Virus record (IMG/VR): IMGVR_UViG_3300037852_000224 | Span: 1 to 58,934 of that record | DNA: 58,934 nt | DNA from: a virus | Strand: one strand, 5' to 3' | In this document: positions 1 to 58,934 of the stretch, piece by piece | Numbering within the stretch: position 1 is the first letter of the stretch | How the letters are laid out: every line of letters starts with the position of its first letter | Made by a program: the position numbers and the translations under genes | The notes under the pieces: model-generated | Seen by the model: only the letters and a program-made list of their open reading frames with translations | Told to the model about the DNA's origin: nothing | Databases searched by the model: none

Positions 1-127
1 GGGAGGGCAGGCACAGTGGATGAGGATGGTGATTTGGACTTGGATTTAGGTTTGGCATTGGAGCCTACCGCCGCCGGTCGCGGGGGGCGTTGTGTCTGCC
101 CCTGGGCCTGTGTCTGTGTCTTCTGCT
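1..127. repeat. Terminal direct repeat, left copy (circular overlap)
   Basis: The first 127 bases are identical to 58808-58934. A short exact end overlap of a typical maximum k-mer length is the usual sign of a circular contig from a de Bruijn assembler. It lies inside the J-domain gene, and that gene's reading frame continues correctly across the join. The alternative, a true phage terminal redundancy, is less likely at exactly 127 bp. Confidence 0.95.
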
Positions 128-224
128 CCATCAAGTGTCCGAATATATCCACCACGGCGTCCGCGATTCCATCCGTGATAGCGTCGAGGAGGTCGTCGGA
201 TGGGTGGCGAGGGCGTGGCGGCAT
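1..224 (-). CDS. J-domain protein, N-terminal part (gene crosses the junction)
   Basis: This is the first half of a 144-aa gene that starts at ATG 224 (GGAGGT 13 nt upstream, one base after the stop of the ERCC4 nuclease gene) and continues leftward through base 1 to 58807 and on to 58597. This part encodes an acidic/hydrophobic segment (LLDAITDGIADAVVDIF), then a Gln/Pro/Lys/Ser-rich linker. No known domain is visible here; the linker leads into the J domain encoded at the other end of the window. Confidence 0.85.
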   Translation of the reverse strand, partial: MPPRPRHPSDDLLDAITDGIADAVVDIFGHLMEQKTQTQAQGQTQRPPRPAAVGSNAKPKSKSKSPSSSTVPAL

Positions 225-225
225 G

Positions 226-1059
226 TTACTGTCCTACCTCCATAGTCATCTTCCCTCTCAACTCTTCCACCACCTTACCGCTGAGTATCTTCCCAAAACC
301 GTCGAATTTCATCCAGTCCAAAGGTTCCATGTGTACTAAGCAGCACGGTACATTACCGGCAATGTCCACTTTAGCCATCCCCCCGCAATACACACGCTTA
401 ACTCTCTCTGCCACGGCGAAGCTCCGCTCCCACCCGACGCCAGTTAATGCCGCCACCATCCGCCGCACCGTGCCAGCTTTAGCAAGGTGTGCCCGTTCTT
501 GTGGGATGTGCAACGCTAGATGGTCGTGGCGCTTGTCCAGGGGGGATTGAAAGTAATCGTACAGGTTGCACACGTATTCCACCGTCTCCTGTGGGTTCCG
601 GGTGAAATGCACCGTTAACCTCGCCATAACACTCAATGTCGTGGTGAACGAATCCAGCTCCTTCCCCAGTAAATGTTGACTGCCTAACTTCGACGGCATC
701 CACCGGCGGGCCAGGGGGAAGTACTCTTCCAAGTGCCCGGTGGCGGGATCGGTGCGGTAATCGGATTCGATGAGCAGGAATACTAATTGCGGGTCGTAGT
801 GGTCGAACAATTTAGGGAGCTGTTCCCCAGCGAGACGGCCATCTCGTTTGTCCTTGAATAATCCCTTGAGGGTTTTGCGTTCGATGCCGACCAGGGATTG
901 GAGTGAGGAGTGGCCGGCGAATGCGAAATCCCCGGCGGGGAGTAGGCGGGCGGACACCGGCGGGTGTGTACGGTGGGAGGAGAATAAGGCGATGAAGTCC
1001 TCTGTTCCAGTGGTGGAGTAGGCGGTGGGGAGGGATTCGCGAGAGTCGATGTAGATCAC
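226..1059 (-). CDS. ERCC4/XPF-type structure-specific nuclease
   Basis: 277 aa. The N-terminal ERCC4 nuclease fold shows its metal-binding signature: D5 (YIDSRES), GD at 43-44 (PAGDF) and ERK at 60-62 (GIERKTL). The C-terminal third could carry helix-hairpin-helix-like DNA-binding helices (TGVGWERSFAVAERV), but this is not certain. The family cuts branched or flap DNA, so a role in phage recombination or replication-fork processing is inferred. GTG 1059 was chosen because it overlaps the methylase stop as GTGA and has GGGGAG about 9 nt upstream. It sits in a recombination/replication operon with Dam, a Sak4-like ATPase and a RecB-like nuclease. Confidence 0.85.
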   Translation of the reverse strand: MIYIDSRESLPTAYSTTGTEDFIALFSSHRTHPPVSARLLPAGDFAFAGHSSLQSLVGIERKTLKGLFKDKRDGRLAGEQLPKLFDHYDPQLVFLLIESDYRTDPATGHLEEYFPLARRWMPSKLGSQHLLGKELDSFTTTLSVMARLTVHFTRNPQETVEYVCNLYDYFQSPLDKRHDHLALHIPQERAHLAKAGTVRRMVAALTGVGWERSFAVAERVKRVYCGGMAKVDIAGNVPCCLVHMEPLDWMKFDGFGKILSGKVVEELRGKMTMEVGQ

Positions 1060-1796
1060 GACGCAACTCCCCAATTGTTTCGATGGTGCATAAACAACTT
1101 TTCAATTCTAGGGATCAATTCGCCTTTGCTCGATCTGATATCCGTTCGAGTGGCCACACTAAGAACAGGGACAAAATCTGAAGGTGCTTCGTATTCACTT
1201 ACCACAATGATGCGACGTTCAGACTCTAGCCGCACCACTTCCCAAAACCTCTCATAATCCATCTCCGGCAGGCCGTAGAATTTGGTGGTGTTCTTATAGG
1301 GAGGGTCACAATAGACAACATCGGCGTCGAATGCAGCGATGGCCTGTTCGTAGTCCATGCACTCGAAGGATACATCCATCATTCCTTTGGTCAATTGCGA
1401 CTTGGCGTTGGCTGCATAGATTCGTTTGGTCAATTGCGACTTGGCGGTCATGGCGTCGGCACCATGACCGCCACGGGCATACCCTCCAAAGTATTTACCG
1501 GCGTAGGAGCAACCGAAGCCAACAAACGCCTTGAGAGCGCTGGGGGATGGCAACAGTTTAGCGGCGGCATATTCTTGCTCACTGACAAACGACGGTGGAG
1601 TCCATCCGTTCTGCATCGCTGTCCACAGAGCAATCAAGTCTGGGTTTAGGTCACAACAAATACGAACGTCCGCATGAACCAATTCGGCCACCCATGCGCT
1701 CCCACAGAACGGCTCTAGATACACTTCCGGTCGGAGTCCATTTATGAATGTGCTCACTTGTTTCCTTATTCGAAACTTACCTCCGAAGTACTGCAT
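1056..1796 (-). CDS. D12-class adenine-N6 DNA methyltransferase (Dam-like)
   Basis: 246 aa. Class D12 order is clear: FGGKFR at 4-9 and EPFCGSA at 28-34 (SAM binding), then the catalytic DPPY at 164-167 (VYCDPPYKNT). It probably methylates adenine in a short DNA target, giving self-protection or modification; no cognate restriction enzyme is seen, so it is an orphan. Residues about 117-137 contain a duplicated AKSQLTK segment caused by a 39-bp in-frame tandem duplication. It is translationally coupled to the ERCC4 nuclease by a GTGA overlap. The recognition sequence cannot be read from the protein. Confidence 0.92.
   Translation of the reverse strand: MQYFGGKFRIRKQVSTFINGLRPEVYLEPFCGSAWVAELVHADVRICCDLNPDLIALWTAMQNGWTPPSFVSEQEYAAAKLLPSPSALKAFVGFGCSYAGKYFGGYARGGHGADAMTAKSQLTKRIYAANAKSQLTKGMMDVSFECMDYEQAIAAFDADVVYCDPPYKNTTKFYGLPEMDYERFWEVVRLESERRIIVVSEYEAPSDFVPVLSVATRTDIRSSKGELIPRIEKLFMHHRNNWGVAS
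1386..1446. repeat. 22-bp direct repeat with 39-bp period inside dam-like gene
   Basis: A 22-bp block starting TTTGGTCAATTGCGACTTGG occurs at 1386-1407 and again at 1425-1446. The period is 39 bp, exactly 13 codons, so the duplication keeps the methylase frame and inserts one extra copy of the AKSQLTK segment between the SAM motif and the DPPY motif, in the usual target-recognition region. Confidence 0.9.
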
Positions 1797-1809
1797 GGCT
1801 GAATGTTGG

Positions 1810-2652
1810 CTAAATCAACCCCCACACTTCCGGCCTCTCCTCCGTCTCCGGCCACATCTCCATCGCTACATACCCGAACCCATAATCCCCGTTATTGCTC
1901 CACCACTGTTTGCCGGACAGAGTAAACGGGTCGCCGTATCGTATGGTTTTATGGCTAGGTACCTCCACGTAAAAGGATTTCAGCGTGGGATTCCATCCAA
2001 GGCGCAAACTGGCGTCCACCATGAACCCAATGCCAGAGTACCCCTTAATCTCGTATCCCCCGGACCAGTCCGCTTTCCCGTCCGCGCCCTTCTTATACTC
2101 CTTCCCCTGCTTATGGATCAGGATCATATTGAGATCCCGTCGTGTGTTGTACATCCGCCAGAATGTTTGGCAGTAATCGGCGTTCAACTTCGTACGAACA
2201 TCCTGATTCTGATTCCCCTGCAACTTGCCGAAGTAAGCGAGTTCAGCCAAATGCCACTTTTCCGTCTCCGTGTCGGTAACGTACGTGCGAATGGATGTAT
2301 CCGCGATCACGGCGGCCTCTATCTCTTTCACCATCTCCCAGGATTTCTTCCACTCATCCCAGGATGTTTGATTGATCGTGGTGCGGGCTTTGGACTCCGG
2401 TGGGGGAGTAGGCACCTCCATGTGCCGGTGGTAGATTACCTTACCCGCCGCACGGGCCTTGTGGACGATTGCTTCCGTCCCCGGATCGTTGCTGATGATG
2501 CATATCGGATCTGGAGCAGTGTGCAATGCCCAATGCGTCTTCCCACACTTATCCATCGCCTCCACCGATATCGCCAGCCGTGGAACAATCGCCCCGGTGG
2601 ATTTGGACTCGAAGTACTTCGCCAGTGCTGGACTCATTCCATTTTGACTCAC
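1810..2652 (-). CDS. Sak4-like RecA-fold ATPase
   Basis: 280 aa. A Walker A of the form A-x4-GKT (AMDKCGKT, about residues 32-39) is followed by a short hydrophobic strand, an acidic strand (YVTDTETEK) as Walker B candidate, and a sensor-like strand MILIHKQGKEY. This is the layout of Sak4/AAA_24 phage recombinases, which act with single-strand annealing or replication proteins. GTG 2652 overlaps the upstream stop (GTGA) and follows a GGGGGGAAT ribosome site; ATG 2637 is an alternative. Location between Dam and ThyX in a replication operon argues against a packaging ATPase. Confidence 0.7.
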   Translation of the reverse strand: MSQNGMSPALAKYFESKSTGAIVPRLAISVEAMDKCGKTHWALHTAPDPICIISNDPGTEAIVHKARAAGKVIYHRHMEVPTPPPESKARTTINQTSWDEWKKSWEMVKEIEAAVIADTSIRTYVTDTETEKWHLAELAYFGKLQGNQNQDVRTKLNADYCQTFWRMYNTRRDLNMILIHKQGKEYKKGADGKADWSGGYEIKGYSGIGFMVDASLRLGWNPTLKSFYVEVPSHKTIRYGDPFTLSGKQWWSNNGDYGFGYVAMEMWPETEERPEVWGLI

Positions 2653-2972
2653 GCGATATTCCCCCCTAGTTTCTTTCTGGTCACACTCTCCGCCTTGTCG
2701 TCCCAGTGGAATTTGGCATTCTCCGGGGCGTGGGATTCGAGGAAAGCGTACACGGCGATATTCAACAATTGCTCGTAATTCCCCTTACGCTTATACGCAT
2801 CCAGCTCCCTACGCAATCTGGTCATATACCTCTGCTCCTTCCGTGGCCGGTCACCGTAGCACAACGCCCCGACACAGCGGCGATTCACAACACATTGGAG
2901 GAAGGATGTGAACGCCTTGGTAGTGGCCGTGTCCAACGGGATGGAGTCCGGGATGTGGAGGGTGATAATCAT
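2649..2972 (-). CDS. Small conserved phage-type protein next to ThyX
   Basis: 107 aa, soluble. The segment YKRKGNYEQLLNIAVYAFLE looks like the helical core of small phage proteins often found beside nucleotide-metabolism genes (MazG-like style), but no catalytic residues can be assigned. It is coupled on both sides: ATGA overlap with ThyX upstream and GTGA with the Sak4-like gene downstream. Function unknown. Confidence 0.7.
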   Translation of the reverse strand: MIITLHIPDSIPLDTATTKAFTSFLQCVVNRRCVGALCYGDRPRKEQRYMTRLRRELDAYKRKGNYEQLLNIAVYAFLESHAPENAKFHWDDKAESVTRKKLGGNIA

Positions 2973-3655
2973 CGTGGGAGCCTCAGGTTGTCGGCTTGAC
3001 GCGCCTCCGGGACAATATCGTCAAATAGCAACGGGACCATCGATTTGAACTCTTCCAGTAGCGGGATGGTTACCTGCCGCATTTGCGGGTGGGATTCCTT
3101 GGTGGTCCGCATGATTAGAAAGTGCCGCCAGTTGCGCAGGTTGCTGGTCATCACGATACGGGACGCTAGAGCGTTCGGCAGCACAGACCGTGAAATCTGC
3201 GGCGACACTCCGGCCCTAATCAGACCTAAGTAAGCCTTTTCGATTTTATCGATGGCATCTTTCCAATCGTCCATCAGCAGAGCCGAATTTATAAAAACCT
3301 CTGGCATGACGAACTTCGGCGGCATCTTCTTTTCATAATTCACAAACCGCGTGGACTCCTGCGTAAAACTGAATAGCCGGTGCCTCACAATCTCATGCGT
3401 AATCCCCCGGTCCACCACAGCGTCCACCGTCGCATTCACATGCTCCACAATCGACCAGTCCCCATGCCCCATCACTGTGGCAGGGATGAACCGCTTCCAC
3501 GATTCACTATCCGCCGCGTCTTCCGTTCGGTGCGAAATCCTCCCACACCATTCAATCCACCGGAGTGCATTTACTCCAGCGGTATCCCACCCCTGGAACC
3601 CCCTCACCACGCCGTTCAAGGATTGAATCCTAGCGTACGGTTGGATTATCTCCAT
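2969..3655 (-). CDS. thyX: FAD-dependent thymidylate synthase
   Basis: 228 aa from ATG 3655. The ThyX signature RHR-x7-S is present at 91-101 (RHRLFSFTQES), preceded by GHGDWSIVEH at 64-72 corresponding to the family's GHxSxxEH. The enzyme makes dTMP from dUMP using methylene-tetrahydrofolate and FADH2/NADPH, supplying thymidine for phage DNA. ATG 3655 is preferred over GTG 3658 because GGGGA would be too close to the GTG. The palindrome TTTACGGCGTAAA lies 33 nt upstream, inside the end of the preceding gene, so expression may be controlled here. Confidence 0.93.
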   Translation of the reverse strand: MEIIQPYARIQSLNGVVRGFQGWDTAGVNALRWIEWCGRISHRTEDAADSESWKRFIPATVMGHGDWSIVEHVNATVDAVVDRGITHEIVRHRLFSFTQESTRFVNYEKKMPPKFVMPEVFINSALLMDDWKDAIDKIEKAYLGLIRAGVSPQISRSVLPNALASRIVMTSNLRNWRHFLIMRTTKESHPQMRQVTIPLLEEFKSMVPLLFDDIVPEARQADNLRLPR

Positions 3656-4317
3656 CACTCCCCTCCTCCGCCGTTCCCATCCACTCCGTTTACGGCGTAA
3701 ACTTCCGGTTCCGCGAGGTGCTTGTTGGCCAACATTAGCTCCCAGTTGGTCATGATTTCATCCCTGGTGAAGTCGAATTGGACAGGGAGGTAGTCGGGAT
3801 TCATCCCGCCGGTGTAATTGCCACAGAGGAAGTTAGGATGCAAGATTACTGTGGTGCATGGGGCACTGTAGGCCACTGACAACATCGCTAAGTACCCTAG
3901 AGTCTGCCATAACCAGGGGGAGAGTTTGCCGGTGGGGGAGAATTCGGTGAGTTGTTTGGAGGAGTAGTAGGTGGCCTTGATCTCGTGTAGGATTAAGCGG
4001 CCTGTCTCCGGGTCGATGTGGATGGCATCCGGCGTACCGTAAATCCCATCTAGCTCAAACTCTCCTAAGTGGTATTCGAAGTCTGGGAATTGTGTGGCCA
4101 GTCTCGGCGCTAACCAGTCCTCCCATGCGAGACCGATTATCATTTTGATTTCCCGGTGGCGGCGAGGGGGGAGGATGGCTCCGGGGGTGGGGGATGGGTA
4201 GATCCCTTGGGCAACGGCGAGTTTCTTGATGATACCGGACAGGTGGACACCGGACGACCGGGGGGCGGAAGTGGATGAGGAGGCGGAGATGGGGATGGAG
4301 AGATGGGTGAGAGTCAT
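3655..4317 (-). CDS. PD-(D/E)XK nuclease (Cas4/RecB-like)
   Basis: 220 aa. The nuclease core is visible as GLAWEDWL (helix with catalytic Glu), LDGIYGTPDAI (the D motif) and LILHEIKATYYSS (the ExK motif), as in phage RecB-like/Cas4-type exonucleases. A low-complexity Ser/Pro/Arg N-terminus precedes the core and a Gly-rich tail ends it. A role in recombination or DNA end processing with the Sak4-like ATPase is inferred. Starts at ATG 4317 with an ATGA overlap. Confidence 0.8.
   Translation of the reverse strand: MTLTHLSIPISASSSTSAPRSSGVHLSGIIKKLAVAQGIYPSPTPGAILPPRRHREIKMIIGLAWEDWLAPRLATQFPDFEYHLGEFELDGIYGTPDAIHIDPETGRLILHEIKATYYSSKQLTEFSPTGKLSPWLWQTLGYLAMLSVAYSAPCTTVILHPNFLCGNYTGGMNPDYLPVQFDFTRDEIMTNWELMLANKHLAEPEVYAVNGVDGNGGGGE
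3689..3701. promoter_or_regulatory. Palindrome TTTACGGCGTAAA, site 1 (thyX upstream)
   Basis: Exact copy of the genome-wide 13-bp palindrome TTTACGSCGTAAA (extended by G and C to 15 bp). It lies 33 nt upstream of the thyX start codon, within the 3' end of the nuclease gene. Operator, promoter element or protein-binding site is inferred from recurrence. Confidence 0.75.
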
Positions 4318-4625
4318 ATGGATTTGGCCTTTTCGTCGGCTTTTTCTAGGGCGACAGGCAGAGAGGATATGAATTTGGTGAGATCGTCGCGGGAGCGGAA
4401 GGCGAGTTCGATAATGTTGATCCCGTCCCCAACGCGGACGATTATGGATTGGTCGATGGGTTCGTGCTCAAGGCGGGAATACACCTGAGCGTAATGGATG
4501 TTGATTAAGGTAGGGCGGTAAAGTCGGATGTCCACAGGAATTCCTTTTTCAATGTTCCGGTACAAATGCCCACGGTGGGAGTCACCAGTTAGATCTAGGA
4601 CAGGATGAAAATCCATCCCACCCAT
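4314..4625 (-). CDS. Hypothetical protein
   Basis: 103 aa from ATG 4625 (ATG 4616 also possible; the longer reading from a TTG is less likely). A compact alpha/beta protein with many short hydrophobic strands (QSIIVRVGDGINIIELAF) and a charged C-terminal helix. It overlaps the nuclease gene by ATGA. No family recognised. The start region carries one arm of a 15-bp inverted repeat that could fold the mRNA leader. Confidence 0.65.
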   Translation of the reverse strand: MGGMDFHPVLDLTGDSHRGHLYRNIEKGIPVDIRLYRPTLINIHYAQVYSRLEHEPIDQSIIVRVGDGINIIELAFRSRDDLTKFISSLPVALEKADEKAKSI

Positions 4626-4641
4626 AGACTCCCACCGTGGG
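4569..4641. repeat. Perfect 15-bp inverted repeat around a start codon
   Basis: Arms CCCACGGTGGGAGTC at 4569-4583 and GACTCCCACCGTGGG at 4627-4641 are exact reverse complements, 43 nt apart. Each arm also contains a near palindrome CCCACSGTGGG. The right arm overlaps the presumed start/ribosome site of the leftward gene 4314-4625, so either a cis RNA hairpin controlling translation or a paired protein-binding site is possible. Confidence 0.75.
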
Positions 4642-4719
4642 TGTAGTCGGGACTGCAACAGGCCACTCGGAGGATATAGGTCCTGAAACCCGACACAAGG
4701 AAAAGACTGAACAGTATGG

Positions 4720-5640
4720 CTATTGCGTGGACAGTGTACCGGTCATCGACCCGTCATCCGCCACGGCGAAGTCCTCAAGCAGCAGGTTGTTATCCGCCGC
4801 GATCTGTTTCATGATGTCCACCTTGCGGGATTCGCCGATGAGATTGATCCGCCCTTTGCCCTTGATGCCGCGTTCGGAGATGGCCGACAACAATTGCGCA
4901 GGGAACTGGGACATGTCGATATAGCCGTCCTTGTTGGAAGTGATGAGGGCGAGGACGATACCAGCGAGGTCGGAGGAGTGGCCGTTACCGGTAGCCACAG
5001 CGGAGGAAGCGGTAGGAGCGGCGGTGGCGGATGCGGCAGGGGAAGGGGCGGCGGTAGGGCGGCGGGCACCACCTTTGGCCTCCCAGGGGAATTTAGCGCG
5101 AGTAGGAACGAGGATTTCATTAATCCGCTTAGGGGGTTGACCAGGGGCCTGTGCCTGTGCGGCTGATGCTGGATCGTTGCGGAAGTCGCGGGCTGGGGGA
5201 AGCATGCGAACCATGGTTAGTTCAGCACCGATTAGGCACTTCATCCCTTGGGGGCCGTCCAATTGTTCCCCCGGCATACCACAGTTCTCGATGAACCCTT
5301 TGTGGTAAGCGAAGTGCCAGTTGGAGGAATCGATGAGTCTCCCTCCGGTGCCTTTCATATCCAGGTAGAACGCTGAACTGTCTGACCCTGGAGTGACGGC
5401 GGATGGATCGGGTTGGTAGTTGGCGGCGGTGCCGACGTTCCAATTGACAACTACATCCTTGCCTTCATTCCCGCCGTCGGTGGGGGTGAATAGCATTTCG
5501 ACGCACATCTGAGAGTTGGCGGGTTGGTTGCCGTTGTAGTCCCAGAGTTTATAGCCGATGTCTTTGACGACGCCGGTGCCGCCGGGATACAACCCCCCGG
5601 CGACGAATTGAGTGTTAGAGCCGCGTGATGGAGTGGGCAT
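4720..5640 (-). CDS. Unknown protein between helicase and nucleases; possible ssDNA-binding protein
   Basis: 306 aa. Residues 1-150 are a beta-rich domain (CVEMLFTPTDGG, VVNWNVGTA, SAFYLDMKGTG). Residues 170-215 are an Ala/Pro/Thr-rich linker, and the C-terminal about 85 residues form an alpha-helical domain with an acidic end (LLLEDFAVADDGS). A beta domain, flexible linker and acidic tail in a replication operon recall single-strand-binding proteins, but no OB-fold signature can be proved by eye. Starts at ATG 5640. Confidence 0.75.
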   Translation of the reverse strand: MPTPSRGSNTQFVAGGLYPGGTGVVKDIGYKLWDYNGNQPANSQMCVEMLFTPTDGGNEGKDVVVNWNVGTAANYQPDPSAVTPGSDSSAFYLDMKGTGGRLIDSSNWHFAYHKGFIENCGMPGEQLDGPQGMKCLIGAELTMVRMLPPARDFRNDPASAAQAQAPGQPPKRINEILVPTRAKFPWEAKGGARRPTAAPSPAASATAAPTASSAVATGNGHSSDLAGIVLALITSNKDGYIDMSQFPAQLLSAISERGIKGKGRINLIGESRKVDIMKQIAADNNLLLEDFAVADDGSMTGTLSTQ

Positions 5641-5679
5641 TGAGAGTTAAACTGTCCTTTCGTTGATTGGGAATGGGAA

Positions 5680-7257
5680 TTATGTTGACTGTTGCGGCGG
5701 TGGTAATTTCGCCGGAGGTTGAGGTTGACCATTCGGCCACTGAATCAGTTTCAGGAACCAGGATGGAAAAAGATGACGCCACTTGCCGCCGCGATTAGCA
5801 GGCAGGAGGAGCCAGTTAATATGTTTGTCGAGGATGAAGGTTTCGCTGGAATCGTCCGGGCCACGCATCAGACGGCCACACATTTGGACGAGGGTTTGGA
5901 TGGTGAGGTACATGGCGTATTCGGGGTCGTCCTCTGATCGCGCCTTCATGATGGGGCCGCGTAGATCGATGAAGGGGACCTTGACGATGAATTGGTATTC
6001 TGCGTCAGTCATGGGGAAGTCGTAGCCGGTGGTTATGGCTGGACTCACGAGAATCAATGGAGGCGGCGACGAACGGAATACTTCTATTGCTCTGGCGAGT
6101 TCGTTGGAACGAGGGGCGAGCATGATATTCGAATACTCACTCCGTTCCTTAATGAACTGTTGGCGGGCGTAAGACACAGTGTGGATGATACCTTTGCGGT
6201 CCAACCGGCGGGAGATGAGGGTATCCATCCGGCCTAACTGTTGTTCGTATTGCGCATCCGTCGTCTTGTGGTCGATCTTGTCCGCGCCGAACAGGTAGAT
6301 TGGCGAACGGTGTGGCGGGAAAGCGAAAGGGGAGGAGATGAATTTGGACTCCTCTTCAGAGATATCGAGCAGTTGGAGTGTCTTGGGGACGATGGTGGCG
6401 GACATCAACATGACCCGCTCCGCTTTGTCGAATAGGATGGATTTAGCCTGAGAGGTCGGCCATAAGGGAGCGAATACCGTTTCCTTGTTGTTGGAATCGT
6501 CTACAATCCATTCCTCTCTGATCGCGGCGACACGCTTGAGATCGTTGAGCAGGGAGTCGGCCTGCCCGATCATTTTACGGTTCCGCGCCGCTTTCATTTG
6601 AGTCAGGCATGCTTCCATCGCCGGGAGGGACTGTTTGGCCCATTCCATGTACCAAGGGAGAGGTTTACCGATTGGGGGGTGGGGGATAGTGCCGGAGTAG
6701 AATGGCGCGTTATGGGAATGGTTCAAGTGGACTTCGAGGGCAGAGGAGAGTTCCTGGACAGCGTCGTGAGCTTCATCCAGCACGAGTAATCCACATGGCC
6801 CGAGACCTTCACTGTGCACACGGGAGGATAGGGCGTAACTGTAATTGGTAATCCCCAGGTCAGAGTCGAGAAAGTGTGTGAGATCGTTAGCATATTGGCA
6901 GTCACCGGATTTGTTGGACTGGCATCCTAGGAGCCGCCCATTGGCACAGTTGTCGAAGTCGGTGCAAGGGTAGTTCACCCGGCCACGGACATCCGCTATA
7001 CCGGTGGAGACGAAGTCTTTACTGTACTGGGATTGCAGGGCTTTTGTCGCCGTGTATATTCGTGTTTTCACTCCCAGGTATTGCCCGATGGCGACGGCCT
7101 TGACGGATTTACCACTCCCCGTGGGGTCGTTGGAAGCGATGAAGCGGACGGCGTCGAAAGCATCGGCGGCGGCGAGGATGGATTCCCATTGTCCGGTGCG
7201 CCAAGTGGAGAACTTGGGTGGGAGATTGAGGTCGGCGGGATGGATGAGAGTGGACAC
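5680..7257 (-). CDS. Fe-S DinG/XPD-like superfamily 2 helicase
   Basis: 525 aa. Walker A PTGSGKS at 45-51, DEAH at 161-164, and motif VI QMCGRLMRG near 465. Four cysteines at 98, 104, 112 and 120 lie between motifs I and II, the position of the 4Fe-4S cluster in XPD/DinG helicases, which unwind DNA 5' to 3'. A Pro/Gln-rich tail ends the protein. GTG 7257 is the listed start; no strong ribosome site is visible. The helicase sits with nucleases and Dam in one leftward operon, so replication or recombination use is inferred. Confidence 0.88.
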   Translation of the reverse strand: MSTLIHPADLNLPPKFSTWRTGQWESILAAADAFDAVRFIASNDPTGSGKSVKAVAIGQYLGVKTRIYTATKALQSQYSKDFVSTGIADVRGRVNYPCTDFDNCANGRLLGCQSNKSGDCQYANDLTHFLDSDLGITNYSYALSSRVHSEGLGPCGLLVLDEAHDAVQELSSALEVHLNHSHNAPFYSGTIPHPPIGKPLPWYMEWAKQSLPAMEACLTQMKAARNRKMIGQADSLLNDLKRVAAIREEWIVDDSNNKETVFAPLWPTSQAKSILFDKAERVMLMSATIVPKTLQLLDISEEESKFISSPFAFPPHRSPIYLFGADKIDHKTTDAQYEQQLGRMDTLISRRLDRKGIIHTVSYARQQFIKERSEYSNIMLAPRSNELARAIEVFRSSPPPLILVSPAITTGYDFPMTDAEYQFIVKVPFIDLRGPIMKARSEDDPEYAMYLTIQTLVQMCGRLMRGPDDSSETFILDKHINWLLLPANRGGKWRHLFPSWFLKLIQWPNGQPQPPAKLPPPQQST

Positions 7258-7266
7258 AGAAGATTA

Positions 7267-7491
7267 TTATTTTGCCGGTAGGGTTCCGATGTCTTCGGGT
7301 AAGATCGGGTCGCCGAACAGCTTGTGATTCATTCGCTTTTCGGTGCCCGGTTCGTCCTTTGCGGCGCAAGCGTAGCAAATCTCACTGAAACCAGGGCCGT
7401 AGGGGCGGGTTTCGGCAATCTTGCCGCACCAGCCGCAAATGCCATCAGGTTCGGCTTCGATGATAGTTACATTGCCAACTCTGCGACTCAT
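7267..7491 (-). CDS. Small zinc-ribbon protein
   Basis: 74 aa with two CxxC knuckles (CGWCGK and CYAC) spaced about 18 residues, typical of a structural zinc ribbon. It is coupled to the upstream gene by ATGA and ends 9 nt before the helicase. Role unknown, perhaps a helicase partner or transcription modulator. Confidence 0.75.
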   Translation of the reverse strand: MSRRVGNVTIIEAEPDGICGWCGKIAETRPYGPGFSEICYACAAKDEPGTEKRMNHKLFGDPILPEDIGTLPAK

Positions 7492-8162
7492 GCCTGTGCC
7501 TCCACGCCAGTACGCCCCATCATTTCGTCAAGACCTTCCTCCCACCCTGGAACTCCCGCCATCACTTGACTATACCGGCGGAGGCAATTCGCGATGAACT
7601 CCCGGTGGCGGGCGGAGGATTCCACCTTGTGCATCCTGGTCATGATGAGATTGATAATCCTAACCGCCTCGCCCTGTTCGTTACTCCGCACGTAAATCTC
7701 CACTAGGCGGTCAAGATCGCGGAAGGCTTTCTCCATTCGCATTCGGAATTCCGCATCCCTGTGGACTTCCAATATGGCGTCAAGTTCAGGAATCATCTGC
7801 GGCGCCACGGTGGTACGAATCCCCGACAGCCACCGGAGATGCCGTAACCCGGCATGGCGTAATAGGTCCTCACGGTTGGCGTAGGGGAAGCGTTTGGAGT
7901 GGATCATTACATCCAAGCACCGGGCGAAAAATGGCGGGACGTGGAGAGTAATCGGCTGGGAGGCGCCTTTGTCATCGCGTCCAGGTACGAAAAAGTTGTC
8001 AATCTGCACCAAGGGGACTTCGCCGGAGTCGTGATCGGCGTCACGGTAGTTTACAGTAGAAAGTGCGGTGATGTCTTCAGGAGAGGATGAGGAATCGGCA
8101 TCGGCGGAATCGCTGCGGCCAGTGGTGCGTGCGGCGTGGCGGGCGCGGGAGTAACGGGCCAT
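7488..8162 (-). CDS. Hypothetical protein
   Basis: 224 aa. A basic/Ser-rich N-terminus (about 1-35) leads to a mainly helical protein rich in Arg/Glu (ILEVHRDAEFRMRMEKAFRDLDRL, split over several helices). It starts directly after the stop of the upstream gene. No motif is recognised. Confidence 0.7.
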   Translation of the reverse strand: MARYSRARHAARTTGRSDSADADSSSSPEDITALSTVNYRDADHDSGEVPLVQIDNFFVPGRDDKGASQPITLHVPPFFARCLDVMIHSKRFPYANREDLLRHAGLRHLRWLSGIRTTVAPQMIPELDAILEVHRDAEFRMRMEKAFRDLDRLVEIYVRSNEQGEAVRIINLIMTRMHKVESSARHREFIANCLRRYSQVMAGVPGWEEGLDEMMGRTGVEAQA

Positions 8163-8417
8163 TTAGCGTTTACTCCTCATCGTCGCTAGACCGACTTGTA
8201 TGGCCACAATTGTCGTTTGAGCGGTCATGCGTTCCAGCTTTCTCACACGCGTGGACAGGTTTGTTATGTGAGAGTTTTCATTCAGCAGTACTTCCCGCGC
8301 TGCCCAGTACACACGCTGGCAAGAACGGAGGTACGCCAGTTCCCGTTTGGAAATCGTGGTGGTGCCGTCCACTGAGGTGGGGGGTTTCGTGTGGGATTTG
8401 GAGTGGAATGCGGGCAT
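8163..8417 (-). CDS. Small basic helical protein
   Basis: 84 aa from ATG 8417, chosen because AAGGAAAG stands about 9 nt upstream; a longer start at ATG 8447 would overlap the upstream gene by 26 nt. Rich in Arg/Lys/Thr with a central coiled-coil-like segment (ITNLSTRVRKLERM). Function unknown. Confidence 0.6.
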   Translation of the reverse strand: MPAFHSKSHTKPPTSVDGTTTISKRELAYLRSCQRVYWAAREVLLNENSHITNLSTRVRKLERMTAQTTIVAIQVGLATMRSKR

Positions 8418-8421
8418 GGGC

Positions 8422-8619
8422 TTACTTCTTTCCTTTGAGGAGGTCATCCGTCACTGCCGCACACGAGATTGCAAGTGCACCGGAAAGCATTCCAATCGCA
8501 GTTAAAAGCACCAGTACATGGGCATTACCCCCACGGTCCTCCGTAGACGGTAAAATCCACCCGGCATTGGTAAACGCTACGCCAGAGATGAATCCTATGA
8601 AAGCTGCAACTTTCGCCAT
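8422..8619 (-). CDS. Small two-span membrane protein
   Basis: 65 aa from ATG 8619 with AAGGGTGA about 6 nt upstream. Two hydrophobic segments (VAAFIGFISGVAFTNAGWIL and VLVLLTAIGMLSGALAISCA) are separated by a short polar loop, with a Lys-rich C-terminus. The topology would fit an early membrane or superinfection-type protein; nothing more specific can be said. Confidence 0.65.
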   Translation of the reverse strand: MAKVAAFIGFISGVAFTNAGWILPSTEDRGGNAHVLVLLTAIGMLSGALAISCAAVTDDLLKGKK

Positions 8620-8624
8620 ACCAT

Positions 8625-8960
8625 TCACCCTTGCCCCGGCACATGCACCATCCGTTTGGCGTCCGCAATCGACTTCTCCAACACCTGTTTCCGCTGTTCC
8701 ATCCCGGAATTCGTCATCTCCAGTTGCCTTACCTGCGTCATCAATAACCCATGCATCGCCGCCGACACCGCCGCGACCGCCGCGACAAGGTTAGTGGTCC
8801 CGATGCCAGCGTGTAATAGTTTGGCCAACGCGTCCGCCGGAGGTTGGATAAAGCTCAAGGATGCAGAGTTTACCTCCAACTGCCGGTCGATCCCGGCGAT
8901 TTCATTGGTGAACATCTCTATCGCTTGATCTCGGGTGACACCGACACTGTGGCTGGACAT
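8625..8960 (-). CDS. First gene of the leftward early operon; hypothetical
   Basis: 111 aa with an N-terminal amphipathic region, a hydrophobic Ala-rich middle (LVAAVAAVSAAMHGLLM, possibly one membrane segment) and a charged C-terminal coiled-coil-like helix. It is the first gene behind the leftward promoter at 9000-9029, so it should be transcribed early and negatively controlled from the same region as the XRE gene. Not recognised. Confidence 0.7.
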   Translation of the reverse strand: MSSHSVGVTRDQAIEMFTNEIAGIDRQLEVNSASLSFIQPPADALAKLLHAGIGTTNLVAAVAAVSAAMHGLLMTQVRQLEMTNSGMEQRKQVLEKSIADAKRMVHVPGQG

Positions 8961-8999
8961 TGAAATGGCCCTTTTCTTTCAGGATTGGACGGCTTGATT

Positions 9000-9029
9000 A
9001 CTGTATCACTAGGCGTGCCTGAGAGTCAA
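9000..9029 (-). promoter_or_regulatory. Leftward sigma70-type promoter
   Basis: On the minus strand TTGACT (plus 9024-9029) and TACAGT (plus 9000-9005) are 18 bp apart. Transcription would start near 8993 and run into gene 8625-8960 and the replication operon. Confidence 0.65.
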
Positions 9030-9050
9030 CGGTTACGACACATAATTCTA

Positions 9051-9071
9051 GGTCCTACAGGGTATAGTACC
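9051..9071. promoter_or_regulatory. Imperfect inverted repeat, candidate operator
   Basis: GGTCCTA and TAGTACC form arms with one mismatch around a 7-bp centre. The dyad sits between the divergent promoters for the XRE regulator and the leftward operon, the expected place for its operator. Confidence 0.45.
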
Positions 9072-9107
9072 GGCGGCCCATCCACCGGCTACCCGTAGTC
9101 TTCCCTG

Positions 9108-9137
9108 TTGACGCGCCCTCACGTTTACGATTATAGT
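9108..9137 (+). promoter_or_regulatory. Rightward promoter for XRE gene (leaderless)
   Basis: TTGACG (9108-9113), 18 bp, TATAGT (9132-9137). The expected start of transcription falls at 9144-9145, on the GTG start codon, so the repressor-like gene would have a leaderless mRNA, as lambda cI has from PRM. Confidence 0.7.
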
Positions 9138-9144
9138 TTTAGGT

Positions 9145-9390
9145 GTGAGTTCCACTCTCGCCGCAAAGATCGAATCGGCCAACCGTAGTCATCTGGCACG
9201 GGAGATGGGCGTAGATCGCAGCTACATTTCCAGGGTGCTTACCGGCCATCGCGGGATGAGTTTGGACCTAGCACTTAAACTGGGACGGAAATTCCGGGTC
9301 AGTGTCGAGGATTTAGCGGAATACCTGAACTCCCGGCGGGATGCGGAATTTGCAGTGGACGTGGAAGAGGATGAAGTGGCGGTTAATTAA
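9145..9390 (+). CDS. Cro/C1-type HTH regulator
   Basis: 81 aa. Residues 14-60 form an XRE helix-turn-helix (HLAREMGVDRSYISRVLTG) followed by the usual capping helices; the C-terminus is acidic (VDVEEDEVAVN). No cleavage or dimerisation domain is present, so it is Cro-sized. Divergent from the leftward replication operon with an operator-like dyad between, it most likely governs the lytic/lysogenic or early switch and its own synthesis. The GTG start is supported by the promoter 7 nt upstream. Confidence 0.85.
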   Translation: MSSTLAAKIESANRSHLAREMGVDRSYISRVLTGHRGMSLDLALKLGRKFRVSVEDLAEYLNSRRDAEFAVDVEEDEVAVN

Positions 9391-9923
9391 TAACTTACCG
9401 CCACCATCCACCCGGCGATTCCCATCGCCCACCCCACAATCACGTCCCCCAAGTAGTGTGCTCCCACCAGGACCCGGCTAAACCCTATCGCAATGGCGAT
9501 TAGAAGCGCTAGGACGAGCCAGGGCGTTCCTCGTCCTGTACCTACGGCAAGGGCGGCGGCAAGAGCACAGGCGGCATGCTGGGAGGGAAAGGAACGGGCG
9601 TACAGTCTACGGGCACGGGAGCCGACGATACGGATGGTGGAGCGGGAATAGGCTAGGTCCACCGCTGTGGTAGGCCGGGGACGGCGAATGAGGGATTTGA
9701 GAATGGCGGTAGCGGTCCAGGTTACAGCGATGGATTCGGCTAGGCGATGGGCAAGGATGGAGTGGCCGCCGAATCGCAGGGAGAGGTAGATGGCGGCGTA
9801 CAGTAAACCGTCTCCAAGATGGGAGAGGAAACGGTAGAAATGGCGAAGGGGATTGGATGGTGGTGCGATGGCGTAATGGTGGATTGCAGCGGTGGCGCGG
9901 CGGTCAAGGTCGATGAGGAGCAT
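9387..9923 (-). CDS. PAP2-family membrane phosphatase
   Basis: 178 aa with about five membrane segments and the three PAP2 motifs: KSLIRRPRP, SFPSQHA (usual PSGH, here PSQH) and SRVLVGAHYLGD. The family removes phosphate from lipid phosphates or undecaprenyl diphosphate in the membrane. The Gly-to-Gln change in motif 2 may affect activity. A phage-borne lipid phosphatase is unusual; a link to host-envelope or virion-membrane lipids is speculation. It converges with the XRE gene, the stops overlapping. Confidence 0.85.
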   Translation of the reverse strand: MLLIDLDRRATAAIHHYAIAPPSNPLRHFYRFLSHLGDGLLYAAIYLSLRFGGHSILAHRLAESIAVTWTATAILKSLIRRPRPTTAVDLAYSRSTIRIVGSRARRLYARSFPSQHAACALAAALAVGTGRGTPWLVLALLIAIAIGFSRVLVGAHYLGDVIVGWAMGIAGWMVAVSY

Positions 9924-10185
9924 GGAGCGATCTATCAGTGGGATGGATCTTAGTCATCACGAAATAGTTGAGTAGGTTTGCCAAAGTGGCTCGAAATTTA
10001 TACATCCGGGACAGCGTAATCCAATGATCTCGCGGCACGGCGTCGAAACAACGCGTGCGGCAGAAATTGCACGATTGCATGTAATCTGGGTCGGGTGCTC
10101 GGAAGTCAGCTTTACGTCGGCATCCACTACAGTCTTGGCAGTAGCAGTTAGGCCGATGAGATCGAATATGAGCCAGAATCGTCAT
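9904..10185 (-). CDS. Cysteine-rich zinc-finger-like protein
   Basis: 93 aa. A cluster CYCQDCSGC plus CNFCRTRC gives at least seven cysteines in the first 45 residues, consistent with one or two zinc sites; the C-terminal half is basic. It begins within ATGA of the small gene upstream. Not recognised. Confidence 0.65.
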   Translation of the reverse strand: MTILAHIRSHRPNCYCQDCSGCRRKADFRAPDPDYMQSCNFCRTRCFDAVPRDHWITLSRMYKFRATLANLLNYFVMTKIHPTDRSLHAPHRP

Positions 10186-10355
10186 TTACTCACCGCATAC
10201 TTCTCATCTCCAGCCCCGCCGCCAGTTGGATCTTTTGCGAGCAGTTCCTGAAACACTCGTATCTTTCTGCGCTCCCGCCGGTACTTTAGGTAGGCGTCCA
10301 GTTTTTCCCGCTCTGCACGGCATAACATTTGTTCGACTTGGTCGCGGGTTAACAT
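10182..10355 (-). CDS. Small charged helical protein
   Basis: 57 aa (MLTRDQVEQMLCRAEREK...). Mostly one long charged helix (DAYLKYRRERRKIRVFQELL) then a Gly-rich end. Its ATG overlaps the stop of the GroES-like gene (ATGTTAA), and its TGA overlaps the ATG of the next gene, so it fits the coupled operon exactly, which is the main evidence that it is real. Confidence 0.65.
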   Translation of the reverse strand: MLTRDQVEQMLCRAEREKLDAYLKYRRERRKIRVFQELLAKDPTGGGAGDEKYAVSK

Positions 10356-10696
10356 GCCACCGCGTACACCCGTGTGTTCTCTGTCAACACCACCGGCTTA
10401 TCCAAATCCTCCGCCAGCAGCATCGCCCACACGCGATCACCGACTTTAAACCCCTCCTCGAATCCCCGTGGCGTGCCCTTCACCCCTGCCTTCCGTGGCG
10501 TCATCGCCAGCACCGTCCCCCAGTATGCCACATCCCGGTACACGGAATTAAACTGTAGGTCCCTGGACCGGTCGCACAGGACAATGGATGGGTGAGATGG
10601 ATCGCACTCCGGTTTCCGTTCCAATTCCACGATGCATTTCCCCGGCATACACTTGAACGCCGGGTAGACGGTGAGGATGTGTTTTAGGTCAAGCAT
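10349..10696 (-). CDS. GroES-like (Cpn10-type) protein
   Basis: 115 aa. The order of strands resembles co-chaperonin GroES: PGKCIVELER near the start, a loop with SIVLCDRS, YWGTVLAMTPRK, then FKVGDRVWAMLLAED and a final TENTRVYAV strand (compare GEVVAVG, VKVGDRVLF and the closing ILAV strand in GroES). Phage GroES homologues such as T4 Gp31 help fold capsid proteins. Similarity was judged by eye only. A palindrome site lies 70 nt upstream. Confidence 0.5.
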   Translation of the reverse strand: MLDLKHILTVYPAFKCMPGKCIVELERKPECDPSHPSIVLCDRSRDLQFNSVYRDVAYWGTVLAMTPRKAGVKGTPRGFEEGFKVGDRVWAMLLAEDLDKPVVLTENTRVYAVAC

Positions 10697-11015
10697 CGTA
10701 TTTATGCTCTCGGTTCATTCGTTCCAGTGTCTCCCTTTTCAGCTCCTCCAACTCCTGTTTTTCCTGTTTACGCCGTAAATCGCTGTAGTGATGCCAACCG
10801 CAATGGCAAGTAGCGCCATCGTACGCTACTTTTTCAGTCTGGTCGGTGTGGTTGATGAAGTGGACGGAGTCGGCCCATACGCTGACCCGCCAGAGCCAAC
10901 AAGATAACCATCCGGCGGAGTAGGCGAGAAAATACCGCCAGCCGAAGACACTGAAGATGCATGCGCTGGTGAGAGAGCAGAGGAAGATGACGAGAGTGCG
11001 GTAGGAGATTTTCAT
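10689..11015 (-). CDS. Membrane protein with charged cytoplasmic tail
   Basis: 108 aa. Two N-terminal hydrophobic spans (LVIFLCSLTSACIFSVFGW and YFLAYSAGWLSCWLW) are followed by a His/Cys segment (CHCGWHH) and a Lys/Glu coiled coil. Linked by ATGA to the upstream gene. Function unknown. It contains one exact genome-wide palindrome in its coding sequence. Confidence 0.65.
   Translation of the reverse strand: MKISYRTLVIFLCSLTSACIFSVFGWRYFLAYSAGWLSCWLWRVSVWADSVHFINHTDQTEKVAYDGATCHCGWHHYSDLRRKQEKQELEELKRETLERMNREHKYDA
10767..10779. promoter_or_regulatory. Palindrome TTTACGCCGTAAA, site 2
   Basis: Exact copy of TTTACGSCGTAAA, 70 nt upstream of the GroES-like gene start and inside the coding region of the upstream membrane protein. 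Confidence 0.7.
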
Positions 11016-11329
11016 ACGATGATTCCCTCCGGCGATTGTGGAATTAGACTGCCGCCTACACGATCAATCCGGTGGGCTTCCTCGACGCATAGGTCGCACA
11101 TTACCACCCATTCGAACGCTCCGGCCTTATCCTTGCGGTGGTTGGTCCGTTTGCAATGCACAATGCCCATTCGAGTATTGGATGCGCGGTCCACAAACGC
11201 GACAGGCTCAAAGGATTTGGCTACACAGATGCAGACTGTGTAGCACCGGGGGCGGGGACCATGTTTGTCGCAGGTGACCGGGTATTTAGGTTTGGAGAAA
11301 GTAAGTAGATCGGCGAGTGTACGTGGCAT
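11012..11329 (-). CDS. Cysteine-rich hypothetical protein
   Basis: 105 aa with C/H-rich elements (CDKHGPRPRCYTVCICV, HCKRTNHR, CDLC) suggesting two zinc-binding knuckles. It starts at ATG 11329 and overlaps the next gene by ATGA. Not recognised. Confidence 0.65.
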   Translation of the reverse strand: MPRTLADLLTFSKPKYPVTCDKHGPRPRCYTVCICVAKSFEPVAFVDRASNTRMGIVHCKRTNHRKDKAGAFEWVVMCDLCVEEAHRIDRVGGSLIPQSPEGIIV

Positions 11330-11364
11330 TGGATGGATGGTTCCTTTGATGATTGGACGTTACG

Positions 11365-11607
11365 TTAGATTGGGAATGACTGTCCGTCCGGCGTGACGAC
11401 GGAGAATTCCACCATGCTGCGTTGGTAGGCGGAAAATGTAAGGTCGAACTTCTTGCGCTCACGGCCAGTTTCGTCGGCCAGGGCGTAATTTGAAAAATGC
11501 GCTACGGCGCCGGAATGGCGGGCGACGACACGGTAAGGGTGGAGGGCCAGAGGGAGGCATTGGTCGGAGTGGAAGGATGGGAGGAGTTTGACGGCGGCGG
11601 ATGACAT
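11365..11607 (-). CDS. Hypothetical protein
   Basis: 80 aa, soluble, beta-rich C-terminus (SMVEFSVVTPDGQSF). It lies between the recombinase gene and the small zinc proteins. No family is recognised. Confidence 0.55.
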   Translation of the reverse strand: MSSAAVKLLPSFHSDQCLPLALHPYRVVARHSGAVAHFSNYALADETGRERKKFDLTFSAYQRSMVEFSVVTPDGQSFPI

Positions 11608-11619
11608 GGGGATAGTATA

Positions 11620-12309
11620 TTACACCGGGAGTTTGCGCATGGCGTCCTGGTAGTCGCCACTCACATCACTCAACGCTAAGTGCGTGTAGACTTCCAGGGA
11701 ATCCCTGGTGGCATGGCCGCTGACCAGTTGGATTTGGGCGTCTTCGAGTTTGTTGCGCTTGAGCCACGTAAGGAGCTGGTGGCGGAACATGTGAGGATGG
11801 ACACGTTGGGTCAACTGCGCCATTGCGCCATACTCCGCTACGATCTGTTCAATCCGCCGGGTGGAGTAGGGGCGGCGCTGGGCGGATTCGAATAGATATA
11901 CATTGTCCGGGTGGGCGCGGATGTAGGATTCCAGGGCCAATCGGAATTCATCCTTGAACAATACCTTGCGATCCTTATCCCCCTTGCCTTTTTCGATAAA
12001 GATGGTTTTAGCGCGGAGGTCCACGTCGGACATGCGGATGGAACAGAGTTCGCTAACCCGCCCACCGGTGTAGAGCAATAGTTTGAGCATCAATTCGTGC
12101 TGGAGGTTGCCACCGGAGGCCACGGCGTCGAAGTAGGCTTTAAGGGCGTCGTCGGTGAGGATTTTAGGGAGGCGGCGACCGGTGGAGGGTGGAGTGAGGC
12201 CGGATGCGATGCGAGCGGCACGGACGGCTTTGTGGAAGGAGGGGTAGGTGAGACGGTGGCGACGGATTACCGTGGCGATTTCGCGGGCGGCGGTGGAGAG
12301 ACGGGGCAT
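11620..12309 (-). CDS. Tyrosine recombinase/integrase (XerC/D-like)
   Basis: 229 aa from ATG 12309, just past the stop of the upstream gene. The catalytic set is complete: R84 (GGRVSEL), Lys in the GKGDKDRK turn, H173 and R176 (HPHMFRH), H199 (SGHATRD) and nucleophile Y208 (EVYTH). The N-terminal core-binding domain is short, about 45 residues, so it is smaller than most phage integrases. It could integrate the genome, resolve dimers of a circular plasmid-prophage, or both. No att core can be identified without a host sequence. Confidence 0.9.
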   Translation of the reverse strand: MPRLSTAAREIATVIRRHRLTYPSFHKAVRAARIASGLTPPSTGRRLPKILTDDALKAYFDAVASGGNLQHELMLKLLLYTGGRVSELCSIRMSDVDLRAKTIFIEKGKGDKDRKVLFKDEFRLALESYIRAHPDNVYLFESAQRRPYSTRRIEQIVAEYGAMAQLTQRVHPHMFRHQLLTWLKRNKLEDAQIQLVSGHATRDSLEVYTHLALSDVSGDYQDAMRKLPV

Positions 12310-12311
12310 GG

Positions 12312-12629
12312 TTAATTGTCCCCCAGTGCATCTGCCACCCAGTTTATGTACGCCCCGTGCTGCTCGGTCATCCCAGCGGTGGACATGGGGCCGCATTCTG
12401 GGCAGCGGTGGTTCCCATCCTCCACTGTCCACCCATAAGATTGAGCGATGGCATCCGCCTCCTGTTTGCTGTCGAAGGATGCGATTTTGCCCCTGGTATC
12501 ATTATGCTTCCACTTTTCGATCAAATCGAGAAGGTTTACTGCGCCGTGGAGGATGTCGCCTAGTGGGCGCCCATCCGGGTCCATGAGGCGGAAACAGCCG
12601 CAACAGAGGATCGACCAAGGTTTAAGCAT
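12312..12629 (-). CDS. Zinc-binding hypothetical protein
   Basis: 105 aa with CCGC near residue 10 and CPEC near residue 76, a plausible four-Cys zinc site, and an internal segment FDSKQEADAIAQSYGWTVEDG that looks like a small alpha/beta domain. First gene of the leftward recombinase operon, behind the divergent region at 12630-12811. Confidence 0.65.
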   Translation of the reverse strand: MLKPWSILCCGCFRLMDPDGRPLGDILHGAVNLLDLIEKWKHNDTRGKIASFDSKQEADAIAQSYGWTVEDGNHRCPECGPMSTAGMTEQHGAYINWVADALGDN

Positions 12630-12740
12630 TTCGCATTCCTATTGCTGTACCCGCAATCTATCACGTTCCCTCCCTCGTGTCCACCCCCAAACTGTACTAA
12701 TCCTGCCGGGGGATTTCGCATAAGGGGGAAAAAGCGAAAT
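12628..12740. promoter_or_regulatory. Divergent intergenic region with repeated ATTTCGCAT
   Basis: ATTTCGCAT occurs at 12628-12636 and 12713-12721, and GCGAAAT at 12734-12740 forms an inverted repeat with the second copy. The region separates the leftward recombinase operon from the rightward accessory genes, so these are candidate operator half-sites. No clear sigma70 promoter was recognised here. Confidence 0.4.
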
Positions 12741-12811
12741 TGAAAATGCCACATTCAATGGTACCGATGGGGGATTTATCGGCGGGAGGGAGTGGGGGTA
12801 GGCTGGAAGGC

Positions 12812-13090
12812 ATGCACACACCGAGACCTTGGCATTGGGATGAGTATAGAAACCTGTGTGGCCCAGAGCCCAAGAACCGGGTGATTGCTCAACTGATTTT
12901 TAGCGAGTCCGACAATGTAGAGGATGGCAGTGACGATGCAAACGCTAGTTTGATCGAGTCGGCACCAGACCTACTGCAAGCGCTGAAGCGTCTTGGCGAT
13001 TCAACCGGCTGGGAGTGTTATTGCACCAGTGGCGACCTACCTTGTGCCATATGCAACGCAGTGACCATCATCAAAAAGGTGGAACCGTAA
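12812..13090 (+). CDS. Conserved phage accessory protein (TPxPW...APDLLxAL type)
   Basis: 92 aa from ATG 12812, which begins MHTPRPWHWDEY. The pairing of an N-terminal TPxPW with a later NASLIESAPDLLQALKRL is the hallmark of a very common small phage protein family of unknown function, usually in early or accessory regions. A CYCTSGDLPCAIC segment near the end may bind metal. The reading frame is open further upstream, but the family start supports ATG 12812. Confidence 0.75.
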   Translation: MHTPRPWHWDEYRNLCGPEPKNRVIAQLIFSESDNVEDGSDDANASLIESAPDLLQALKRLGDSTGWECYCTSGDLPCAICNAVTIIKKVEP

Positions 13091-13093
13091 ACC

Positions 13094-13328
13094 ATGCGAA
13101 AACTGTCTAGAGTCGTGTTGTCGGTCATCCGAGAGTTTAGAGATGAGGTGGCACCGTTAACACTCTCGGAGCATTCCGAGCTGTGGGGTGTCAGCCTTGG
13201 GGGCCTTGTATCTCGCGTTGGATGAGTTGGAAGCGGAAGGCTACATCGTTAGCCGGATTGTGCCAAGTGGGCCAGAGAGAGGAAACCGGGCAAGGCGGAT
13301 GGTGACGGCTACGGGGAAGGTGGAGTAG
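13094..13328 (+). pseudogene. PadR-like winged-helix gene, frameshifted
   Basis: Frame 1 from ATG 13094 encodes a helical start (RKLSRVVLSVIREFRDE...SEHSELWGVSLG) and stops at 13225. The frame +1 continues with LGALYLALDELEAEGYI, then SGPERGNRARRMVTATGK to a stop at 13328. Joined, they match the PadR-type order: helix, VSLGALYxALDELEAEGY, RGxRARR wing. The break lies in a run of five G at 13199-13203; four G would restore one 77-aa protein. It could be an assembly error, a true mutation, or programmed frameshifting. Confidence 0.7.
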
Positions 13329-13333
13329 GCCCG

Positions 13334-13489
13334 ATGATATTCCATTACAAAATTTCTCTGCCCCACGGCATCTACACTTTCGCCAATTCGGTGTGGGACC
13401 TAGACGGGTACGTCCGGGAAGCATTATATTCTGGAGTCGCTGCCACCGACATCCGAATCGAAGTCATCGCTGGTGAGCGGAAGACTTAA
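13334..13489 (+). CDS. Small hypothetical protein
   Basis: 51 aa (MIFHYKISLPHGIYTF...). Compact alpha/beta composition; six bases downstream of the PadR-like gene, so probably cotranscribed. Function unknown. Confidence 0.55.
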   Translation: MIFHYKISLPHGIYTFANSVWDLDGYVREALYSGVAATDIRIEVIAGERKT

Positions 13490-13637
13490 ACCGGATTCCA
13501 CCCGACAGGTACAACACGGCATCGTGTAGGATTGCGGCGGCCTGCATCCGGGATTCGCAATTCACATCCCAATTACACGTGGCCTCCACGGCGGCACGAT
13601 GGAGAATCTGGACGGCGTCTACAGTAGTTTGGTTCAT
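13464..13637 (-). CDS. Possible small leftward gene
   Basis: 57 aa (MNQTTVDAVQILHRAA...), helical with two Cys. It overlaps the tail of the rightward gene before it and has no clear ribosome site, so coding status is uncertain; amino-acid composition looks protein-like. Confidence 0.4.
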   Translation of the reverse strand: MNQTTVDAVQILHRAAVEATCNWDVNCESRMQAAAILHDAVLYLSGGIRFKSSAHQR

Positions 13638-13742
13638 GGTTAGATTGTGCCGCCGGTACCCGTACCCGCCAATAGACCAAAAGTCCCAATCTCACCTTAG
13701 TGCCAGACCCTACCACCAACCCCATTCACCCTACGCCTATGG

Positions 13743-13755
13743 TATGCTCCCAGTC
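13743..13755 (+). promoter_or_regulatory. Leaderless-type -10 element
   Basis: TATGCT at 13743-13748 ends 7 nt before ATG 13756, with no ribosome site between, the same spacing as at the XRE gene. No good -35 is apparent. Confidence 0.45.
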
Positions 13756-14241
13756 ATGGCTAACAACCCAACACCAACTCCTCCCAACACCCCGCCGTTT
13801 ACGTATCCCGACGGGGCGAAATTGATGAACAACCCTCTACCCCCAGCAGACACCGATCTACTGTGTGAGCAGTCCGACGCCCAAACTCTCATCCCGGCGT
13901 ATCAAGCTGCAATGGCACGACAGGGCCTGTCCATTGCCGCGGTGGCCAACGCCGCGTTGAACGTCGTGGATGGCAGCGCCGAGAATTTCATTACCGGCCC
14001 GCCGAACGATCCGAATTGCAAAGTGTGGTTGATTCAAGGCGTACTGACCGACGGCAAGGCGAATTACGCGTTGAACGATTACGCCGGGCAGATTTTCTAC
14101 CGGCTGTTCCGTCCGAACCTCGCGGCGGGCGACAGGGTAAGCAATCCCCCTGGGACGCTGGCGATTGGCCTGCTGGCCCTGCCACCGATGCCGGATGGAA
14201 GTCAAGGGAATTGGTTGGCCCAGGGCGTGTACACTCAATAA
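13756..14241 (+). CDS. Hypothetical accessory protein
   Basis: 161 aa from ATG 13756. A Pro/Thr/Asn-rich start (about 1-40) leads to a domain with ALNDYAGQIFYRLFRPNLAAGDRV and GTLAIGLLALPPMPDGSQG. No family is recognised. It is followed directly by a strong intrinsic terminator, so it looks like a self-contained transcription unit (moron-like) with its own promoter and terminator. ATG 13756 was chosen from the -10 element and composition; the frame is open far upstream. Confidence 0.65.
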   Translation: MANNPTPTPPNTPPFTYPDGAKLMNNPLPPADTDLLCEQSDAQTLIPAYQAAMARQGLSIAAVANAALNVVDGSAENFITGPPNDPNCKVWLIQGVLTDGKANYALNDYAGQIFYRLFRPNLAAGDRVSNPPGTLAIGLLALPPMPDGSQGNWLAQGVYTQ

Positions 14242-14279
14242 CCGCAAACACCCACACCTTTTCAGGGAGCAACCACAAC

Positions 14280-14315
14280 AACCCTCAGGCCCAGCAATGG
14301 TCCTGGGGGTTTTTT
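14280..14315 (+). terminator. Rho-independent terminator
   Basis: AACCCTCAGG (14280-14289) pairs with CCTGGGGGTT (14302-14311) over 10 bp with one G-T pair, then a run of six T. It ends the single-gene unit 13756-14241. Confidence 0.85.
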
Positions 14316-14361
14316 CACTTTTGAATCTCCAGTACTATTCTCAGTTCAGCTTCCTGTGTGA

Positions 14362-14373
14362 TACCCTCTCCTC
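14362..14373 (+). promoter_or_regulatory. Leaderless-type -10 element
   Basis: TACCCT at 14362-14367, preceded by TGTG-A (extended -10 like), ends 6 nt before ATG 14374, with no ribosome site. Confidence 0.4.
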
Positions 14374-14664
14374 ATGCCAAAATCTACATCCAAACCATCT
14401 ACATCAGTTCGACCGTTCGAAGTTGGACAGTCCTACTTCATCCGCACAGTCACCTACCACTTAACCGGCCGCGTCACGGTCATTGTTGACGGATTCCTCA
14501 TGCTAGAGGACGCCGCATGGATAGCCGACAGTGGCAGATTCATGCAAGCCATTGTCAATGGGACGCTGAACGAGGTGGAGCCGGTCGGGAAGGCCATCGT
14601 AAACATCGCTTCAATCACCGACGCGTTCCCATGGAAGCACGAACTACCAAAAACACAGAAGTAA
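14374..14664 (+). CDS. Hypothetical accessory protein
   Basis: 96 aa. The segment VGQSYFIRTVTYHLTGRVTVIVDGFLMLEDAAWIADSG is a compact beta domain of the kind seen in small phage accessory proteins. It sits in its own unit after the terminator, with the Ser/Arg repeat gene next. Not recognised. Confidence 0.65.
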   Translation: MPKSTSKPSTSVRPFEVGQSYFIRTVTYHLTGRVTVIVDGFLMLEDAAWIADSGRFMQAIVNGTLNEVEPVGKAIVNIASITDAFPWKHELPKTQK

Positions 14665-14675
14665 AGGGGGTCAAT

Positions 14676-14942
14676 ATGAAACTCCCAGGTTGGCTCACGT
14701 CGAGGTCGAGGTCGGGGTCGAGGTCGTGGTCGTGGTCGAGGTCGTGGTCGTGGTCGAGGTCGAGGTCGAGGTCGAGGTCGAGGTCGTGGTCGTGGTCGAG
14801 GTCGTGGTCGTGGTCGAGGTCGAGGTCGAGGTCGAGGTCGGGGTCGGAGTCGGAGTCGGAGTCGGAGTCGGAGTCGAGGTCGAGGTCGAGGTCGGGGTCG
14901 AGGTCGAGGTCGGGGTCGAGGTCGAGGTCGGGGTCGTGGTGA
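14676..14942 (+). CDS. Ser/Arg (SR/SW/SE) dipeptide-repeat protein
   Basis: 88 aa beginning MKLPGWLTSRSRSGSRS and made almost entirely of two-residue repeats SR, SW, SG and SE. ATG 14676 has GGGGGTC 3-8 nt upstream. The repeat arises from a hexanucleotide tandem array. Another frame is also open and would read VEVEVV, so the coding frame is supported only by the start and ribosome site. It may be a real low-complexity protein or a repeat expansion in a dying gene. Confidence 0.5.
   Translation: MKLPGWLTSRSRSGSRSWSWSRSWSWSRSRSRSRSRSWSWSRSWSWSRSRSRSRSGSESESESESESRSRSRSGSRSRSGSRSRSGSW
14699..14941. repeat. Hexanucleotide tandem repeat array (about 40 units)
   Basis: Units GAGGTC, GTGGTC, GGGGTC and GGAGTC follow each other for about 240 bp with period 6 and with higher-order patterns (blocks of GTGGTC pairs between GAGGTC; a block of five GGAGTC). 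This is the only array of this kind in the genome. Confidence 0.95.
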
Positions 14943-14945
14943 TTT

Positions 14946-15407
14946 TTATTGATCTGGAGTGGACGACGTAGCCTGTGCCGCCTGTGCCAGCGACGTTAAC
15001 ACCGCTTGCATCATCACCGGCAAGTGGGATTCGAACGCCGCTTGATACACGGGTTTATTCACGTACCAGCACACGTTAATGTTCTCATCGTTACCTCCCC
15101 ACAGGTGCCACATGGCTTCAGCGTTCGTGTCGGGGTCTAGTAGCAACTCCGGGTGACCGTCGAGCTGTGGCATGTGAGGCAACAGAGTCGTGCGCACCGC
15201 CGCCACGGCCCAATTTATCTGACCTATGCCGTAGCTGTCGTCGCCGGTGTCCGGGTCCACATTGTGCGCTGTAGGATCTGCCGTCGTCGCCCCTGGACCA
15301 CCAGACTCCCGCAATGCAATCGCCCCCATCGCTACGGCCTGCCACAGCGGGAATCGCTTACGGAACAACGCCAGTAGATCCGCTGGTGTGAGTTTGCCGG
15401 TCGTCAT
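14946..15407 (-). CDS. Lysozyme-like/transglycosylase-fold endolysin candidate
   Basis: 153 aa. The lysozyme-fold hallmarks are MGAIALRESGG (catalytic Glu at the end of a helix) and DSYGIGQINW (the G-[IL]-[GM]-QI strand). It has no signal peptide or membrane span, so it would need a holin to reach the wall. It is followed upstream in the operon by two holin-like membrane proteins. A role in host lysis is inferred. Confidence 0.75.
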   Translation of the reverse strand: MTTGKLTPADLLALFRKRFPLWQAVAMGAIALRESGGPGATTADPTAHNVDPDTGDDSYGIGQINWAVAAVRTTLLPHMPQLDGHPELLLDPDTNAEAMWHLWGGNDENINVCWYVNKPVYQAAFESHLPVMMQAVLTSLAQAAQATSSTPDQ

Positions 15408-15805
15408 CGCGCCGTAGTCGCGGTCACACTTTCAGTGGCGGTCTCGTTCACCGTAGTGGTCCCTGGTGGAACCGGCGTCGATGGTGCCGTGGGATTCGGC
15501 GCCGGTACTGGTATCGCCCCTCCCAACGCCGCCGCCAGTGTCGCGGCGGATATCACCCCACTGTTCTTAATCGCCGTCACCGCTGTAACCGCCGTTACAA
15601 TGTCCTGCAAATGCTGTGCGCTCAACGCTCCCGTCGTCGGCTGTGGGAGCAGTCCCAACACATCCTCCAGCGCTTGAATCAACGGGACTAAGGATGGATC
15701 GATAGCGCCGATGATCGGCTCGGCAATCTTCAACCCATCCTCGATCCACGATCCCAAGTGGGAGAGGTCCTTACCCACGGTTTTCAGTATGCCGATGAGT
15801 GACAT
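15404..15805 (-). CDS. Hypothetical protein of the lysis region
   Basis: 133 aa. Hydrophobic helical first half (IEDGLKIAEPIIGAIDPSLVPLIQALEDVLGLL), an Ala/Val/Thr-rich middle and a Pro/Thr-rich C-terminus. ATGA overlap with the lysozyme-like gene. No family recognised; a partner of the lysin or a minor virion protein is possible. Confidence 0.6.
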   Translation of the reverse strand: MSLIGILKTVGKDLSHLGSWIEDGLKIAEPIIGAIDPSLVPLIQALEDVLGLLPQPTTGALSAQHLQDIVTAVTAVTAIKNSGVISAATLAAALGGAIPVPAPNPTAPSTPVPPGTTTVNETATESVTATTAR

Positions 15806-15834
15806 GGGACGATTGAATCCTCTCCTGGAATGAG

Positions 15835-15847
15835 TTTACGCCGTATT
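15835..15847. promoter_or_regulatory. Near-match palindrome TTTACGCCGTATT
   Basis: 11 of 13 bases match TTTACGSCGTAAA. Intergenic, 29 nt upstream of the gene starting at 15805. Confidence 0.45.
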
Positions 15848-15851
15848 CCCT

Positions 15852-16118
15852 TTACGCCGCCGCCGGTGCCGCCGCTTTCTTGAAGTATGCCTGCAATGCG
15901 TCCGCCACGGCGTTACTCAAGTCTGTCACCAATGCCGGTGGGATGTTAATTTTCCCCGGAAACGCCGAAGTCAACGCCGATACCGCAGGACTAGCCAATG
16001 CACTAATCTGCGCTCCCGTCCACTGCGATGCCGGTTCGGTTTTGGCCAAAGTGACAAACCCTTCCACGACCGACCCAATTTCAAGCGCGAGTCCCAGGTA
16101 AACAAAAATCGATCCCAT
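15852..16118 (-). CDS. Small hydrophobic hypothetical protein
   Basis: 88 aa. N-terminal hydrophobic segment (IFVYLGLALEIGSVVEGFV) then Ala-rich helices and an AAAPAAA end. AGGGAGGG stands 8 nt before ATG 16118. Its place in the lysis cluster suggests an accessory role; identity unknown. Confidence 0.6.
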   Translation of the reverse strand: MGSIFVYLGLALEIGSVVEGFVTLAKTEPASQWTGAQISALASPAVSALTSAFPGKINIPPALVTDLSNAVADALQAYFKKAAAPAAA

Positions 16119-16204
16119 GGTGTATTCCCTCCCTAAAATGTTGAATCTGACTGCGAACGGTCAAAGCATACCACAATTACCCTAGGCGATATCAGCGCCC
16201 ACAG

Positions 16205-16537
16205 TCAGCGCCCACGGTAAGGTTCTCCATCAGTTGTTTTTGCGCCGACTCCACCGATGTTCATGTGGTTGGTTCGCTGGAAGTAGCTCCCTACCACCAT
16301 CCCACATAGAGTCGCGAGCACTGTTGGAACCTCTTGTCCGGCGTGCTCCACGAAAACGATTCGAACTTCAATCGAGATGAACGCCCCCACCAGCATGATC
16401 GCGATGAAGGCTTGAGTGTATTCCCAGATGACACTGATGTGCCGTTGCGCGGCTACTACAAGATCCTGTTGAACCGTAGTGGTAGGCGGTAAGCTCGTGG
16501 GCGGTAAGCTCGTGGGCGGTAAGCTCTTCTCTTCCAT
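16205..16537 (-). CDS. Holin-like two-span membrane protein
   Basis: 110 aa. A proline-rich N-terminus with three SLPPT repeats, then two spans (AFIAIMLVGAFISIEVRIVF and VLATLCGMVVGSYF) and a polar tail. Size, topology and position among lysis genes fit a holin, though no holin family signature is visible. Confidence 0.55.
   Translation of the reverse strand: MEEKSLPPTSLPPTSLPPTTTVQQDLVVAAQRHISVIWEYTQAFIAIMLVGAFISIEVRIVFVEHAGQEVPTVLATLCGMVVGSYFQRTNHMNIGGVGAKTTDGEPYRGR
16485..16529. repeat. Three 15-bp tandem repeats in holin-like gene
   Basis: GGCGGTAAGCTCGTG is repeated at 16485-16499 and 16500-16514, with a third partial copy at 16515-16526. It encodes the SLPPT repeats, so copy number changes would stay in frame. 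Confidence 0.85.
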
Positions 16538-16558
16538 GTGATCCTCACAGTTCGTAGT

Positions 16559-16879
16559 TCACCGCTTAATCAGCATCCTGGTTATGTCGTCCAGCCGCTC
16601 AATCTGGTACTTTTGGTTATTTTCCATCGCGGAGATGCGTGCAATGTTCTGGTCGTGCCGATCCTCTGTGTTCTCCTCGATCTGCGCGAATCGCTTTTCA
16701 TCGGACTGCTCATGCGCTTGCATCCGTTCCTGTATCGGCTTCAACTGTTCCTGCATCGCATACACCACCGCGCCTACCACTACCTGCTTCCCCCACCGGT
16801 AGATTGCAAACACGATCCCGCCGATGGTGGCACAACTGTTGGCGATGCGTTCGGCTGTATCCCAGGTTACCTGTATCAT
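16559..16879 (-). CDS. Membrane protein with long coiled coil (holin/spanin-like)
   Basis: 106 aa. One N-terminal span (TIGGIVFAIYRWGKQVVVGAVVYAM) is followed by an unbroken charged coiled coil to the end (EQSDEKRFAQIEENTED...). This topology is seen in BhlA-type holins and inner-membrane spanins. Lysis function is inferred from position next to the holin-like and transglycosylase genes. Confidence 0.55.
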   Translation of the reverse strand: MIQVTWDTAERIANSCATIGGIVFAIYRWGKQVVVGAVVYAMQEQLKPIQERMQAHEQSDEKRFAQIEENTEDRHDQNIARISAMENNQKYQIERLDDITRMLIKR

Positions 16880-16897
16880 TTAGTCGAGAGTTCCTTT

Positions 16898-17560
16898 TTA
16901 CGCTGCCACCGCCGCAATCCCCACGGCGCCCGCGACCAGCGCCACCACGGTCCAGTCCACTACGTCGGTTCCCGGTGGATCGCCGAGCATCCACGATAGA
17001 TCCAATCCACTCACAGTAGAAACATCGGGCGCACCTCCACTTACATCCCCATTAACATTCCCACCTGCATTTACCGTGCCATTCCCCCCGGATTGGGCGG
17101 CTGCTACGTTCACCGTCCCCGCCGCGCTGGGGTAGGAGTTCACATACCCAATCAGCCCAATGGTCTGGGCACTGGGTGCCAGCCCCGCCTGCACCGTCCC
17201 AGGGCCATCCGAGAATGCCTGTAGCGCTTGATTCCAGTTCCCATACTGCTGGTAATACTGTGCCAGCAGTCCCACTCCGGCCTGCACGTTCTGTTGGGCG
17301 TCGTAGGGGTTGGTCACCCCCATAGTTTGTTGTGTGGCGGAGATTAACTGGAACACTCCGGCGGCACTGGACCCAGGATTCTGCGCTCCCGGTTGGAATT
17401 GCGATTCATGGGAGGCCACGGCGGTTGCAACTTGCGCCAACCCAGGTATGTTGTACCCAGCGGCGGTGGATTGAATCATGGATTGGACTGCGCTTGCAGA
17501 CTGTCCCAGCCCACGGAGGTACCCGAGACTGCTGTACGATTTATTCAGTCTCAGCACCAT
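16898..17560 (-). CDS. Tail-anchored lytic transglycosylase (SLT fold)
   Basis: 220 aa. Residues about 30-125 are an SLT domain: ATAVASHESQF (catalytic Glu), SSAAGVFQLIS, MGVTNPYDAQQNVQAGVGLL and YGNWNQALQAFSDG. A Gly/Asn/Val-rich linker follows, and residues about 200-220 are a single membrane span at the very C-terminus (VVALVAGAVGIAAVAA). An anchored peptidoglycan-cutting enzyme is like the virion transglycosylase P7 of PRD1, which opens the wall during entry. The N-terminus carries the recurrent LRGLGQS motif. Confidence 0.85.
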   Translation of the reverse strand: MVLRLNKSYSSLGYLRGLGQSASAVQSMIQSTAAGYNIPGLAQVATAVASHESQFQPGAQNPGSSAAGVFQLISATQQTMGVTNPYDAQQNVQAGVGLLAQYYQQYGNWNQALQAFSDGPGTVQAGLAPSAQTIGLIGYVNSYPSAAGTVNVAAAQSGGNGTVNAGGNVNGDVSGGAPDVSTVSGLDLSWMLGDPPGTDVVDWTVVALVAGAVGIAAVAA

Positions 17561-17568
17561 AAAAAGGG

Positions 17569-18450
17569 TTAGAACAATGTGGACGCCACAGTCTCCCAGT
17601 CGAACAAGTGCATCATCGGCCCTTCGTTCGACGCCAGAGAATTCACAAAATACCCGATCTCAGTGGGCGTGATGAAATCGGTGTCGCCTATCGATTGCAC
17701 CACGGTCCAATCCTGCCGGTTGAACGAGTACGCTGTTTTCCGCGTTGTTCCATCATCCTGAATGGCGAAGCACACAGGAGTATTTAGCCCCGGGATGCTA
17801 GGAGAGATCGTGTAACTTGATCCGGCTCCGGTAACTCCAGTGCGTTTTTGAATGGCCATACCGAACGGAGAGGTGGCGGCCTGAAGGACATACTGGACTT
17901 CGATGATTCCCGACGTGGATGTATTTGTTCCATTGGTTAGAACCAGCCCTACCTCTCCAAACGCTACATGGGAATCGATAAGACCTTCAAAGCACCCGAT
18001 CTGTGTGTAGGGCGTCGAGGGCACCGCTTTGATTCGAGCTTGTGTATTCGATGCATTGTTGCCCGTTCCGGTGAGCACCACTCCCGCCGCTGCGGTGTCG
18101 GTGGTCAATGTAGCAGAAGATTGATTGAACCACGATGTATCGGCTGTTCCAAACGGCACGACTAGGAATGAGCCGTAGTGGTATTGTACATCCGACGACC
18201 CATCGCAGTACTCAACAATCGGGGAGTTGTTAGACCCATAGATAAACGGGGAACTGGAGCAGGCTGGCCGGGAAGCGAATGCACCAAAGGAAACCGTAGC
18301 TCCCCCGGCGGCGGAAACCACGGGAGGCCCAATTTGCCGCGATCCCACGCCGGAGATAATCATCGTTCCAAACACCTGGGCGAGAGCAAAGGAAGCCGTC
18401 ATCACCACCATACCAGTGATGATAATTCCAATCAGTTTTACGTGTTTCAT
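17569..18450 (-). CDS. Secreted beta-rich protein (lectin-like)
   Basis: 293 aa. A clear Sec signal peptide (KLIGIIITGMVVMTASFALA) is followed by a beta-sandwich-like region with SFLVVPFGTADTSWF, GMAIQKRTGV and TPTEIGYFVNSLASNEGPMMHLFDW, the last resembling concanavalin-like lectin or LamG-type proteins. ATGA-coupled to the gene upstream. Export is unusual for phage fibre proteins; a surface adhesin or spike is inferred. Confidence 0.7.
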   Translation of the reverse strand: MKHVKLIGIIITGMVVMTASFALAQVFGTMIISGVGSRQIGPPVVSAAGGATVSFGAFASRPACSSSPFIYGSNNSPIVEYCDGSSDVQYHYGSFLVVPFGTADTSWFNQSSATLTTDTAAAGVVLTGTGNNASNTQARIKAVPSTPYTQIGCFEGLIDSHVAFGEVGLVLTNGTNTSTSGIIEVQYVLQAATSPFGMAIQKRTGVTGAGSSYTISPSIPGLNTPVCFAIQDDGTTRKTAYSFNRQDWTVVQSIGDTDFITPTEIGYFVNSLASNEGPMMHLFDWETVASTLF

Positions 18451-18806
18451 TTTGCCTCCGGCGGAGTTGGGTTAGCCGTGCCCGCGCCATTGGCGGGAGT
18501 CGGTTTAGCTTTACATTTCGGTTCAGGGCCGCTTAAATCCAGATCGAACCCAACACACATTGTATTTTCTACCGCCTTCTTAACCGCTGCGGCGCGTTCC
18601 ATTTCCCGCTGGGATTGCTGCACATCCACCTGGGCCTTTTGAACTTCAGCTTGAGCGTTATTGAAGTTCGCCGCCGCCCCGGCTAGATTGGCCGCCGCTT
18701 TCCAGTACTCCGCCCGTTGGGCATCGGTGAGCGCCGGTGGATCGTCTTTGGGACCTTCCGCAAACGCGGCGATACCAACTAAAAAACAGATCGTTAGATG
18801 TTTCAT
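18447..18806 (-). CDS. Secreted coiled-coil protein
   Basis: 119 aa. Signal peptide (HLTICFLVGIAAFA), then a long Ala/Gln/Glu coiled coil (NNAQAEVQKAQVDVQQSQREME), a short cysteine-containing segment and a Pro/Thr/Ala tail. It could form a trimeric stalk or periplasmic bridge with its neighbours. No family recognised. Confidence 0.65.
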   Translation of the reverse strand: MKHLTICFLVGIAAFAEGPKDDPPALTDAQRAEYWKAAANLAGAAANFNNAQAEVQKAQVDVQQSQREMERAAAVKKAVENTMCVGFDLDLSGPEPKCKAKPTPANGAGTANPTPPEAK

Positions 18807-19366
18807 GGTGTGTGTGTTATTCCTACCGCCACAGTCGAATTAATAGTCGCATTCGCCGTTACAATCGCAGCTTGCTGCGCCGCCACCAATGGACCGGGCT
18901 TGTTGACCATGGTGTTCTGAATCATCTGCTGAAGCAGCCCCACCAGCATGCACGTGCCATTCCCCGTTGCTGTAAAACTCACTGTCGCATCATTCGCATA
19001 TGTTGACTTGGTCGTGCCCACCGTGCCGCGCACCACGGTTAACGTGAATGGTGCGCTTGACCCGCTTATTGCAGTAATCAGCGACAATTCCCCACCGGGA
19101 AACTCCAACCCCATACACGTGGTAACGCCCAGGATGCTCTGAACCTGTATCGAAGTCTGAGCTGTAGTGGTGACCGCGGCGGCGAGCGTAGTGGGAGATG
19201 TTCCCGGCCCGACCGTGCTCGTAATGTTCGAAATCATGCTCGATACCGCTTCAGCCGACATGGTCACAGAAATGCTTGGGTCCGTGGCGACCGCCATCGT
19301 GAAGGTCACTTGACCAGATACTGCCCGCAGGCAGAACGAGGAAAGCAGCAAAAGGAAGATTTTCAT
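18803..19366 (-). CDS. Secreted protein
   Basis: 187 aa with a signal peptide (KIFLLLLSSFCLRAVSG) and a Thr/Ser/Val-rich mature part in which short strands alternate (SSAPFTLTVVRGTVGTT, ATVSFTATGNGTC). The FTLTVVRG(T)xGTT style recurs in phage-fibre-like and host-adhesion-like proteins. Position next to the fibre-like gene suggests a partner in the same structure. Confidence 0.65.
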   Translation of the reverse strand: MKIFLLLLSSFCLRAVSGQVTFTMAVATDPSISVTMSAEAVSSMISNITSTVGPGTSPTTLAAAVTTTAQTSIQVQSILGVTTCMGLEFPGGELSLITAISGSSAPFTLTVVRGTVGTTKSTYANDATVSFTATGNGTCMLVGLLQQMIQNTMVNKPGPLVAAQQAAIVTANATINSTVAVGITHTP

Positions 19367-19375
19367 TGATAGCCC

Positions 19376-21610
19376 CTAATACCCAATACAGCTAAAATCG
19401 ATCACGTCGAACGTTCCCGCTGTCGCCGGAACCGTTAATGTTGCCGTGGTGGTTGAATAGGCCGAAAAGTACAGACCCGTGTTTCCGGCGGCTGTTGTTT
19501 CATCGTTGGCCTTACATCCCCAACCGTTCGGTGCGGTGATCCCCGTAGCTCCGTTCAGTGTGATGACCACATTGCAGGCATTCGCCCCAAGTGTGAAATT
19601 ACCCGCTGTCGCGCCGCCTACCGTAGTTCCTGCCGAGCAGCCCGAGATAGTGAATTTGGTAGTTCCTCCGCAGGGATTGCCAAGCGCCACTCTAGTCAGT
19701 TGCCAATTAGTGGCGTTGTAACAAGCGGTTCCGTCGCCTGCGCCTGTGGCTGCGACACCTGGGCCGGAAGAGGACCCATTCGCAATCTGAAACTGCGAAC
19801 CGCCTGGAGCTGATAATATCCAGCCACTCGTTATTCTAAACAATCCGTTGGAGGGCGCATTGAATCCGGCGAGAGTGCCACTGGTATTCGCACCCCCAAT
19901 ACCGAGAGCGCCATAACTTGACAACGTCATAGCGTCTGAAAACGCTTCCGTTCCAAGCGGGCCAATCGCAAACTGTAAGTGCATTACCGCTGTGGGAGAT
20001 GAGCTAGATGTAGGAATGCAGTACTGGCGGAAGCGAACGTAGTTGTCAGCGGGAGTTCCGCTCGTGTTCCATGCGTGGCCGTCTTGCTCCCAAGCAGGGC
20101 AATACTGCGCTGTTGCGCCACTAGTCGAGGGCGTTGTGTTATTCGCAAGCACTCTGGTGCTCGGCGTGGTTCCCAATCCCGTCGTAGAAACGGTAACCAC
20201 TCCCCCGCTCCCCGCATACGTAAACCCCGAATCACACGTCAGCTGCCCCGCCGTCCCGCTGGCATACGCGACTTGCCCCGATGTGCCGCCGCAACTTGTT
20301 ACTGGCGCGATGGCCGCGACCAGAGTGCCGTTGCTATTCGTCGCAACATACGGCGTAGCAGTTAACCCCGACAGCGTTAATCCTCCAGCCCCTGGGTCGG
20401 CTTCGCCACCAGTCCCTAGACCCAATCCACCGCCTGCAAACAATCGTAAGCGTTCGGCATTCACAGTTGCTCCGGAGGCCGTTACGCCAACCGTCACATA
20501 CGTTGAATGGTCGGATGTTGTCCAATTGTTCAACGCATAGATATTAAACACGCCATTGGCATTAGAAACAGCCGTTCCATCGTATCCACCCGCCTGCTCC
20601 GCCAGTATTTGCTCTCCTGCCTGTACCGCTGTGGGAGACGCCGAAGTACCATCGTAGCGGTGGTAGTTGATGACGGGGAGGGTGCCATACGCATCAAATG
20701 AAATCCTAGGTGGTGATGCGTTAGCGCCAACTAAATGCAGCAAGGTTCCAGCGGGAGGAGTTGGTAGAGTGCCGGAGTTTGTACTCAAGGTCAACATGTC
20801 ACTGGTGAGGAATGCTCCAGCGTCACAGGTTAACTGCCCCGTGGTGCCATTCTGGTAGTAAATCCCACCGGTTACCGCACAATTCACTGGACTGCCATTG
20901 ATCCCGGTGACTTTCCCGGTTACCGGGTTTGCGTCCCCACCGGATAGGAACATCTTGAACACCGACCCAGCGGAATTCTTAATCTCAGCGTCTAAATCCG
21001 TGCTGTCGATCCACGAATAGATGAATCCTGATGCCGGGTTTCCACTAGGCGCGGCCTGCGTTGGTACATACCCCGGCCCCGCGTCCACTGTTGCGGAACT
21101 TGTTGGCTGGGCGTTACTCCCATCCCAAAAGAATTGCTGCCGGGTGCACGCCGATGCAGTCGGTGATATTGTCACAGCCAAACTAAACCCAGTGGGCCAT
21201 GTAAAGGTCCTTCCACCCGTCCCATCTTGACACAGCTTGAAAGTGAGCAGTTCCCCGGTCGATGGAGTGGCGAGAGTCGAAGATGAGACATTCCCCGTCA
21301 ACGTAATCGTCCACTCATCCGCTGTATTCGATGTTGCCGTGAACGTAGGAGTAGACGAGAACGAAACACTATGGAACGCCGCCGCTCCGCCGCCTGAACC
21401 AGACGCGGTCATGGTCACAGTCCCACCCGATGCCGAACAAGTCAACCCCGTGGAGCAATTAACAATAATCCCTGCGCCAATCGGCGAGCTGGCTTGCTGA
21501 AATTGCGTCGGAGGGTTTGACACTTGCGCTACAACCGGCAGCGCCAGCGCCATCCCCACTACAATCGACAGGATTAATCTCAATCTCAATCTCAGTCTGT
21601 AGCTGACCAT
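19376..21610 (-). CDS. Large secreted fibre/spike-like protein
   Basis: 744 aa, the longest gene. An N-terminal Sec signal with an odd RLRLRLRL run (from a TCTCAA-type hexamer repeat) precedes a Gly/Ser/Thr-rich mature protein. It has fibre-like elements: GQLTCDAGAFLTSD, GQVAYASGTAGQLTCDSGFTY, GLGLGTGG and a C-terminal globular beta domain with GNFTLGANACNVVITLNG. Tail-fibre-like architecture but with a signal peptide suggests export before assembly or a secreted adhesin. The fold was judged by composition and repeats only. Confidence 0.75.
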   Translation of the reverse strand: MVSYRLRLRLRLILSIVVGMALALPVVAQVSNPPTQFQQASSPIGAGIIVNCSTGLTCSASGGTVTMTASGSGGGAAAFHSVSFSSTPTFTATSNTADEWTITLTGNVSSSTLATPSTGELLTFKLCQDGTGGRTFTWPTGFSLAVTISPTASACTRQQFFWDGSNAQPTSSATVDAGPGYVPTQAAPSGNPASGFIYSWIDSTDLDAEIKNSAGSVFKMFLSGGDANPVTGKVTGINGSPVNCAVTGGIYYQNGTTGQLTCDAGAFLTSDMLTLSTNSGTLPTPPAGTLLHLVGANASPPRISFDAYGTLPVINYHRYDGTSASPTAVQAGEQILAEQAGGYDGTAVSNANGVFNIYALNNWTTSDHSTYVTVGVTASGATVNAERLRLFAGGGLGLGTGGEADPGAGGLTLSGLTATPYVATNSNGTLVAAIAPVTSCGGTSGQVAYASGTAGQLTCDSGFTYAGSGGVVTVSTTGLGTTPSTRVLANNTTPSTSGATAQYCPAWEQDGHAWNTSGTPADNYVRFRQYCIPTSSSSPTAVMHLQFAIGPLGTEAFSDAMTLSSYGALGIGGANTSGTLAGFNAPSNGLFRITSGWILSAPGGSQFQIANGSSSGPGVAATGAGDGTACYNATNWQLTRVALGNPCGGTTKFTISGCSAGTTVGGATAGNFTLGANACNVVITLNGATGITAPNGWGCKANDETTAAGNTGLYFSAYSTTTATLTVPATAGTFDVIDFSCIGY

Positions 21611-22389
21611 TCTATCTTTGCTCCCACAGTCCCGACCACGTTAACCAGATTTACATTAGCAAGCTGAAAGCACGTGCTCTGCCCTGCCACCAGAGGCAAT
21701 CCGGTGGAACTCGTCACACCAGAAGGGCCGACGTACAATGTCGTGGTATTCCCAATGTCCGCCACCACACACACTTGCCGTGATGCCTGCGTACTCAACG
21801 CCGCTGCCGATCCCGTTACATTCTGCTGCCCCGTAACCAGTGTCGATAGCCCATACAGCGCCTCTTGCCACGGCACAGTGGATTGTGGAACCGGACATGG
21901 GTTAGGGCACCCCGACCCACTCCCTCCTCCCCCTCCCCCCGTCCCCCCCGTCTGCCCAGTCTTATACCCATACAACACCCCTTTGGTCTGCCCGCTACTC
22001 CCCATCACAACATTCACTCTCACCCACGGCGTATCCACCACTGTACCGGTCTGCAAATTACTAAACGTGGCAATCCCCGTGCCACTGAATACCGTGGTTC
22101 CGGTGTAGGTTCCATATGATGTGGGAGTGGCAACACCAACACTGCTCTGAAACGTCACTGTAGGACTTAAACTCGACTGCCATTCCAGCGTCCACGTCAC
22201 ACACCCAGCGGTGCGGTTATCGAACCCATTCCCCACTGGAAAATTGTATGTCGCCGCCGCCGCTCCCGCTCCGGTATCAAAAGGGATTAGGCAATCCGGT
22301 TGCGGTGGTTGTCCATTGACGTTTACGGCGTAAACTACGGCCACGGTGAGAATCAGGATGTAACGGAAATGTTTTATTGACGTTAACAT
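21592..22389 (-). CDS. Secreted beta-rich protein
   Basis: 265 aa. Signal peptide (FRYILILTVAVVYAVNVNG) then strands such as CVTWTLEWQSSLSPTVTF and a Gly-rich linker (TGGTGGGGGGSGSG) at about 150, followed by a second domain ending in GAKIEWSATD. ATG overlaps the stop of the gene upstream. The exact palindrome 22322-22334 lies within its signal-peptide codons. Confidence 0.65.
   Translation of the reverse strand: MLTSIKHFRYILILTVAVVYAVNVNGQPPQPDCLIPFDTGAGAAAATYNFPVGNGFDNRTAGCVTWTLEWQSSLSPTVTFQSSVGVATPTSYGTYTGTTVFSGTGIATFSNLQTGTVVDTPWVRVNVVMGSSGQTKGVLYGYKTGQTGGTGGGGGGSGSGCPNPCPVPQSTVPWQEALYGLSTLVTGQQNVTGSAAALSTQASRQVCVVADIGNTTTLYVGPSGVTSSTGLPLVAGQSTCFQLANVNLVNVVGTVGAKIEWSATD
22322..22334. promoter_or_regulatory. 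Palindrome TTTACGGCGTAAA, site 3
   Basis: Exact copy (15-bp GTTTACGGCGTAAAC at 22321-22335), 55 nt inside the coding region of the secreted protein 21592-22389; not just upstream of a leftward start codon. Confidence 0.65.
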
Positions 22390-23687
22390 GGGATGCGGGC
22401 TACTCCTTTAAAAGTGAGCGTTACCGTGGGGCCGGTGCCGCTGAGAGGGGAACCTACAAAGTTAATAAAAGACTGCCCCGCTCCGGGGGAGATGAGGACG
22501 GCGCCGGGATCGTCGGTGAGTTGGTTGTAAACCTGCACCTTGGGCGTCCAGGAGCCGAAGGATGGACTGGTGGCGAGGTAGAGGATGGAGGAATCGCCTA
22601 CGGTGGTGTCACCGGGTTGAGCGGCAAACCAGAGCATGGAGACGATACCACTGGAGACGGAGATGGCACCGGCGATGATGTTGGCGTTGGCGGCGATGGC
22701 GCCGGGGTCTACGGCAGTGTCGATGGTCCAGACAGGGGCGGAGGAGGGGGAACCGTAGAGGACGATAGGGATGGGGAAAGTGCCGGTGGGATCGTAACCG
22801 GCGGCGGAGACGATGAGTTTACCGCCGGAGACGACGCCTTGGCCAATCCAGATTTCGTTTCCGCCGTAGGTGGGGAAGGTATGAGGCGAACCCAATACGT
22901 TGGCGGAGGAGAAGGATAGGTAGTAAGTGTTGGGGGTGTTATCGGATAGGAAAATGTGGCAGGTTTGCAAGATTGGATCGAAAACCAATTCCATCCAACT
23001 GTTACCCGCGTATACTCCCCCGGCGTTTTGACGTTGGAGGGTGTGGCCGCCAGTGAAGAATGAGGATACAGTCTGTGGTGCCCCCCAGACACCGGAAGCG
23101 TAAACCGCTACGTTGAGGACTGTATTGCTGCTGGTGGTGTAGAACGCCACTAGGGACCCATCGGCCCGTTTGACCAGAGCGGAGCATCCGGTGGTGGATG
23201 GGCCACCGGTGCCGTAGGCGGCCCCGAATGTGCCGGTTGAGAAATTGAAATCGACAAATTGAAGTGGAGAGAGGGCCAATTGGCTGGCGGGAGGATAGCA
23301 GACTGTGGCCGCCGGGGAAGCGCCGTCCCAGTACACACCGTAAAACCCGCCGCCGTTTAGGGCGAGAGTGCCGGTGATGGTGATGTGATCGGAGAGGGTC
23401 CAGGTGGAGCCGCCGTTGGAGGAGACGTAGACCTTAATAGCACTGGAACCGACTGCGATAGTTTGAAGAAATAGGAACAGCTTGCCGCCTACGGAGAATA
23501 GATGGATGTTGGCGTTGGCCGATTGGGAAGCGGACGTAGACGCGGATTTATCGATGAGGACGGGAGTGTAGGGTGGAGAACCACCAGTGGCCTTCATCCA
23601 AATGGTGGAGAATTGATAGCCAAACGGTTCTGATGTTGCTACACCGTCGAACACCAGATTAAACGGGATGCGGGAAGAGGATGGCAT
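22383..23687 (-). CDS. Sialidase-like beta-propeller protein
   Basis: 434 aa without signal peptide. An Asp-box-like element (VYVSSNGGSTWTL) and repeated SGGKLFLF / DGSLVAFY / SGGKLIVSA strands point to a six-bladed sialidase/BNR-type propeller. The last 15 residues (VTLTFKGVARIPC) match the start of the neighbouring double-domain protein (LIFKGVRRIPC), a strand shared by several proteins in this cluster. Likely a receptor-binding spike or glycan-binding protein. Confidence 0.65.
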   Translation of the reverse strand: MPSSSRIPFNLVFDGVATSEPFGYQFSTIWMKATGGSPPYTPVLIDKSASTSASQSANANIHLFSVGGKLFLFLQTIAVGSSAIKVYVSSNGGSTWTLSDHITITGTLALNGGGFYGVYWDGASPAATVCYPPASQLALSPLQFVDFNFSTGTFGAAYGTGGPSTTGCSALVKRADGSLVAFYTTSSNTVLNVAVYASGVWGAPQTVSSFFTGGHTLQRQNAGGVYAGNSWMELVFDPILQTCHIFLSDNTPNTYYLSFSSANVLGSPHTFPTYGGNEIWIGQGVVSGGKLIVSAAGYDPTGTFPIPIVLYGSPSSAPVWTIDTAVDPGAIAANANIIAGAISVSSGIVSMLWFAAQPGDTTVGDSSILYLATSPSFGSWTPKVQVYNQLTDDPGAVLISPGAGQSFINFVGSPLSGTGPTVTLTFKGVARIPC

Positions 23688-23697
23688 GCGTTCCAGT

Positions 23698-24363
23698 CTA
23701 CCGCGAGTAAAACCAGCCGCTTAATGATGCCACTACAGAGGCATCGGGGGCCAACACACCACGACCGGAGGCGAAGAAATCGGCGTAGACTGTGACGAGG
23801 TCGCCAGAGTACACACGGAGACTGGAATTGGGAGTGGGCACGGGGATGGTAAGTGACCCGATAGAGAATTGCACGTTGCCTAAGTCGCGGAGGAAACGTG
23901 GAGTGGCGATGGCGTCTGCCGCCACACGCCATGCTAAGGTACCGGAGCCTTCAATGAATCCAGTTGATCCACTGGTGCCGGGGGTGGTGCCTAGGACGAC
24001 TGTATCGATTACACCGTCGTAGCCGATGGGGACGGTGAATGATAATACCGCTACGAGTGTATCCCCTGCCACTGGCGGATTGGTGCCGACCAGGATGGAG
24101 TTAATCTCCCGGAATCGCCTGCCTGAATCCGGCATGGCGATGTAGGGTTTAAGGATGTACGGTTCTCTCCCACGGGGGCAGCAGATTTGATTGAGGCCGC
24201 CAGCCACAACCTCATCCCATAGGCATTTTTCCGCCTGTAGACACTGGTCGTACACATTACCAGGGGGACGATTGGAGATTCTTCCAATGTCCATGTAGGT
24301 GCGGACTTGCGGCGGGAGCACTGAAGTTCCGAATCCCGCGATGGTGTAAGGAAGTTGGGGCAT
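23698..24363 (-). CDS. Jelly-roll-like virion/spike candidate ending GWFYSR
   Basis: 221 aa. The N-terminal third is mixed with Cys (QAEKCLWDEV, QICCPRG). The remainder is beta-rich: VAVLSFTVPIGYDGVIDTVVL, GSGTLAWRVAADA, NVQFSIGSL, LRVYSGDLVTVYADF, then a closing SGWFYSR. This layout recalls a conserved type of beta-sandwich virion protein in environmental phages whose function is unknown. Good ribosome site AAAGGAAT. A capsid, vertex or spike part is inferred. Confidence 0.6.
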   Translation of the reverse strand: MPQLPYTIAGFGTSVLPPQVRTYMDIGRISNRPPGNVYDQCLQAEKCLWDEVVAGGLNQICCPRGREPYILKPYIAMPDSGRRFREINSILVGTNPPVAGDTLVAVLSFTVPIGYDGVIDTVVLGTTPGTSGSTGFIEGSGTLAWRVAADAIATPRFLRDLGNVQFSIGSLTIPVPTPNSSLRVYSGDLVTVYADFFASGRGVLAPDASVVASLSGWFYSR

Positions 24364-24372
24364 GCGATTCCT

Positions 24373-24963
24373 TTAATAGTTGGGTCCACGCTTACCGTTG
24401 TGGTGGAAACCGGGGTTGCCATCGAATGCGTAAGGCTGTGGGCCGGGACGCGGCGCGGCGGTGAACAGGACCAATTGGACGGCTTGAGTGGAACTGGAAT
24501 TGTTGTAAATCTCCACGTTGACTAGTCCGGGGTCGGAGATTAACCGTGGCTGAGAGAGTAGGAACGGCGCCCGTTGAATTCCAGTGGGGGAAGCGCTGAA
24601 CAGTGACCCCAGGGCATAGTCGGAGAAGATGGGCGTTTCAGTGCACGCATCGGTGACTTGGATGTGGAAATTGGAGTTGGCGCCACCGGCTGTAATCACC
24701 GCGAGGAGCCAGCCGTACAAGTAGGAACCTGGGTCGATTGACAATTGCTGTTCCACTTGGGAGTACGCCGGGATGTCGCCGATGGGATTGTTGTTGGCCC
24801 CGCCGCCGGGGGAGGGGTTTTCAGGAGTGGGGACGACGTAAGCCTTGAACTGGTAGGAGCTGGCGAGACGCAGGGTCTCCATTTGAGCCAGCACGGACGC
24901 CCGATGAGAGATCGGGAGGAGCAGTTGGCTAAGGGAGTAAGTGAAACCGTCGATTGGGTCCAT
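24373..24963 (-). CDS. Single jelly-roll-like virion protein candidate
   Basis: 196 aa. Core pattern LSIDPGSYLYGWLLAVI..GG..FHIQVTD..PRLISDPGLVNVEIYNNSS..VQLVLF aligns by eye with the 137-aa neighbour (LSIQTDADFMFRGLLF..GGFQIRLYDG..PAGGRITIDIQDLSG..GQILFLG). It probably belongs to the same family and so to the virion shell or spike. A Gly/Asn/Pro loop (NPSPGGGANNNP) interrupts the first half. Confidence 0.6.
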   Translation of the reverse strand: MDPIDGFTYSLSQLLLPISHRASVLAQMETLRLASSYQFKAYVVPTPENPSPGGGANNNPIGDIPAYSQVEQQLSIDPGSYLYGWLLAVITAGGANSNFHIQVTDACTETPIFSDYALGSLFSASPTGIQRAPFLLSQPRLISDPGLVNVEIYNNSSSTQAVQLVLFTAAPRPGPQPYAFDGNPGFHHNGKRGPNY

Positions 24964-24976
24964 GGTGGATTGTGGT

Positions 24977-25882
24977 TTATGGTATCAGGCTTAAAACGTC
25001 GAAACGGATAACGCTGTTGACTTTGTACGTAATTCCCGGCGAGGGAAAGAAATTAAGCGGATTATTGGCCGCGTTGACGTAATGGCACAGACGATTGCAA
25101 TTGACCGGGCCGTTCGACCGTGCCCGCCAATTGTTGTCGTAAAGTACCATTTGGAACTCCGGGTGGTTGGGGTCCTGTGAATTGGTCACTCCACCGGCAT
25201 TGGTGAAAGTGTATTCAATACGGCGGAGTTCAAAATCATTGTCCTGAATCGGGATGGTGAATTGGACTGGGCTACCTGGGCCTGTGGCGGTGGCGTCGGT
25301 GTTGAGAGTGAATGTGATGGAATAGGAGAAGTCCTCTTCCTTATACGCGTAGTCGCTGGGGGCAGGGTCAGAGACGGCGCTCATTTCACGACGAACCCCG
25401 TAGAAGGCCAGTTGCGACACTGGGGTGACAGCGGTCAAGTCCAGTGCCAACTGCACATTGGATAAGTCGAAGCGGAGAGCGGAGTTAAGGGGGAATTCCT
25501 TCTCCGGCAGTACCGCAGTGTTGGTGTTGGAATTGGAAAACACACTCACCGGCACGTCGAAAAACAACCGTGTGGATGCGTCGTAGATTTGAATCTTTCC
25601 CCAGGTGGATACCGCCCCGGCGCCGGACAGTGTGGAACTTGCCCCGCCCCATGCGCGGAGTACAAACCCACCATCCTGAATCTCAATGGGGATGTAAGCG
25701 TAGGATTGACCGTTGATTAATCCCTTCTGTCCTGGGTTGTAAACGTAGACGTAGAAATAATCTCCATACCCTTCCGGCGTTTTGTAATCGTACATCCCCG
25801 CGCTCCTTTTCACCGTTGCGTCCGAGAATGCGCATGGAATCCTCCGCACCCCCTTGAATATCAATGTGGCTGTGGCGGCCAT
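24977..25882 (-). CDS. Tandem-duplicated (double) jelly-roll-like protein; capsid candidate
   Basis: 301 aa made of two homologous halves. Half 1 (about 8-150) and half 2 (about 160-301) share F-[KY]-GVRR, DYxYK, [YF]xIPIxxQDxxFxLR, a xIYD/xLYD turn and NSxxRFD[LV]S in the same order. Each half also resembles the one-domain protein 25883-26296. Two fused beta barrels is the architecture of double jelly-roll capsid proteins; whether this is the true major capsid cannot be decided from sequence. Starts directly at the upstream stop (TAAATG), so it is coupled to its one-domain relative. Confidence 0.7.
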   Translation of the reverse strand: MAATATLIFKGVRRIPCAFSDATVKRSAGMYDYKTPEGYGDYFYVYVYNPGQKGLINGQSYAYIPIEIQDGGFVLRAWGGASSTLSGAGAVSTWGKIQIYDASTRLFFDVPVSVFSNSNTNTAVLPEKEFPLNSALRFDLSNVQLALDLTAVTPVSQLAFYGVRREMSAVSDPAPSDYAYKEEDFSYSITFTLNTDATATGPGSPVQFTIPIQDNDFELRRIEYTFTNAGGVTNSQDPNHPEFQMVLYDNNWRARSNGPVNCNRLCHYVNAANNPLNFFPSPGITYKVNSVIRFDVLSLIP

Positions 25883-26296
25883 TTAGTATTTGTACCGGTT
25901 CGCTCCCAGGAATAGGATCTGCCCGCTGTTGGCGGCGCCACTTAGGTCTTGGATGTCGATGGTGATTCTCCCTCCGGCTGGGTACCACACTTCAGGGAAG
26001 TAGGGGTAGGGGTCGCCAGCGGAATTGGGCATGCACAGGGAGTTAATCAGCCCCGCGCTTAAAGCATATTGCTGACCATCGTAGAGACGGATTTGGAATC
26101 CCCCGGTGGAGGTGAACAATAAGCCACGGAACATAAAATCCGCGTCGGTCTGGATGCTCAATGTGTTGCCCAGGGATAGTTGATTGGATGTAAGTGAGAA
26201 AGAAAATGGGTAGCCGTAGGCCACGTCCAGATAGCCGGACGGAACGTTCGTGGGCATCGTGCCCTGGATGGCGGCGGGGGAAATCGGGTTGGTCAT
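25883..26296 (-). CDS. Single jelly-roll-like protein; capsid/penton candidate
   Basis: 137 aa. Pattern IQTDADFMFRGLLFTSTGGFQIRLYDG, then LC, YPYFPEVWYPAGGRITIDIQDLSG and a closing strand GQILFLGANRYKY. It matches the second half of the two-domain neighbour (IQDNDFELRR..GG..FQMVLYD..LC..FFPSPG..IRFDV). GAGGAG ribosome site and a 241-bp untranslated leader with hairpins suggest strong, separately controlled expression. In PRD1-like viruses a single-barrel protein forms the penton; that comparison is inference. Confidence 0.65.
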   Translation of the reverse strand: MTNPISPAAIQGTMPTNVPSGYLDVAYGYPFSFSLTSNQLSLGNTLSIQTDADFMFRGLLFTSTGGFQIRLYDGQQYALSAGLINSLCMPNSAGDPYPYFPEVWYPAGGRITIDIQDLSGAANSGQILFLGANRYKY

Positions 26297-26537
26297 TGCG
26301 TCTCCTCTTGGATGATGGAATGTCGATGTTGAATATGCCGACCGGAGCGAGAGTTAGGCGGTGTGGCTACCCCTCGCCCCTGCCAGCGTTGCACGCATCA
26401 CTGGATGCCCATCCAAAACACCCAGTGGAGTGCAGATTGAGTCCCATGCCAAGGGGGAATAATCCCGGCACGGGGCTCAAACACAGGGGGATGAGTATAG
26501 AGGCCGAAACCACCATGCCCATCCCCAATCGCGTGGT
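26297..26537 (-). other. 241-bp untranslated region with hairpins
   Basis: No open frame of note. It lies between the 225-aa virion candidate and the jelly-roll genes, and contains the hairpin 26439-26478 and a short palindrome TGGATGCCCATCCA at about 26402-26415. It may hold a processing site, attenuator or internal promoter. Confidence 0.6.
26439..26478 (-). terminator. Hairpin downstream of virion gene (terminator or processing site)
   Basis: Arms GAGTCCCATGCC and GGCACGGGGCTC pair over 12 positions with one G-T and one mismatch; the loop can fold further (GGG/CCC). There is no T-run on the leftward side, so it is more likely an attenuating or mRNA-stabilising hairpin than a full terminator. 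Confidence 0.5.
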
Positions 26538-27215
26538 TTACTGGACGCCGCGAGCGTGCAGACCGTCGAGCAGCATGCGCAGAGTGGCGCCGGTGCCACC
26601 ACTGCCAGAGGCCGCGAGTACCGCCGCCGACCCGACCAATTGACCGAAGAACGACGCTTGGTTGTCGATCACGATGTTAATGGCGAGTTCATGCCGGTGT
26701 CCCTTGGCCGGTAGGCCGTTGGAATAAGCCGAAGTGGCGGAGGCAGTGGAGAATCCTGCGATTCCGGTACCGGAATTGTAGAACGGCACGGGTCCACGGT
26801 TGTAATACTTCTGGCCGATCCACAGTTCCAGTTCGAACGAAGTGGAGATCAGGATCGCGTCGGCAAGCAGAATGTTCGGCCACCAGTCGAAATTGATGCC
26901 CATAACGGCGAACGCTTCCGGCGCGTCCAATCGCTTGGGTGACGTTACGTTGGTGTACGCCAGATTCTTCGCGGCGGCGCTGCCACCAATCGGCGTGAGG
27001 TTCGCCGTCGGGTTGGTGAAGAATTGCGTGTTGTTCGCAACGGTTCCAGCGGCGGCGGTCTGTACGGTGTCGTACAAAGGCTCGTGCTGAACGTCCATTG
27101 CGTTAGCTTGGAACGTTGTGCCATTGAATTGGCTGTAGATCCACGCTTGTTGTTCGGAACTGATTTGCCCACCCGCAGACATCATCTGGGGAGTGGCGGT
27201 TGCACCTGCGGACAT
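26538..27215 (-). CDS. Major virion protein candidate
   Basis: 225 aa from ATG 27215 (AAGGAG upstream). The segment FAVMGINFDWWPNILLADAILISTSFELELWIGQKYYNRGPVPFYNSG is followed by a Gly/Ala/Ser loop, then GHRHELAINIVIDNQASFFGQL, a beta-rich pattern. Hairpins flank the gene on both sides (27256-27294 upstream, 26439-26478 downstream), as for a highly expressed structural gene. Major capsid, minor capsid or spike cannot be distinguished by eye. Confidence 0.6.
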   Translation of the reverse strand: MSAGATATPQMMSAGGQISSEQQAWIYSQFNGTTFQANAMDVQHEPLYDTVQTAAAGTVANNTQFFTNPTANLTPIGGSAAAKNLAYTNVTSPKRLDAPEAFAVMGINFDWWPNILLADAILISTSFELELWIGQKYYNRGPVPFYNSGTGIAGFSTASATSAYSNGLPAKGHRHELAINIVIDNQASFFGQLVGSAAVLAASGSGGTGATLRMLLDGLHARGVQ

Positions 27216-27255
27216 ATTATTCAAGTCTCCTTGTGGAATTTGGTTTCAACCTGCA

Positions 27256-27294
27256 CAGGGAGGGATGGGGACGAATCCCCACCGCGACTCCCTG
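27256..27294 (-). terminator. Stem-loop with UUCG tetraloop
   Basis: Outer stem CAGGGAG/CTCCCTG (7 bp) encloses an inner GGGGA-TTCG-TCCCC on the minus strand, a 5-bp stem with a UUCG tetraloop. It lies between the arginine-rich gene and the virion-candidate gene. No T-run follows, so mRNA stabilisation or processing is as likely as termination. Confidence 0.6.
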
Positions 27295-27333
27295 CATGGA
27301 TTACTGAATGAATCGTGGACTGTGCGTCGTGTG

Positions 27334-28359
27334 TTACCGCCGCATCCCGAACGCGCCACGGAACGCTCCGACGCCGGACGGTGGGGTCTTGCTCACCGGA
27401 GCCAGCATCATCGGCATTCCCGCTTTAATGGGGTTCTGCGGGACAACAAAACTCCCCGCCATGATATCCCCCATACCGGACAATGCAAGCGCGTTGGTCA
27501 GCGATGGAGGAGCGATGATGGTCAGGATCTGACTGGCCGCCTGCGCCAGCCCGCCCAACATTACTGCATCCCCAAACGGTTCACCAACAAATTTGCGCCC
27601 TGCCCACCCGGCGGCAAACGCCCCGCCGACGGTGATGGCCACTCCCATCCACGGACTCCCCCCGCCGAGACTGGTGATACTCGCCGGAAGCAATGTGGGT
27701 AAGTACTTGGTCGCAGCCACGCCGATGAGAATCCCACCGGTCATGGTCAACAGGTCTTTGCCCGAGCTGCGCCCAAAAATCGACGGGTTGCGATGACGCA
27801 TGGTGTAACGCCGGTGGGAATTATGCCGACGCCGACGATGCCTCACTACTCCCGTGTTGTGCCGACGATACCGGCGGCGGCGGTGAACCGGGGGGTTGTG
27901 CGCCACTCGGGTACGCCGACGATGCATTGTGTATCTCCGCCTGCGCCGGGGAACCGCAGCACGCGTGTTACGGCGGCGGCGGCGGATACTGGTCTTACGT
28001 TTACGTGCTGCCACTGACTTTGTTCTCCTTTTTCTTGGATTGATCGCGCCCAGTTCGATGAGGATCGGATTGGGCCGTACTGCGGCACGACGGCGGCGAG
28101 TGTATCGCTTACGTCGTGAATGCACAGGACGGGAGGTAGGGTTGGCCCGTACTCCCCGCTTGCGCAATTCCTTTTTCAATTGCTTGACCGAATACCGCTT
28201 GATGACGGCGCCTGTACGCCGACGGTGGGCGGTGCGCTTACCATGGGATGATGCGTTCCGCTTTAGGAATCTTCCCTTGGAGTTACGTTTTAACGAGAAT
28301 CGTTTGCGACCGGCGCGGCGTGGATTCGAGATCCGGCGGACCAGTCTGACAGTTGCCAT
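27334..28359 (-). CDS. Arginine-rich (protamine-like) protein fused to a membrane domain
   Basis: 341 aa. Residues 1-195 are extremely basic, with runs such as RRRRRYTMHRRRTR and repeated RxNP elements. Residues about 205-300 are hydrophobic: LLTMTGGILIGVAATKYL, MGVAITVGGAFAAGWAG, AVMLGGLAQAASQIL. The end carries SGMGDIMAGSFVVPQNPI, shared with other virion candidates. A DNA-condensing tail on a membrane protein could tie the packaged genome to a virion membrane; the idea is inference. Good ribosome site AAGGAG. Confidence 0.75.
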   Translation of the reverse strand: MATVRLVRRISNPRRAGRKRFSLKRNSKGRFLKRNASSHGKRTAHRRRTGAVIKRYSVKQLKKELRKRGVRANPTSRPVHSRRKRYTRRRRAAVRPNPILIELGAINPRKRRTKSVAARKRKTSIRRRRRNTRAAVPRRRRRYTMHRRRTRVAHNPPVHRRRRYRRHNTGVVRHRRRRHNSHRRYTMRHRNPSIFGRSSGKDLLTMTGGILIGVAATKYLPTLLPASITSLGGGSPWMGVAITVGGAFAAGWAGRKFVGEPFGDAVMLGGLAQAASQILTIIAPPSLTNALALSGMGDIMAGSFVVPQNPIKAGMPMMLAPVSKTPPSGVGAFRGAFGMRR

Positions 28360-28408
28360 TTACATTACTCCTTCCTTCCTGTATGTCGTGTCGTGTCCTG
28401 GTCCCCTA

Positions 28409-28777
28409 CTACGTCGTGATCGAATTGGGCCGCATGATCGCGATTTCACTGGTGAATCCAGACCCAGTGGCGGCGGTTTTACTCACCGTCACAGTGTTGG
28501 AATCCGTCAGTACGACGTTCGGCGGAGTGGTTACCGCTGTCGTCCCAGTCTGTGACGCCAAACGGAAATCGACAATCGGGAATCCAAATCCCAATCCGAA
28601 TCCCGCGACCGCCATGTTGTGTACTACCGCTGCGGTAGTGTCTGCATCGCCCATAATCACCTGAGCGGTGACCGTGGAGATGTCCACTGCTTGTGCGGCG
28701 GTAGGAGGTACGGTCCCGGCGACAAAACCGTTGCCGGTTAACTGCCCCGCGTACCTGTAATTGATTGTTGCTGCCAT
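28409..28777 (-). CDS. Small abundant structural protein candidate
   Basis: 122 aa, Ala/Thr/Val/Gly-rich, beta-type (VVHNMAVAGFGLGFGFPIVDFRLA), no Cys. The strongest ribosome site of the region (AAAGGAGG, 6 nt before ATG) suggests heavy translation. Probably a small capsid, decoration or spike-base protein; no family recognised. Confidence 0.6.
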   Translation of the reverse strand: MAATINYRYAGQLTGNGFVAGTVPPTAAQAVDISTVTAQVIMGDADTTAAVVHNMAVAGFGLGFGFPIVDFRLASQTGTTAVTTPPNVVLTDSNTVTVSKTAATGSGFTSEIAIMRPNSITT

Positions 28778-28803
28778 TTACTGCCTCCTTTCTTCCTTTC
28801 GTT

Positions 28804-30351
28804 CTATACCGCCGCTGGACATGCAAACACAGGGACAATGTCCTCGTCCTTTGCGTCCATTCGTGGTAGCTTCGGAGCCTTGGATGGTGGAGCAGGGACA
28901 GTGGCAGTGTTAAACTTCACTCCCCCCGCAGGCAAAGTTAAAATGTCACGTAACTTTAAGTGTGGAACGGCCACACGGCGGTCCACGTAAATCTGGAATC
29001 CCTTGTCGATGGCACGGGAGCAGAAGGATACGTCTTCACCGCTGAAATCGAATCCCCCGCCGTCCACGCCGGTGTCGGTTCGAATTAACGGTGAGAACGC
29101 CAATGGGGTCATGGCTTCAAGTAAACTGCGGCGGAACAGTACAACCGGGAATCCCGTGTAATCCACCCGGTGGAAATCGGCACATTCCGGCCCCAGGAAT
29201 TCTTCCTCTGGGATAGGGATGGTGGTATTGTCGTTGGCCAATGCCCCACACGATATCTTCCGCTCCGTATGGACGAACGGCGTGCCGATTAACGTCCACC
29301 CGGCGACCATCGCGGCGTGTGGAGCGTACTCCAGGTCGGTAATCAATTGCAGGACGTTGGCCAGTGTGACGAGGTTGTCATCGTCAATCGACAACATGTA
29401 GTCCACCGGGGGAGTAATCGCCAGCGCCTCCCGTGCCGCGACGATTCGCGTCTGATACACATTGGAGGAATTGAACTGGATGACGATGGCGTGATGATAT
29501 TGGCCAATGGTGGAGATTAACGTGGTCCATGCGTTCACCCATGCGGCACTAAACGTCTCCCCGGAGACACACAGAGCGATCCTTCGCCGTGGGATAGGGG
29601 CAGTGGTGGCGATAGCGGTATGGGTGGCTATGTCCACTTCCTTAAACCCGTTTGCCCGCCGCGCCATGAACAACTGCTGCCCTAGATTGTACGCCGTCTG
29701 CCGATTCTGCGCCGCGTAGGCGCCATCCATCTGCACGGTGGAGTCGAAGTAGGGGTGACGATGGGGGAACAGGATGGAGCGATCCATCCGCACGATGACG
29801 CATTCCCCGTTCGATTCGTCCTGTATTGCGTGCTCACAGAGGTCGTTGTCGGAGTACATGGATTCGTACCCTGGATAGAGGAGGTATCCAAGGGAGTGGT
29901 AACGCTCACGAGAGACGATGGGCATAGGCATGATGCGGCGTTCCACTTCATGTGGAGTTCCTGTGTTGACCCAGACAACGAATCGGGACTCATCCCCGGC
30001 CTGTGAAGTAATCGCCTGCTCCATCAGCGTGTCCCAATGCAGGGCTGGGTACTGGTCGTCGGCGTTGACAATGAACACATCGCCAGTAGCGTACTTGGCG
30101 GCGAGGTTGACACCGTCCACGTAGCACTTGCGTTCTGTGTTCCAGACCAATTTATCCTTGTGTCCGCCAAATCTCTCCAGATCCATGAAACCGTTGGGCC
30201 ATTCCTCTTCCTTTTCCGTAAACCCCCATCTCTTATCCGCGCACAACACGTACTCCACGTTAGATGGATTGTCCGCCGCCGCAATCCACGCGTTGTATAC
30301 TTCCTTCCACTTCCCCGGTCGTGCACTGGTGTGTAAAATGCTAAACGTCAT
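28804..30351 (-). CDS. Two-domain glycosyltransferase
   Basis: 515 aa. Domain 1 (about 1-240): TFSILHTSARPGKWKEVYNAW, FIVNADDQYPALHWD. Domain 2 (about 250-500): RRIALCVSGETFS, YMLSIDDDNLVTLANVLQLI (DxD), AAMVAGWTLIG, FDFSGEDVSFCSRAIDKGF. Both look like GT-A folds. An enzyme inside the virion-gene block suggests glycosylation of virion proteins or cell-surface sugars; the sugar is unknown. ATGA-coupled to the Cys-rich gene upstream. Confidence 0.8.
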   Translation of the reverse strand: MTFSILHTSARPGKWKEVYNAWIAAADNPSNVEYVLCADKRWGFTEKEEEWPNGFMDLERFGGHKDKLVWNTERKCYVDGVNLAAKYATGDVFIVNADDQYPALHWDTLMEQAITSQAGDESRFVVWVNTGTPHEVERRIMPMPIVSRERYHSLGYLLYPGYESMYSDNDLCEHAIQDESNGECVIVRMDRSILFPHRHPYFDSTVQMDGAYAAQNRQTAYNLGQQLFMARRANGFKEVDIATHTAIATTAPIPRRRIALCVSGETFSAAWVNAWTTLISTIGQYHHAIVIQFNSSNVYQTRIVAAREALAITPPVDYMLSIDDDNLVTLANVLQLITDLEYAPHAAMVAGWTLIGTPFVHTERKISCGALANDNTTIPIPEEEFLGPECADFHRVDYTGFPVVLFRRSLLEAMTPLAFSPLIRTDTGVDGGGFDFSGEDVSFCSRAIDKGFQIYVDRRVAVPHLKLRDILTLPAGGVKFNTATVPAPPSKAPKLPRMDAKDEDIVPVFACPAAV

Positions 30352-30719
30352 TGGATGGTCATTCCCCTCTTCAAATCGTTTTCACGATACGGCAGCCTGT
30401 GTCCTCTCAACCGCTCCAAGTACACTGTATCCATGCTCTCCATGGTCGGCACCCCTGGAATCAATTGAGCACGCATGCTCCCGATGTATTTGTCACAATC
30501 CTCTGTACACCCTGTCCCACTCGCACACCCAAGGCAGCAAAACTGACTACACCACTCCGCTGAAGCAGTGCAGGCGAAACGGTCACACTCCGATTTCTTA
30601 CATGCGTAGAAGTGTACGATATAGCGTTTGCCCACCGGCTCCGGCCCAAACGCAAAAGCGGAATACACTTTCACGTTCACAGCCGAATTGTCAAACCCAG
30701 GTTTAAACTTGTTCTCCAT
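30348..30719 (-). CDS. Cysteine-rich small protein
   Basis: 123 aa from ATG 30719. Contains a dense Cys region (ACKKSECDRFACTASAEWCSQFCCLGCASGTGCTEDC) of eleven cysteines, consistent with metal binding or disulfides. Begins just after the stop of the 634-aa protein. Not recognised. Confidence 0.65.
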   Translation of the reverse strand: MENKFKPGFDNSAVNVKVYSAFAFGPEPVGKRYIVHFYACKKSECDRFACTASAEWCSQFCCLGCASGTGCTEDCDKYIGSMRAQLIPGVPTMESMDTVYLERLRGHRLPYRENDLKRGMTIQ

Positions 30720-30721
30720 GT

Positions 30722-32626
30722 TCAATCTTCAATCCCCGGACTCGTTTCCAACACCGGCAGGGAGATAAAATACACCCCCCCGTCCAAATACAATTGCTGA
30801 TTCCTAATGTCGTACCGCAATTGCGGCATGGTCCCGCCGGAATCCTCACTGAAGGAGTGGATGTACTGTGTTGGTTGGAACTTGTCGAAGTCCTTTTCCG
30901 TCTCGTACGCGATGCACACCACATCACCGACGATGTACGATTCCTTATCCTTCTCCTCACCCGTCGCCTGAAACACACTCAGGTCTAATTCCTGATCCCC
31001 ACCGTCGAGGAATAGTTGTTTCCCATTCTCCGTGGACGTGAGCATGCAATCTTCCGTGGACTGGTCGGCTTTGACGAATCCCCCGTCCCGTTTGTCGTTC
31101 CACTTGTAATCCCGTGGGATGTGGCCCTTCCATTCGTAGCCTGACAGGCCGATGACGATTCGCCCTACCGTGGGGGAATCGACAATGAGACCGCAGCATA
31201 CCGCGAGTCCACCGACATTCTCGTGGTAGTGGAAGTCTTTTTCGATAACGATGGTGGAGGTGGAGGGCTTACCGTGGAATTTTGCGTAAAGATCGTTGGC
31301 GGTGGATTCAGGATTGGACTTCATTGGCTTACCCACTCGGCCACTAGCAAGTACCGCTCTATTCTCCGGTGTGTCATCAACAAAATAGAGATTGGACTTA
31401 GAGCCGAGGGAAACAGGCCCATACCACTTAACTCCCGACACCATCTTTTTCAGTCTTCCAGCTTGACTATGGGAGGATACCTGCACCAACAATTTGCCAT
31501 CCCGCTTTGCCCTTTCCTTGGCGTGTTTAGTAAGTGTGTAAGATGGATTCCGCCGGAGCGGCCCAAATCCTTTCGGCAATCTCGACATGCCCGGCCCGGC
31601 CCGCCGTTCCACCTCAATCCTCAATTCCGTTTGCTTCCGATGCAGCTCTTTCATCCGCCTTGCCAATGGATCGTCCAACTTAAAGGTCTCGGAAGGACGT
31701 TCATTCCCCCGTCCTGCATCGATCATTTCCCGAGTTAACTTACTACTCTGCACGTCCAGCTTGTCCAGTGCCTTGTTAATCTGCCCAGCGGTCATACTGT
31801 GGATATCGGGATTGTGTTTGCCCGCAAGCTTACTCCCCACCCTCCCCAACTGCCGATCCAAATACCTCCCCACGGATTTCCCAGTCTGAGTAATGCCGGA
31901 GACGGTGGATTCAATGGGGCCGGGATTACCCTGATACGGCGTCAGCCTTCCAGACGACAGGGCACGTTCAGGCCCAAGCGTTTCGTGCAATCGCTGCCAG
32001 TCTCCAAACTTATTCCCATCCGGTCCCTTCCCAGGTTTGAATCCAGGGTGGCGGAAGGACGGACGGATATACCACTTTTTTCCACGCTTCTGGAACAGAG
32101 AGCCATAAGCGGCATCGATATAAACCGGGCTGTTACTGTTGGGATTCGACGCCACAAATCTTTTCGCCTCCGCCAGCGATTCAAACCGGGATTCCTTGTC
32201 AATCGCCGGAATTATATATTCATCTCCCACCCGATCAATCTTGTACCCCTTAAACCGCACACTCCCGCCAGCCTCCACCTTCTCCGGGCCGGTCTTTTTC
32301 ACATACTCCCTATGCTCATCCCTCACTCCCTTTTCATACGCCGACCGCAGCTTGTTCACCAAACTGGAATGGTGCGTATCCCGTTCGCTCTGCGGCAGTC
32401 TGCGGTACCAATCCTCAAACCCTCCGGTGTCCCTCATCCCACCCTGCCCACGGTAGCCGTCGTCATACGCTTGTTGCAGATACCGGGATGAGAACGTGAC
32501 GGTGGGACGGGCAGTCTTACCACTACCCTTGGCCTTACCTTTGGCCTTGGATTTTGACTTGGACCCACCAAACCCAAAAAGGTTCGATTTCGCCTTTCTC
32601 CTCCGGGATGTTGCCGTTGCCGCCAT
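30722..32626 (-). CDS. Large basic virion-region protein
   Basis: 634 aa. N-terminus about 1-40 is Lys/Ser/Gly-rich (SKSKSKAKGKAKGSGKT); the first 430 residues are basic and helical with RNP/NP elements (GPLRRNPSYTLTKHAKERAKRDGKLL); the last 200 are acidic and beta-rich. No P-loop: GSGKT lies in low-complexity sequence. The start has no ribosome site; instead the palindrome stands 6 nt upstream. Role unknown. Confidence 0.7.
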   Translation of the reverse strand: MAATATSRRRKAKSNLFGFGGSKSKSKAKGKAKGSGKTARPTVTFSSRYLQQAYDDGYRGQGGMRDTGGFEDWYRRLPQSERDTHHSSLVNKLRSAYEKGVRDEHREYVKKTGPEKVEAGGSVRFKGYKIDRVGDEYIIPAIDKESRFESLAEAKRFVASNPNSNSPVYIDAAYGSLFQKRGKKWYIRPSFRHPGFKPGKGPDGNKFGDWQRLHETLGPERALSSGRLTPYQGNPGPIESTVSGITQTGKSVGRYLDRQLGRVGSKLAGKHNPDIHSMTAGQINKALDKLDVQSSKLTREMIDAGRGNERPSETFKLDDPLARRMKELHRKQTELRIEVERRAGPGMSRLPKGFGPLRRNPSYTLTKHAKERAKRDGKLLVQVSSHSQAGRLKKMVSGVKWYGPVSLGSKSNLYFVDDTPENRAVLASGRVGKPMKSNPESTANDLYAKFHGKPSTSTIVIEKDFHYHENVGGLAVCCGLIVDSPTVGRIVIGLSGYEWKGHIPRDYKWNDKRDGGFVKADQSTEDCMLTSTENGKQLFLDGGDQELDLSVFQATGEEKDKESYIVGDVVCIAYETEKDFDKFQPTQYIHSFSEDSGGTMPQLRYDIRNQQLYLDGGVYFISLPVLETSPGIED

Positions 32627-32632
32627 CGTGAG

Positions 32633-32645
32633 TTTACGCCGTAAA
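32633..32645. promoter_or_regulatory. Palindrome TTTACGCCGTAAA, site 4
   Basis: Exact copy (15-bp GTTTACGCCGTAAAC at 32632-32646), intergenic, ending 6 nt before the start codon of gene 30722-32626, where a ribosome site would be expected. On the minus strand it continues TAAACT, a TANNNT -10-like element. Confidence 0.8.
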
Positions 32646-32649
32646 CATC

Positions 32650-33156
32650 CTACGACCGGTACGCCCGGTACGCGCTACGGGCACGGCTGACACGGGATGG
32701 ACCAGTAGACCCCGACAGGAAAAAGAACAGTACCGCCGCTCCCAGTAAATACCCATATACCGGGATGCCCATAATCGTGTCGGACAACGCGGTGGAATAA
32801 TTCCCCGCGCCTAAATCCGTGGTGAATTGAGTCCAATCCGTTGTCAGCGTCCCCATCCCACCGTGGCCGCCACATCCTCCGCCACATCCACACCCACCGC
32901 CACATCCCCCCACCTTGCTCCCGTTCAACTGCCCAGGGGTGGTGGACTGTTGCCCAATTAATTTCACCCGACCGGAGGTGTAATCCTTAATCGGGTTCTG
33001 TGGTACGGCGAATGCCGCTGGGAGGATGTCGCCGATCCCAGGGGTGTAGGTGATTCCAGACAAGCCGACATCGATGGGGTTCTGTGGGACGGCGAACCAC
33101 CCCGCGAGTAGATCGCCTAATCCCGGTGCCGGATGAATGCTAAGATTGCCAGCCAT
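32650..33156 (-). CDS. Tail-anchored virion candidate with two VPQNPI motifs
   Basis: 168 aa from ATG 33156 (AAAGGAAA upstream). Two copies of G-[LI]-GD-[LI]-L-x4-F-AVPQNPI occur in residues 12-55. Then a Cys/Gly-rich run (GGCGGGCGCGGGCGGHGG) likely binds metal, and a C-terminal span VYGYLLGAAVLFFFLSG is followed by an Arg-rich tail (SRVSRARSAYRAYR). Probable small virion membrane protein. Confidence 0.7.
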   Translation of the reverse strand: MAGNLSIHPAPGLGDLLAGWFAVPQNPIDVGLSGITYTPGIGDILPAAFAVPQNPIKDYTSGRVKLIGQQSTTPGQLNGSKVGGCGGGCGCGGGCGGHGGMGTLTTDWTQFTTDLGAGNYSTALSDTIMGIPVYGYLLGAAVLFFFLSGSTGPSRVSRARSAYRAYRS

Positions 33157-33181
33157 GTTCAATTTCCTTTCCGTTTCCGTT

Positions 33182-33502
33182 TCATTTCTTGATAACTGCG
33201 ATGAGCACCAACCCACCGAGAAGTAAGCCAATTAACGTGCCGCAACTCACACCGGCATAAGTGGAACACACATCCGGTAAGCCGACCGCTCCGGGGTTGG
33301 CAGCGAGACACGCCATTTCACTGGCGGAGCAAGTGGTGGTGGCTGGGTTGCCGCCGATGAGTGGAATGGCGCTGTACACCACCGTGGACAGACTGGAGCA
33401 GTGGACTTCTCCAGGATCGTGCGTGGCGTCATAACACGTACCTCCCGGCGGGATGCCGGTTTGGCCGAGACCAGACAGTGCAGGGAGTGTGGCGAGTGTC
33501 AT
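33182..33502 (-). CDS. Tail-anchored small protein
   Basis: 106 aa. Begins MTLATLPALSGLGQT (recurrent motif), has a middle with six Cys (CYDATHDPGEVHCSS, CSASEMACLA, VCSTYAGVSC) and a C-terminal span TLIGLLLGGLVLIAVIKK. Start follows the upstream stop directly (TAGATG). Virion membrane protein by analogy with its neighbours. Confidence 0.7.
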   Translation of the reverse strand: MTLATLPALSGLGQTGIPPGGTCYDATHDPGEVHCSSLSTVVYSAIPLIGGNPATTTCSASEMACLAANPGAVGLPDVCSTYAGVSCGTLIGLLLGGLVLIAVIKK

Positions 33503-33985
33503 CTACTTTTTACCTGCCGACAGGATGATGAATGCGCCGCCTAGGACCAGTAACACCGGGAGGACGGATGGAGACGGCGATGTAACGCCGGGGCTGGAGG
33601 CCGCCGCGTTCAATTGAGCAGTGTAGGGACTCACTGTACTGTCGCCACCCACCGGCATTTGATTGTTCAACGCATCCAAGGCATTGGCGGAATAGGTGTC
33701 TAGGTTGACCGCCGGTCCAGTAGTGGAAACGTACGGCATGACCAGACTGGTATCCACCGGCGAGACCGGCTGGACGAATGCCGGTTGATACGCCATGGTC
33801 TGCCCCAGGTTGGCCCGCCGAGTTAGTGTATACCCCGCCCCTGTGCCGGAATCGCCTCCGGTGTCGTAGGGGAACGATAGTGCCGTCTGTCCCAATCCAC
33901 GCACCGTTCCAATCCCCACGCCACGATTCGCGATGGGGGAAGTTTGCACGCCACACCTTACGGCTTGATTGAGGATGTTGTTCAC
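33503..33985 (-). CDS. Tail-anchored small protein
   Basis: 160 aa from GTG 33985, which overlaps the upstream stop as GTGA; the longer open frame upstream is a shadow. Motif GTVRGLGQT near residue 30, a Ser/Thr/Pro middle, and a C-terminal span VLPVLLVLGGAFIILSAGKK. Confidence 0.7.
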   Translation of the reverse strand: MNNILNQAVRCGVQTSPIANRGVGIGTVRGLGQTALSFPYDTGGDSGTGAGYTLTRRANLGQTMAYQPAFVQPVSPVDTSLVMPYVSTTGPAVNLDTYSANALDALNNQMPVGGDSTVSPYTAQLNAAASSPGVTSPSPSVLPVLLVLGGAFIILSAGKK

Positions 33986-34377
33986 TTTCCACCTCCACCG
34001 CTGAATAGGAATAGAGCAAGACCACCGAGGATGAGCAATACACCAGGGGATAGGAACGATGCCGGAGCCGCCACCACTGGCGTGCTCACTACCGCCGCCA
34101 TTGTGCCAGGGGATACAGCATACACACCGACCGTGCCGGGGACACATTGATTTTGGCTTGCATCCATTTCATACCCACTGGGACATGCGCACGGCGTGTA
34201 ACCAGTAAGGTTCACATTCAACGGACACGCTGGAGTCCCCGGTGGGATGACGCCAATACAATTCCCCGACCCTTGTGGATCGCACACGGTTCCAGGAGGA
34301 CACACGATGAGATCCCCGGTTAACTGGTCGGTGCAGGTTGCCGCCTGCCCCATACCACGGCGGGATGTAGTGGCCAT
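33982..34377 (-). CDS. Tail-anchored cysteine-containing protein
   Basis: 131 aa from ATG 34377. Motif TSRRGMGQA at the N-terminus, then a Cys-rich segment (CTDQLTGDLIVCPPGTVCDPQGSGNC, PCACPSG) like small EGF/disulfide repeats, and a C-terminal span VLLILGGLALFLFSGGGGK. Confidence 0.7.
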   Translation of the reverse strand: MATTSRRGMGQAATCTDQLTGDLIVCPPGTVCDPQGSGNCIGVIPPGTPACPLNVNLTGYTPCACPSGYEMDASQNQCVPGTVGVYAVSPGTMAAVVSTPVVAAPASFLSPGVLLILGGLALFLFSGGGGK

Positions 34378-34389
34378 CGTCACAGTGGA

Positions 34390-34551
34390 TTACTGTTCCT
34401 TCTTACCTTTCCCGCCGAATAGGCCCAGCAACAGTACTCCTGCACTGGTGAGCCAGAACCACGTGATGTCGGGGCAGGATTGTTGCCCGCCGATTTGGTA
34501 CGATGGCCGACCGGCGCAAGTGGGTTTGGTGGACCACCCAAGACACATCAT
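34390..34551 (-). CDS. Very small tail-anchored protein
   Basis: 53 aa (MMCLGWSTKPTCAGRP...). Three Cys in the first 26 residues, then a single C-terminal span (WFWLTSAGVLLLGLFGG) and a KGKKEQ tail. AAGGAG stands 8 nt upstream of ATG 34551, good support for a real gene. Belongs with the surrounding array of single-span virion candidates. Confidence 0.7.
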   Translation of the reverse strand: MMCLGWSTKPTCAGRPSYQIGGQQSCPDITWFWLTSAGVLLLGLFGGKGKKEQ

Positions 34552-34590
34552 TGTCGAATCTCCTTATTCATGTTCGATGTTCATCGATGC

Positions 34591-35226
34591 TCAATTGACC
34601 ATAGACTTTCGGAACGGCCCACGGAATCCACCACTAAACCCCTTGCCGCCGCCGAAGGATGGAAGGTTGGGGAGGTCAACGATATTGCCCATCCCTTGCA
34701 GTCCACTCCCTTGAGGATTGATGGTAAAATTCAGGCTCACTGGTTGGGCTTGCCCAACCTGCCATGTCTCCTGCCATACCCCGACATCGGTAGAGTCCCA
34801 AGACCCCGTAATTATCTTTTGTCCGTTGGCGTCGGTCGTGCCGAATTGGCTGCTGGATACAGCTCCACCGTTGAAACTTGCGGTGCCGGTCACAGGTTGA
34901 TTCGGCGGTCCTTTGACGATGAGTTGGAAAGAGTCGCCAGCGGCATACACGCCGGTCGCACCAGTGGACACGTCATTCAACTGTACTGTGGTGGCAGCAG
35001 GGAGAGACACTGTGCCGGTTGCGCCAGCGGCGGGGGCGGTAGTGACCGGAGCGGCTACTGCGGGAGTGGTTGTGCCACCGAACCATTGCTGCCAATATGT
35101 CGGCCCAACCTGTACCCCAGTGGCGCTGAACGCCGCACCGTTGGGTCCGTAATTGTTGAGATACCAGTACAGTAAGTAGCCGCCACCAGCCACCAACGCC
35201 AAAGTCATCAAGTCGTCTTTTTTCAT
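34591..35226 (-). CDS. N-anchored beta-rich protein
   Basis: 211 aa. Unlike its neighbours the span is N-terminal (LMTLALVAGGGYLLYWYL). An Ala/Pro/Thr linker leads to an Ig-like beta domain (FQLIVKGPPNQPVTGTASFNG, DVGVWQETWQVG, VSLNFTINPQG); the end carries LQGMGNIVDLP and a Gly/Phe/Arg tail. Good ribosome site AAAGGGAAT. Confidence 0.7.
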   Translation of the reverse strand: MKKDDLMTLALVAGGGYLLYWYLNNYGPNGAAFSATGVQVGPTYWQQWFGGTTTPAVAAPVTTAPAAGATGTVSLPAATTVQLNDVSTGATGVYAAGDSFQLIVKGPPNQPVTGTASFNGGAVSSSQFGTTDANGQKIITGSWDSTDVGVWQETWQVGQAQPVSLNFTINPQGSGLQGMGNIVDLPNLPSFGGGKGFSGGFRGPFRKSMVN

Positions 35227-35240
35227 ATTCCCTTTGCCTC

Positions 35241-35681
35241 TTACCGTTTATTCCTGCCGCCACTGGTCACCAACAACGCCAACGCACCGAGACCCAATAG
35301 TGCGAGGAGTGGATTGTCGTTCACCCAACTGGACATCACATCCGCGCAAGGTTGAGCGATCACAGCGGGAGTGGTGTCTATAATCGACGGCATCCTCGCT
35401 GCCATCCCCGGCACCGTCACCACTGGCATCGGTGCCACCACAGCGGCAGTGTTGACCATCGACGGCATAGTAGCGAGTGCCGCCGATTGTGATTTCGGTG
35501 TGCACCCTGGGATGCGGCTTTGATACGGAACACACTGCGGGTCGTCGCACACTTTAGCCCCGACGTATCCAGCGAGACTACAGGCTTGGATCGTAGCCGG
35601 ATCGGTCGGCACTCCACATTGCGCCATGAGGCACACAGTGGGATCTACACCGGAGGGAGTGGACAATTGGCCTAGTCTCAT
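35241..35681 (-). CDS. Tail-anchored protein, paralogue A
   Basis: 146 aa from ATG 35681 (ATGA overlap; ATG 35699 is possible). Begins MRLGQLSTPSG, has Cys-rich and MPSI/MPSM elements, then a C-terminal module WVNDNPLLALLGLGALALLV with a basic end. The same module closes the next gene, so the two are paralogues. Confidence 0.7.
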   Translation of the reverse strand: MRLGQLSTPSGVDPTVCLMAQCGVPTDPATIQACSLAGYVGAKVCDDPQCVPYQSRIPGCTPKSQSAALATMPSMVNTAAVVAPMPVVTVPGMAARMPSIIDTTPAVIAQPCADVMSSWVNDNPLLALLGLGALALLVTSGGRNKR

Positions 35682-36211
35682 CGCCGTGCCACCAGCCATG
35701 CCAACGCCGCCAGCCCCGCGAGTGCAAGCAGGGGATTGTCATTGATCCATTGCGCCATGGGATTCCCACATCCACCAATCACCATCGTGTTGGGTTGCAC
35801 AATGGACGGCATGCGTTGGCGTAAGTCATACGGCCCCGGTCCAGGTGCGGCACCATAACCATAGCCACCATCGGGTCCATAACTCCCTCCAGGACCATAG
35901 CCGCCGGATGGGCCATTGCCTGTGTCCGTGATCGACGGCATCCCAGCGGTGGTTGCCGATGGCATGGGTACAGTGGACGCCGATGGCACAGGACTACCGG
36001 TTCCAGTTGGCGCCGCCGATGTGGTGACCAAAGGATTGGCGGTGGAGGCTATATTCACCGGTATGGCTTGCCCGGCCTGTCCAGGGTTGTAGTAGCTGGC
36101 TCCACCACTCAATGAGTAAAGAGTACTGAGGAACAATGGAGCGGACGGTGAGTAATCCGGCGCGTTCTGCAACTGCGCCGCTACGATATCGCCCATGCTC
36201 AATTTCGCCAT
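35678..36211 (-). CDS. Tail-anchored protein, paralogue B
   Basis: 177 aa from ATG 36211 (GGAAGG about 9 nt upstream). Starts MAKLSMGDIVAAQLQ, then Pro/Ser/Thr sequence, a Tyr/Gly/Pro-rich stretch (GYGPGGSYGPDGGYGYG), RMPSIVQPN and the module WINDNPLLALAGLAALAWLVARR shared with paralogue A. Confidence 0.7.
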   Translation of the reverse strand: MAKLSMGDIVAAQLQNAPDYSPSAPLFLSTLYSLSGGASYYNPGQAGQAIPVNIASTANPLVTTSAAPTGTGSPVPSASTVPMPSATTAGMPSITDTGNGPSGGYGPGGSYGPDGGYGYGAAPGPGPYDLRQRMPSIVQPNTMVIGGCGNPMAQWINDNPLLALAGLAALAWLVARR

Positions 36212-36216
36212 GTGGA

Positions 36217-37017
36217 TTACGCCTTCCCCAGCAGGAACAATCCCGCCGCCGCTGCCGCAAGGATTATCCAATTAGCCTGCAACCATTGCGTGATCTCGTC
36301 CGGCGCCACGGTGGATTGTGTCTGCTGCGTCCCACCCACTGGTTGCGTCCCACTACCGGATTGATTGGTTGCGTTATTAATCTGCGCCTGTGTCGGCGTG
36401 GCCGGGGCGGTCGGGGCGTTTGTCACCAGTGCATTAGCTGTCGGTGCACCAGTAGTGATGCTCACCGGCGGGCCGTACTGTATCGCGGCTTGCGACGGCA
36501 TGTTCTGCGGCGACGTGTTGGGGTTGACCACAATCGGCCCGTAGTAATCCCCACTCGCCGCGTTCGCCGCTTCCGTCGCCCACACCGACGCTGGGAATCC
36601 GCCGAAGAAAGATTGCAATTGCGAGATGTACGGAGCCAACGCAGCGGGCAGATTATTACACGCCGCATCCGGTGGGCATCCAATCAATCCAACATCCTGA
36701 TTCACCACGGCGCAATACTGTTGCGCAATCGCCATGGCCTGCTGCTGCGCCGCTTCACTGGGGGAGCCGCATGGCGCACCGCCACCAGGGCCACACCCTA
36801 CCGCCGCGTCCGTTTGTGGTTCCGCCGACAACGATGCCATCCACTGTTGCATGTATCCATCGAAATTGGATTCTGGACATCCCGCCGGGGCTTGACCTAA
36901 TCGTCCCAACCCCCGCATTCCCGGATAACCAGCACGCCGACGATACGCATACGCCCGTGCGGCGCCGGGAGGGATCGGGGTCATCGGTCCTGTTGACTGG
37001 CGGGATGCAAGCACCAT
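36217..37017 (-). CDS. Tail-anchored protein
   Basis: 266 aa. Basic N-terminus with GMRGLGRLGQAPAG near 35, a helical Gln/Ala-rich middle with Cys pairs, a Thr/Ala/Pro linker, and a C-terminal span QWLQANWIILAAAAAGLFLLGKA. AGGAG 7 nt before ATG. It resembles the paralogues 35241 and 35678 in the WLxANW/WxNDNP-type anchor. Confidence 0.7.
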   Translation of the reverse strand: MVLASRQSTGPMTPIPPGAARAYAYRRRAGYPGMRGLGRLGQAPAGCPESNFDGYMQQWMASLSAEPQTDAAVGCGPGGGAPCGSPSEAAQQQAMAIAQQYCAVVNQDVGLIGCPPDAACNNLPAALAPYISQLQSFFGGFPASVWATEAANAASGDYYGPIVVNPNTSPQNMPSQAAIQYGPPVSITTGAPTANALVTNAPTAPATPTQAQINNATNQSGSGTQPVGGTQQTQSTVAPDEITQWLQANWIILAAAAAGLFLLGKA

Positions 37018-37029
37018 AAGGATTCTCCT

Positions 37030-37914
37030 TTAACCTTCCATCATCAGTACCGCCGCCAGCACCAACCCGATAATCAATGGAACCGGCAGACCACTTTGTG
37101 TCCCTCCGGCCACTGTCCCGCCGCTACCAACTGTCGTGTTTGCATTAACGCCACTGCCCGTTGCAACTGTATACGCAGTTCCCGTGTCCGTTCCAGTTCC
37201 CGTTGCACTGTTCGTTGTATCCGCTGCTCCTGCCACTGGGTCCGGCACAACTGTAGGGTCGTTGGCGATGGGGTCGTGGTATCCAATGAACCAGTTCCAA
37301 CAGGCTGGTCCACTTCCATTTGTTCCGGGGTAGACATACGACCAATTCCCTCCCAGGTTCTGTTGCCATCCACCAGGACTAGTCTTGTAATGACATGCTC
37401 CCGCCTGCCGGTCGGCAATACAGTTAACTCCCGCTTGGCCAAGGGCGGATTGTCCACATGCGGCAAGCACGGCCTGCCATGCCGTGTTGAAATTGTTTAG
37501 TGCCGCTTGTTGTAGAGAGTAATAGTGGACCGGAGCGGCAAGGTAATTGTCGAGATTCTGTTGCAGGATGGGTTCGGCTTGATTGACGTAACTGGTAGCT
37601 TCAGTACAAGTCTGCCCACAGCCGGAGAACACTTGATACAACGCTGCACCTAGAGCGATGGCCCCGGTGATTGCCAGCCCGATTGGTCCCGCGATAGATG
37701 TTCCTGCCGCGATAGCGGAGAGGGAACCGAGGATGCCTACTGTGACGGATGCACCAGCGGCGGCGATCTTGGAGGCGTCACCAGCGACGGTTTGGCCGAG
37801 ACCGGATAATCGTGGCGTGCGTCGGGGACGAAATTGTACGCGGGATTGCGGCAGGGTGCTCAACGCTGGGTACGCGTAGGTGGAGGAGGCGAATTGGCGT
37901 TGGGCGTAATTCAC
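37030..37914 (-). CDS. Tail-anchored protein with internal hydrophobic hairpin
   Basis: 294 aa from GTG 37914 (GTGA overlap). Basic N-terminus with RRTPRLSGLGQT near 30-40, then a glycine-rich hydrophobic stretch (ITVGILGSLSAIAAGTSIAGPIGLAITGAIALGAALY type, about 50-90), a helical domain with several Cys, a Thr/Gly/Val linker and a C-terminal span LPVPLIIGLVLAAVLM. Likely virion membrane protein, perhaps membrane-active. Confidence 0.7.
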   Translation of the reverse strand: MNYAQRQFASSTYAYPALSTLPQSRVQFRPRRTPRLSGLGQTVAGDASKIAAAGASVTVGILGSLSAIAAGTSIAGPIGLAITGAIALGAALYQVFSGCGQTCTEATSYVNQAEPILQQNLDNYLAAPVHYYSLQQAALNNFNTAWQAVLAACGQSALGQAGVNCIADRQAGACHYKTSPGGWQQNLGGNWSYVYPGTNGSGPACWNWFIGYHDPIANDPTVVPDPVAGAADTTNSATGTGTDTGTAYTVATGSGVNANTTVGSGGTVAGGTQSGLPVPLIIGLVLAAVLMMEG

Positions 37915-38339
37915 TTGCCTTGCAGTTGCTTCCTTTTCTTTATAGCCTGTGACTTTGTTGCGTAAGGACCGGCCACGATGGTAGGAGCTTTCTTTGGTCC
38001 CGTCTCCACTACCCATCCATGTCCAGCGAACGCGATGCGTAAAGGTTCAGGATTGCGGATGTGCCGTGGGTTGACGAACACCCTCACCGTCCCATCCCTA
38101 CTAATCTTCACCTTCGCCGGGATCATCCCACCGGGATTCCCCCGCGCCAACTTACGACCGGAACGCACTGGGTTCTTTGCCCGCTTCCACATTCCGTGAA
38201 TCTTCTTAAGCCGTTTCTGTAGAGCTTTTGTGTAGGCCGACGTTCTGCCACCAGATTTGCTGTCGGCATGCTGGGACTTTTCCAAATCCTTGTACGCCTG
38301 ATTGAGCATCAATCCTAGTTGGTGTTTTGTATCAGCCAT
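37911..38339 (-). CDS. Basic DNA-binding-like protein
   Basis: 142 aa, strongly basic (KALQKRLKKIHGMWKRAKNPVRSGRKLARGNPGG) with NPxHIRNPEP elements like those of the arginine-rich protein 27334-28359. No membrane span. A nucleic-acid-binding virion or core protein is inferred. Confidence 0.65.
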   Translation of the reverse strand: MADTKHQLGLMLNQAYKDLEKSQHADSKSGGRTSAYTKALQKRLKKIHGMWKRAKNPVRSGRKLARGNPGGMIPAKVKISRDGTVRVFVNPRHIRNPEPLRIAFAGHGWVVETGPKKAPTIVAGPYATKSQAIKKRKQLQGK

Positions 38340-38347
38340 GAGCTTGC

Positions 38348-39058
38348 CTACTTCCCCCGCCCCATAAACAAAAACAGCAACACTGCCCCACCAATCAACA
38401 GCACCGCCGGATTCGCCACTCCACTCACCGCCCCTGCCACTCCCGCCGTCGCCGCACTCGCCGGACTCCCATAAATAAGAGTGGACCCATTCGCCAGCTT
38501 CAACGCCGCCCCACCCTGCGCCACTGCCAGCACACTGGCCAACTGCTGTCCACTTTGATTAATCACCTGTGCCCACTGATACCCGGCTGGAGGTTGTGGC
38601 GGCTGCACTCCGGGAGGGTAACTTAATTGCCCGTTGTACCCAGGGGGCTGTGTTTGCGCCACGGTACCCTGTGGAAACGACAGACTGTACCCACTCGTTC
38701 CCGGTTGCGGCATCGACACTGTCAAATCCGGATTACTCAGCGTTAACGACGCCGCGTTCAAATCCGCCTGACTCAAATCCTGGTTCGCCAAATCCACCGA
38801 ATCCGCATTCGCCAAACATGCCACGTCCGACGGGTCACACACCTGTCCCATCCCCAGTCCATGCAACGCCGCCACCCGCCGCAATTGTCCTACCCCACTG
38901 GTCCCCGTGGACCGCCGCAACCTCACTCCCACCACGGGATTGGAATTCGCCATATACAACCCCGGCACAATGGGATTCTGCGGGACGATGAATGCACCCT
39001 TAGTAATATCCCCCAGTCCCACTTTCCCGCCACCGGTACTCGGCACCGTTAAATTCAT
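38348..39058 (-). CDS. Tail-anchored protein with VPQNPI and GLGMGQ motifs
   Basis: 236 aa from ATG 39058 (ATGA overlap). Near the start GLGDITKGAFIVPQNPI, then RRVAALHGLGMGQVCDPSDVACL, a pentapeptide-like Asn/Asp/Ala/Leu stretch (VDLANQDLSQADLNAASLTL), a Pro/Gly/Gln region and a C-terminal span VLLIGGAVLLFLFMGRGK. It carries both recurrent motifs, linking the two groups. Confidence 0.72.
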   Translation of the reverse strand: MNLTVPSTGGGKVGLGDITKGAFIVPQNPIVPGLYMANSNPVVGVRLRRSTGTSGVGQLRRVAALHGLGMGQVCDPSDVACLANADSVDLANQDLSQADLNAASLTLSNPDLTVSMPQPGTSGYSLSFPQGTVAQTQPPGYNGQLSYPPGVQPPQPPAGYQWAQVINQSGQQLASVLAVAQGGAALKLANGSTLIYGSPASAATAGVAGAVSGVANPAVLLIGGAVLLFLFMGRGK

Positions 39059-39786
39059 GCGATCCACCCCCATTTCTTGCCTGTCCACCACACGCCCATA
39101 GCCACCAGCGTGTACCCGATGGCTCCCACCATCCACTCCAGTCCACCGGCGATCCCACCGCTAATCCCCCACTCCGTTTTGCGCCTTACCTCTACCGCTT
39201 GTTCCGCTTCCCATCCTGGAGCCGACCCGTGGGATGCATCCAACGGGATGCGTATACTTGTGCCGTCTATATGTGGATACGCCGCAACGTACACATGAGA
39301 GTACTGGTACGGGGCGGTGGCGTCGGCTGCGACAGTGACAAACGCACAGGGAATGCCAACCGCCTCCAGCAATGCGGCAAGGTACATGGAATAGTCGTCG
39401 CAATCGCCAACGCTCAATCCCAACTCTACGTACCGTTTCATATCCAACGGTCGGATGATGACTTCAATCACATCATCAGGATTGATTCCAGTGCCCGCTA
39501 ACCGTGCCGCGTTCAATTCATCCCGTTCAAACCGGAGGGAGCCTTTGGTATGTGCATAAGCATTGGCCACCTGTTCCAGTTGTGTGCCGTTACCGCAGAC
39601 TCCCCCTGCCCACTGTTGAAACTCTGGTGCCTGTGCATCCTCACTCACCCTCTGCCGCATCAATCCAATGGTCTGCCCCACTTGTGCATCCGGCCACGCC
39701 CCTAGTTCCCTCACTGAGAATCGCACCGCGCCCAGTCGATCATGCGTTGCCGTGGCCGCCGTGGCTTTGTCGATGTGCATTCGCAT
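39055..39786 (-). CDS. Membrane-anchored transglutaminase/papain-like protein
   Basis: 243 aa. Core GDCDDYSMYLAALLEAVGIPC (Cys129), QYSHVYVAAY (His164) and IPLDASHG (Asp183) form the Cys-His-Asp triad of the transglutaminase-like superfamily, which includes proteases and crosslinking enzymes. A C-terminal span lies at about 212-236 (LEWMVGAIGYTLVAMGVWW). First gene of the leftward virion operon; the palindrome lies 8 nt upstream and no ribosome site is visible. It may mature or crosslink virion proteins. Confidence 0.8.
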   Translation of the reverse strand: MRMHIDKATAATATHDRLGAVRFSVRELGAWPDAQVGQTIGLMRQRVSEDAQAPEFQQWAGGVCGNGTQLEQVANAYAHTKGSLRFERDELNAARLAGTGINPDDVIEVIIRPLDMKRYVELGLSVGDCDDYSMYLAALLEAVGIPCAFVTVAADATAPYQYSHVYVAAYPHIDGTSIRIPLDASHGSAPGWEAEQAVEVRRKTEWGISGGIAGGLEWMVGAIGYTLVAMGVWWTGKKWGWIA

Positions 39787-39794
39787 CGCGATAG

Positions 39795-39807
39795 TTTACG
39801 CCGTAAA
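39795..39807. promoter_or_regulatory. Palindrome TTTACGCCGTAAA, site 5
   Basis: Exact copy, 8 nt upstream of the first gene of the long leftward virion operon, in the divergent region 39787-39997; it is placed to control late transcription or translation. Confidence 0.8.
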
Positions 39808-39997
39808 ATCCATGGTGAATGTTTAATGGAGTGGTTCGCGTGCATTATGCCGCGTTGGAAACCCCGCCGCAACGGTGTTGGTGGTTGGTATATGTGGCGG
39901 TTGAACGCCGATTGCCAAAGGTAAGCGCTTGACTTATCAGTTGGATGGGCCATACAATAATTTCGACCCGCAAAATCATCCACAGGGAGGCGTAAAA

Positions 39998-41872
39998 GTG
40001 GCAGATGAAGAGGCTGGAGTGTTGCTGGAGGGGCTGGAGGGAGAGGGGAATGAGGAGGGCAACGTAGAAAGCGGCACTGAGAGTGCTATTGAGGTCATTC
40101 CAGAGGTATCGGATGGTGTAAAGGAGATTAGAGGCCCTGGAAGGCCACGGAATGTGGCCGGATCGGCCCCACTGAAGAAATTACGCTTTCCCAACCCGCG
40201 ATTCCGGCAGTACAATTCGGATTCGGATGTGAGGGAGCAGCGGCCTAACTATGCTTTCAAGTGGGTGGCGGCATTGCCACAGGTGTTTAAGGACCGGTGT
40301 GACTGGTTCATATACCGGCGGCATCCGATTCTAGTGGAACCTCCGTTGGACGCCGACAGGAAACCACAGTGGTACAAGTACATTGACAAAATCCCCGGTG
40401 CGGACCCGAATCCAATTACGGATGAATCGGATCTGCTCAATCGGTTCGGGTGTGGTAGATACGAATTGTATTTGAATGAAACGGACGTGCCTAAAGGGGA
40501 TGAGGCCAGGACGATCCTTAGGGTGTTCGTGCAGAATCTCGGTGGGGGGGATTATCGCGCTCATCCGCCGAACGATCCGTTGATTAGCGATGTGAATAAG
40601 GTGGACTTGAGCCACCCGAACAATAAGGGGTATCTTTCGTACCTCATGAGCATTGGGAAACTACCAGAGCAGGTTAACGCGGAAAAGGAGAGACAGGACG
40701 TGGCTACGGCAACTGTGGTGGATAAGTTGACTGACGGGTACGAGAAGATGGCGGACAAGGTGGTGAAGATGGCCGAGAGCCGGTCGTCGCGGCCTGATCC
40801 AGTGGCGGCCCCGGCAGGGTACGACTCCAACGCCATCGCGGGACTGTTGAATTCGACTGGTGAAGTGATGAAGCAATCCGCCATGACCGTGATGGAGCAG
40901 AGCAAAGGCATGGGACTAGATGAAGTGTTGAAGGTGGCGAAGGAATTGAAAGCCGACGACACACATTCGACCAGTGAGATTAAAGAACTGCGGAATATGT
41001 TGTTTACGATGCAAACCGAACGCATCAATAAGTTGGAAACGATGTTGATCGAGCAGGCTACGACGAGGACGGCAAATCCAAGCTCAACGTCCAGTGACGG
41101 TCCACCTCCCTCTCCCGCCGATCCCTTCTCCTATTTCAAATCCGGCATTAGCGCACTGAAGGAAATGAAATCCACCATTGACGATTTCTCCGGCGGCGGG
41201 GAAGGGGACGGTGGAACGGGAGTGGGCAAGAACGCGCCGTGGTGGGCGGGGTTATTGGCCGCGAGTATGCCGCACGTGGCCACGATTGCGCAGACTGTCA
41301 TGGGACTGTACATTGCGTCACAACGTGCGGGGCAACCGGGAGCACAACAGCAACCGATGGGACCGGCACCTATGCCGCAAGGGTTCCCTGGAATGCCAAT
41401 GCAACCACAACCACAACCAGCCCAAGCACCGGCACCTACCATGGCTCTGAATCCAGCTCCAGCACCGGCGGGGGCCACTCCCAGTGGTATGCCTCCCCCT
41501 GCCCCTGCCTCCGGCGCCGGTGGATTCGACATGGGGCAGTTTATCTCCCTCATCCAAGTCCCTCTGCTCAATTACCTCAGTGATCCCACGGCCAACGGGG
41601 ATCATTTCGCAGAGTGGCTGGTCGGCGGGTATGGGTTGGATGTGTTTAAGCAGGTGAAACAGTACGGTCCCCTGGTGGCTCCGATATTGATGGAGCACAC
41701 GATTCAATTGCCCACTGGCCCGGTGAAACCGTTTGCCGATCTATCTCCCGGCAGGTTGGATAAGTTTGTGCAGGAGTTCTTGAGCGTTACGCCGGAGGAC
41801 TTTGAGAAGGACCCGGTGGATGGTGGTGGTGGTGGAGACGATAACGGCGGTGGAACGAACGGAGCGGCGTGA
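39998..41872 (+). CDS. Large rightward protein of unknown function
   Basis: 624 aa from GTG 39998 with AGGGAGG 7 nt upstream; the frame is open to TTG 39929. Order: acidic start; an AT-hook-like GPGRPRN near 50; a conserved-looking domain (FKDRCDWFIYRRHPILVEPPL, RFGCGRYELYLNE); a coiled-coil region (TDGYEKMADKVVKMAE, about 230-360); Pro/Gln/Ala-rich linker; a C-terminal domain. GGTGVGKN near 420 is not a Walker A. Divergent from the virion operon. A scaffold, core or DNA-binding virion protein is possible. Confidence 0.7.
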   Translation: MADEEAGVLLEGLEGEGNEEGNVESGTESAIEVIPEVSDGVKEIRGPGRPRNVAGSAPLKKLRFPNPRFRQYNSDSDVREQRPNYAFKWVAALPQVFKDRCDWFIYRRHPILVEPPLDADRKPQWYKYIDKIPGADPNPITDESDLLNRFGCGRYELYLNETDVPKGDEARTILRVFVQNLGGGDYRAHPPNDPLISDVNKVDLSHPNNKGYLSYLMSIGKLPEQVNAEKERQDVATATVVDKLTDGYEKMADKVVKMAESRSSRPDPVAAPAGYDSNAIAGLLNSTGEVMKQSAMTVMEQSKGMGLDEVLKVAKELKADDTHSTSEIKELRNMLFTMQTERINKLETMLIEQATTRTANPSSTSSDGPPPSPADPFSYFKSGISALKEMKSTIDDFSGGGEGDGGTGVGKNAPWWAGLLAASMPHVATIAQTVMGLYIASQRAGQPGAQQQPMGPAPMPQGFPGMPMQPQPQPAQAPAPTMALNPAPAPAGATPSGMPPPAPASGAGGFDMGQFISLIQVPLLNYLSDPTANGDHFAEWLVGGYGLDVFKQVKQYGPLVAPILMEHTIQLPTGPVKPFADLSPGRLDKFVQEFLSVTPEDFEKDPVDGGGGGDDNGGGTNGAA

Positions 41873-42102
41873 TGCATACAGCAATCCACTGGGCGGAGTT
41901 CCTGTTGGCATTCTGGGTCACATGGGGTGTAGCGGGAACGGCATATCTTATATTCGCCGTCATTCCTCTGCACACACTGAAGTGGTCGGATCTACTGGGT
42001 GTGGCGGCAGCGGTATTGTTCATGGCCCAACTTACATCGTGGTGGCTGGCAGTGGATTGGGTGCATGCACAATGGGAGAAGGTGACGCAGTGGGAGGAAT
42101 GA
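41872..42102 (+). CDS. Small two-span membrane protein
   Basis: 76 aa from ATG 41872, overlapping the stop of the previous gene (TGATG). Spans LLAFWVTWGVAGTAYLIFAVI and LLGVAAAVLFMAQLTSWWLAV with a short charged tail. Function unknown. Confidence 0.65.
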   Translation: MHTAIHWAEFLLAFWVTWGVAGTAYLIFAVIPLHTLKWSDLLGVAAAVLFMAQLTSWWLAVDWVHAQWEKVTQWEE

Positions 42103-42105
42103 ACA

Positions 42106-42501
42106 GTGCGCCTTAGTCCCGCCACCGCTCTCCCTACCGTCACCTTAACCTGTAACGGTGCCGTGATCGGCGATCATATTACCGTGGCACGGGATTTGCA
42201 TTCCCGTCAACGGGGGTTGCTCGATTACGATTCCCTCCCCCTTGGCGGCGGGATGTGGATCAATCCAGGTTCAGCAATCCACACAGTAGGGATGAAATTC
42301 CCCATCGATGTGGTGTTCTTGGAAGTAACTCCAGTGCGTTATGCCGTCGTGTGCTGCTTCTCCAACGTCCAACCTGAGGGGGATGTAATCACCTGTGGAC
42401 TGGCCAATCCTACTCGCTCTGTACTAGAACTTCCAGTCGGCACTATTGCACGGTGTGGTCTGCGCCCAGGGATGACCGTTACCACCCAATCGAATCAATA
42501 A
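42106..42501 (+). CDS. DUF192-family protein
   Basis: 131 aa from GTG 42106 (GGGAGGA 7 nt upstream). Signature of DUF192: ARDLHSRQRGLLDYDSL, GGGMWINPGSAIHTVGMKFPIDVVFLE and a later VLELPVGTIARCGLRPGM. This family occurs in bacteria, archaea and phages; its biochemical role is not settled. Here it lacks the usual signal peptide. Confidence 0.85.
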   Translation: MRLSPATALPTVTLTCNGAVIGDHITVARDLHSRQRGLLDYDSLPLGGGMWINPGSAIHTVGMKFPIDVVFLEVTPVRYAVVCCFSNVQPEGDVITCGLANPTRSVLELPVGTIARCGLRPGMTVTTQSNQ

Positions 42502-42542
42502 TCGGCCATTGTCGTGCTACCTTGAACGTGGAGGTTCCCCCC

Positions 42543-42749
42543 ATGCTGTTTCCCAGTTTTTTGCTCACACTTCTGATCGTGTTGGTGGTCGTTGGTTTAA
42601 TTTTGTGGATTCTCGGTCAGATACCGATGGACCCAACATTTGCCAAGATCGCCCGAGTGATTATTATCGTGATTTTTGCGCTGTGGCTGCTGTCTGTGTT
42701 GATTGGATTCCTACCGGCTGGAGGATACTACGGCCCTAGGTTGAGGTGA
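42543..42749 (+). CDS. Small two-span membrane protein
   Basis: 68 aa from ATG 42543 (GTGGAGGT 7 nt upstream). Spans FLLTLLIVLVVVGLILWIL and VIIIVIFALWLLSVLIGFL, ending GYYGPRLR. This compact layout is common in phage/bacterial proteins of unknown function. It overlaps the end of the leftward gene 42736-43047. Confidence 0.7.
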   Translation: MLFPSFLLTLLIVLVVVGLILWILGQIPMDPTFAKIARVIIIVIFALWLLSVLIGFLPAGGYYGPRLR

Positions 42750-43047
42750 CTTTAGCGAATCCCGGCTGTAGAACTTCGAGGGCTTGTTTCAGTCTCAGAG
42801 AATACCCTAGATTTCTTTTGTCACCCACTGAGGACAATCGATATCTATGCGCCGGGAATAGCTCCATCTGGTCCAGAAGGCCCAACTGCACCAATTTTCG
42901 TGTGTGGTGTCTAGCCGTCCTCGGTTGGACTGTGGCTGACTCAGGGAGCATCTTCAGGACTTCCGTATTGCTCATCCACTTGTCCGGGTGGCTTAGGAAC
43001 ACACTCCACACCAGAACCTCATGAACTGAGATCTCATTCTTTTCCAT
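42736..43047 (-). CDS. Winged-helix DNA-binding protein
   Basis: 103 aa from ATG 43047 (GTG 43074 possible). SVHEVLVWSVFLSHPDKWMSNTEVLKML, then TARHHTRKLVQLGLLDQMEL and a wing (HRYRLS) form an MarR/ArsR-like winged helix. Probable transcription regulator of the region; converges with the rightward membrane gene. Confidence 0.65.
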   Translation of the reverse strand: MEKNEISVHEVLVWSVFLSHPDKWMSNTEVLKMLPESATVQPRTARHHTRKLVQLGLLDQMELFPAHRYRLSSVGDKRNLGYSLRLKQALEVLQPGFAKVTST

Positions 43048-43211
43048 GCCAGATGGTAACACACTATGCCACACCTTGCCAGTGGCAAAAGTACCGTGAC
43101 GTACCGAAACGCAAAAGGGAAGTGTCGGTGTCCCACCTCCCTCTTGTGCCCAACCATCCCCACCGGGTTTCGCGGCTTCACGCGTCTGGTGAAATAGGGA
43201 TGCTGTTCCGG

Positions 43212-43406
43212 CTAGTCTACCACACCTGCAACAAACTTAACTTGGCATTCCCGGCACACTTTATCCCGGCCACGAGGATTGAATATCCGCCGCGATCCCC
43301 GGCACCGTTTACACGGCCAGTGCACGTCCGCCATCTCATACCCGTGCCGCGTGGCCGCCGCCCGCATCCACCGGGGATTAGGTTTGGCCACCTTCTTACG
43401 TCTCAC
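43212..43406 (-). CDS. Zinc-ribbon protein
   Basis: 64 aa from GTG 43406, overlapping the secreted-protein stop (GTGA). Basic N-terminus; CKRCRGSRRIFNPRGRDKVCREC gives a CxxC-x14-CxxC ribbon. Coupled downstream of the exported protein gene; role unknown. Confidence 0.6.
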   Translation of the reverse strand: MRRKKVAKPNPRWMRAAATRHGYEMADVHWPCKRCRGSRRIFNPRGRDKVCRECQVKFVAGVVD

Positions 43407-44203
43407 AGTGTAGGCACCAGTCTCCAAGTGTTGACCGCCGTGCACACGTAATAATTCTGTGCCACCGTGTCGGTGTAGGTATCCCTCCCGACGACGCAAT
43501 TTATCGTGGGGGCGCCCACGCCGGTGAAATACCGGGGTTGCGTGGTGGAGTCTATCTCCACTGTTATTTCTCCACTTACCGGATCTGGCATGATAACAAT
43601 CCCCTGCCCTGGGACGATGGATGTGGATGGTGACGGTGATGGTGTAGGCGTAGGCGTTGGTGTCGGCGCTGGCGGCGTATACGGCGCATCCGATAGCACC
43701 ACACTGGTAAGTTGTGCACTCGCTCCAGGGGATGACTGATTAGCGAAGAATGCGAAGTACTGCCCTGTCACCATGGGAGTAAACGGCACATTCGACACTA
43801 ATACTGCTGGTGCCTGTGCATTCGGCGCTAACCCGTAAATCTCATCCACCAGTGCACAATTAACCGGGGAATTACACCCGGACATTCCCACTAGTGCAAC
43901 AGTGTACGACGCTAACGACGGGCCGCCAATTAACGAGAATGACAGATAATATTTCGTCCCTGCCGTGAGATTCACCGACCCCAATTTAATCTCACCGCCC
44001 GTTCCAAATGTAACGTAATTCCCACCGCCCGCCGCCGCCACTGTAACCGGCCCTACCACCACGGTCGCCGTATTCAGCGTCTTACCGGTCTGGTATACAC
44101 CGGGAGCCACTCCGGCGAAGGATTCCGACAACAGCACCGCGCCATGTACAGCGGTGGTGGCTAACAGTGCACACGCGATTCGGAGCATAGCGTGTGGTTT
44201 CAT
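43403..44203 (-). CDS. Secreted protein with Pro-Thr hinge
   Basis: 266 aa from ATG 44203 (ATGA overlap with a short frame). Signal peptide (AMLRIACALLATTAVHG), then a beta-sandwich-like domain (VTFGTGGEIKLGSVNLTAGTKYYLSFSL), a hinge PTPTPTPTPSPSPS, and a short fibre-like end (GVGAPTINCVVGRDTYTDTVAQNYYVC). The first domain looks like host exported proteins, and the last resembles the tip of the fibre proteins. Sixth secreted protein of the genome, away from the others. Confidence 0.65.
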   Translation of the reverse strand: MKPHAMLRIACALLATTAVHGAVLLSESFAGVAPGVYQTGKTLNTATVVVGPVTVAAAGGGNYVTFGTGGEIKLGSVNLTAGTKYYLSFSLIGGPSLASYTVALVGMSGCNSPVNCALVDEIYGLAPNAQAPAVLVSNVPFTPMVTGQYFAFFANQSSPGASAQLTSVVLSDAPYTPPAPTPTPTPTPSPSPSTSIVPGQGIVIMPDPVSGEITVEIDSTTQPRYFTGVGAPTINCVVGRDTYTDTVAQNYYVCTAVNTWRLVPTL

Positions 44204-44204
44204 C

Positions 44205-44297
44205 CTATCGTGATTCCTTCCACGCCGCGCCCAGTGCAAACACCACCAGTGCCACCCCGATAACTACCACGATATGACCAAGCTGTATGTATCCCAT
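44205..44297 (-). CDS. Single-span mini-protein
   Basis: 30 aa (MGYIQLGHIVVVIGVALVVF...KESR) forming one membrane span with a charged end. Its TAG is two bases before ATG 44203 of the secreted protein. A longer frame in the same region is probably a shadow. The ribosome site is weak. Confidence 0.45.
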   Translation of the reverse strand: MGYIQLGHIVVVIGVALVVFALGAAWKESR

Positions 44298-44443
44298 GAC
44301 CGGATTGTGCCCCATGAAGTACCGGCATACAATAGTACTCCAGTACCGATTTACAACAAAAGTGTCCTCCGATTTTCTCCACGGCTCGGAGGAACACCGC
44401 TATGGTTAGAAGGGGTCTGGTAGTCCCCCTCCCTGGAGAACCT

Positions 44444-45418
44444 TTACAGCAACTCCGCTAGTTTCCGGTTAAACGCCGGTCCACCGAGCTTCCCACTCAA
44501 CAGCTTTATCACCAGGGTCAACACCCCTTCTACCGCCGCCTGCCGCTTAGTAGGTTCCTTACCCTCCGGGATCTCCTCTTTCACCCCAGCAATCCCATCC
44601 TCACACACCTGTATGGCCTTTTTCGCCGAAATCGCCAGTTTCTTCCCCGGCGTCTCCGCGTCGTCCTTAGCCGCCTTGCCCTTTTTCCCCTTCCGCCCAC
44701 TCCCGGTGGTGCCCCCGGCCTCTTTCTCCGCCGCCAGCTTGGCAAGGAATGCATCCTGATCGGCCTCACTCATCGTCACCAAATCCCGCGCCACGGTCCA
44801 CCCGATGTCCCCGGTGTGGATCTTGTTTTGAATCTCCGGGCGTAATTCCATCAACCGTTTCATCTGACTGACCCCGCCCTTACTCAGCCGGATCTTCGCA
44901 CATACCTCCGGCAGTTTGTACCCGGCCTCCAACATCTTGCATATCGCTTTGGCCTTGTCCATCGGCGAGAAATCCTCCCGCTGGGCGTTCTCCGACACGT
45001 TGACGCCGAGCATTAACTTTGCTGTGGTGGCGGCATCTACACCCTTCCCCTTGGCCTCCTCAATATGCACCGGCACGAACCCGTCATGCTGTTTCGTTTC
45101 CATCGCCGCCACCACCGCCGCCGCACGACTGTATCCAGCCTCCAACTGATACAGGAAATGCACATCCGCGTCCACCGCGCCGTTCCCATTCCCATTCCCA
45201 TTCTCAATCCGGCTCACGATCAGCGGCTCATGCATCCCTTCCGCCACAATCGACGCCGACAGCTCCGCGATTTTCTTCGCCGACGGCGGGCCATACCGTG
45301 TATTCCGTTCCGGGTTGATAAGAATATCCGTGATGGGCACGGTACGAAAATCCCCCGTAGCCGTCACCATCGATGTACCTGCATTCGCACTTGTGCTCAC
45401 GTCTTTCTCCTTTTTCAT
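44444..45418 (-). CDS. ParB/Spo0J-like protein
   Basis: 324 aa. ParB N-domain: VPITDILINPERNTR, EGMHEPLIV, YQLEAGYSRAAAVVAAM (arginine patch), then the helix-turn-helix LPEVCAKIRLSKGGVSQMKRLMELRPEI and a helical C-terminus with a Lys/Gly-rich insert. ParB proteins bind parS palindromes for partition or act as regulators. No ParA-type ATPase was found, so it may be a phage ParB-like regulator. The genome-wide 13-bp palindrome is a natural candidate target. Confidence 0.82.
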   Translation of the reverse strand: MKKEKDVSTSANAGTSMVTATGDFRTVPITDILINPERNTRYGPPSAKKIAELSASIVAEGMHEPLIVSRIENGNGNGNGAVDADVHFLYQLEAGYSRAAAVVAAMETKQHDGFVPVHIEEAKGKGVDAATTAKLMLGVNVSENAQREDFSPMDKAKAICKMLEAGYKLPEVCAKIRLSKGGVSQMKRLMELRPEIQNKIHTGDIGWTVARDLVTMSEADQDAFLAKLAAEKEAGGTTGSGRKGKKGKAAKDDAETPGKKLAISAKKAIQVCEDGIAGVKEEIPEGKEPTKRQAAVEGVLTLVIKLLSGKLGGPAFNRKLAELL

Positions 45419-45440
45419 TTTGATGTATTCCCCTTCCGGC

Positions 45441-45656
45441 CTAGGCCGAGAATTTAGATTTCCACTTCACCGCAAACTTACTACACTTGAACTCTTCCCA
45501 TTCCGGTTTAATGTCCAGTAGCCAAACGTGTGTCACCCACCACACTGTAACTCCGGCCACGAACGCCACCGGTTGCACCACAATCCCCCACCACGCCGCC
45601 ACCGCCCACCACCATGCCACCCAAAGTGCAATCTTAACTCGCACCCACGCGCCCAT
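45441..45656 (-). CDS. Trp-rich two-span membrane protein
   Basis: 71 aa. Two spans rich in Trp (IALWVAWWWAVAAWWGIVV and VAFVAGVTVWWVTHVWLL) and a charged C-terminus. Start overlaps the stop of the acidic gene (TAATG). Function unknown. Confidence 0.65.
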   Translation of the reverse strand: MGAWVRVKIALWVAWWWAVAAWWGIVVQPVAFVAGVTVWWVTHVWLLDIKPEWEEFKCSKFAVKWKSKFSA

Positions 45657-46006
45657 TACGCCGCTGGCTCGTCCACCCCTACCAATACCGTGCCATCCTC
45701 ACCGTCGTCATCGTCGTCCCCGTCATCATCGCTGTCCCCATCTTCCTCTTCCGGTTCCGCCCCGGTGTCAATAAGCTTAAACACCCACCCATCGGCGTCG
45801 ATCCTCGACTCCAACTCGGTAGACGCATCCGCCCCGTCCGGCAAATCCACATCCGCGACATACGTTACACCGTCGCACTCATACACCAGCGGCCCTTCCC
45901 CGAACCCCATGGTGTCGCTCATTTCCTCATCCACGCGGATGGCATACCCATCCTCTTGAATCACCAGTCCTACGCCCTTCGTGTGTTTTGGCATTTCCAG
46001 TATCAT
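45656..46006 (-). CDS. Acidic hypothetical protein
   Basis: 116 aa. A beta-rich first part (LVIQEDGYAIRVDEE, LVYECDGVTYVADVD) and a highly acidic C-terminal run (EEEDGDSDDDGDDDDDGEDG). AGGAGG stands 4 nt upstream, and the palindrome 46024-46036 is 17 nt upstream of ATG. DNA-mimic or protein-partner roles are conceivable but unproved. Confidence 0.65.
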   Translation of the reverse strand: MILEMPKHTKGVGLVIQEDGYAIRVDEEMSDTMGFGEGPLVYECDGVTYVADVDLPDGADASTELESRIDADGWVFKLIDTGAEPEEEDGDSDDDGDDDDDGEDGTVLVGVDEPAA

Positions 46007-46023
46007 CCTACCTCCTGTGAGAG

Positions 46024-46036
46024 TTTACGCCGTAAA
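46024..46036. promoter_or_regulatory. Palindrome TTTACGCCGTAAA, site 6
   Basis: Exact copy, intergenic, 17 nt upstream of gene 45656-46006 and just upstream of its ribosome site; the clearest operator/promoter position. Confidence 0.8.
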
Positions 46037-46057
46037 AGGGTGGAGAGTCAAGAGAGT

Positions 46058-46087
46058 AATTGGGGACCCTGGGTAGAGTCCCCAATT
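46058..46087. terminator. Perfect 10-bp inverted repeat (hairpin)
   Basis: AATTGGGGAC and GTCCCCAATT flank a 10-nt loop in the gap between the mini-protein 46168-46281 and gene 45656-46006. No T-run follows on either strand; a terminator-like or protein-binding role is possible. Confidence 0.6.
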
Positions 46088-46167
46088 GTGCAGCCATACC
46101 ATGCCAACGCCTTACCCGGCCAGACCCGAGCTTGCCACACCATGACCCACCACGCCAAAACTTTTCT

Positions 46168-46281
46168 TCATTTCACCGTCAAAGATAGGATTGTCATCAA
46201 CAGTACCACTACAGCGATGGCAGCTATAGCTATGCAGATGTCACGCTTTCGATAAATCGACGCACGCGATCTGAGGATCAT
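46168..46281 (-). CDS. Single-span mini-protein coupled to UvrD-like helicase
   Basis: 37 aa (MILRSRASIYRKRD then a span CIAIAAIAVVVLLMTILSL). Its ATG overlaps the helicase stop as ATGA, the standard coupling in this genome, which is strong evidence that it is translated. Basic N-terminus and one membrane span; function unknown. Confidence 0.65.
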   Translation of the reverse strand: MILRSRASIYRKRDICIAIAAIAVVVLLMTILSLTVK

Positions 46282-47855
46282 TCTTCCCACCACTCCACAT
46301 CGCCATCCGCTGACTTCTTTTTAGCCGTGGGGACAACAACTTCAATTAACTCCCGTTTCGACCGAGTCGTGGCGATGTACTCCAAATTCTCCTCCTGCAC
46401 CAATGCCTTGGCATTCCCGTTCTCCGCCGATTTCACCGCAAAGTAACTGGGCATGTACCGGTTCCTGCCAATCAAGAACACTCGCATGGCTTCTCTGCCT
46501 TTGGATCGGTGCACGGTAGTCAGTTTGAGTAAATTAGACTCGCCGGAATCGTCAAACATCCGCTCAATCCGTTTGACCAATTCTGGTACGCGGTCGTCAT
46601 CGGCTAGACCATCCATAACATCGAACATCACCGCCACTTTCTCCACCACGGCGTCCGCCCGCTCATCCTGTCCCTTGTCCAAGAACTTTTTTGACTCATG
46701 CGCCCGGTATTCAACCAACATTGCTGTCAACTGCTCAATGGTGATGTCGTCCCCCCACTTCTCTGCTAAGGCAATAAGCCCCCGGCCATTCCCACCCTCA
46801 ACCACACAGGGAATGTTCATTCGGCGCAATCTTTTGGCAACCCCGACCAATGGCCGCCGGTTCCGACAGATGATTAGATCGTTGTCGGCGTCGAATTCCT
46901 GCTTCCATAGGGCGTCGTGTTTAATCGCGGTTATGGACCCTTCCAAATTGTCTTCATGCGCGGTGAAATCCGGCACCCAACGTTGCGCCAGCTTTACAAT
47001 GGATTTAGGGCAACGGTATGTAGTGGTAAGAGGGAAAATGGCGCAGTTCATGTACTTCGCCGTCAATTCCATGGAATCCGAATCCGCGCCCGCGAATGCA
47101 TAGCAAGCCTGCCGGTCGTCACCCACGCCAATGAACCGGCCCCCCTTTTTCAGTATCCGTTCGGCGAGAATCCTACGGGTGGCATTCTGGTCTTGAAGCT
47201 CATCGACCATGACCCAATCAAAATACCGGAATTGGTCTTCACTTCCGGCCAGGAGCAACGGGGCAAATATCATGTCGTTGAAGTCGATCCGTGCCGATGC
47301 CGCCTTGCACATTTCGATGGATTTGCCATACACCCATACGCAGGATTCAATAATCCGCTCATCCGAAATGTCCGACGGGATTTCATCGTTCAATTCGTGC
47401 TCATCGAAGATTTGCCGCCAGATTGCAACGTCCGTGTAGTCGCGGATGCCGTCGATAGGCAGTCCCAGCCCCATTTGCTTGGCGTACCCTACGGCGTCGG
47501 TGACCACCCCGGAGGATTTCTTGTCGAATGCATGACGTTGACGGGCGAGAGATGACACCTTGCGAGAGTCAATCTCGAAAGTGGGCCGGATGGATTTGTA
47601 ACAGCGGAGTCCCGCCGCGTGCATAGTCTGGACGGTGACCGCTGAATAAGGGATGCGAGCCTTCAACTCCTCCGCGATGGATTTGTTGAACGCCCCAAGG
47701 AACTGGCGCAATCGTGGATGGGTTTTAGCGATGGCCTCACTCAATTGGATGAGGGTTGATGTCTTCCCGCACCCTGCACGGGCGATTACATTGGCGTTCC
47801 CGGTGCCGGTTAGGCCGAATTGGATAATGGTTTGTTGCTGTGGATTTGGAACCAT
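46278..47855 (-). CDS. UvrD/PcrA-like superfamily 1 helicase
   Basis: 525 aa from ATG 47855 (GAGGAG about 10 nt upstream); the frame is open further upstream. Motifs: Q-motif NPQQQTII, Walker A ARAGCGKT (25-32), Walker B variant VMVDELQDQN, TTYRCPKS, LTTVHRSKGREA and YIATTRSKREL. It unwinds DNA 3' to 5' in replication or repair. The Walker B Glu is conserved. Located next to polymerase genes. Confidence 0.9.
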   Translation of the reverse strand: MVPNPQQQTIIQFGLTGTGNANVIARAGCGKTSTLIQLSEAIAKTHPRLRQFLGAFNKSIAEELKARIPYSAVTVQTMHAAGLRCYKSIRPTFEIDSRKVSSLARQRHAFDKKSSGVVTDAVGYAKQMGLGLPIDGIRDYTDVAIWRQIFDEHELNDEIPSDISDERIIESCVWVYGKSIEMCKAASARIDFNDMIFAPLLLAGSEDQFRYFDWVMVDELQDQNATRRILAERILKKGGRFIGVGDDRQACYAFAGADSDSMELTAKYMNCAIFPLTTTYRCPKSIVKLAQRWVPDFTAHEDNLEGSITAIKHDALWKQEFDADNDLIICRNRRPLVGVAKRLRRMNIPCVVEGGNGRGLIALAEKWGDDITIEQLTAMLVEYRAHESKKFLDKGQDERADAVVEKVAVMFDVMDGLADDDRVPELVKRIERMFDDSGESNLLKLTTVHRSKGREAMRVFLIGRNRYMPSYFAVKSAENGNAKALVQEENLEYIATTRSKRELIEVVVPTAKKKSADGDVEWWEE

Positions 47856-47966
47856 GGATGGAAGCTCCTCATTCTTCCAGGAGCGGCGGGAGGGGTCAGT
47901 CCCCTGCCATCCCTGCAAGATTCCCAAATCCCACGATGTGAGGAGAGGGAATGGGGCTTGCAAACC

Positions 47967-48470
47967 CTACAAGTCGTCCATGCTCGACGCTTGACACTCA
48001 TCTTTCCACTGCTCCGTGCCCATAGTTTTGCCGCATGCACACGATACGGTGATCTCCAACTCCGCCCCATAAAACCGCTTTTGGAATCGCGGCGGGATCG
48101 GCACATCCACCGTCTGCCCTTTCTTCGGCCCGATCTTGTACGTTTTCGGCTCGGACGTTTCCTGCCTGTCCACGATCTCACCCGACGCCTCAACCTCCAA
48201 TGCAGTAAGATCGCAGTTACATCCCTCCGCCCGCGCGATGTCAATATCCACGTCGCTGATCTCAAACGTGGTTTCCTTCATCTCCTCACCACAACATTCA
48301 CTGGTGAGCACAATCCGGCAATCACCGTTGACTCTGGCTGTGGCCTTGTCTACATCGGACGGTTCATCGGGGTCAGTGACTAACAGTTCCGATTCCACAC
48401 CCACGTTGATTTCCGGTTCCGATGAAGAATCTAACGCAGCAAATTTATTACAGCTTGGGCATAGCGCCAT
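47967..48470 (-). CDS. Zinc-binding acidic protein
   Basis: 167 aa from ATG 48470 (MALCPSCNKF), with GTGAGGAG upstream; the longer frame upstream is not needed. Cys pairs CPSC, CC, CNC and CACG suggest a zinc site, with an acidic middle. The palindrome lies 33 nt upstream of this start, which supports the choice. Not recognised. Confidence 0.65.
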   Translation of the reverse strand: MALCPSCNKFAALDSSSEPEINVGVESELLVTDPDEPSDVDKATARVNGDCRIVLTSECCGEEMKETTFEISDVDIDIARAEGCNCDLTALEVEASGEIVDRQETSEPKTYKIGPKKGQTVDVPIPPRFQKRFYGAELEITVSCACGKTMGTEQWKDECQASSMDDL

Positions 48471-48503
48471 GTTCCCGTGGCTCCTCACTTCCACACTTTG
48501 GAT

Positions 48504-48516
48504 TTTACGGCGTAAA
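48504..48516. promoter_or_regulatory. Palindrome TTTACGGCGTAAA, site 7
   Basis: Exact copy, 33 nt upstream of gene 47967-48470. Confidence 0.75.
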
Positions 48517-48549
48517 CAGCGACAGAGACAATGGTACCGGAGTACTGTT

Positions 48550-48672
48550 TCAGTCCACCCCGCGCATTGCATACTGCCGCTTGGTGTGAACGACCCTCTT
48601 AGGTCGCCTCCCTGGTTTGGTGGAGAGTACATGGCGGCGTTTGAGTGTAGGTTTCTTTGGTATGCGCTTCAT
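48550..48672 (-). CDS. Possible small basic protein
   Basis: 40 aa (MKRIPKKPTLKRRHVL...), strongly basic, between the polymerase cluster and the zinc protein. The palindrome TTTAACGGTTAAA lies 18 nt upstream; no good ribosome site. Coding is plausible, not certain. Confidence 0.4.
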   Translation of the reverse strand: MKRIPKKPTLKRRHVLSTKPGRRPKRVVHTKRQYAMRGVD

Positions 48673-48690
48673 CTTCAGTGGAATCAATAG

Positions 48691-48703
48691 TTTAACGGTT
48701 AAA
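48691..48703. promoter_or_regulatory. Related palindrome TTTAACGGTTAAA
   Basis: A 13-bp palindrome with the same TTTA...S...TAAA frame as the main motif but AC/GT in place of CG/CG, 18 nt upstream of the small basic gene. Confidence 0.4.
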
Positions 48704-48817
48704 TTTGGATCATACTGCCGATTTCGCTGTAGAACGCGCTGTAACGCGCTGGTAGCCTCACCCCCGCCCCTACCCCTCGACAGACCCCTTCCAGCTCGCC
48801 CTACGTTGCGCTGTGGC

Positions 48818-49045
48818 CTAATCCGCCCCTTCCAGCCATCGTGCCACCTGCCTCCGGAACCCTTCCACCACAGCGTCCACCGTCGCGGCTTTCATCCCCT
48901 TGCGGTATCCGGCGCGGTGAGCGGCTTGGATTTCGATGACCACACTGTTTATCAATGTCTGCTCATTCATCGAGACGCCGCAAAGAGACAAGGCGGTCCT
49001 GGCTCGACGTGTGGCCGCTTCCAGTTCCATTTCTTCAGCGTGCAT
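48818..49045 (-). CDS. Small helical protein coupled to polymerase
   Basis: 75 aa from ATG 49045, overlapping the polymerase stop (TAATG). Entirely helical, charged (MHAEEMELEAATRRARTALSL...). May be a polymerase accessory by position; no family recognised. Confidence 0.6.
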   Translation of the reverse strand: MHAEEMELEAATRRARTALSLCGVSMNEQTLINSVVIEIQAAHRAGYRKGMKAATVDAVVEGFRRQVARWLEGAD

Positions 49046-50436
49046 TACAATTCCCCCCATCGTTCTCCAATCGAGATTGACGACAACACCGGGACGCCGT
49101 CGAGTGGACTGGCGTGCTCAAATTCGTATCGTGCGAGTTGCGCGTAGTCGTCGGCGATGGATCGGTGAACATCGCTCAAGCAATCATCGTGAATCTGCAA
49201 CACCGGGCGACATTGTACGTCCTGGTTAATGTCCTCCATCAATGGCCACAGTCCCGCCATGCCTAGTTTCTCCGTCCCCTGGGCACCAGCTTGTTCGGGA
49301 TGGTTACCGGCCTTGCGGATTCCTTCCTCTCGAATCCGCCGGTGACAGGATTTCGCCTCAGGCACCAGCCGCACTCTGCCGAAGTCGTCCCAGATTAAGG
49401 CGTACCGTCTCGCGGTAGAGTGGTCACGTTCAAGCATGTCGCGGAGTCTCGGGTAGACACCGAAAAACTTGTTCTGGATTAAGTCTTCACACTCCTCTAG
49501 CGTCCAGTCCACTCCTTCGGTCGCGAGGGACGATTGTAGCCCTTGCGCAGTCTGGCCATACAGCACGCCGAATCCTACGGTCTTGCACGGCAACCGTTGG
49601 AACTGTTTAAAATGCTTGTACTCTTTCACTTCATCCACCGATGCGGTTTTGGTCTCCACTCTGCGGGTTAATTCCGCGATGTGGCCGTAGTCGAGACCAA
49701 ACACGTTGCACGTCGTACGAGAGTGGATGTCTTCCCCTTTTTGGAACACGCTTAGCATCGTCGGGTCCTGCGACCGGTGTGCTGCCCAGCGCATTTCGAT
49801 TTGGGATAGGTCGGTAGAGACCAGCACACACCCAGGGGACGCAACGAACGCCATACGCACCTCCCGACCCAAGGAGGTACGCACGGGGATGTTTTGAAGG
49901 TTCGGGTTCTTGCTCGACAATCTACCGGTGGCCGCTGTGGTGACGGTGAGTTCCGTGTGTAGGTAGGAATTGGAATCGACTTTGCGTTGGATCGGGCGTA
50001 TGTAGGTGCCCAACAGTTTGTCCCGCTCCCGCCATTCGAGGATTAAGTCGCATACCGGATGAGCAGTATGAAACATACCAATCGTCTCATCGTCGGTAGA
50101 TTCCCGTTTGCCCTTTTTGGTCATCGGCACCGGTTGATCCCCCTGGACTTTCAAGTGGTGGAACAGTAACCTTGCGCAGTGATCCGGCGACCCAACATTA
50201 AACGGCACTCGCACCTTGCCGTTGAAATCCTGATACCCGGCACCAATCGCCAAATGGATCTGGGATTCTATCTCCGCCTGCTGCACCGACACTTTAGTTT
50301 CCAACGAACGAAGGAACGGGAGATCGATCCGTATCCCATACCGATGCATTGCTGCAATCATCGGCATCGCCCCGTGGTCGATCCGTGCGACGTTGTCCAA
50401 ATCTGGTCCGTCGGCGAAGTGTACGCCGTCACGCAT
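49045..50436 (-). CDS. Family A DNA polymerase, catalytic domain only
   Basis: 463 aa. TGRLSS (170-175), motif A DLSQIEMRWAAH (Asp209), motif B R281-x3-K285 with FGVLYG to 294, and motif C LQIHDDCL (H416-D417-D418, usual HDE). The 5' nuclease and 3'-5' exonuclease domains are absent; the proofreading domain is a separate gene at 52120-53205. It starts near the point where the polymerase domain normally begins (MPMIAAMHRYGIRID), as if an ancestral PolA was cut in two. Replicative polymerase is inferred. Confidence 0.92.
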   Translation of the reverse strand: MRDGVHFADGPDLDNVARIDHGAMPMIAAMHRYGIRIDLPFLRSLETKVSVQQAEIESQIHLAIGAGYQDFNGKVRVPFNVGSPDHCARLLFHHLKVQGDQPVPMTKKGKRESTDDETIGMFHTAHPVCDLILEWRERDKLLGTYIRPIQRKVDSNSYLHTELTVTTAATGRLSSKNPNLQNIPVRTSLGREVRMAFVASPGCVLVSTDLSQIEMRWAAHRSQDPTMLSVFQKGEDIHSRTTCNVFGLDYGHIAELTRRVETKTASVDEVKEYKHFKQFQRLPCKTVGFGVLYGQTAQGLQSSLATEGVDWTLEECEDLIQNKFFGVYPRLRDMLERDHSTARRYALIWDDFGRVRLVPEAKSCHRRIREEGIRKAGNHPEQAGAQGTEKLGMAGLWPLMEDINQDVQCRPVLQIHDDCLSDVHRSIADDYAQLARYEFEHASPLDGVPVLSSISIGERWGEL

Positions 50437-50848
50437 CGCCTTCTCCCATTACCTCTCTCTGCCGCGTTGGGCGTTTCTTCGACCGCTTGATTGCCGCCGA
50501 CGCCGAAAACCATCGAATGATTTCCACAGGTAGATAGTACTCAAATGCTAGGTTTGACATCCGGTCGTATACATCCGGGTCCACCTGATTGTGACTCTCC
50601 ATGTAAATCAGTTTCGACAGGCTTATACCCAACCGGCTTGCTAACTGCTCATCTTTCAGCCCCGTGAATTTGCGCAGGATGGATAGGCATCCTGGGAGGT
50701 CCAGCGGACGGAATCCCATCTTCAATCCATCCACGGCCTTCTTTATCGCTTTCTCCCGGCTACTGTGGCGGCGGCGAAACAAGCGCTGCCAGAATTGCAA
50801 CGGTGGTGGCTGGGGCGATGCGGGTGGCGTCGGTGTGGGTTTACCCAT
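50429..50848 (-). CDS. HTH-domain protein
   Basis: 139 aa. Pro-rich start, a basic stretch (LFRRRHSSREKAIKKA), then an XRE-like helix-turn-helix (KDEQLASRLGISLSKLIYMESHNQV) and a basic C-terminus. Its stop overlaps the polymerase start by 8 nt. May regulate the replication genes. Confidence 0.65.
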   Translation of the reverse strand: MGKPTPTPPASPQPPPLQFWQRLFRRRHSSREKAIKKAVDGLKMGFRPLDLPGCLSILRKFTGLKDEQLASRLGISLSKLIYMESHNQVDPDVYDRMSNLAFEYYLPVEIIRWFSASAAIKRSKKRPTRQREVMGEGDA

Positions 50849-50854
50849 GTTCCT

Positions 50855-51193
50855 CTACCCCGCCCATCCCATCATCGTCGGGTCCTTCCCTACCGGCCCG
50901 TTCAATTCCACCACGTCGGTGAATGTATCGTTGGCCAGTTCCATGATCGCGCCGGAGCGGATCTGTTCGGCCAGCGACCGTGTAAGTGGGGAGCGCACGA
51001 CGGTCTCCCGTTCATCCCACGGGGCGTTCTCAAGATGACGCTCACGGATGATTTGGTGGGAGTAATGAAATTCCACCTTGCCATCTTGATTCGAGTGTGC
51101 GTACACGATGGTTTCAACCTGGGTAAGCGGCAGGTCGGTGGTGAGAAAGGAAAGCTTCAAAGTGTCGGGATCGCGGGTCTGGGTGACGGACAT
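50855..51193 (-). CDS. Hypothetical protein, first gene of the polymerase operon
   Basis: 112 aa, soluble alpha/beta (ETIVYAHSNQDGKVEFHYSHQII). GGAGGAA about 8 nt before ATG 51193. It lies behind the regulatory region 51194-51466. Not recognised. Confidence 0.65.
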   Translation of the reverse strand: MSVTQTRDPDTLKLSFLTTDLPLTQVETIVYAHSNQDGKVEFHYSHQIIRERHLENAPWDERETVVRSPLTRSLAEQIRSGAIMELANDTFTDVVELNGPVGKDPTMMGWAG

Positions 51194-51314
51194 TGGATGG
51201 TTCCTCCTCAGTAAGACTACACATAGAACATTAACACGCGCAAGTATATTCTGGAACTAGTCGCGTACATTAAAGGGGGATACCTATGCATAGTACACCT
51301 TGGTATAAATTTGA

Positions 51315-51332
51315 CTTGGTATCACTACCAAG
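51315..51332. promoter_or_regulatory. Palindromic operator candidate CTTGGTA-N4-TACCAAG
   Basis: Perfect 7-bp arms in the divergent region between the polymerase operon and the zinc-ribbon genes; a further half CTTGGTAT lies at 51299-51306. The region is AT-rich, unlike its surroundings. Confidence 0.6.
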
Positions 51333-51428
51333 ATGCAAACCAAAAATGACACATTTCGAGTCGTTTTTTGGTCATCATTTGGTACCGGTGTTGATGCCAA
51401 TAGTGCTACAGAGGTCCCAAATTTTGGC

Positions 51429-51457
51429 TTGACGTGTGATCCATGAGTAGTTATAAT
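51429..51457 (+). promoter_or_regulatory. Strong sigma70-type promoter (leaderless)
   Basis: TTGACG (51429-51434), 17 bp, TATAAT (51452-51457). Transcription should begin near 51464, about 3 nt before ATG 51467, so the mRNA is leaderless or nearly so. Confidence 0.85.
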
Positions 51458-51466
51458 GTCACTATC

Positions 51467-51811
51467 ATGATTTGCTTCCAATGCCTCAACTTCGACACCT
51501 CCGTAGTCGATTCACGGCTTACTGAATTTGGTAAGACGGTTTGGCGGCGGCGAGTGTGCCCAAAGTGCAAATACAAATTCACCACCTACGAGCGGCCACC
51601 CATAGAGGTTCTAGCGTTGGCTCATGTCAATGTGACCAAGCTGCAAAAGAAATCGAATCGTCTAAAGCCCAATCCATACGCCGCTCCGATGGCAGAAGAA
51701 TCCTTACCGGTACCACCCAATACCGCCGTTCTCAGTGAGGTGGAAGAATTGAAATTGTTGGAGCGAGATTTAGCTAAAGCGCTCAAAGCCAAAGGGAGCA
51801 ACACCGCATAA
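51467..51811 (+). CDS. NrdR-like zinc-ribbon protein (no ATP cone)
   Basis: 114 aa from ATG 51467. The first 45 residues match the NrdR zinc ribbon: CFQCLNFDTSVVDSRL, RRRVCPKCKYKFTTYER. The ATP-cone domain that follows in true NrdR is absent, replaced by a charged helical tail. NrdR represses ribonucleotide reductase genes; here a phage transcription regulator is inferred. ATG 51467 was chosen because the promoter -10 overlaps the longer reading. Confidence 0.75.
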   Translation: MICFQCLNFDTSVVDSRLTEFGKTVWRRRVCPKCKYKFTTYERPPIEVLALAHVNVTKLQKKSNRLKPNPYAAPMAEESLPVPPNTAVLSEVEELKLLERDLAKALKAKGSNTA

Positions 51812-51824
51812 AGGTACGACTACA

Positions 51825-52151
51825 ATGCTTTGCCCGATCTGCGAGAGTCCCACTGTAGTCATAGGTAGAGTCAAATATCAATACCGCTATAGGAAGTGCA
51901 AGATCTGTGGCCACAAATTTGGCACTAAGCTCGATATGTATCTCCACGAGAGTCTGTCCAGACCGGATGTGCACGAAAGGAACGAAGATTTCATCGCTAT
52001 GAATGTATTGGCTGAAAAACTCAAACGCGCCAACATGGAAAATTCATTGGCCCCATCTGAAGATCTGCTTCAATTCGAAGATTTCTTGCTGTCGGAGATT
52101 GAAAGAGGTTGGAAGAAGGTCAGTAGAATAGCCAGGGGTAGTAATTTCTAA
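51825..52151 (+). CDS. Second NrdR-like zinc-ribbon protein
   Basis: 108 aa. CPICESPTVVIGRV and YRKCKICGHKFGT form a zinc ribbon of the same type as the preceding gene, then an acidic helical tail (NMENSLAPSEDLLQFEDF). A probable tandem duplicate that has diverged. Its end overlaps the exonuclease gene by 32 bp tail to tail. Confidence 0.7.
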   Translation: MLCPICESPTVVIGRVKYQYRYRKCKICGHKFGTKLDMYLHESLSRPDVHERNEDFIAMNVLAEKLKRANMENSLAPSEDLLQFEDFLLSEIERGWKKVSRIARGSNF

Positions 52152-53205
52152 GGAACTGATACAGTCTCAACGTGGCATCCGCATCCCTCACGGCATACTG
52201 CACTAAATCCCCCTCCGGCACGTCCGCAATGGACGGTCTCGGCCATTCCCCCACCAGCATCCGCATCATCTCATGATCATGCCTGTGCCAATTCCTCACC
52301 CGCTTAAACGGGTCGAACTCCTCATCCTTCCACCGGGAGTTTACGCCGTAAATTGAATCCTCATCCACGGTGGAGGGGTCGGTATCATCCTCATCGTCTC
52401 CTAGATAGGAATACTGTGTAGTGGTGGAGATTCCGGCCAACAGGTTGTTAGTCTTGCGCAGCAGTAAACCTAGGAGCCTGTCAGTGGCGTCCTTTTTAGG
52501 GTTGTGGAGCTTATAGTGGGCGCAGGGGCAGGAGGGGGTGGTACAGGCCCCTTTGAGCTTGCCGGTGGCTCCACGGGCGTTGTGGGCGTCCCTAGGGCAT
52601 CCACAGAGGCAGACTGGGCCTTCCGGGCCGGTGCCGATGGAGGAGACCAGGGATTCCAGGTAGGCGGCTAGTTTCGGCGCTGAGTTAGGGTACACAGTGT
52701 CCCGGAAGGATGTCATTTTGATGTTGCAGTGGCGATAGGCGAGGGATTTAAGGCTGAGGCTCCCTCGTCCCGCCATTCCACTCTCATCGTCCGATCCACC
52801 GCCGCCGAGACAGGCGAGGTAGGCCAAGACCATCGTGTCCCGGAAATGTGGGATGGGGAGGCCCAGTATGCTAAACGGGTGGACATCGTGGAGGTAGTTA
52901 TGAAACAGCAACGGTGCCGTCGGAGTGGCGATGGCGCACATCTCTTTCAACGCTGCCAGGGACGCCCTATCCCGTGTGTATATCAACCTGCCTGTGCCGG
53001 GTTGGATGGAGAAGGTTACACAGTATGGCCGGTGGTCGGGGGTGGATTCGGTGTCCAGGGCGAGTTCGGGGTAATTGCCCCATAGGTGACCGTAAAAGTA
53101 GTCGTGGACTTGGATTGGTGTGCGGCAGATAGAGTAATCGAGGGTGGAAGGGGGGTGGGGGTCGAGACGGAGAGTGGAGATGTAGGAGAGGGCGGCGGCA
53201 TTCAT
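52120..53205 (-). CDS. 3'-5' exonuclease (PolA proofreading domain as separate gene)
   Basis: 361 aa. DEDDy-type motifs: LALDTEST (51-53), FHNYLHDVHP (N103, D107) and, near the end, YAVRDADATLRLYQF (Tyr, Asp). It corresponds to the exonuclease domain of family A polymerases. An insertion at about 195-290 carries CLCGCPRDAH, CTTPSCPCAH and an acidic stretch, a probable zinc-binding module. It proofreads for the polymerase encoded 1.7 kb downstream. Confidence 0.85.
   Translation of the reverse strand: MNAAALSYISTLRLDPHPPSTLDYSICRTPIQVHDYFYGHLWGNYPELALDTESTPDHRPYCVTFSIQPGTGRLIYTRDRASLAALKEMCAIATPTAPLLFHNYLHDVHPFSILGLPIPHFRDTMVLAYLACLGGGGSDDESGMAGRGSLSLKSLAYRHCNIKMTSFRDTVYPNSAPKLAAYLESLVSSIGTGPEGPVCLCGCPRDAHNARGATGKLKGACTTPSCPCAHYKLHNPKKDATDRLLGLLLRKTNNLLAGISTTTQYSYLGDDEDDTDPSTVDEDSIYGVNSRWKDEEFDPFKRVRNWHRHDHEMMRMLVGEWPRPSIADVPEGDLVQYAVRDADATLRLYQFLRNYYPWLFY
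52340..52352. promoter_or_regulatory. Palindrome TTTACGCCGTAAA, site 8
   Basis: Exact copy, inside the exonuclease gene towards its 3' end, not near a leftward start codon. Confidence 0.65.
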
Positions 53206-53531
53206 CGGTGCCCTTCACCCGGCCACACTCCAAAATCATCGGTGTCCCGGAACCATTCAGGGGTGGAGGTAAGGCAAAGTTGTAGTCCTCTAACGCGTTG
53301 CTTTACGCGTTTGATGAAATCTTTGTATTCTTCCGGGGTTTGGAACTCGAACGCCATGTAAGCCTTGTTTTTGAATTTATTGCCATCGAAGTGGCAGTAA
53401 CCTAGCGCTGGGATAGCAGTGCTGTAGTTGTGACCTTTGACTCTAGCGATGGATCGGAGGCGGTTGTATATTGGGCGCCATACGGAGCGGTCACGACTGA
53501 GTAAGTCTGGGTGGGAGACTAGGATAATCAT
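53202..53531 (-). CDS. Hypothetical protein
   Basis: 109 aa, basic alpha/beta (IILVSHPDLLSRDRSVWRPIYNRLRSIA, YMAFEFQTPEEYKDFIKRV). ATGA overlaps on both sides. Not recognised. Confidence 0.65.
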   Translation of the reverse strand: MIILVSHPDLLSRDRSVWRPIYNRLRSIARVKGHNYSTAIPALGYCHFDGNKFKNKAYMAFEFQTPEEYKDFIKRVKQRVRGLQLCLTSTPEWFRDTDDFGVWPGEGHR

Positions 53532-53761
53532 GCCAACGACTTTAGTACGCGGTTGGCCCGTTGGATACGCCCTTTGACCGCGCCGATGGAGAGGTTTAGA
53601 GCGCGGGCGATTTGTGGGGCGGTGAGTCCGTCGGCACGCATGGATAGGACTTGAGATTGCTTTTCAGTGGTCGGATTGCAAACAGACCAAGGGCATTGAC
53701 AGTGCGTGGAGCCACACCGCCTACATTTGATTTTGGCTGAGTAACAAGCGGGGCAGTACAT
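53528..53761 (-). CDS. Zinc-ribbon plus sigma-region-4/LuxR-like HTH protein
   Basis: 77 aa. N-terminal Cys clusters (CPAC, CRRCGSTHCQCPWSVC) then a helix-turn-helix LSMRADGLTAPQIARALNLSIGAVKGRIQRAN like sigma-70 region 4 or LuxR. A small transcription factor, perhaps acting on the late promoters. ATG 53761 is favoured; GTG 53764 overlaps the upstream stop. Confidence 0.7.
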   Translation of the reverse strand: MYCPACYSAKIKCRRCGSTHCQCPWSVCNPTTEKQSQVLSMRADGLTAPQIARALNLSIGAVKGRIQRANRVLKSLA

Positions 53762-53991
53762 CACTGTGGCTTGATCTCCAACCGGTCCCCACGTTGAGGC
53801 TCAAGCGTTGGATAATGTGCCCCGGCGATGTGACGGATTTTTTTGACGGTCAAATGTTGTGGTGTTTCTAGCTTATTCTCAATCAACAACTCATTGCAGA
53901 TTTTGTGGATGCGCTTGAGTGCGGCGGTCTTTTTGTCCATCTCCCAAAGGAGTTCTTCGCGAGACGCAGATTGCCTAGTTTTGATAGTCAT
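53761..53991 (-). CDS. Small hypothetical protein
   Basis: 76 aa, charged and helical (SREELLWEMDKKTAALKRIHKICNEL). ATGA overlap upstream. Function unknown. Near-match palindrome 54060-54072 lies 68 nt upstream. Confidence 0.6.
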   Translation of the reverse strand: MTIKTRQSASREELLWEMDKKTAALKRIHKICNELLIENKLETPQHLTVKKIRHIAGAHYPTLEPQRGDRLEIKPQ

Positions 53992-54236
53992 TGAAGTGTA
54001 CCGGGATCTTCAGGCAAAATGTCTCTACGTCTACGCCGAGCGGTATAGGAGCCGGTAGGATTACGGCGTAAATGTGAACCGGCACGCTCTACAAACCATC
54101 CCGCTCCGACGATCTGACCGCTGTGGAAGAATTTAGCGGCTTCTGTCTGTATAGAGTCCAAAGCGTGCTTCAGTATGTCCCTGTCTGGGTGGTCCGGTAC
54201 TTCTATTCTCACAGTGAGAGTGACAATCTTTTTCAT
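53988..54236 (-). CDS. Small hypothetical protein
   Basis: 82 aa, beta then helix (KKIVTLTVRIEVPDHPDRDILKHALDSI) with an Arg-rich end (RRNPTGSYTARRRRRD). ATGA-coupled to the UDG gene. Not recognised. Confidence 0.6.
   Translation of the reverse strand: MKKIVTLTVRIEVPDHPDRDILKHALDSIQTEAAKFFHSGQIVGAGWFVERAGSHLRRNPTGSYTARRRRRDILPEDPGTLQ
54060..54072. promoter_or_regulatory. Near-match palindrome ATTACGGCGTAAA
   Basis: 12 of 13 bases match TTTACGSCGTAAA; it lies 68 nt upstream of gene 53761-53991, inside the preceding coding sequence. Confidence 0.5.
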
Positions 54237-54772
54237 TGTGGAAGCTCCTTCAGCAGTTTGCCCAGGGCGGTGAAGTCGGACATTAATGGGATCATATACC
54301 CTGTCGAGTGTAATCCCGCACTAGGATGGAACATGGGGAAGACCACACCCTGCCATGCGCTCCCCCAGGAACCGGCTATCGGTATGCCGTGGTCCCGATT
54401 CAAATTCACGTTAGTAAACAGCCCACACGCCACTGCGCCCATGGGGACCACGATTACAGGTTTAACCGCCGCCAGCAATGGACCAAGGTGGACGGACATA
54501 CAGGATTGCGCTTCCTCTGCCGTGGGGTTGGAGTAATTCTCATCTGAACAGTACACGGCATTGGCCAAGTGGATGTCGTTGATCGTTAAATTAGCCAGTG
54601 GGAGATACGTGTACCGGAATTCCTGCCCGGTGTAGCCGATGAAGGGTTCACCTAGGCGGTCCTCATCCTTCGATGGCCGTTCACCAAGGAACAGTACACG
54701 GCATGGCGTGGGGCCTATGGGGAGGACCTTGGGACGGCATCGGGCGCAGAGTGGGCAGACGGTGGTGGTCAT
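54233..54772 (-). CDS. Family 4-type uracil-DNA glycosylase
   Basis: 179 aa. Motif 1 LGERPSKDEDRLGEPFIGYTGQ pattern (GE-x-P-x3-ED, PFxG), a middle NAVYCS strand, and motif 2 FPMFHPSAGL. N-terminal CPLCARC may help hold a 4Fe-4S cluster as in family 4. Removes uracil from DNA or screens the nucleotide pool; with ThyX it suggests care for thymine in the genome. Confidence 0.85.
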   Translation of the reverse strand: MTTTVCPLCARCRPKVLPIGPTPCRVLFLGERPSKDEDRLGEPFIGYTGQEFRYTYLPLANLTINDIHLANAVYCSDENYSNPTAEEAQSCMSVHLGPLLAAVKPVIVVPMGAVACGLFTNVNLNRDHGIPIAGSWGSAWQGVVFPMFHPSAGLHSTGYMIPLMSDFTALGKLLKELPQ

Positions 54773-54786
54773 TGAAAACGGAGTGA

Positions 54787-54972
54787 TTATTGTTTACGTT
54801 TCCATTTACCCGCTAGAATCCATGCCACAGTGGCGCCGTTCAAAAGAAGTGCATCAATGTGTATCGTGCCGGAGTGGAGCACAATTACCAACGCCGCAAT
54901 TTGCAAGATCGTACCAACAATGGCCATGGTTGTACTGGCAATGGACATTGCATCCGATCTAGTCGCCACCAT
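54787..54972 (-). CDS. Small two-span membrane protein
   Basis: 61 aa from ATG 54972 (GGGAGGA 8 nt upstream). Spans MAIVGTILQIAALVIVLH and IDALLLNGATVAWILAG with a KWKRKQ end. Overlaps the end of the glycosyltransferase-like gene. Function unknown. Confidence 0.6.
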   Translation of the reverse strand: MVATRSDAMSIASTTMAIVGTILQIAALVIVLHSGTIHIDALLLNGATVAWILAGKWKRKQ

Positions 54973-55579
54973 GTTCTTTTTCCTCCCGGATTCTTTTCTC
55001 CAGCTCCAAAATCTCCCGGATTTGCTCCTCCGCCACACGGCGTTGCACGTTATGTTCTGGCCGACGGTACATCCTATCCTCATCCATCGCGTAGGGCATG
55101 TGAGTGATGGGGACATTGCATAGGCGGCAGGGATTCAGCCCTGTAAAGATCCGGTCGCACTCACGGAGCAACATTGGACCCAGAGGGTAGTAGGCAAGGT
55201 ACCGATTGAAGGTGGGGACGATCAGTGACCTAGGGATTACGGAGCCGAATCCCAACAGTTGCGTCGGGCCAGGATAATTCTTCCGGTATTCCTTCGGCAT
55301 GTTGCAGAGTACGTGATTGCCGGTGAGATCCCAGGGGTAGGCGGATAAATCGACAATGCAATCGTCATCCTGAAAATACACGTAATCCGATGGTGCGTTC
55401 TGCGCCGCGATGAAACGGGAGAATACTTTAAAGTCCAGTCCGGTGGAATTGTTGTACACCACGAGTCCAAAGAAGCGGTCGGTGAGGGATTGGACCACGG
55501 CGGAAATGTCGTGGTCGCCGCGAGTGATGAGGACGGCGGAGATGTTTTGTGGGGGAGGTACGATTCGGAGTTGTCCCAT
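54959..55579 (-). CDS. Glycosyltransferase-like protein (GT-A)
   Basis: 206 aa from ATG 55579. ISAVLITRGDHDISAVVQSL, VVYNNSTG and YVYFQDDDCIVD (DxD-type metal motif) resemble the nucleotide-sugar domain of GT2 enzymes; a charged helix ends the protein. Part of the sugar cassette 54.9-58.4 kb. Confidence 0.75.
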   Translation of the reverse strand: MGQLRIVPPPQNISAVLITRGDHDISAVVQSLTDRFFGLVVYNNSTGLDFKVFSRFIAAQNAPSDYVYFQDDDCIVDLSAYPWDLTGNHVLCNMPKEYRKNYPGPTQLLGFGSVIPRSLIVPTFNRYLAYYPLGPMLLRECDRIFTGLNPCRLCNVPITHMPYAMDEDRMYRRPEHNVQRRVAEEQIREILELEKRIREEKEHGGD

Positions 55580-55581
55580 GT

Positions 55582-55863
55582 TTACCACACGTGCTCACTT
55601 AACAGTGTTTGTTTTCTTTCCTTCGTTTGACCGGCGCGGAATGCGATGGCCCCGGCTTGGAATCGGTTGACGAACTCGCCGGTGTCGGTTACGAACCCTT
55701 GTTCACTTTGTGGGATTTTGGCTTTTTCATCCACTTTCCAAATGTCGTACATGATCTCTGAGTGGCGCCGTCCAGTCCAGATTTTACCGTTGTGGTTGAT
55801 GGCGGCGGAGGCGATGCGGGGTGTGTAGGGCATGGCATTCGCAGGTTTGGTTAGCTTGTCCAT
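55582..55863 (-). CDS. Conserved phage-type small protein
   Basis: 93 aa. The pattern IASAAINHNGKIWTGRRHSEIM, EQGFVTDTGEFVNRFQAGAIAFRAGQT looks like a small domain often found in phage and bacterial proteins of unknown function. TAATG coupling with the methyltransferase-like gene. Confidence 0.7.
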   Translation of the reverse strand: MDKLTKPANAMPYTPRIASAAINHNGKIWTGRRHSEIMYDIWKVDEKAKIPQSEQGFVTDTGEFVNRFQAGAIAFRAGQTKERKQTLLSEHVW

Positions 55864-56531
55864 TAAACTGTCCTCTCCGCCACCAGTCCATATCCCAGAG
55901 GGAAACGGAATCCACCCACCTGCACCACGGCGCGTAATTCATGGTGCAGAATGTTAAACCGGCTGAGGCACCGGAAGGGGCCGGAATGTTCCGTTGGGAT
56001 CATCGCTTCCATCCCCAGTTTGGTAAACCTGTGCATGTCGAAACTCTCTCCACCTAATCCTCTAGGCTCACCGTAGCGGTCGTTGGGCACTTCATCCCAA
56101 TTGGTCGGGTAGGTAAGGATTAAGTGTCCACGGGGGTGGAGGAGGAAACCTAAGCGGCAGATTAACGATATCGGGTCCGGGACGTATTGGAGGACTTGAG
56201 TGCACAGTACAGTGGAGAATTTCGGTGTGTCGACGTGGAATGGGTCATCGTAGGGACTGTGTTGGGAGTCCTGCCAGCCTCCGTTGTGCCGGTCCCAGGG
56301 GATGTATTCTGTGCTGGGTAAATGTTCAATCAATTTACGGTAGGGCTGGGCGCCACAACCATAATCCAGCACGCGACCCCGAAAGTATTGGTGGTGTTCG
56401 GTGAGGAAGGCGAGGATAGAGCAGCGTTCCATATCACGGATGGGATCGTTGGCATACTCCGCCTGCCGGTTGGTTGGCGATGCGATGGTAGTCCAATTGA
56501 TTAGCGATGCGTTGAGAATGTAAGGTCGCAT
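55863..56531 (-). CDS. SAM-dependent methyltransferase
   Basis: 222 aa. Motif I GRVLDYGCGAQPYRKL, then TVLCTQVLQYVPDPISLICRLGFLLHPRGHLILTYP, the usual class I (methyltransf_11) order. Substrate unknown; neighbours suggest a sugar or glycan. Confidence 0.85.
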   Translation of the reverse strand: MRPYILNASLINWTTIASPTNRQAEYANDPIRDMERCSILAFLTEHHQYFRGRVLDYGCGAQPYRKLIEHLPSTEYIPWDRHNGGWQDSQHSPYDDPFHVDTPKFSTVLCTQVLQYVPDPISLICRLGFLLHPRGHLILTYPTNWDEVPNDRYGEPRGLGGESFDMHRFTKLGMEAMIPTEHSGPFRCLSRFNILHHELRAVVQVGGFRFPLGYGLVAERTV

Positions 56532-56532
56532 G

Positions 56533-57144
56533 TTAGATTGCCCGGTCGGGGTGGATGATGTATTCGTTGAGGTCGCTGAGGAACCACGGTTGGCAGCCGG
56601 TCTCAGGTTGCATTTGCGACCGGTAACAGGCTAGTGCTCGATGCTTGGCCACCAGCGCGTCCGGGGACGGCACGGGGTAGGCGGTGGAAGTGCGGGTCCT
56701 GCCGCCGGTTCGCGTGTAGGTTGTATACCGACGCAGGCGGCGGCAGTCCACACCGAATGCTTCGACCGCCGCCATGGTTACGAGATTGTGTTGGACGTGG
56801 CCGTGGTCTTCACCTAAGGGGCAGTACACTTCACACTTGCCGTCGTCGAATTGTTTGAGCATAGTGGAAAGGGTTATCATCCACCGTTCTAGGTCCGCAT
56901 TGTAGTCCATATCATCACGGAGCTTTAGGAAGTGGATTCTGCCTGCTGTGTCCGGGAGTAGGTATTTATATGCGGCGATGGATTCCTCTACACGGTCCAT
57001 GACGGAGCAGTTGGGGATGCCACGAGCAGGCTGGATGTAAGAATCAAACGCGATGATAATGTGGGCGTCGTCGCGGTGCTCCCAGAGGGGGAAGGCGCAG
57101 AACAAGGGGACATCATCCCCGTGTGGGCAGAGGAATAGCGTCAT
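56533..57144 (-). CDS. PIG-L/LmbE-family deacetylase
   Basis: 203 aa. CPHGDD near the start (usual PHPDD) and GHVQHNL later (HxxH) are the zinc-binding motifs of N-acetylglucosaminyl deacetylases. It would remove acetyl from a GlcNAc-type sugar. In a cassette with glycosyltransferases it probably builds or edits a glycan. Confidence 0.82.
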   Translation of the reverse strand: MTLFLCPHGDDVPLFCAFPLWEHRDDAHIIIAFDSYIQPARGIPNCSVMDRVEESIAAYKYLLPDTAGRIHFLKLRDDMDYNADLERWMITLSTMLKQFDDGKCEVYCPLGEDHGHVQHNLVTMAAVEAFGVDCRRLRRYTTYTRTGGRTRTSTAYPVPSPDALVAKHRALACYRSQMQPETGCQPWFLSDLNEYIIHPDRAI

Positions 57145-57410
57145 GATTCAATCGGTCCAATCTCCGTCAGGATTTTGCTGATGTGTTTATGTAGGCAGGA
57201 CTCGGAACATAGGTCACGCTTCTCAGTAGTGCAATTAAGCACGGCCATCGTGTAGGGCTGATGTTTTCCCATGGAGAACCCAGTCACCTTGGCTTCTACC
57301 GCTCCATTTGATGCGTCCACGGCATGTGAGTACACCCACACCTTCCACCACTTGTTGGCCTCTTTCTTGATGGCAGGACATTCGTCACACTTAATCCCGT
57401 TAAAGTCCAT
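57141..57410 (-). CDS. Zinc-binding hypothetical protein
   Basis: 89 aa. CDEC at the start and CTTEKRDLCSESC near the end could form a zinc ribbon. ATGA overlap with the deacetylase gene. Not recognised. Confidence 0.65.
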   Translation of the reverse strand: MDFNGIKCDECPAIKKEANKWWKVWVYSHAVDASNGAVEAKVTGFSMGKHQPYTMAVLNCTTEKRDLCSESCLHKHISKILTEIGPIES

Positions 57411-57600
57411 GTCCTGATCCTCCCGGAGCCTTCAATTTCTCTCTAACAGCGTGCAAACAGTGTTCACCGAACGTTCCCAACACATCGATAGACAATCGGT
57501 CGTACTTATCCTGGTCGAATACCCAAAACCGGTTGAAACGCAGGAGTTCGATGAATAGCAATTCAATCTCGGTGAAATCCCCGGCGGGGTCGTTGCGCAT
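57400..57600 (-). CDS. Small hypothetical protein
   Basis: 66 aa from ATG 57600 (AGGAAGGAT about 10 nt upstream). Acidic/aromatic helices (FTEIELLFIELLRFNRFWVF). It overlaps the next gene start by 11 nt. Function unknown. Confidence 0.6.
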   Translation of the reverse strand: MRNDPAGDFTEIELLFIELLRFNRFWVFDQDKYDRLSIDVLGTFGEHCLHAVREKLKAPGGSGHGL

Positions 57601-57650
57601 GTAGGGTTTATCCTTCCTGTTTTCTCTTCTCAGGGTCCATTTCCGCCCCC

Positions 57651-58427
57651 TCATACGGCCCGCCCGCGTTTGGTGGCTATGTTCTCTGGACTCCCTTCCC
57701 ACCACTGCCAGAGGTCCCGGCAGTGTTCCGGGTACTCCCGCCACACGCGGCGTTGCACGCCACTGGCGTCGTATTGAGCGTTCAGTGTCCGCCACGGTTC
57801 GAACGGCAAGTGATCCAGTAAAAACACAGGCAACGGTGGATCGATGAACGCTTTAATTGCCTGTGGGTTGTTCCACTGCCATTCCGAAAGACCGAATCTC
57901 CCACTGGCGCCGTTGGGTGTAGGCAGGGGACGGGACTCGAACGCCCTCCGGCGGAATAACCCGATCCCACCGATGTTAGGGACGATGCGGACGCAACGGG
58001 ATGCATTCCCCCAGGTATCAGCGGGGTTTAGGGTAGGGGGGAATACTGTAGGGTCTGGCGCCCACGCTTCAATGCCTAGGAGGTCTACGCGGAAATCGTT
58101 GAGGACGGTGCAGGATTGCTCCAGCCATCGCGGGGGGACTATGGTGTCATTGTCGATTTTGGCGATGTAATCGGCAGAGGAAATGGACAGTGCATGATTG
58201 AGAATGGCGACGGGGCCACCAAAACATTCCTTGATAAAATATAGATTGAGCGGGAACTTAGGGGAGGTATCTGGGTAATATAATGCTTCTGTCTCTCCAT
58301 CGGTGTAGATCCAGAAATGCTCCACCATGGCCCAGTTCGTGTTCTTAATCAGATTGAGCAGGGACACGGAGGTGAATTCAGGCCGCCCGTGGGCGAGGAA
58401 GATTAGATCGATGGTTGGATGTGTCAT
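57651..58427 (-). CDS. GT2-family glycosyltransferase
   Basis: 258 aa. IDLIFLAHGRPEFTSVSLLNL, GGPVAILNHALSISSADYIAKIDNDT (DxD) and a later GGIGLFRRRAF give a GT-A core. Membership of the sugar cassette suggests transfer to a virion protein, DNA or host surface. ATGA overlap upstream. Confidence 0.85.
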   Translation of the reverse strand: MTHPTIDLIFLAHGRPEFTSVSLLNLIKNTNWAMVEHFWIYTDGETEALYYPDTSPKFPLNLYFIKECFGGPVAILNHALSISSADYIAKIDNDTIVPPRWLEQSCTVLNDFRVDLLGIEAWAPDPTVFPPTLNPADTWGNASRCVRIVPNIGGIGLFRRRAFESRPLPTPNGASGRFGLSEWQWNNPQAIKAFIDPPLPVFLLDHLPFEPWRTLNAQYDASGVQRRVWREYPEHCRDLWQWWEGSPENIATKRGRAV

Positions 58428-58600
58428 GCCAATTCCCCCCGTTTAAACTTCTCCACCATCTCATCCATCTGCGTCTTGGTCCAATCCTCGCAGGGGAATT
58501 GCATCTGGGTCCTCACCGTGCCGTTGGGCCGGTGGATGACGATGAGGTAGTAGGTGGAATAGATGCGGAGTTCCACGTCGATGGTCGGTGGCACATTCAT
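58424..58600 (-). CDS. Small hypothetical protein
   Basis: 58 aa (MNVPPTIDVELRIYSTYYL...). ATG overlaps the J-domain stop and TGA overlaps the glycosyltransferase ATG, so it is coupled on both sides. Beta-strand-rich start, acidic helical end. Not recognised. Confidence 0.7.
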   Translation of the reverse strand: MNVPPTIDVELRIYSTYYLIVIHRPNGTVRTQMQFPCEDWTKTQMDEMVEKFKRGELA

Positions 58601-58934
58601 CGTATTCCTGCCTTTCGGTCGTACTCTGAGCGCTTAACCTTGTCCTTCAGCGTCGTGTATGCCACATTGATTGATTGCATGCGACTGGCGGCACGAGGGT
58701 TATCAGGGTGGCGGTCGGGATGGAATTTGATCGCTAGTGACCGGTATGCCGCCGTGATGGTTTCCGTGGACGCGTAGGGAGAGACTTCGAGGATGCGGTA
58801 GAGATCTGGGAGGGCAGGCACAGTGGATGAGGATGGTGATTTGGACTTGGATTTAGGTTTGGCATTGGAGCCTACCGCCGCCGGTCGCGGGGGGCGTTGT
58901 GTCTGCCCCTGGGCCTGTGTCTGTGTCTTCTGCT
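58597..58934 (-). CDS. J-domain (DnaJ-like) protein, C-terminal part (gene crosses the junction)
   Basis: C-terminal part of the 144-aa protein that starts at base 224 on the circle; 58808-58934 repeat bases 1-127. The last 70 residues are a J domain: LYRILEVSPYASTETITAAYRSLAIKF, HPD followed by RHPDN, then the helix III/IV region SINVAYTTLKDKVKRSEYDRKAG. J domains stimulate DnaK ATPase, so the phage may recruit host DnaK in assembly or replication. There is no zinc domain. Confidence 0.9.
   Translation of the reverse strand, partial: QKTQTQAQGQTQRPPRPAAVGSNAKPKSKSKSPSSSTVPALPDLYRILEVSPYASTETITAAYRSLAIKFHPDRHPDNPRAASRMQSINVAYTTLKDKVKRSEYDRKAGIR
58808..58934. repeat. Terminal direct repeat, right copy
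   Basis: Identical to 1-127; the end overlap that closes the circle at 58,807 bp. Confidence 0.95.

Follow-up and report, generated by a model that had tools for sequence, protein, structure and literature searches.

Tail-anchored mini-proteins headed by a transglutaminase-like enzyme, a probable virion-membrane module in a tailless soil phage related to SSIP-1

Why would a phage devote some 7 kb of its genome to a dense run of small membrane-anchored proteins? The question is raised by an array of genes at positions 32650-39786 of the viral record IMGVR_UViG_3300037852_000224, the whole of which (positions 1-58,934, hereafter the window) was analysed. The window is known here from its genes alone, and what is said below of its virion is deduced from them. 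An initial annotation, noting that such a density of anchored proteins is not usual in tailed phages, proposed either a virion membrane or an envelope-modifying machine.

The ten genes originally listed as ending in a hydrophobic span all lie on the minus strand and do end in one such span, with 17-residue Kyte-Doolittle means of 1.78-2.61. A span lying 12 residues or fewer from the C-terminus is found in nine of the 13 array genes versus two of the 60 genes elsewhere in the window (Fisher p = 3.6e-7), and residue shuffling yields a comparable anchor in 0-20% of cases per protein, so this enrichment is not due to chance. The same arrangement is found in nine records (window included), whose arrays comprise 73 C-anchored ORFs. 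The tail after the span is 2-8 residues long in nine of the ten proteins and 21 residues long, and basic, in the remaining one (32650). The few basic residues reported to follow the span are there in nine cases (net charge +1 to +5) but not in 37030, which ends in EG. Topology cues conflict, since the basic C-tails point to a cytoplasmic C-end, whereas the lack of signal peptides points to a cytoplasmic N-domain.

Behind the enzyme, the array (all on the minus strand, with the longest-ORF starts of several genes lying too far upstream and likelier ones given here) opens with a tail-anchored protein (38348-39061, start approximate) that displays one GLGD..F.VPQNPI motif, a GLGMGQ and the C-tail RGK. 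It is followed by a small Asn-Pro-containing protein without a membrane span (37911-38339); in relatives, other NP-rich proteins adjoin the enzyme. Next comes the most widely conserved array protein (37030-38016, 13 loci), which, besides a C-terminal anchor and an SGLGQ motif, has another hydrophobic segment in its interior, rich in glycine (residues 108-124, counted on the longest ORF), and is possibly a membrane-penetrating protein; an analogous protein is carried by the G281 provirus. Beyond a tail-anchored protein with an RGLGRLGQ motif and the C-tail KA (36217-37017) lie two further tail-anchored proteins (35678-36211 and the Cys-containing 35241-35699), which had been described as clear paralogues. 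This is true of their C-terminal MPSI...NDNPLLAL anchor module, in which 29 residues align (48% identity, E 2e-6) and are followed by a similar anchor, but not of their N-terminal parts, which do not align. The protein at 34591-35226 is indeed anchored at its N-terminus, by a span (MKKDDLMTLALVAGGGYLLYWYLNN) that is kept in relatives. The remaining tail-anchored proteins are a 53-aa one (34390-34551) with a homologue at the equivalent place of record L004 (15640-15822), a Cys-rich one with an RRGMGQ motif (33982-34383), one with an RGLGQ motif (33503-33985, start uncertain), a Cys-containing one with an SGLGQ motif (33182-33502) and an anchored protein (32650-33156) that combines two GLGD...F.VPQNPI motifs, a Gly-Cys cluster and the basic 21-residue tail. 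A large conserved Asn-Pro protein (30722-32626), whose C-terminal domain is widespread in the lineage, closes the array. The short G[L/M]G motif recurs in the anchored proteins 58 times versus 16.8 expected (maximum 28 in 300 shuffles).

The gene at the head of the array (39055-39786, minus strand) encodes a cysteine enzyme that, by sequence, belongs to the transglutaminase-like superfamily: it matches Pfam Transglut_core at 24.2 bits (cut-off 23), and Cys129, His164 and Asp183 are conserved in alignments, the Cys and His being invariant and the Asp nearly so among 12 highly divergent enzyme sequences. Of the transglutaminase/papain-like assignment first given to it, only the transglutaminase part holds, not papain-like as such. 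Its proposed C-terminal anchor exists in most relatives but is weaker in the window (mean 1.44) than the anchors of the array proteins. In every member where the array end could be read, this enzyme stands at its head. Beside it, on the plus strand, is a divergent conserved gene without known family (39929-41872).

What kind of virus is this? The ends of the window are identical over 127 bp, which indicates a circular genome of ~58.8 kb, and the window is, on this evidence, a complete circular viral genome, presumably of dsDNA. Among its 73 proteins there are no terminase, portal, HK97 or tail families, beyond lysozyme-type domains, and a convincing terminase was not found in 19 records either. 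The window is therefore not an odd tailed phage, the frame implied at the outset, and a Caudoviricetes reading was rejected for want of terminase, portal, HK97 capsid and tail genes. A packaging ATPase could not be recognised in the window; the FtsK-HerA family (PF01935), a trait of Bamfordvirae and most tailless dsDNA phages, is absent from it and found in five of the 19 records, too few for the HerA-like ATPase of some relatives to be retained as the packaging motor. Elsewhere, the window encodes envelope-related proteins (a PAP2 phosphatase, glycosyltransferases and a PIG-L deacetylase).

The key comparison is with SSIP-1, a cultured tailless phage whose icosahedral particle contains an internal membrane; its circular dsDNA genome has 44 kb, and its capsid proteins are of two types (PMC6356626, PMC6260650). 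The window enzyme is homologous to SSIP-1 gp34 (E 1e-17 to 8.8e-24; 75.1 bits, with decoys at 8.1 or less), a protein annotated as structural, which has a C-terminal anchor and likewise stands first in a row of small anchored proteins that directly precede the capsid genes (gp34, ORF35, 36, 39, 41 and 42 are C-anchored). Both genomes are circular, of dsDNA (presumably so in the window) and without tailed-phage annotation, and their gene plans are alike: the C-anchored enzyme is followed by the cluster of small anchored proteins, and each genome also has a large protein, proteins of capsid size (~210 aa), what is probably a beta protein with two domains, and a C-anchored protein of lysozyme type (in SSIP-1, ORF54, lysozyme-like by eye). 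They differ in that only the enzyme is significantly similar, that SSIP-1 has 43.8 kb and a Salisaeta host whereas the window group reaches 58-63 kb in its contigs and includes proviruses of Acidobacteriota, and that the capsid position is occupied by gp45 and gp46 in SSIP-1 but by one 26538-type gene plus the 25883/24977 family in the window. Matches of the capsid, second beta-domain and large proteins to SSIP-1, profile comparisons with gp44-gp47 included, are marginal at best, with E values of 0.007-0.29 and bits close to decoys; several of the best ones fall at the expected place. The 30722 C-terminal domain has a weak match to the C-terminus of gp43. For 26538, the best SSIP-1 match is gp46 (E 0.29), for which hhalign gives E 0.097 and a probability <1% over 133 columns. 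The G[L/M]G signal is weak in SSIP-1 alone (5 versus 1.9 expected, 19 of 500 shuffles being as high). Judged from gene content and order, the window lineage and SSIP-1 have a common virion gene plan.

Downstream of the array on the minus strand lie the putative capsid genes. A very basic Asn-Pro-repeat protein (27334-28359) with hydrophobic segments and one GMGD..F.VPQNPI motif is a candidate link between nucleoprotein and membrane. The candidate major capsid protein is encoded at 26538-27215. In Foldseek comparisons, its AlphaFold2 model finds matches among single jelly rolls, some of them capsid proteins (SPV1, SH1, HCIV-1). These are weak (E > 0.002, the highest TM to a capsid protein being 0.49), the best solved capsid match being SPV1 VP4 (prob 0.99, TM 0.40/0.49, E 0.014). 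The second beta-domain family, probably one of minor capsid proteins, is represented by a single-copy member (25883-26296) and a two-copy member (24977-25882), for which two beta domains are modelled with confidence but have no clear match among solved structures. The idea that 24977 is a PRD1-type double jelly roll was not supported, matches to PRD1 P3 having a TM near 0.1. Two conserved structural-region proteins follow (24373-24963 and 23698-24363) and, further away, a lytic transglycosylase (SLT; 16898-17560) with an RGLGQ motif and a C-terminal anchor. Searches of PDB sequences with capsid and enzyme profiles gave no relevant match.

Taken together, the array very probably encodes the membrane proteins of a virion that has an internal membrane and belongs to a tailless phage. 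This reading is well supported because the enzyme is homologous to the structural protein gp34 of SSIP-1 and the gene order is similar, and further because there is a predicted jelly-roll gene near the array and there are no tailed-phage genes. The anchored proteins would insert into the host cytoplasmic membrane, marking the patch that becomes the virion membrane, and would connect the jelly-roll shell with this membrane and with the DNA, which the basic protein would coat. Docking or processing would be signalled by the short motifs, G[L/M]G[D/Q] and GLGD..F.VPQNPI. The transglutaminase-like enzyme would be carried in the virion; upon entry, the way through the cell wall would be cleared by the anchored transglycosylase, and 37030 could breach the host membrane.

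As for the role of the enzyme, we tentatively favour one in maturation, with the anchored proteins being cleaved or cross-linked by it. Some endopeptidases of the transglutaminase fold are known to cut archaeal pseudomurein, and it is possible, though somewhat less likely, that the enzyme is instead a virion-carried hydrolase cutting cell-wall peptide cross-links at entry, a role in which it would have a companion in the SLT enzyme, which is C-anchored and carries the G[L/M]G motif of the array proteins; however, the transglutaminase-like enzyme has no visible cell-wall-binding domain, and it heads the array wherever the end was read, whereas transglycosylases are found in only some members. 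That it is a structural protein for which catalysis is no longer relevant would fit the listing of its SSIP-1 homologue as structural, but this is improbable given a Cys and His that are invariant, and an Asp that is nearly so, across such divergent sequences.

Two other explanations of the array fare worse than a virion with an internal membrane. It is very unlikely that the particle is enveloped or pleomorphic, its membrane on the outside, and that the array encodes envelope proteins instead of sub-capsid membrane proteins: Geoglobus acetivorans pleomorphic virus 1 does carry a homologue of the enzyme, and the packaging ATPase is not universal, but the capsid candidate is predicted to be a jelly roll, the gene order matches that of icosahedral SSIP-1 and the window genome far exceeds the 13-kb record of the pleomorphic virus. 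Finally, the other half of the initial proposal, a non-virion machine remodelling or guarding the host envelope (lysis, exclusion, secretion), is scarcely credible for the array, despite the phosphatase, glycosyltransferases and deacetylase in the window, since gp34 is annotated as a virion structural protein and the array sits between the enzyme and capsid genes, even in reduced relatives.

How does such a virion compare with other membrane-containing ones? Vertical single jelly-roll capsid proteins are the trait by which the capsid candidate was compared with Helvetiavirae/Singelaviria and Portogloboviridae. Sulfolobus polyhedral virus 1 (Portogloboviridae) has a circular dsDNA genome, single jelly-roll capsid proteins, a lipid layer inside the shell, sub-capsomer proteins that connect this membrane with the capsid, a nucleoprotein core and a glycosyltransferase gene (PMC8459092). 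It resembles the window in circularity and glycosyltransferase, and its VP4 is the weak structural match to the predicted jelly roll of the capsid candidate, but it has 20 kb, an archaeal host and no significant sequence similarity that we could find; a transglutaminase-like enzyme is unmentioned in its ICTV profile. PRD1 and other Tectiviridae are tailless with an internal membrane, their phage-encoded membrane proteins serving assembly and DNA delivery (PMC6356626), and have a double jelly-roll capsid protein, a packaging ATPase and a 15-kb linear genome, none of which is shown for the window. Sphaerolipoviridae (SH1, HCIV-1), which are tailless, with a protein-rich internal membrane and two capsid protein types (PMC12643093), give weak structural matches to the capsid candidate but have 30-kb linear genomes with terminal proteins.

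The window is not alone. About 30 viral contigs keep parts of the module (enzyme, anchored mini-proteins, large protein, basic Asn-Pro protein, capsid candidate with a predicted single jelly roll, and second beta-domain family), as do several Acidobacteriota proviruses, which lie on contigs of 150 to 497 kb; those that are better covered keep all of it, and the module is also present in a 12.5-kb circular element. Neither the window enzyme nor its capsid candidate had a match by tblastn in 50,697 phage records, and a relative's capsid candidate had none in 72,556 plasmids; it took the enzyme encoded by the 12.5-kb relative, used as query, to reveal SSIP-1. No further relatives emerged when viral contigs were scanned with SSIP-1 gp46 and with the capsid protein of the 12.5-kb element. 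The window most likely belongs to a large group of tailless phages from soil that had not been charted before and that is related to SSIP-1. A bolder proposition, and as a whole an unlikely one, is that SSIP-1, the Acidobacteriota proviruses, the 12.5-kb element and the 58-63-kb phages form one deep membrane-phage lineage defined by an anchored transglutaminase-like protease, which, borne in the virion, would use the G[L/M]G[D/Q] signal common to a dozen tail-anchored proteins as the site at which to process them. If true, this would parallel the maturation proteases of adenoviruses and large eukaryotic DNA viruses, with an unrelated enzyme.

SSIP-1, described in 2012, had hardly any similarity to GenBank sequences according to a 2019 review (PMC6356626). 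It is now linked to phages that are diverse and whose genomes, at up to 63 kb, exceed those of the other membrane-containing phages compared here; a host phylum is supplied by proviruses within long chromosomal contigs of Acidobacteriota, for which few phages are, to our knowledge, known. A conserved candidate capsid protein can be named, the enzyme is a marker for finding more members, and the short motifs may explain the cohesion of membrane, capsid and DNA core. There is also a link to NO16-like Vibrio phages, whose Rep resembles the one encoded by the 12.5-kb circle, a likeness that concerns replication only, in one distant relative.

The array at 32650-39786 had been described in the initial annotation as ten C-anchored small proteins and an N-anchored one, packed into 7 kb and headed by a cysteine enzyme (39055..39786), and had been proposed to reflect either a virion membrane or an envelope-modifying machine. 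All these genes are indeed present, on the minus strand. Counting hydrophobic spans ≤12 residues from the C-terminus, a C-terminal anchor is found in 9 of the 13 array genes vs 2 of the 60 genes elsewhere in the window (p = 3.6e-7), one of the latter encoding a lytic transglycosylase (16898..17560). The protein at 32650 is anchored, but with a longer basic tail (21 residues). The cues to membrane topology disagree, as the C-tails are basic but the N-terminal domains have no signal peptides. C-anchored array ORFs total 73 across nine records; in most relatives the anchor of the enzyme is stronger than in the window copy. As for 35241 and 35678, which were taken for paralogues, they do have a C-terminal module in common, but their likeness is limited to it. 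The product of 37030-38016 has an internal glycine-rich hydrophobic segment, and in a relative there is a match to the pore-forming HlyE, below threshold (E 0.0036).

A tailed-phage frame is not supported, since terminase, portal, tailed-phage capsid and tail families are all missing among the matches listed for 73 window proteins (the first 25 of 58 families in the survey, the main proteins being additionally scanned singly), and the listed matches with phage-structure-type labels are lysozyme or transglycosylase domains. A terminase profile search of 19 related records gave a single weak match of 12 bits, within a helicase gene. No packaging ATPase was found in the window; 5 of the 19 records have a HerA-like ATPase, which in two related contigs (L035:1069-2610 and L070:17026-18087) lies on the strand opposite to the structural genes. 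The window (58,934 bp) has identical ends of 127 bp, as expected for a circular sequence, and encodes a family A polymerase, two helicases, ThyX, an integrase, ParB, a uracil-DNA glycosylase, a PAP2 phosphatase and glycosyltransferases. The uracil-DNA glycosylase and a 3'-5' exonuclease are separate genes here (52120-53205, 54233-54772), both matching a single ORF in several relatives.

The decisive link for this lineage is with gp34 of Salisaeta icosahedral phage 1 (SSIP-1), an icosahedral, membrane-containing phage with a 44 kb circular dsDNA genome, T=49, two capsid protein types and hardly any relatives in GenBank (PMC6356626, PMC6260650). Profiles of the window enzyme family match gp34, annotated as 'structural protein' in its GenBank record, with E-values of 1e-17 to 8.8e-24, and the catalytic residues are kept. 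In SSIP-1, C-terminal anchors occur in gp34, then in ORF35, 36, 39, 41 and 42; the genes next in order encode a large protein, gp44, gp45 and gp46 (both of capsid size) and gp47. ORF54, lysozyme-like in appearance, is also C-anchored. Marginal matches of window 25883 to gp47 (E 0.007), 30722 to the gp43 C-terminus (E 0.014) and the capsid candidate to gp46 (E 0.29) are suggestive of further links.

With the 228-aa capsid candidate (26538..27215) and the enzyme as queries, ~30 related viral contigs were found, including some of 57-63 kb; five records, window included, have identical ends of 97-127 bp. The module runs from the enzyme through the anchored proteins, a large Asn-Pro protein (30722..32626), a basic Asn-Pro protein (27334..28359) and the 228-aa protein to a second beta-domain family, followed by more structural genes and fibre-like genes. 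Module conservation, the anchors and the homology of one enzyme to an annotated virion protein together support the suggestion that the array reflects a virion membrane. The lineage is most likely a new, diverse branch of membrane-containing phages around the orphan isolate SSIP-1.

In profile searches of bacterial genomes, a 396-genome Acidobacteriota sample gave 2 matches (one being the seed), and 397 genomes of the order to which the non-seed match belongs gave 6. One Acidobacteriota provirus of ~27 kb with the module lies on a 150-kb chromosomal contig (L089-L092; G281:C10, about 73-100 kb), between a MiaB-like radical-SAM gene on one side and a MacB/FtsX permease plus truB on the other; two further module loci are on contigs of 497 and 337 kb, and the proviruses on all these contigs retain the enzyme and C-anchored proteins. 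Among 398 genomes sampled from the phylum that contains the Methylophilaceae match there were 2 matches (again including the seed), the other being a repeated 12.5-kb circular unit (L112; G1002:C85) that encodes Rep, a capsid candidate, a basic protein, C-anchored proteins and an enzyme matching SSIP-1 gp34. The Rep of this minimal relative is similar to those of NO16-like Vibrio phages.

The capsid candidate, modelled with AlphaFold2 from 24 sequences (pLDDT 78.8), resembles jelly rolls in the PDB, namely C1q-type domains as well as capsid proteins from three archaeal viruses that each have an internal membrane: SPV1 (Sulfolobus polyhedral virus 1; prob 0.99, TM 0.40/0.49), SH1 and HCIV-1. 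Because the E-values of the structural matches are modest (0.003-0.04), the jelly-roll fold is a prediction. The adjoining 25883..26296 and 24977..25882 are both members of a single family of their own, with one vs two copies of a beta domain; across relatives, proteins have one, two or more copies, frequently ending in G.RR.PC. The confident model of 24977 (pLDDT 83.8) has no clear match among solved structures.

The array ectodomains are rich in G[L/M]G (58 found vs 16.8 expected), mostly followed by D or Q, and a long form, GLGD..F.VPQNPI, occurs in the basic protein at 27334, in 38348 (a single copy) and in 32650 (two copies), and again in relatives. Written as GxGD[IL]..G.F.VPQNPI, it links this very basic, Asn-Pro-containing product with both of the anchored ones (32650-33156, 38348-39061). 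Both motif families may be signals, and one motif in membrane proteins and in a presumed DNA-binding protein (27334) would fit docking to a common partner. The anchored proteins probably bridge shell and membrane, like the sub-capsomer proteins that connect the two in SPV1 (PMC8459092), and the enzyme could cleave or join proteins at motif sites, or else cut the cell wall at entry. Transglutaminase-like homologues are also present in a Geoglobus pleomorphic virus (BK065156, 7809-8081) and a 4.5-kb phage record (MT839222, 428-928). Glycosyltransferase, methyltransferase, PIG-L deacetylase and PAP2 phosphatase genes (28804-30351, 55863-58427, 9387-9923) possibly serve glycan or lipid modification.
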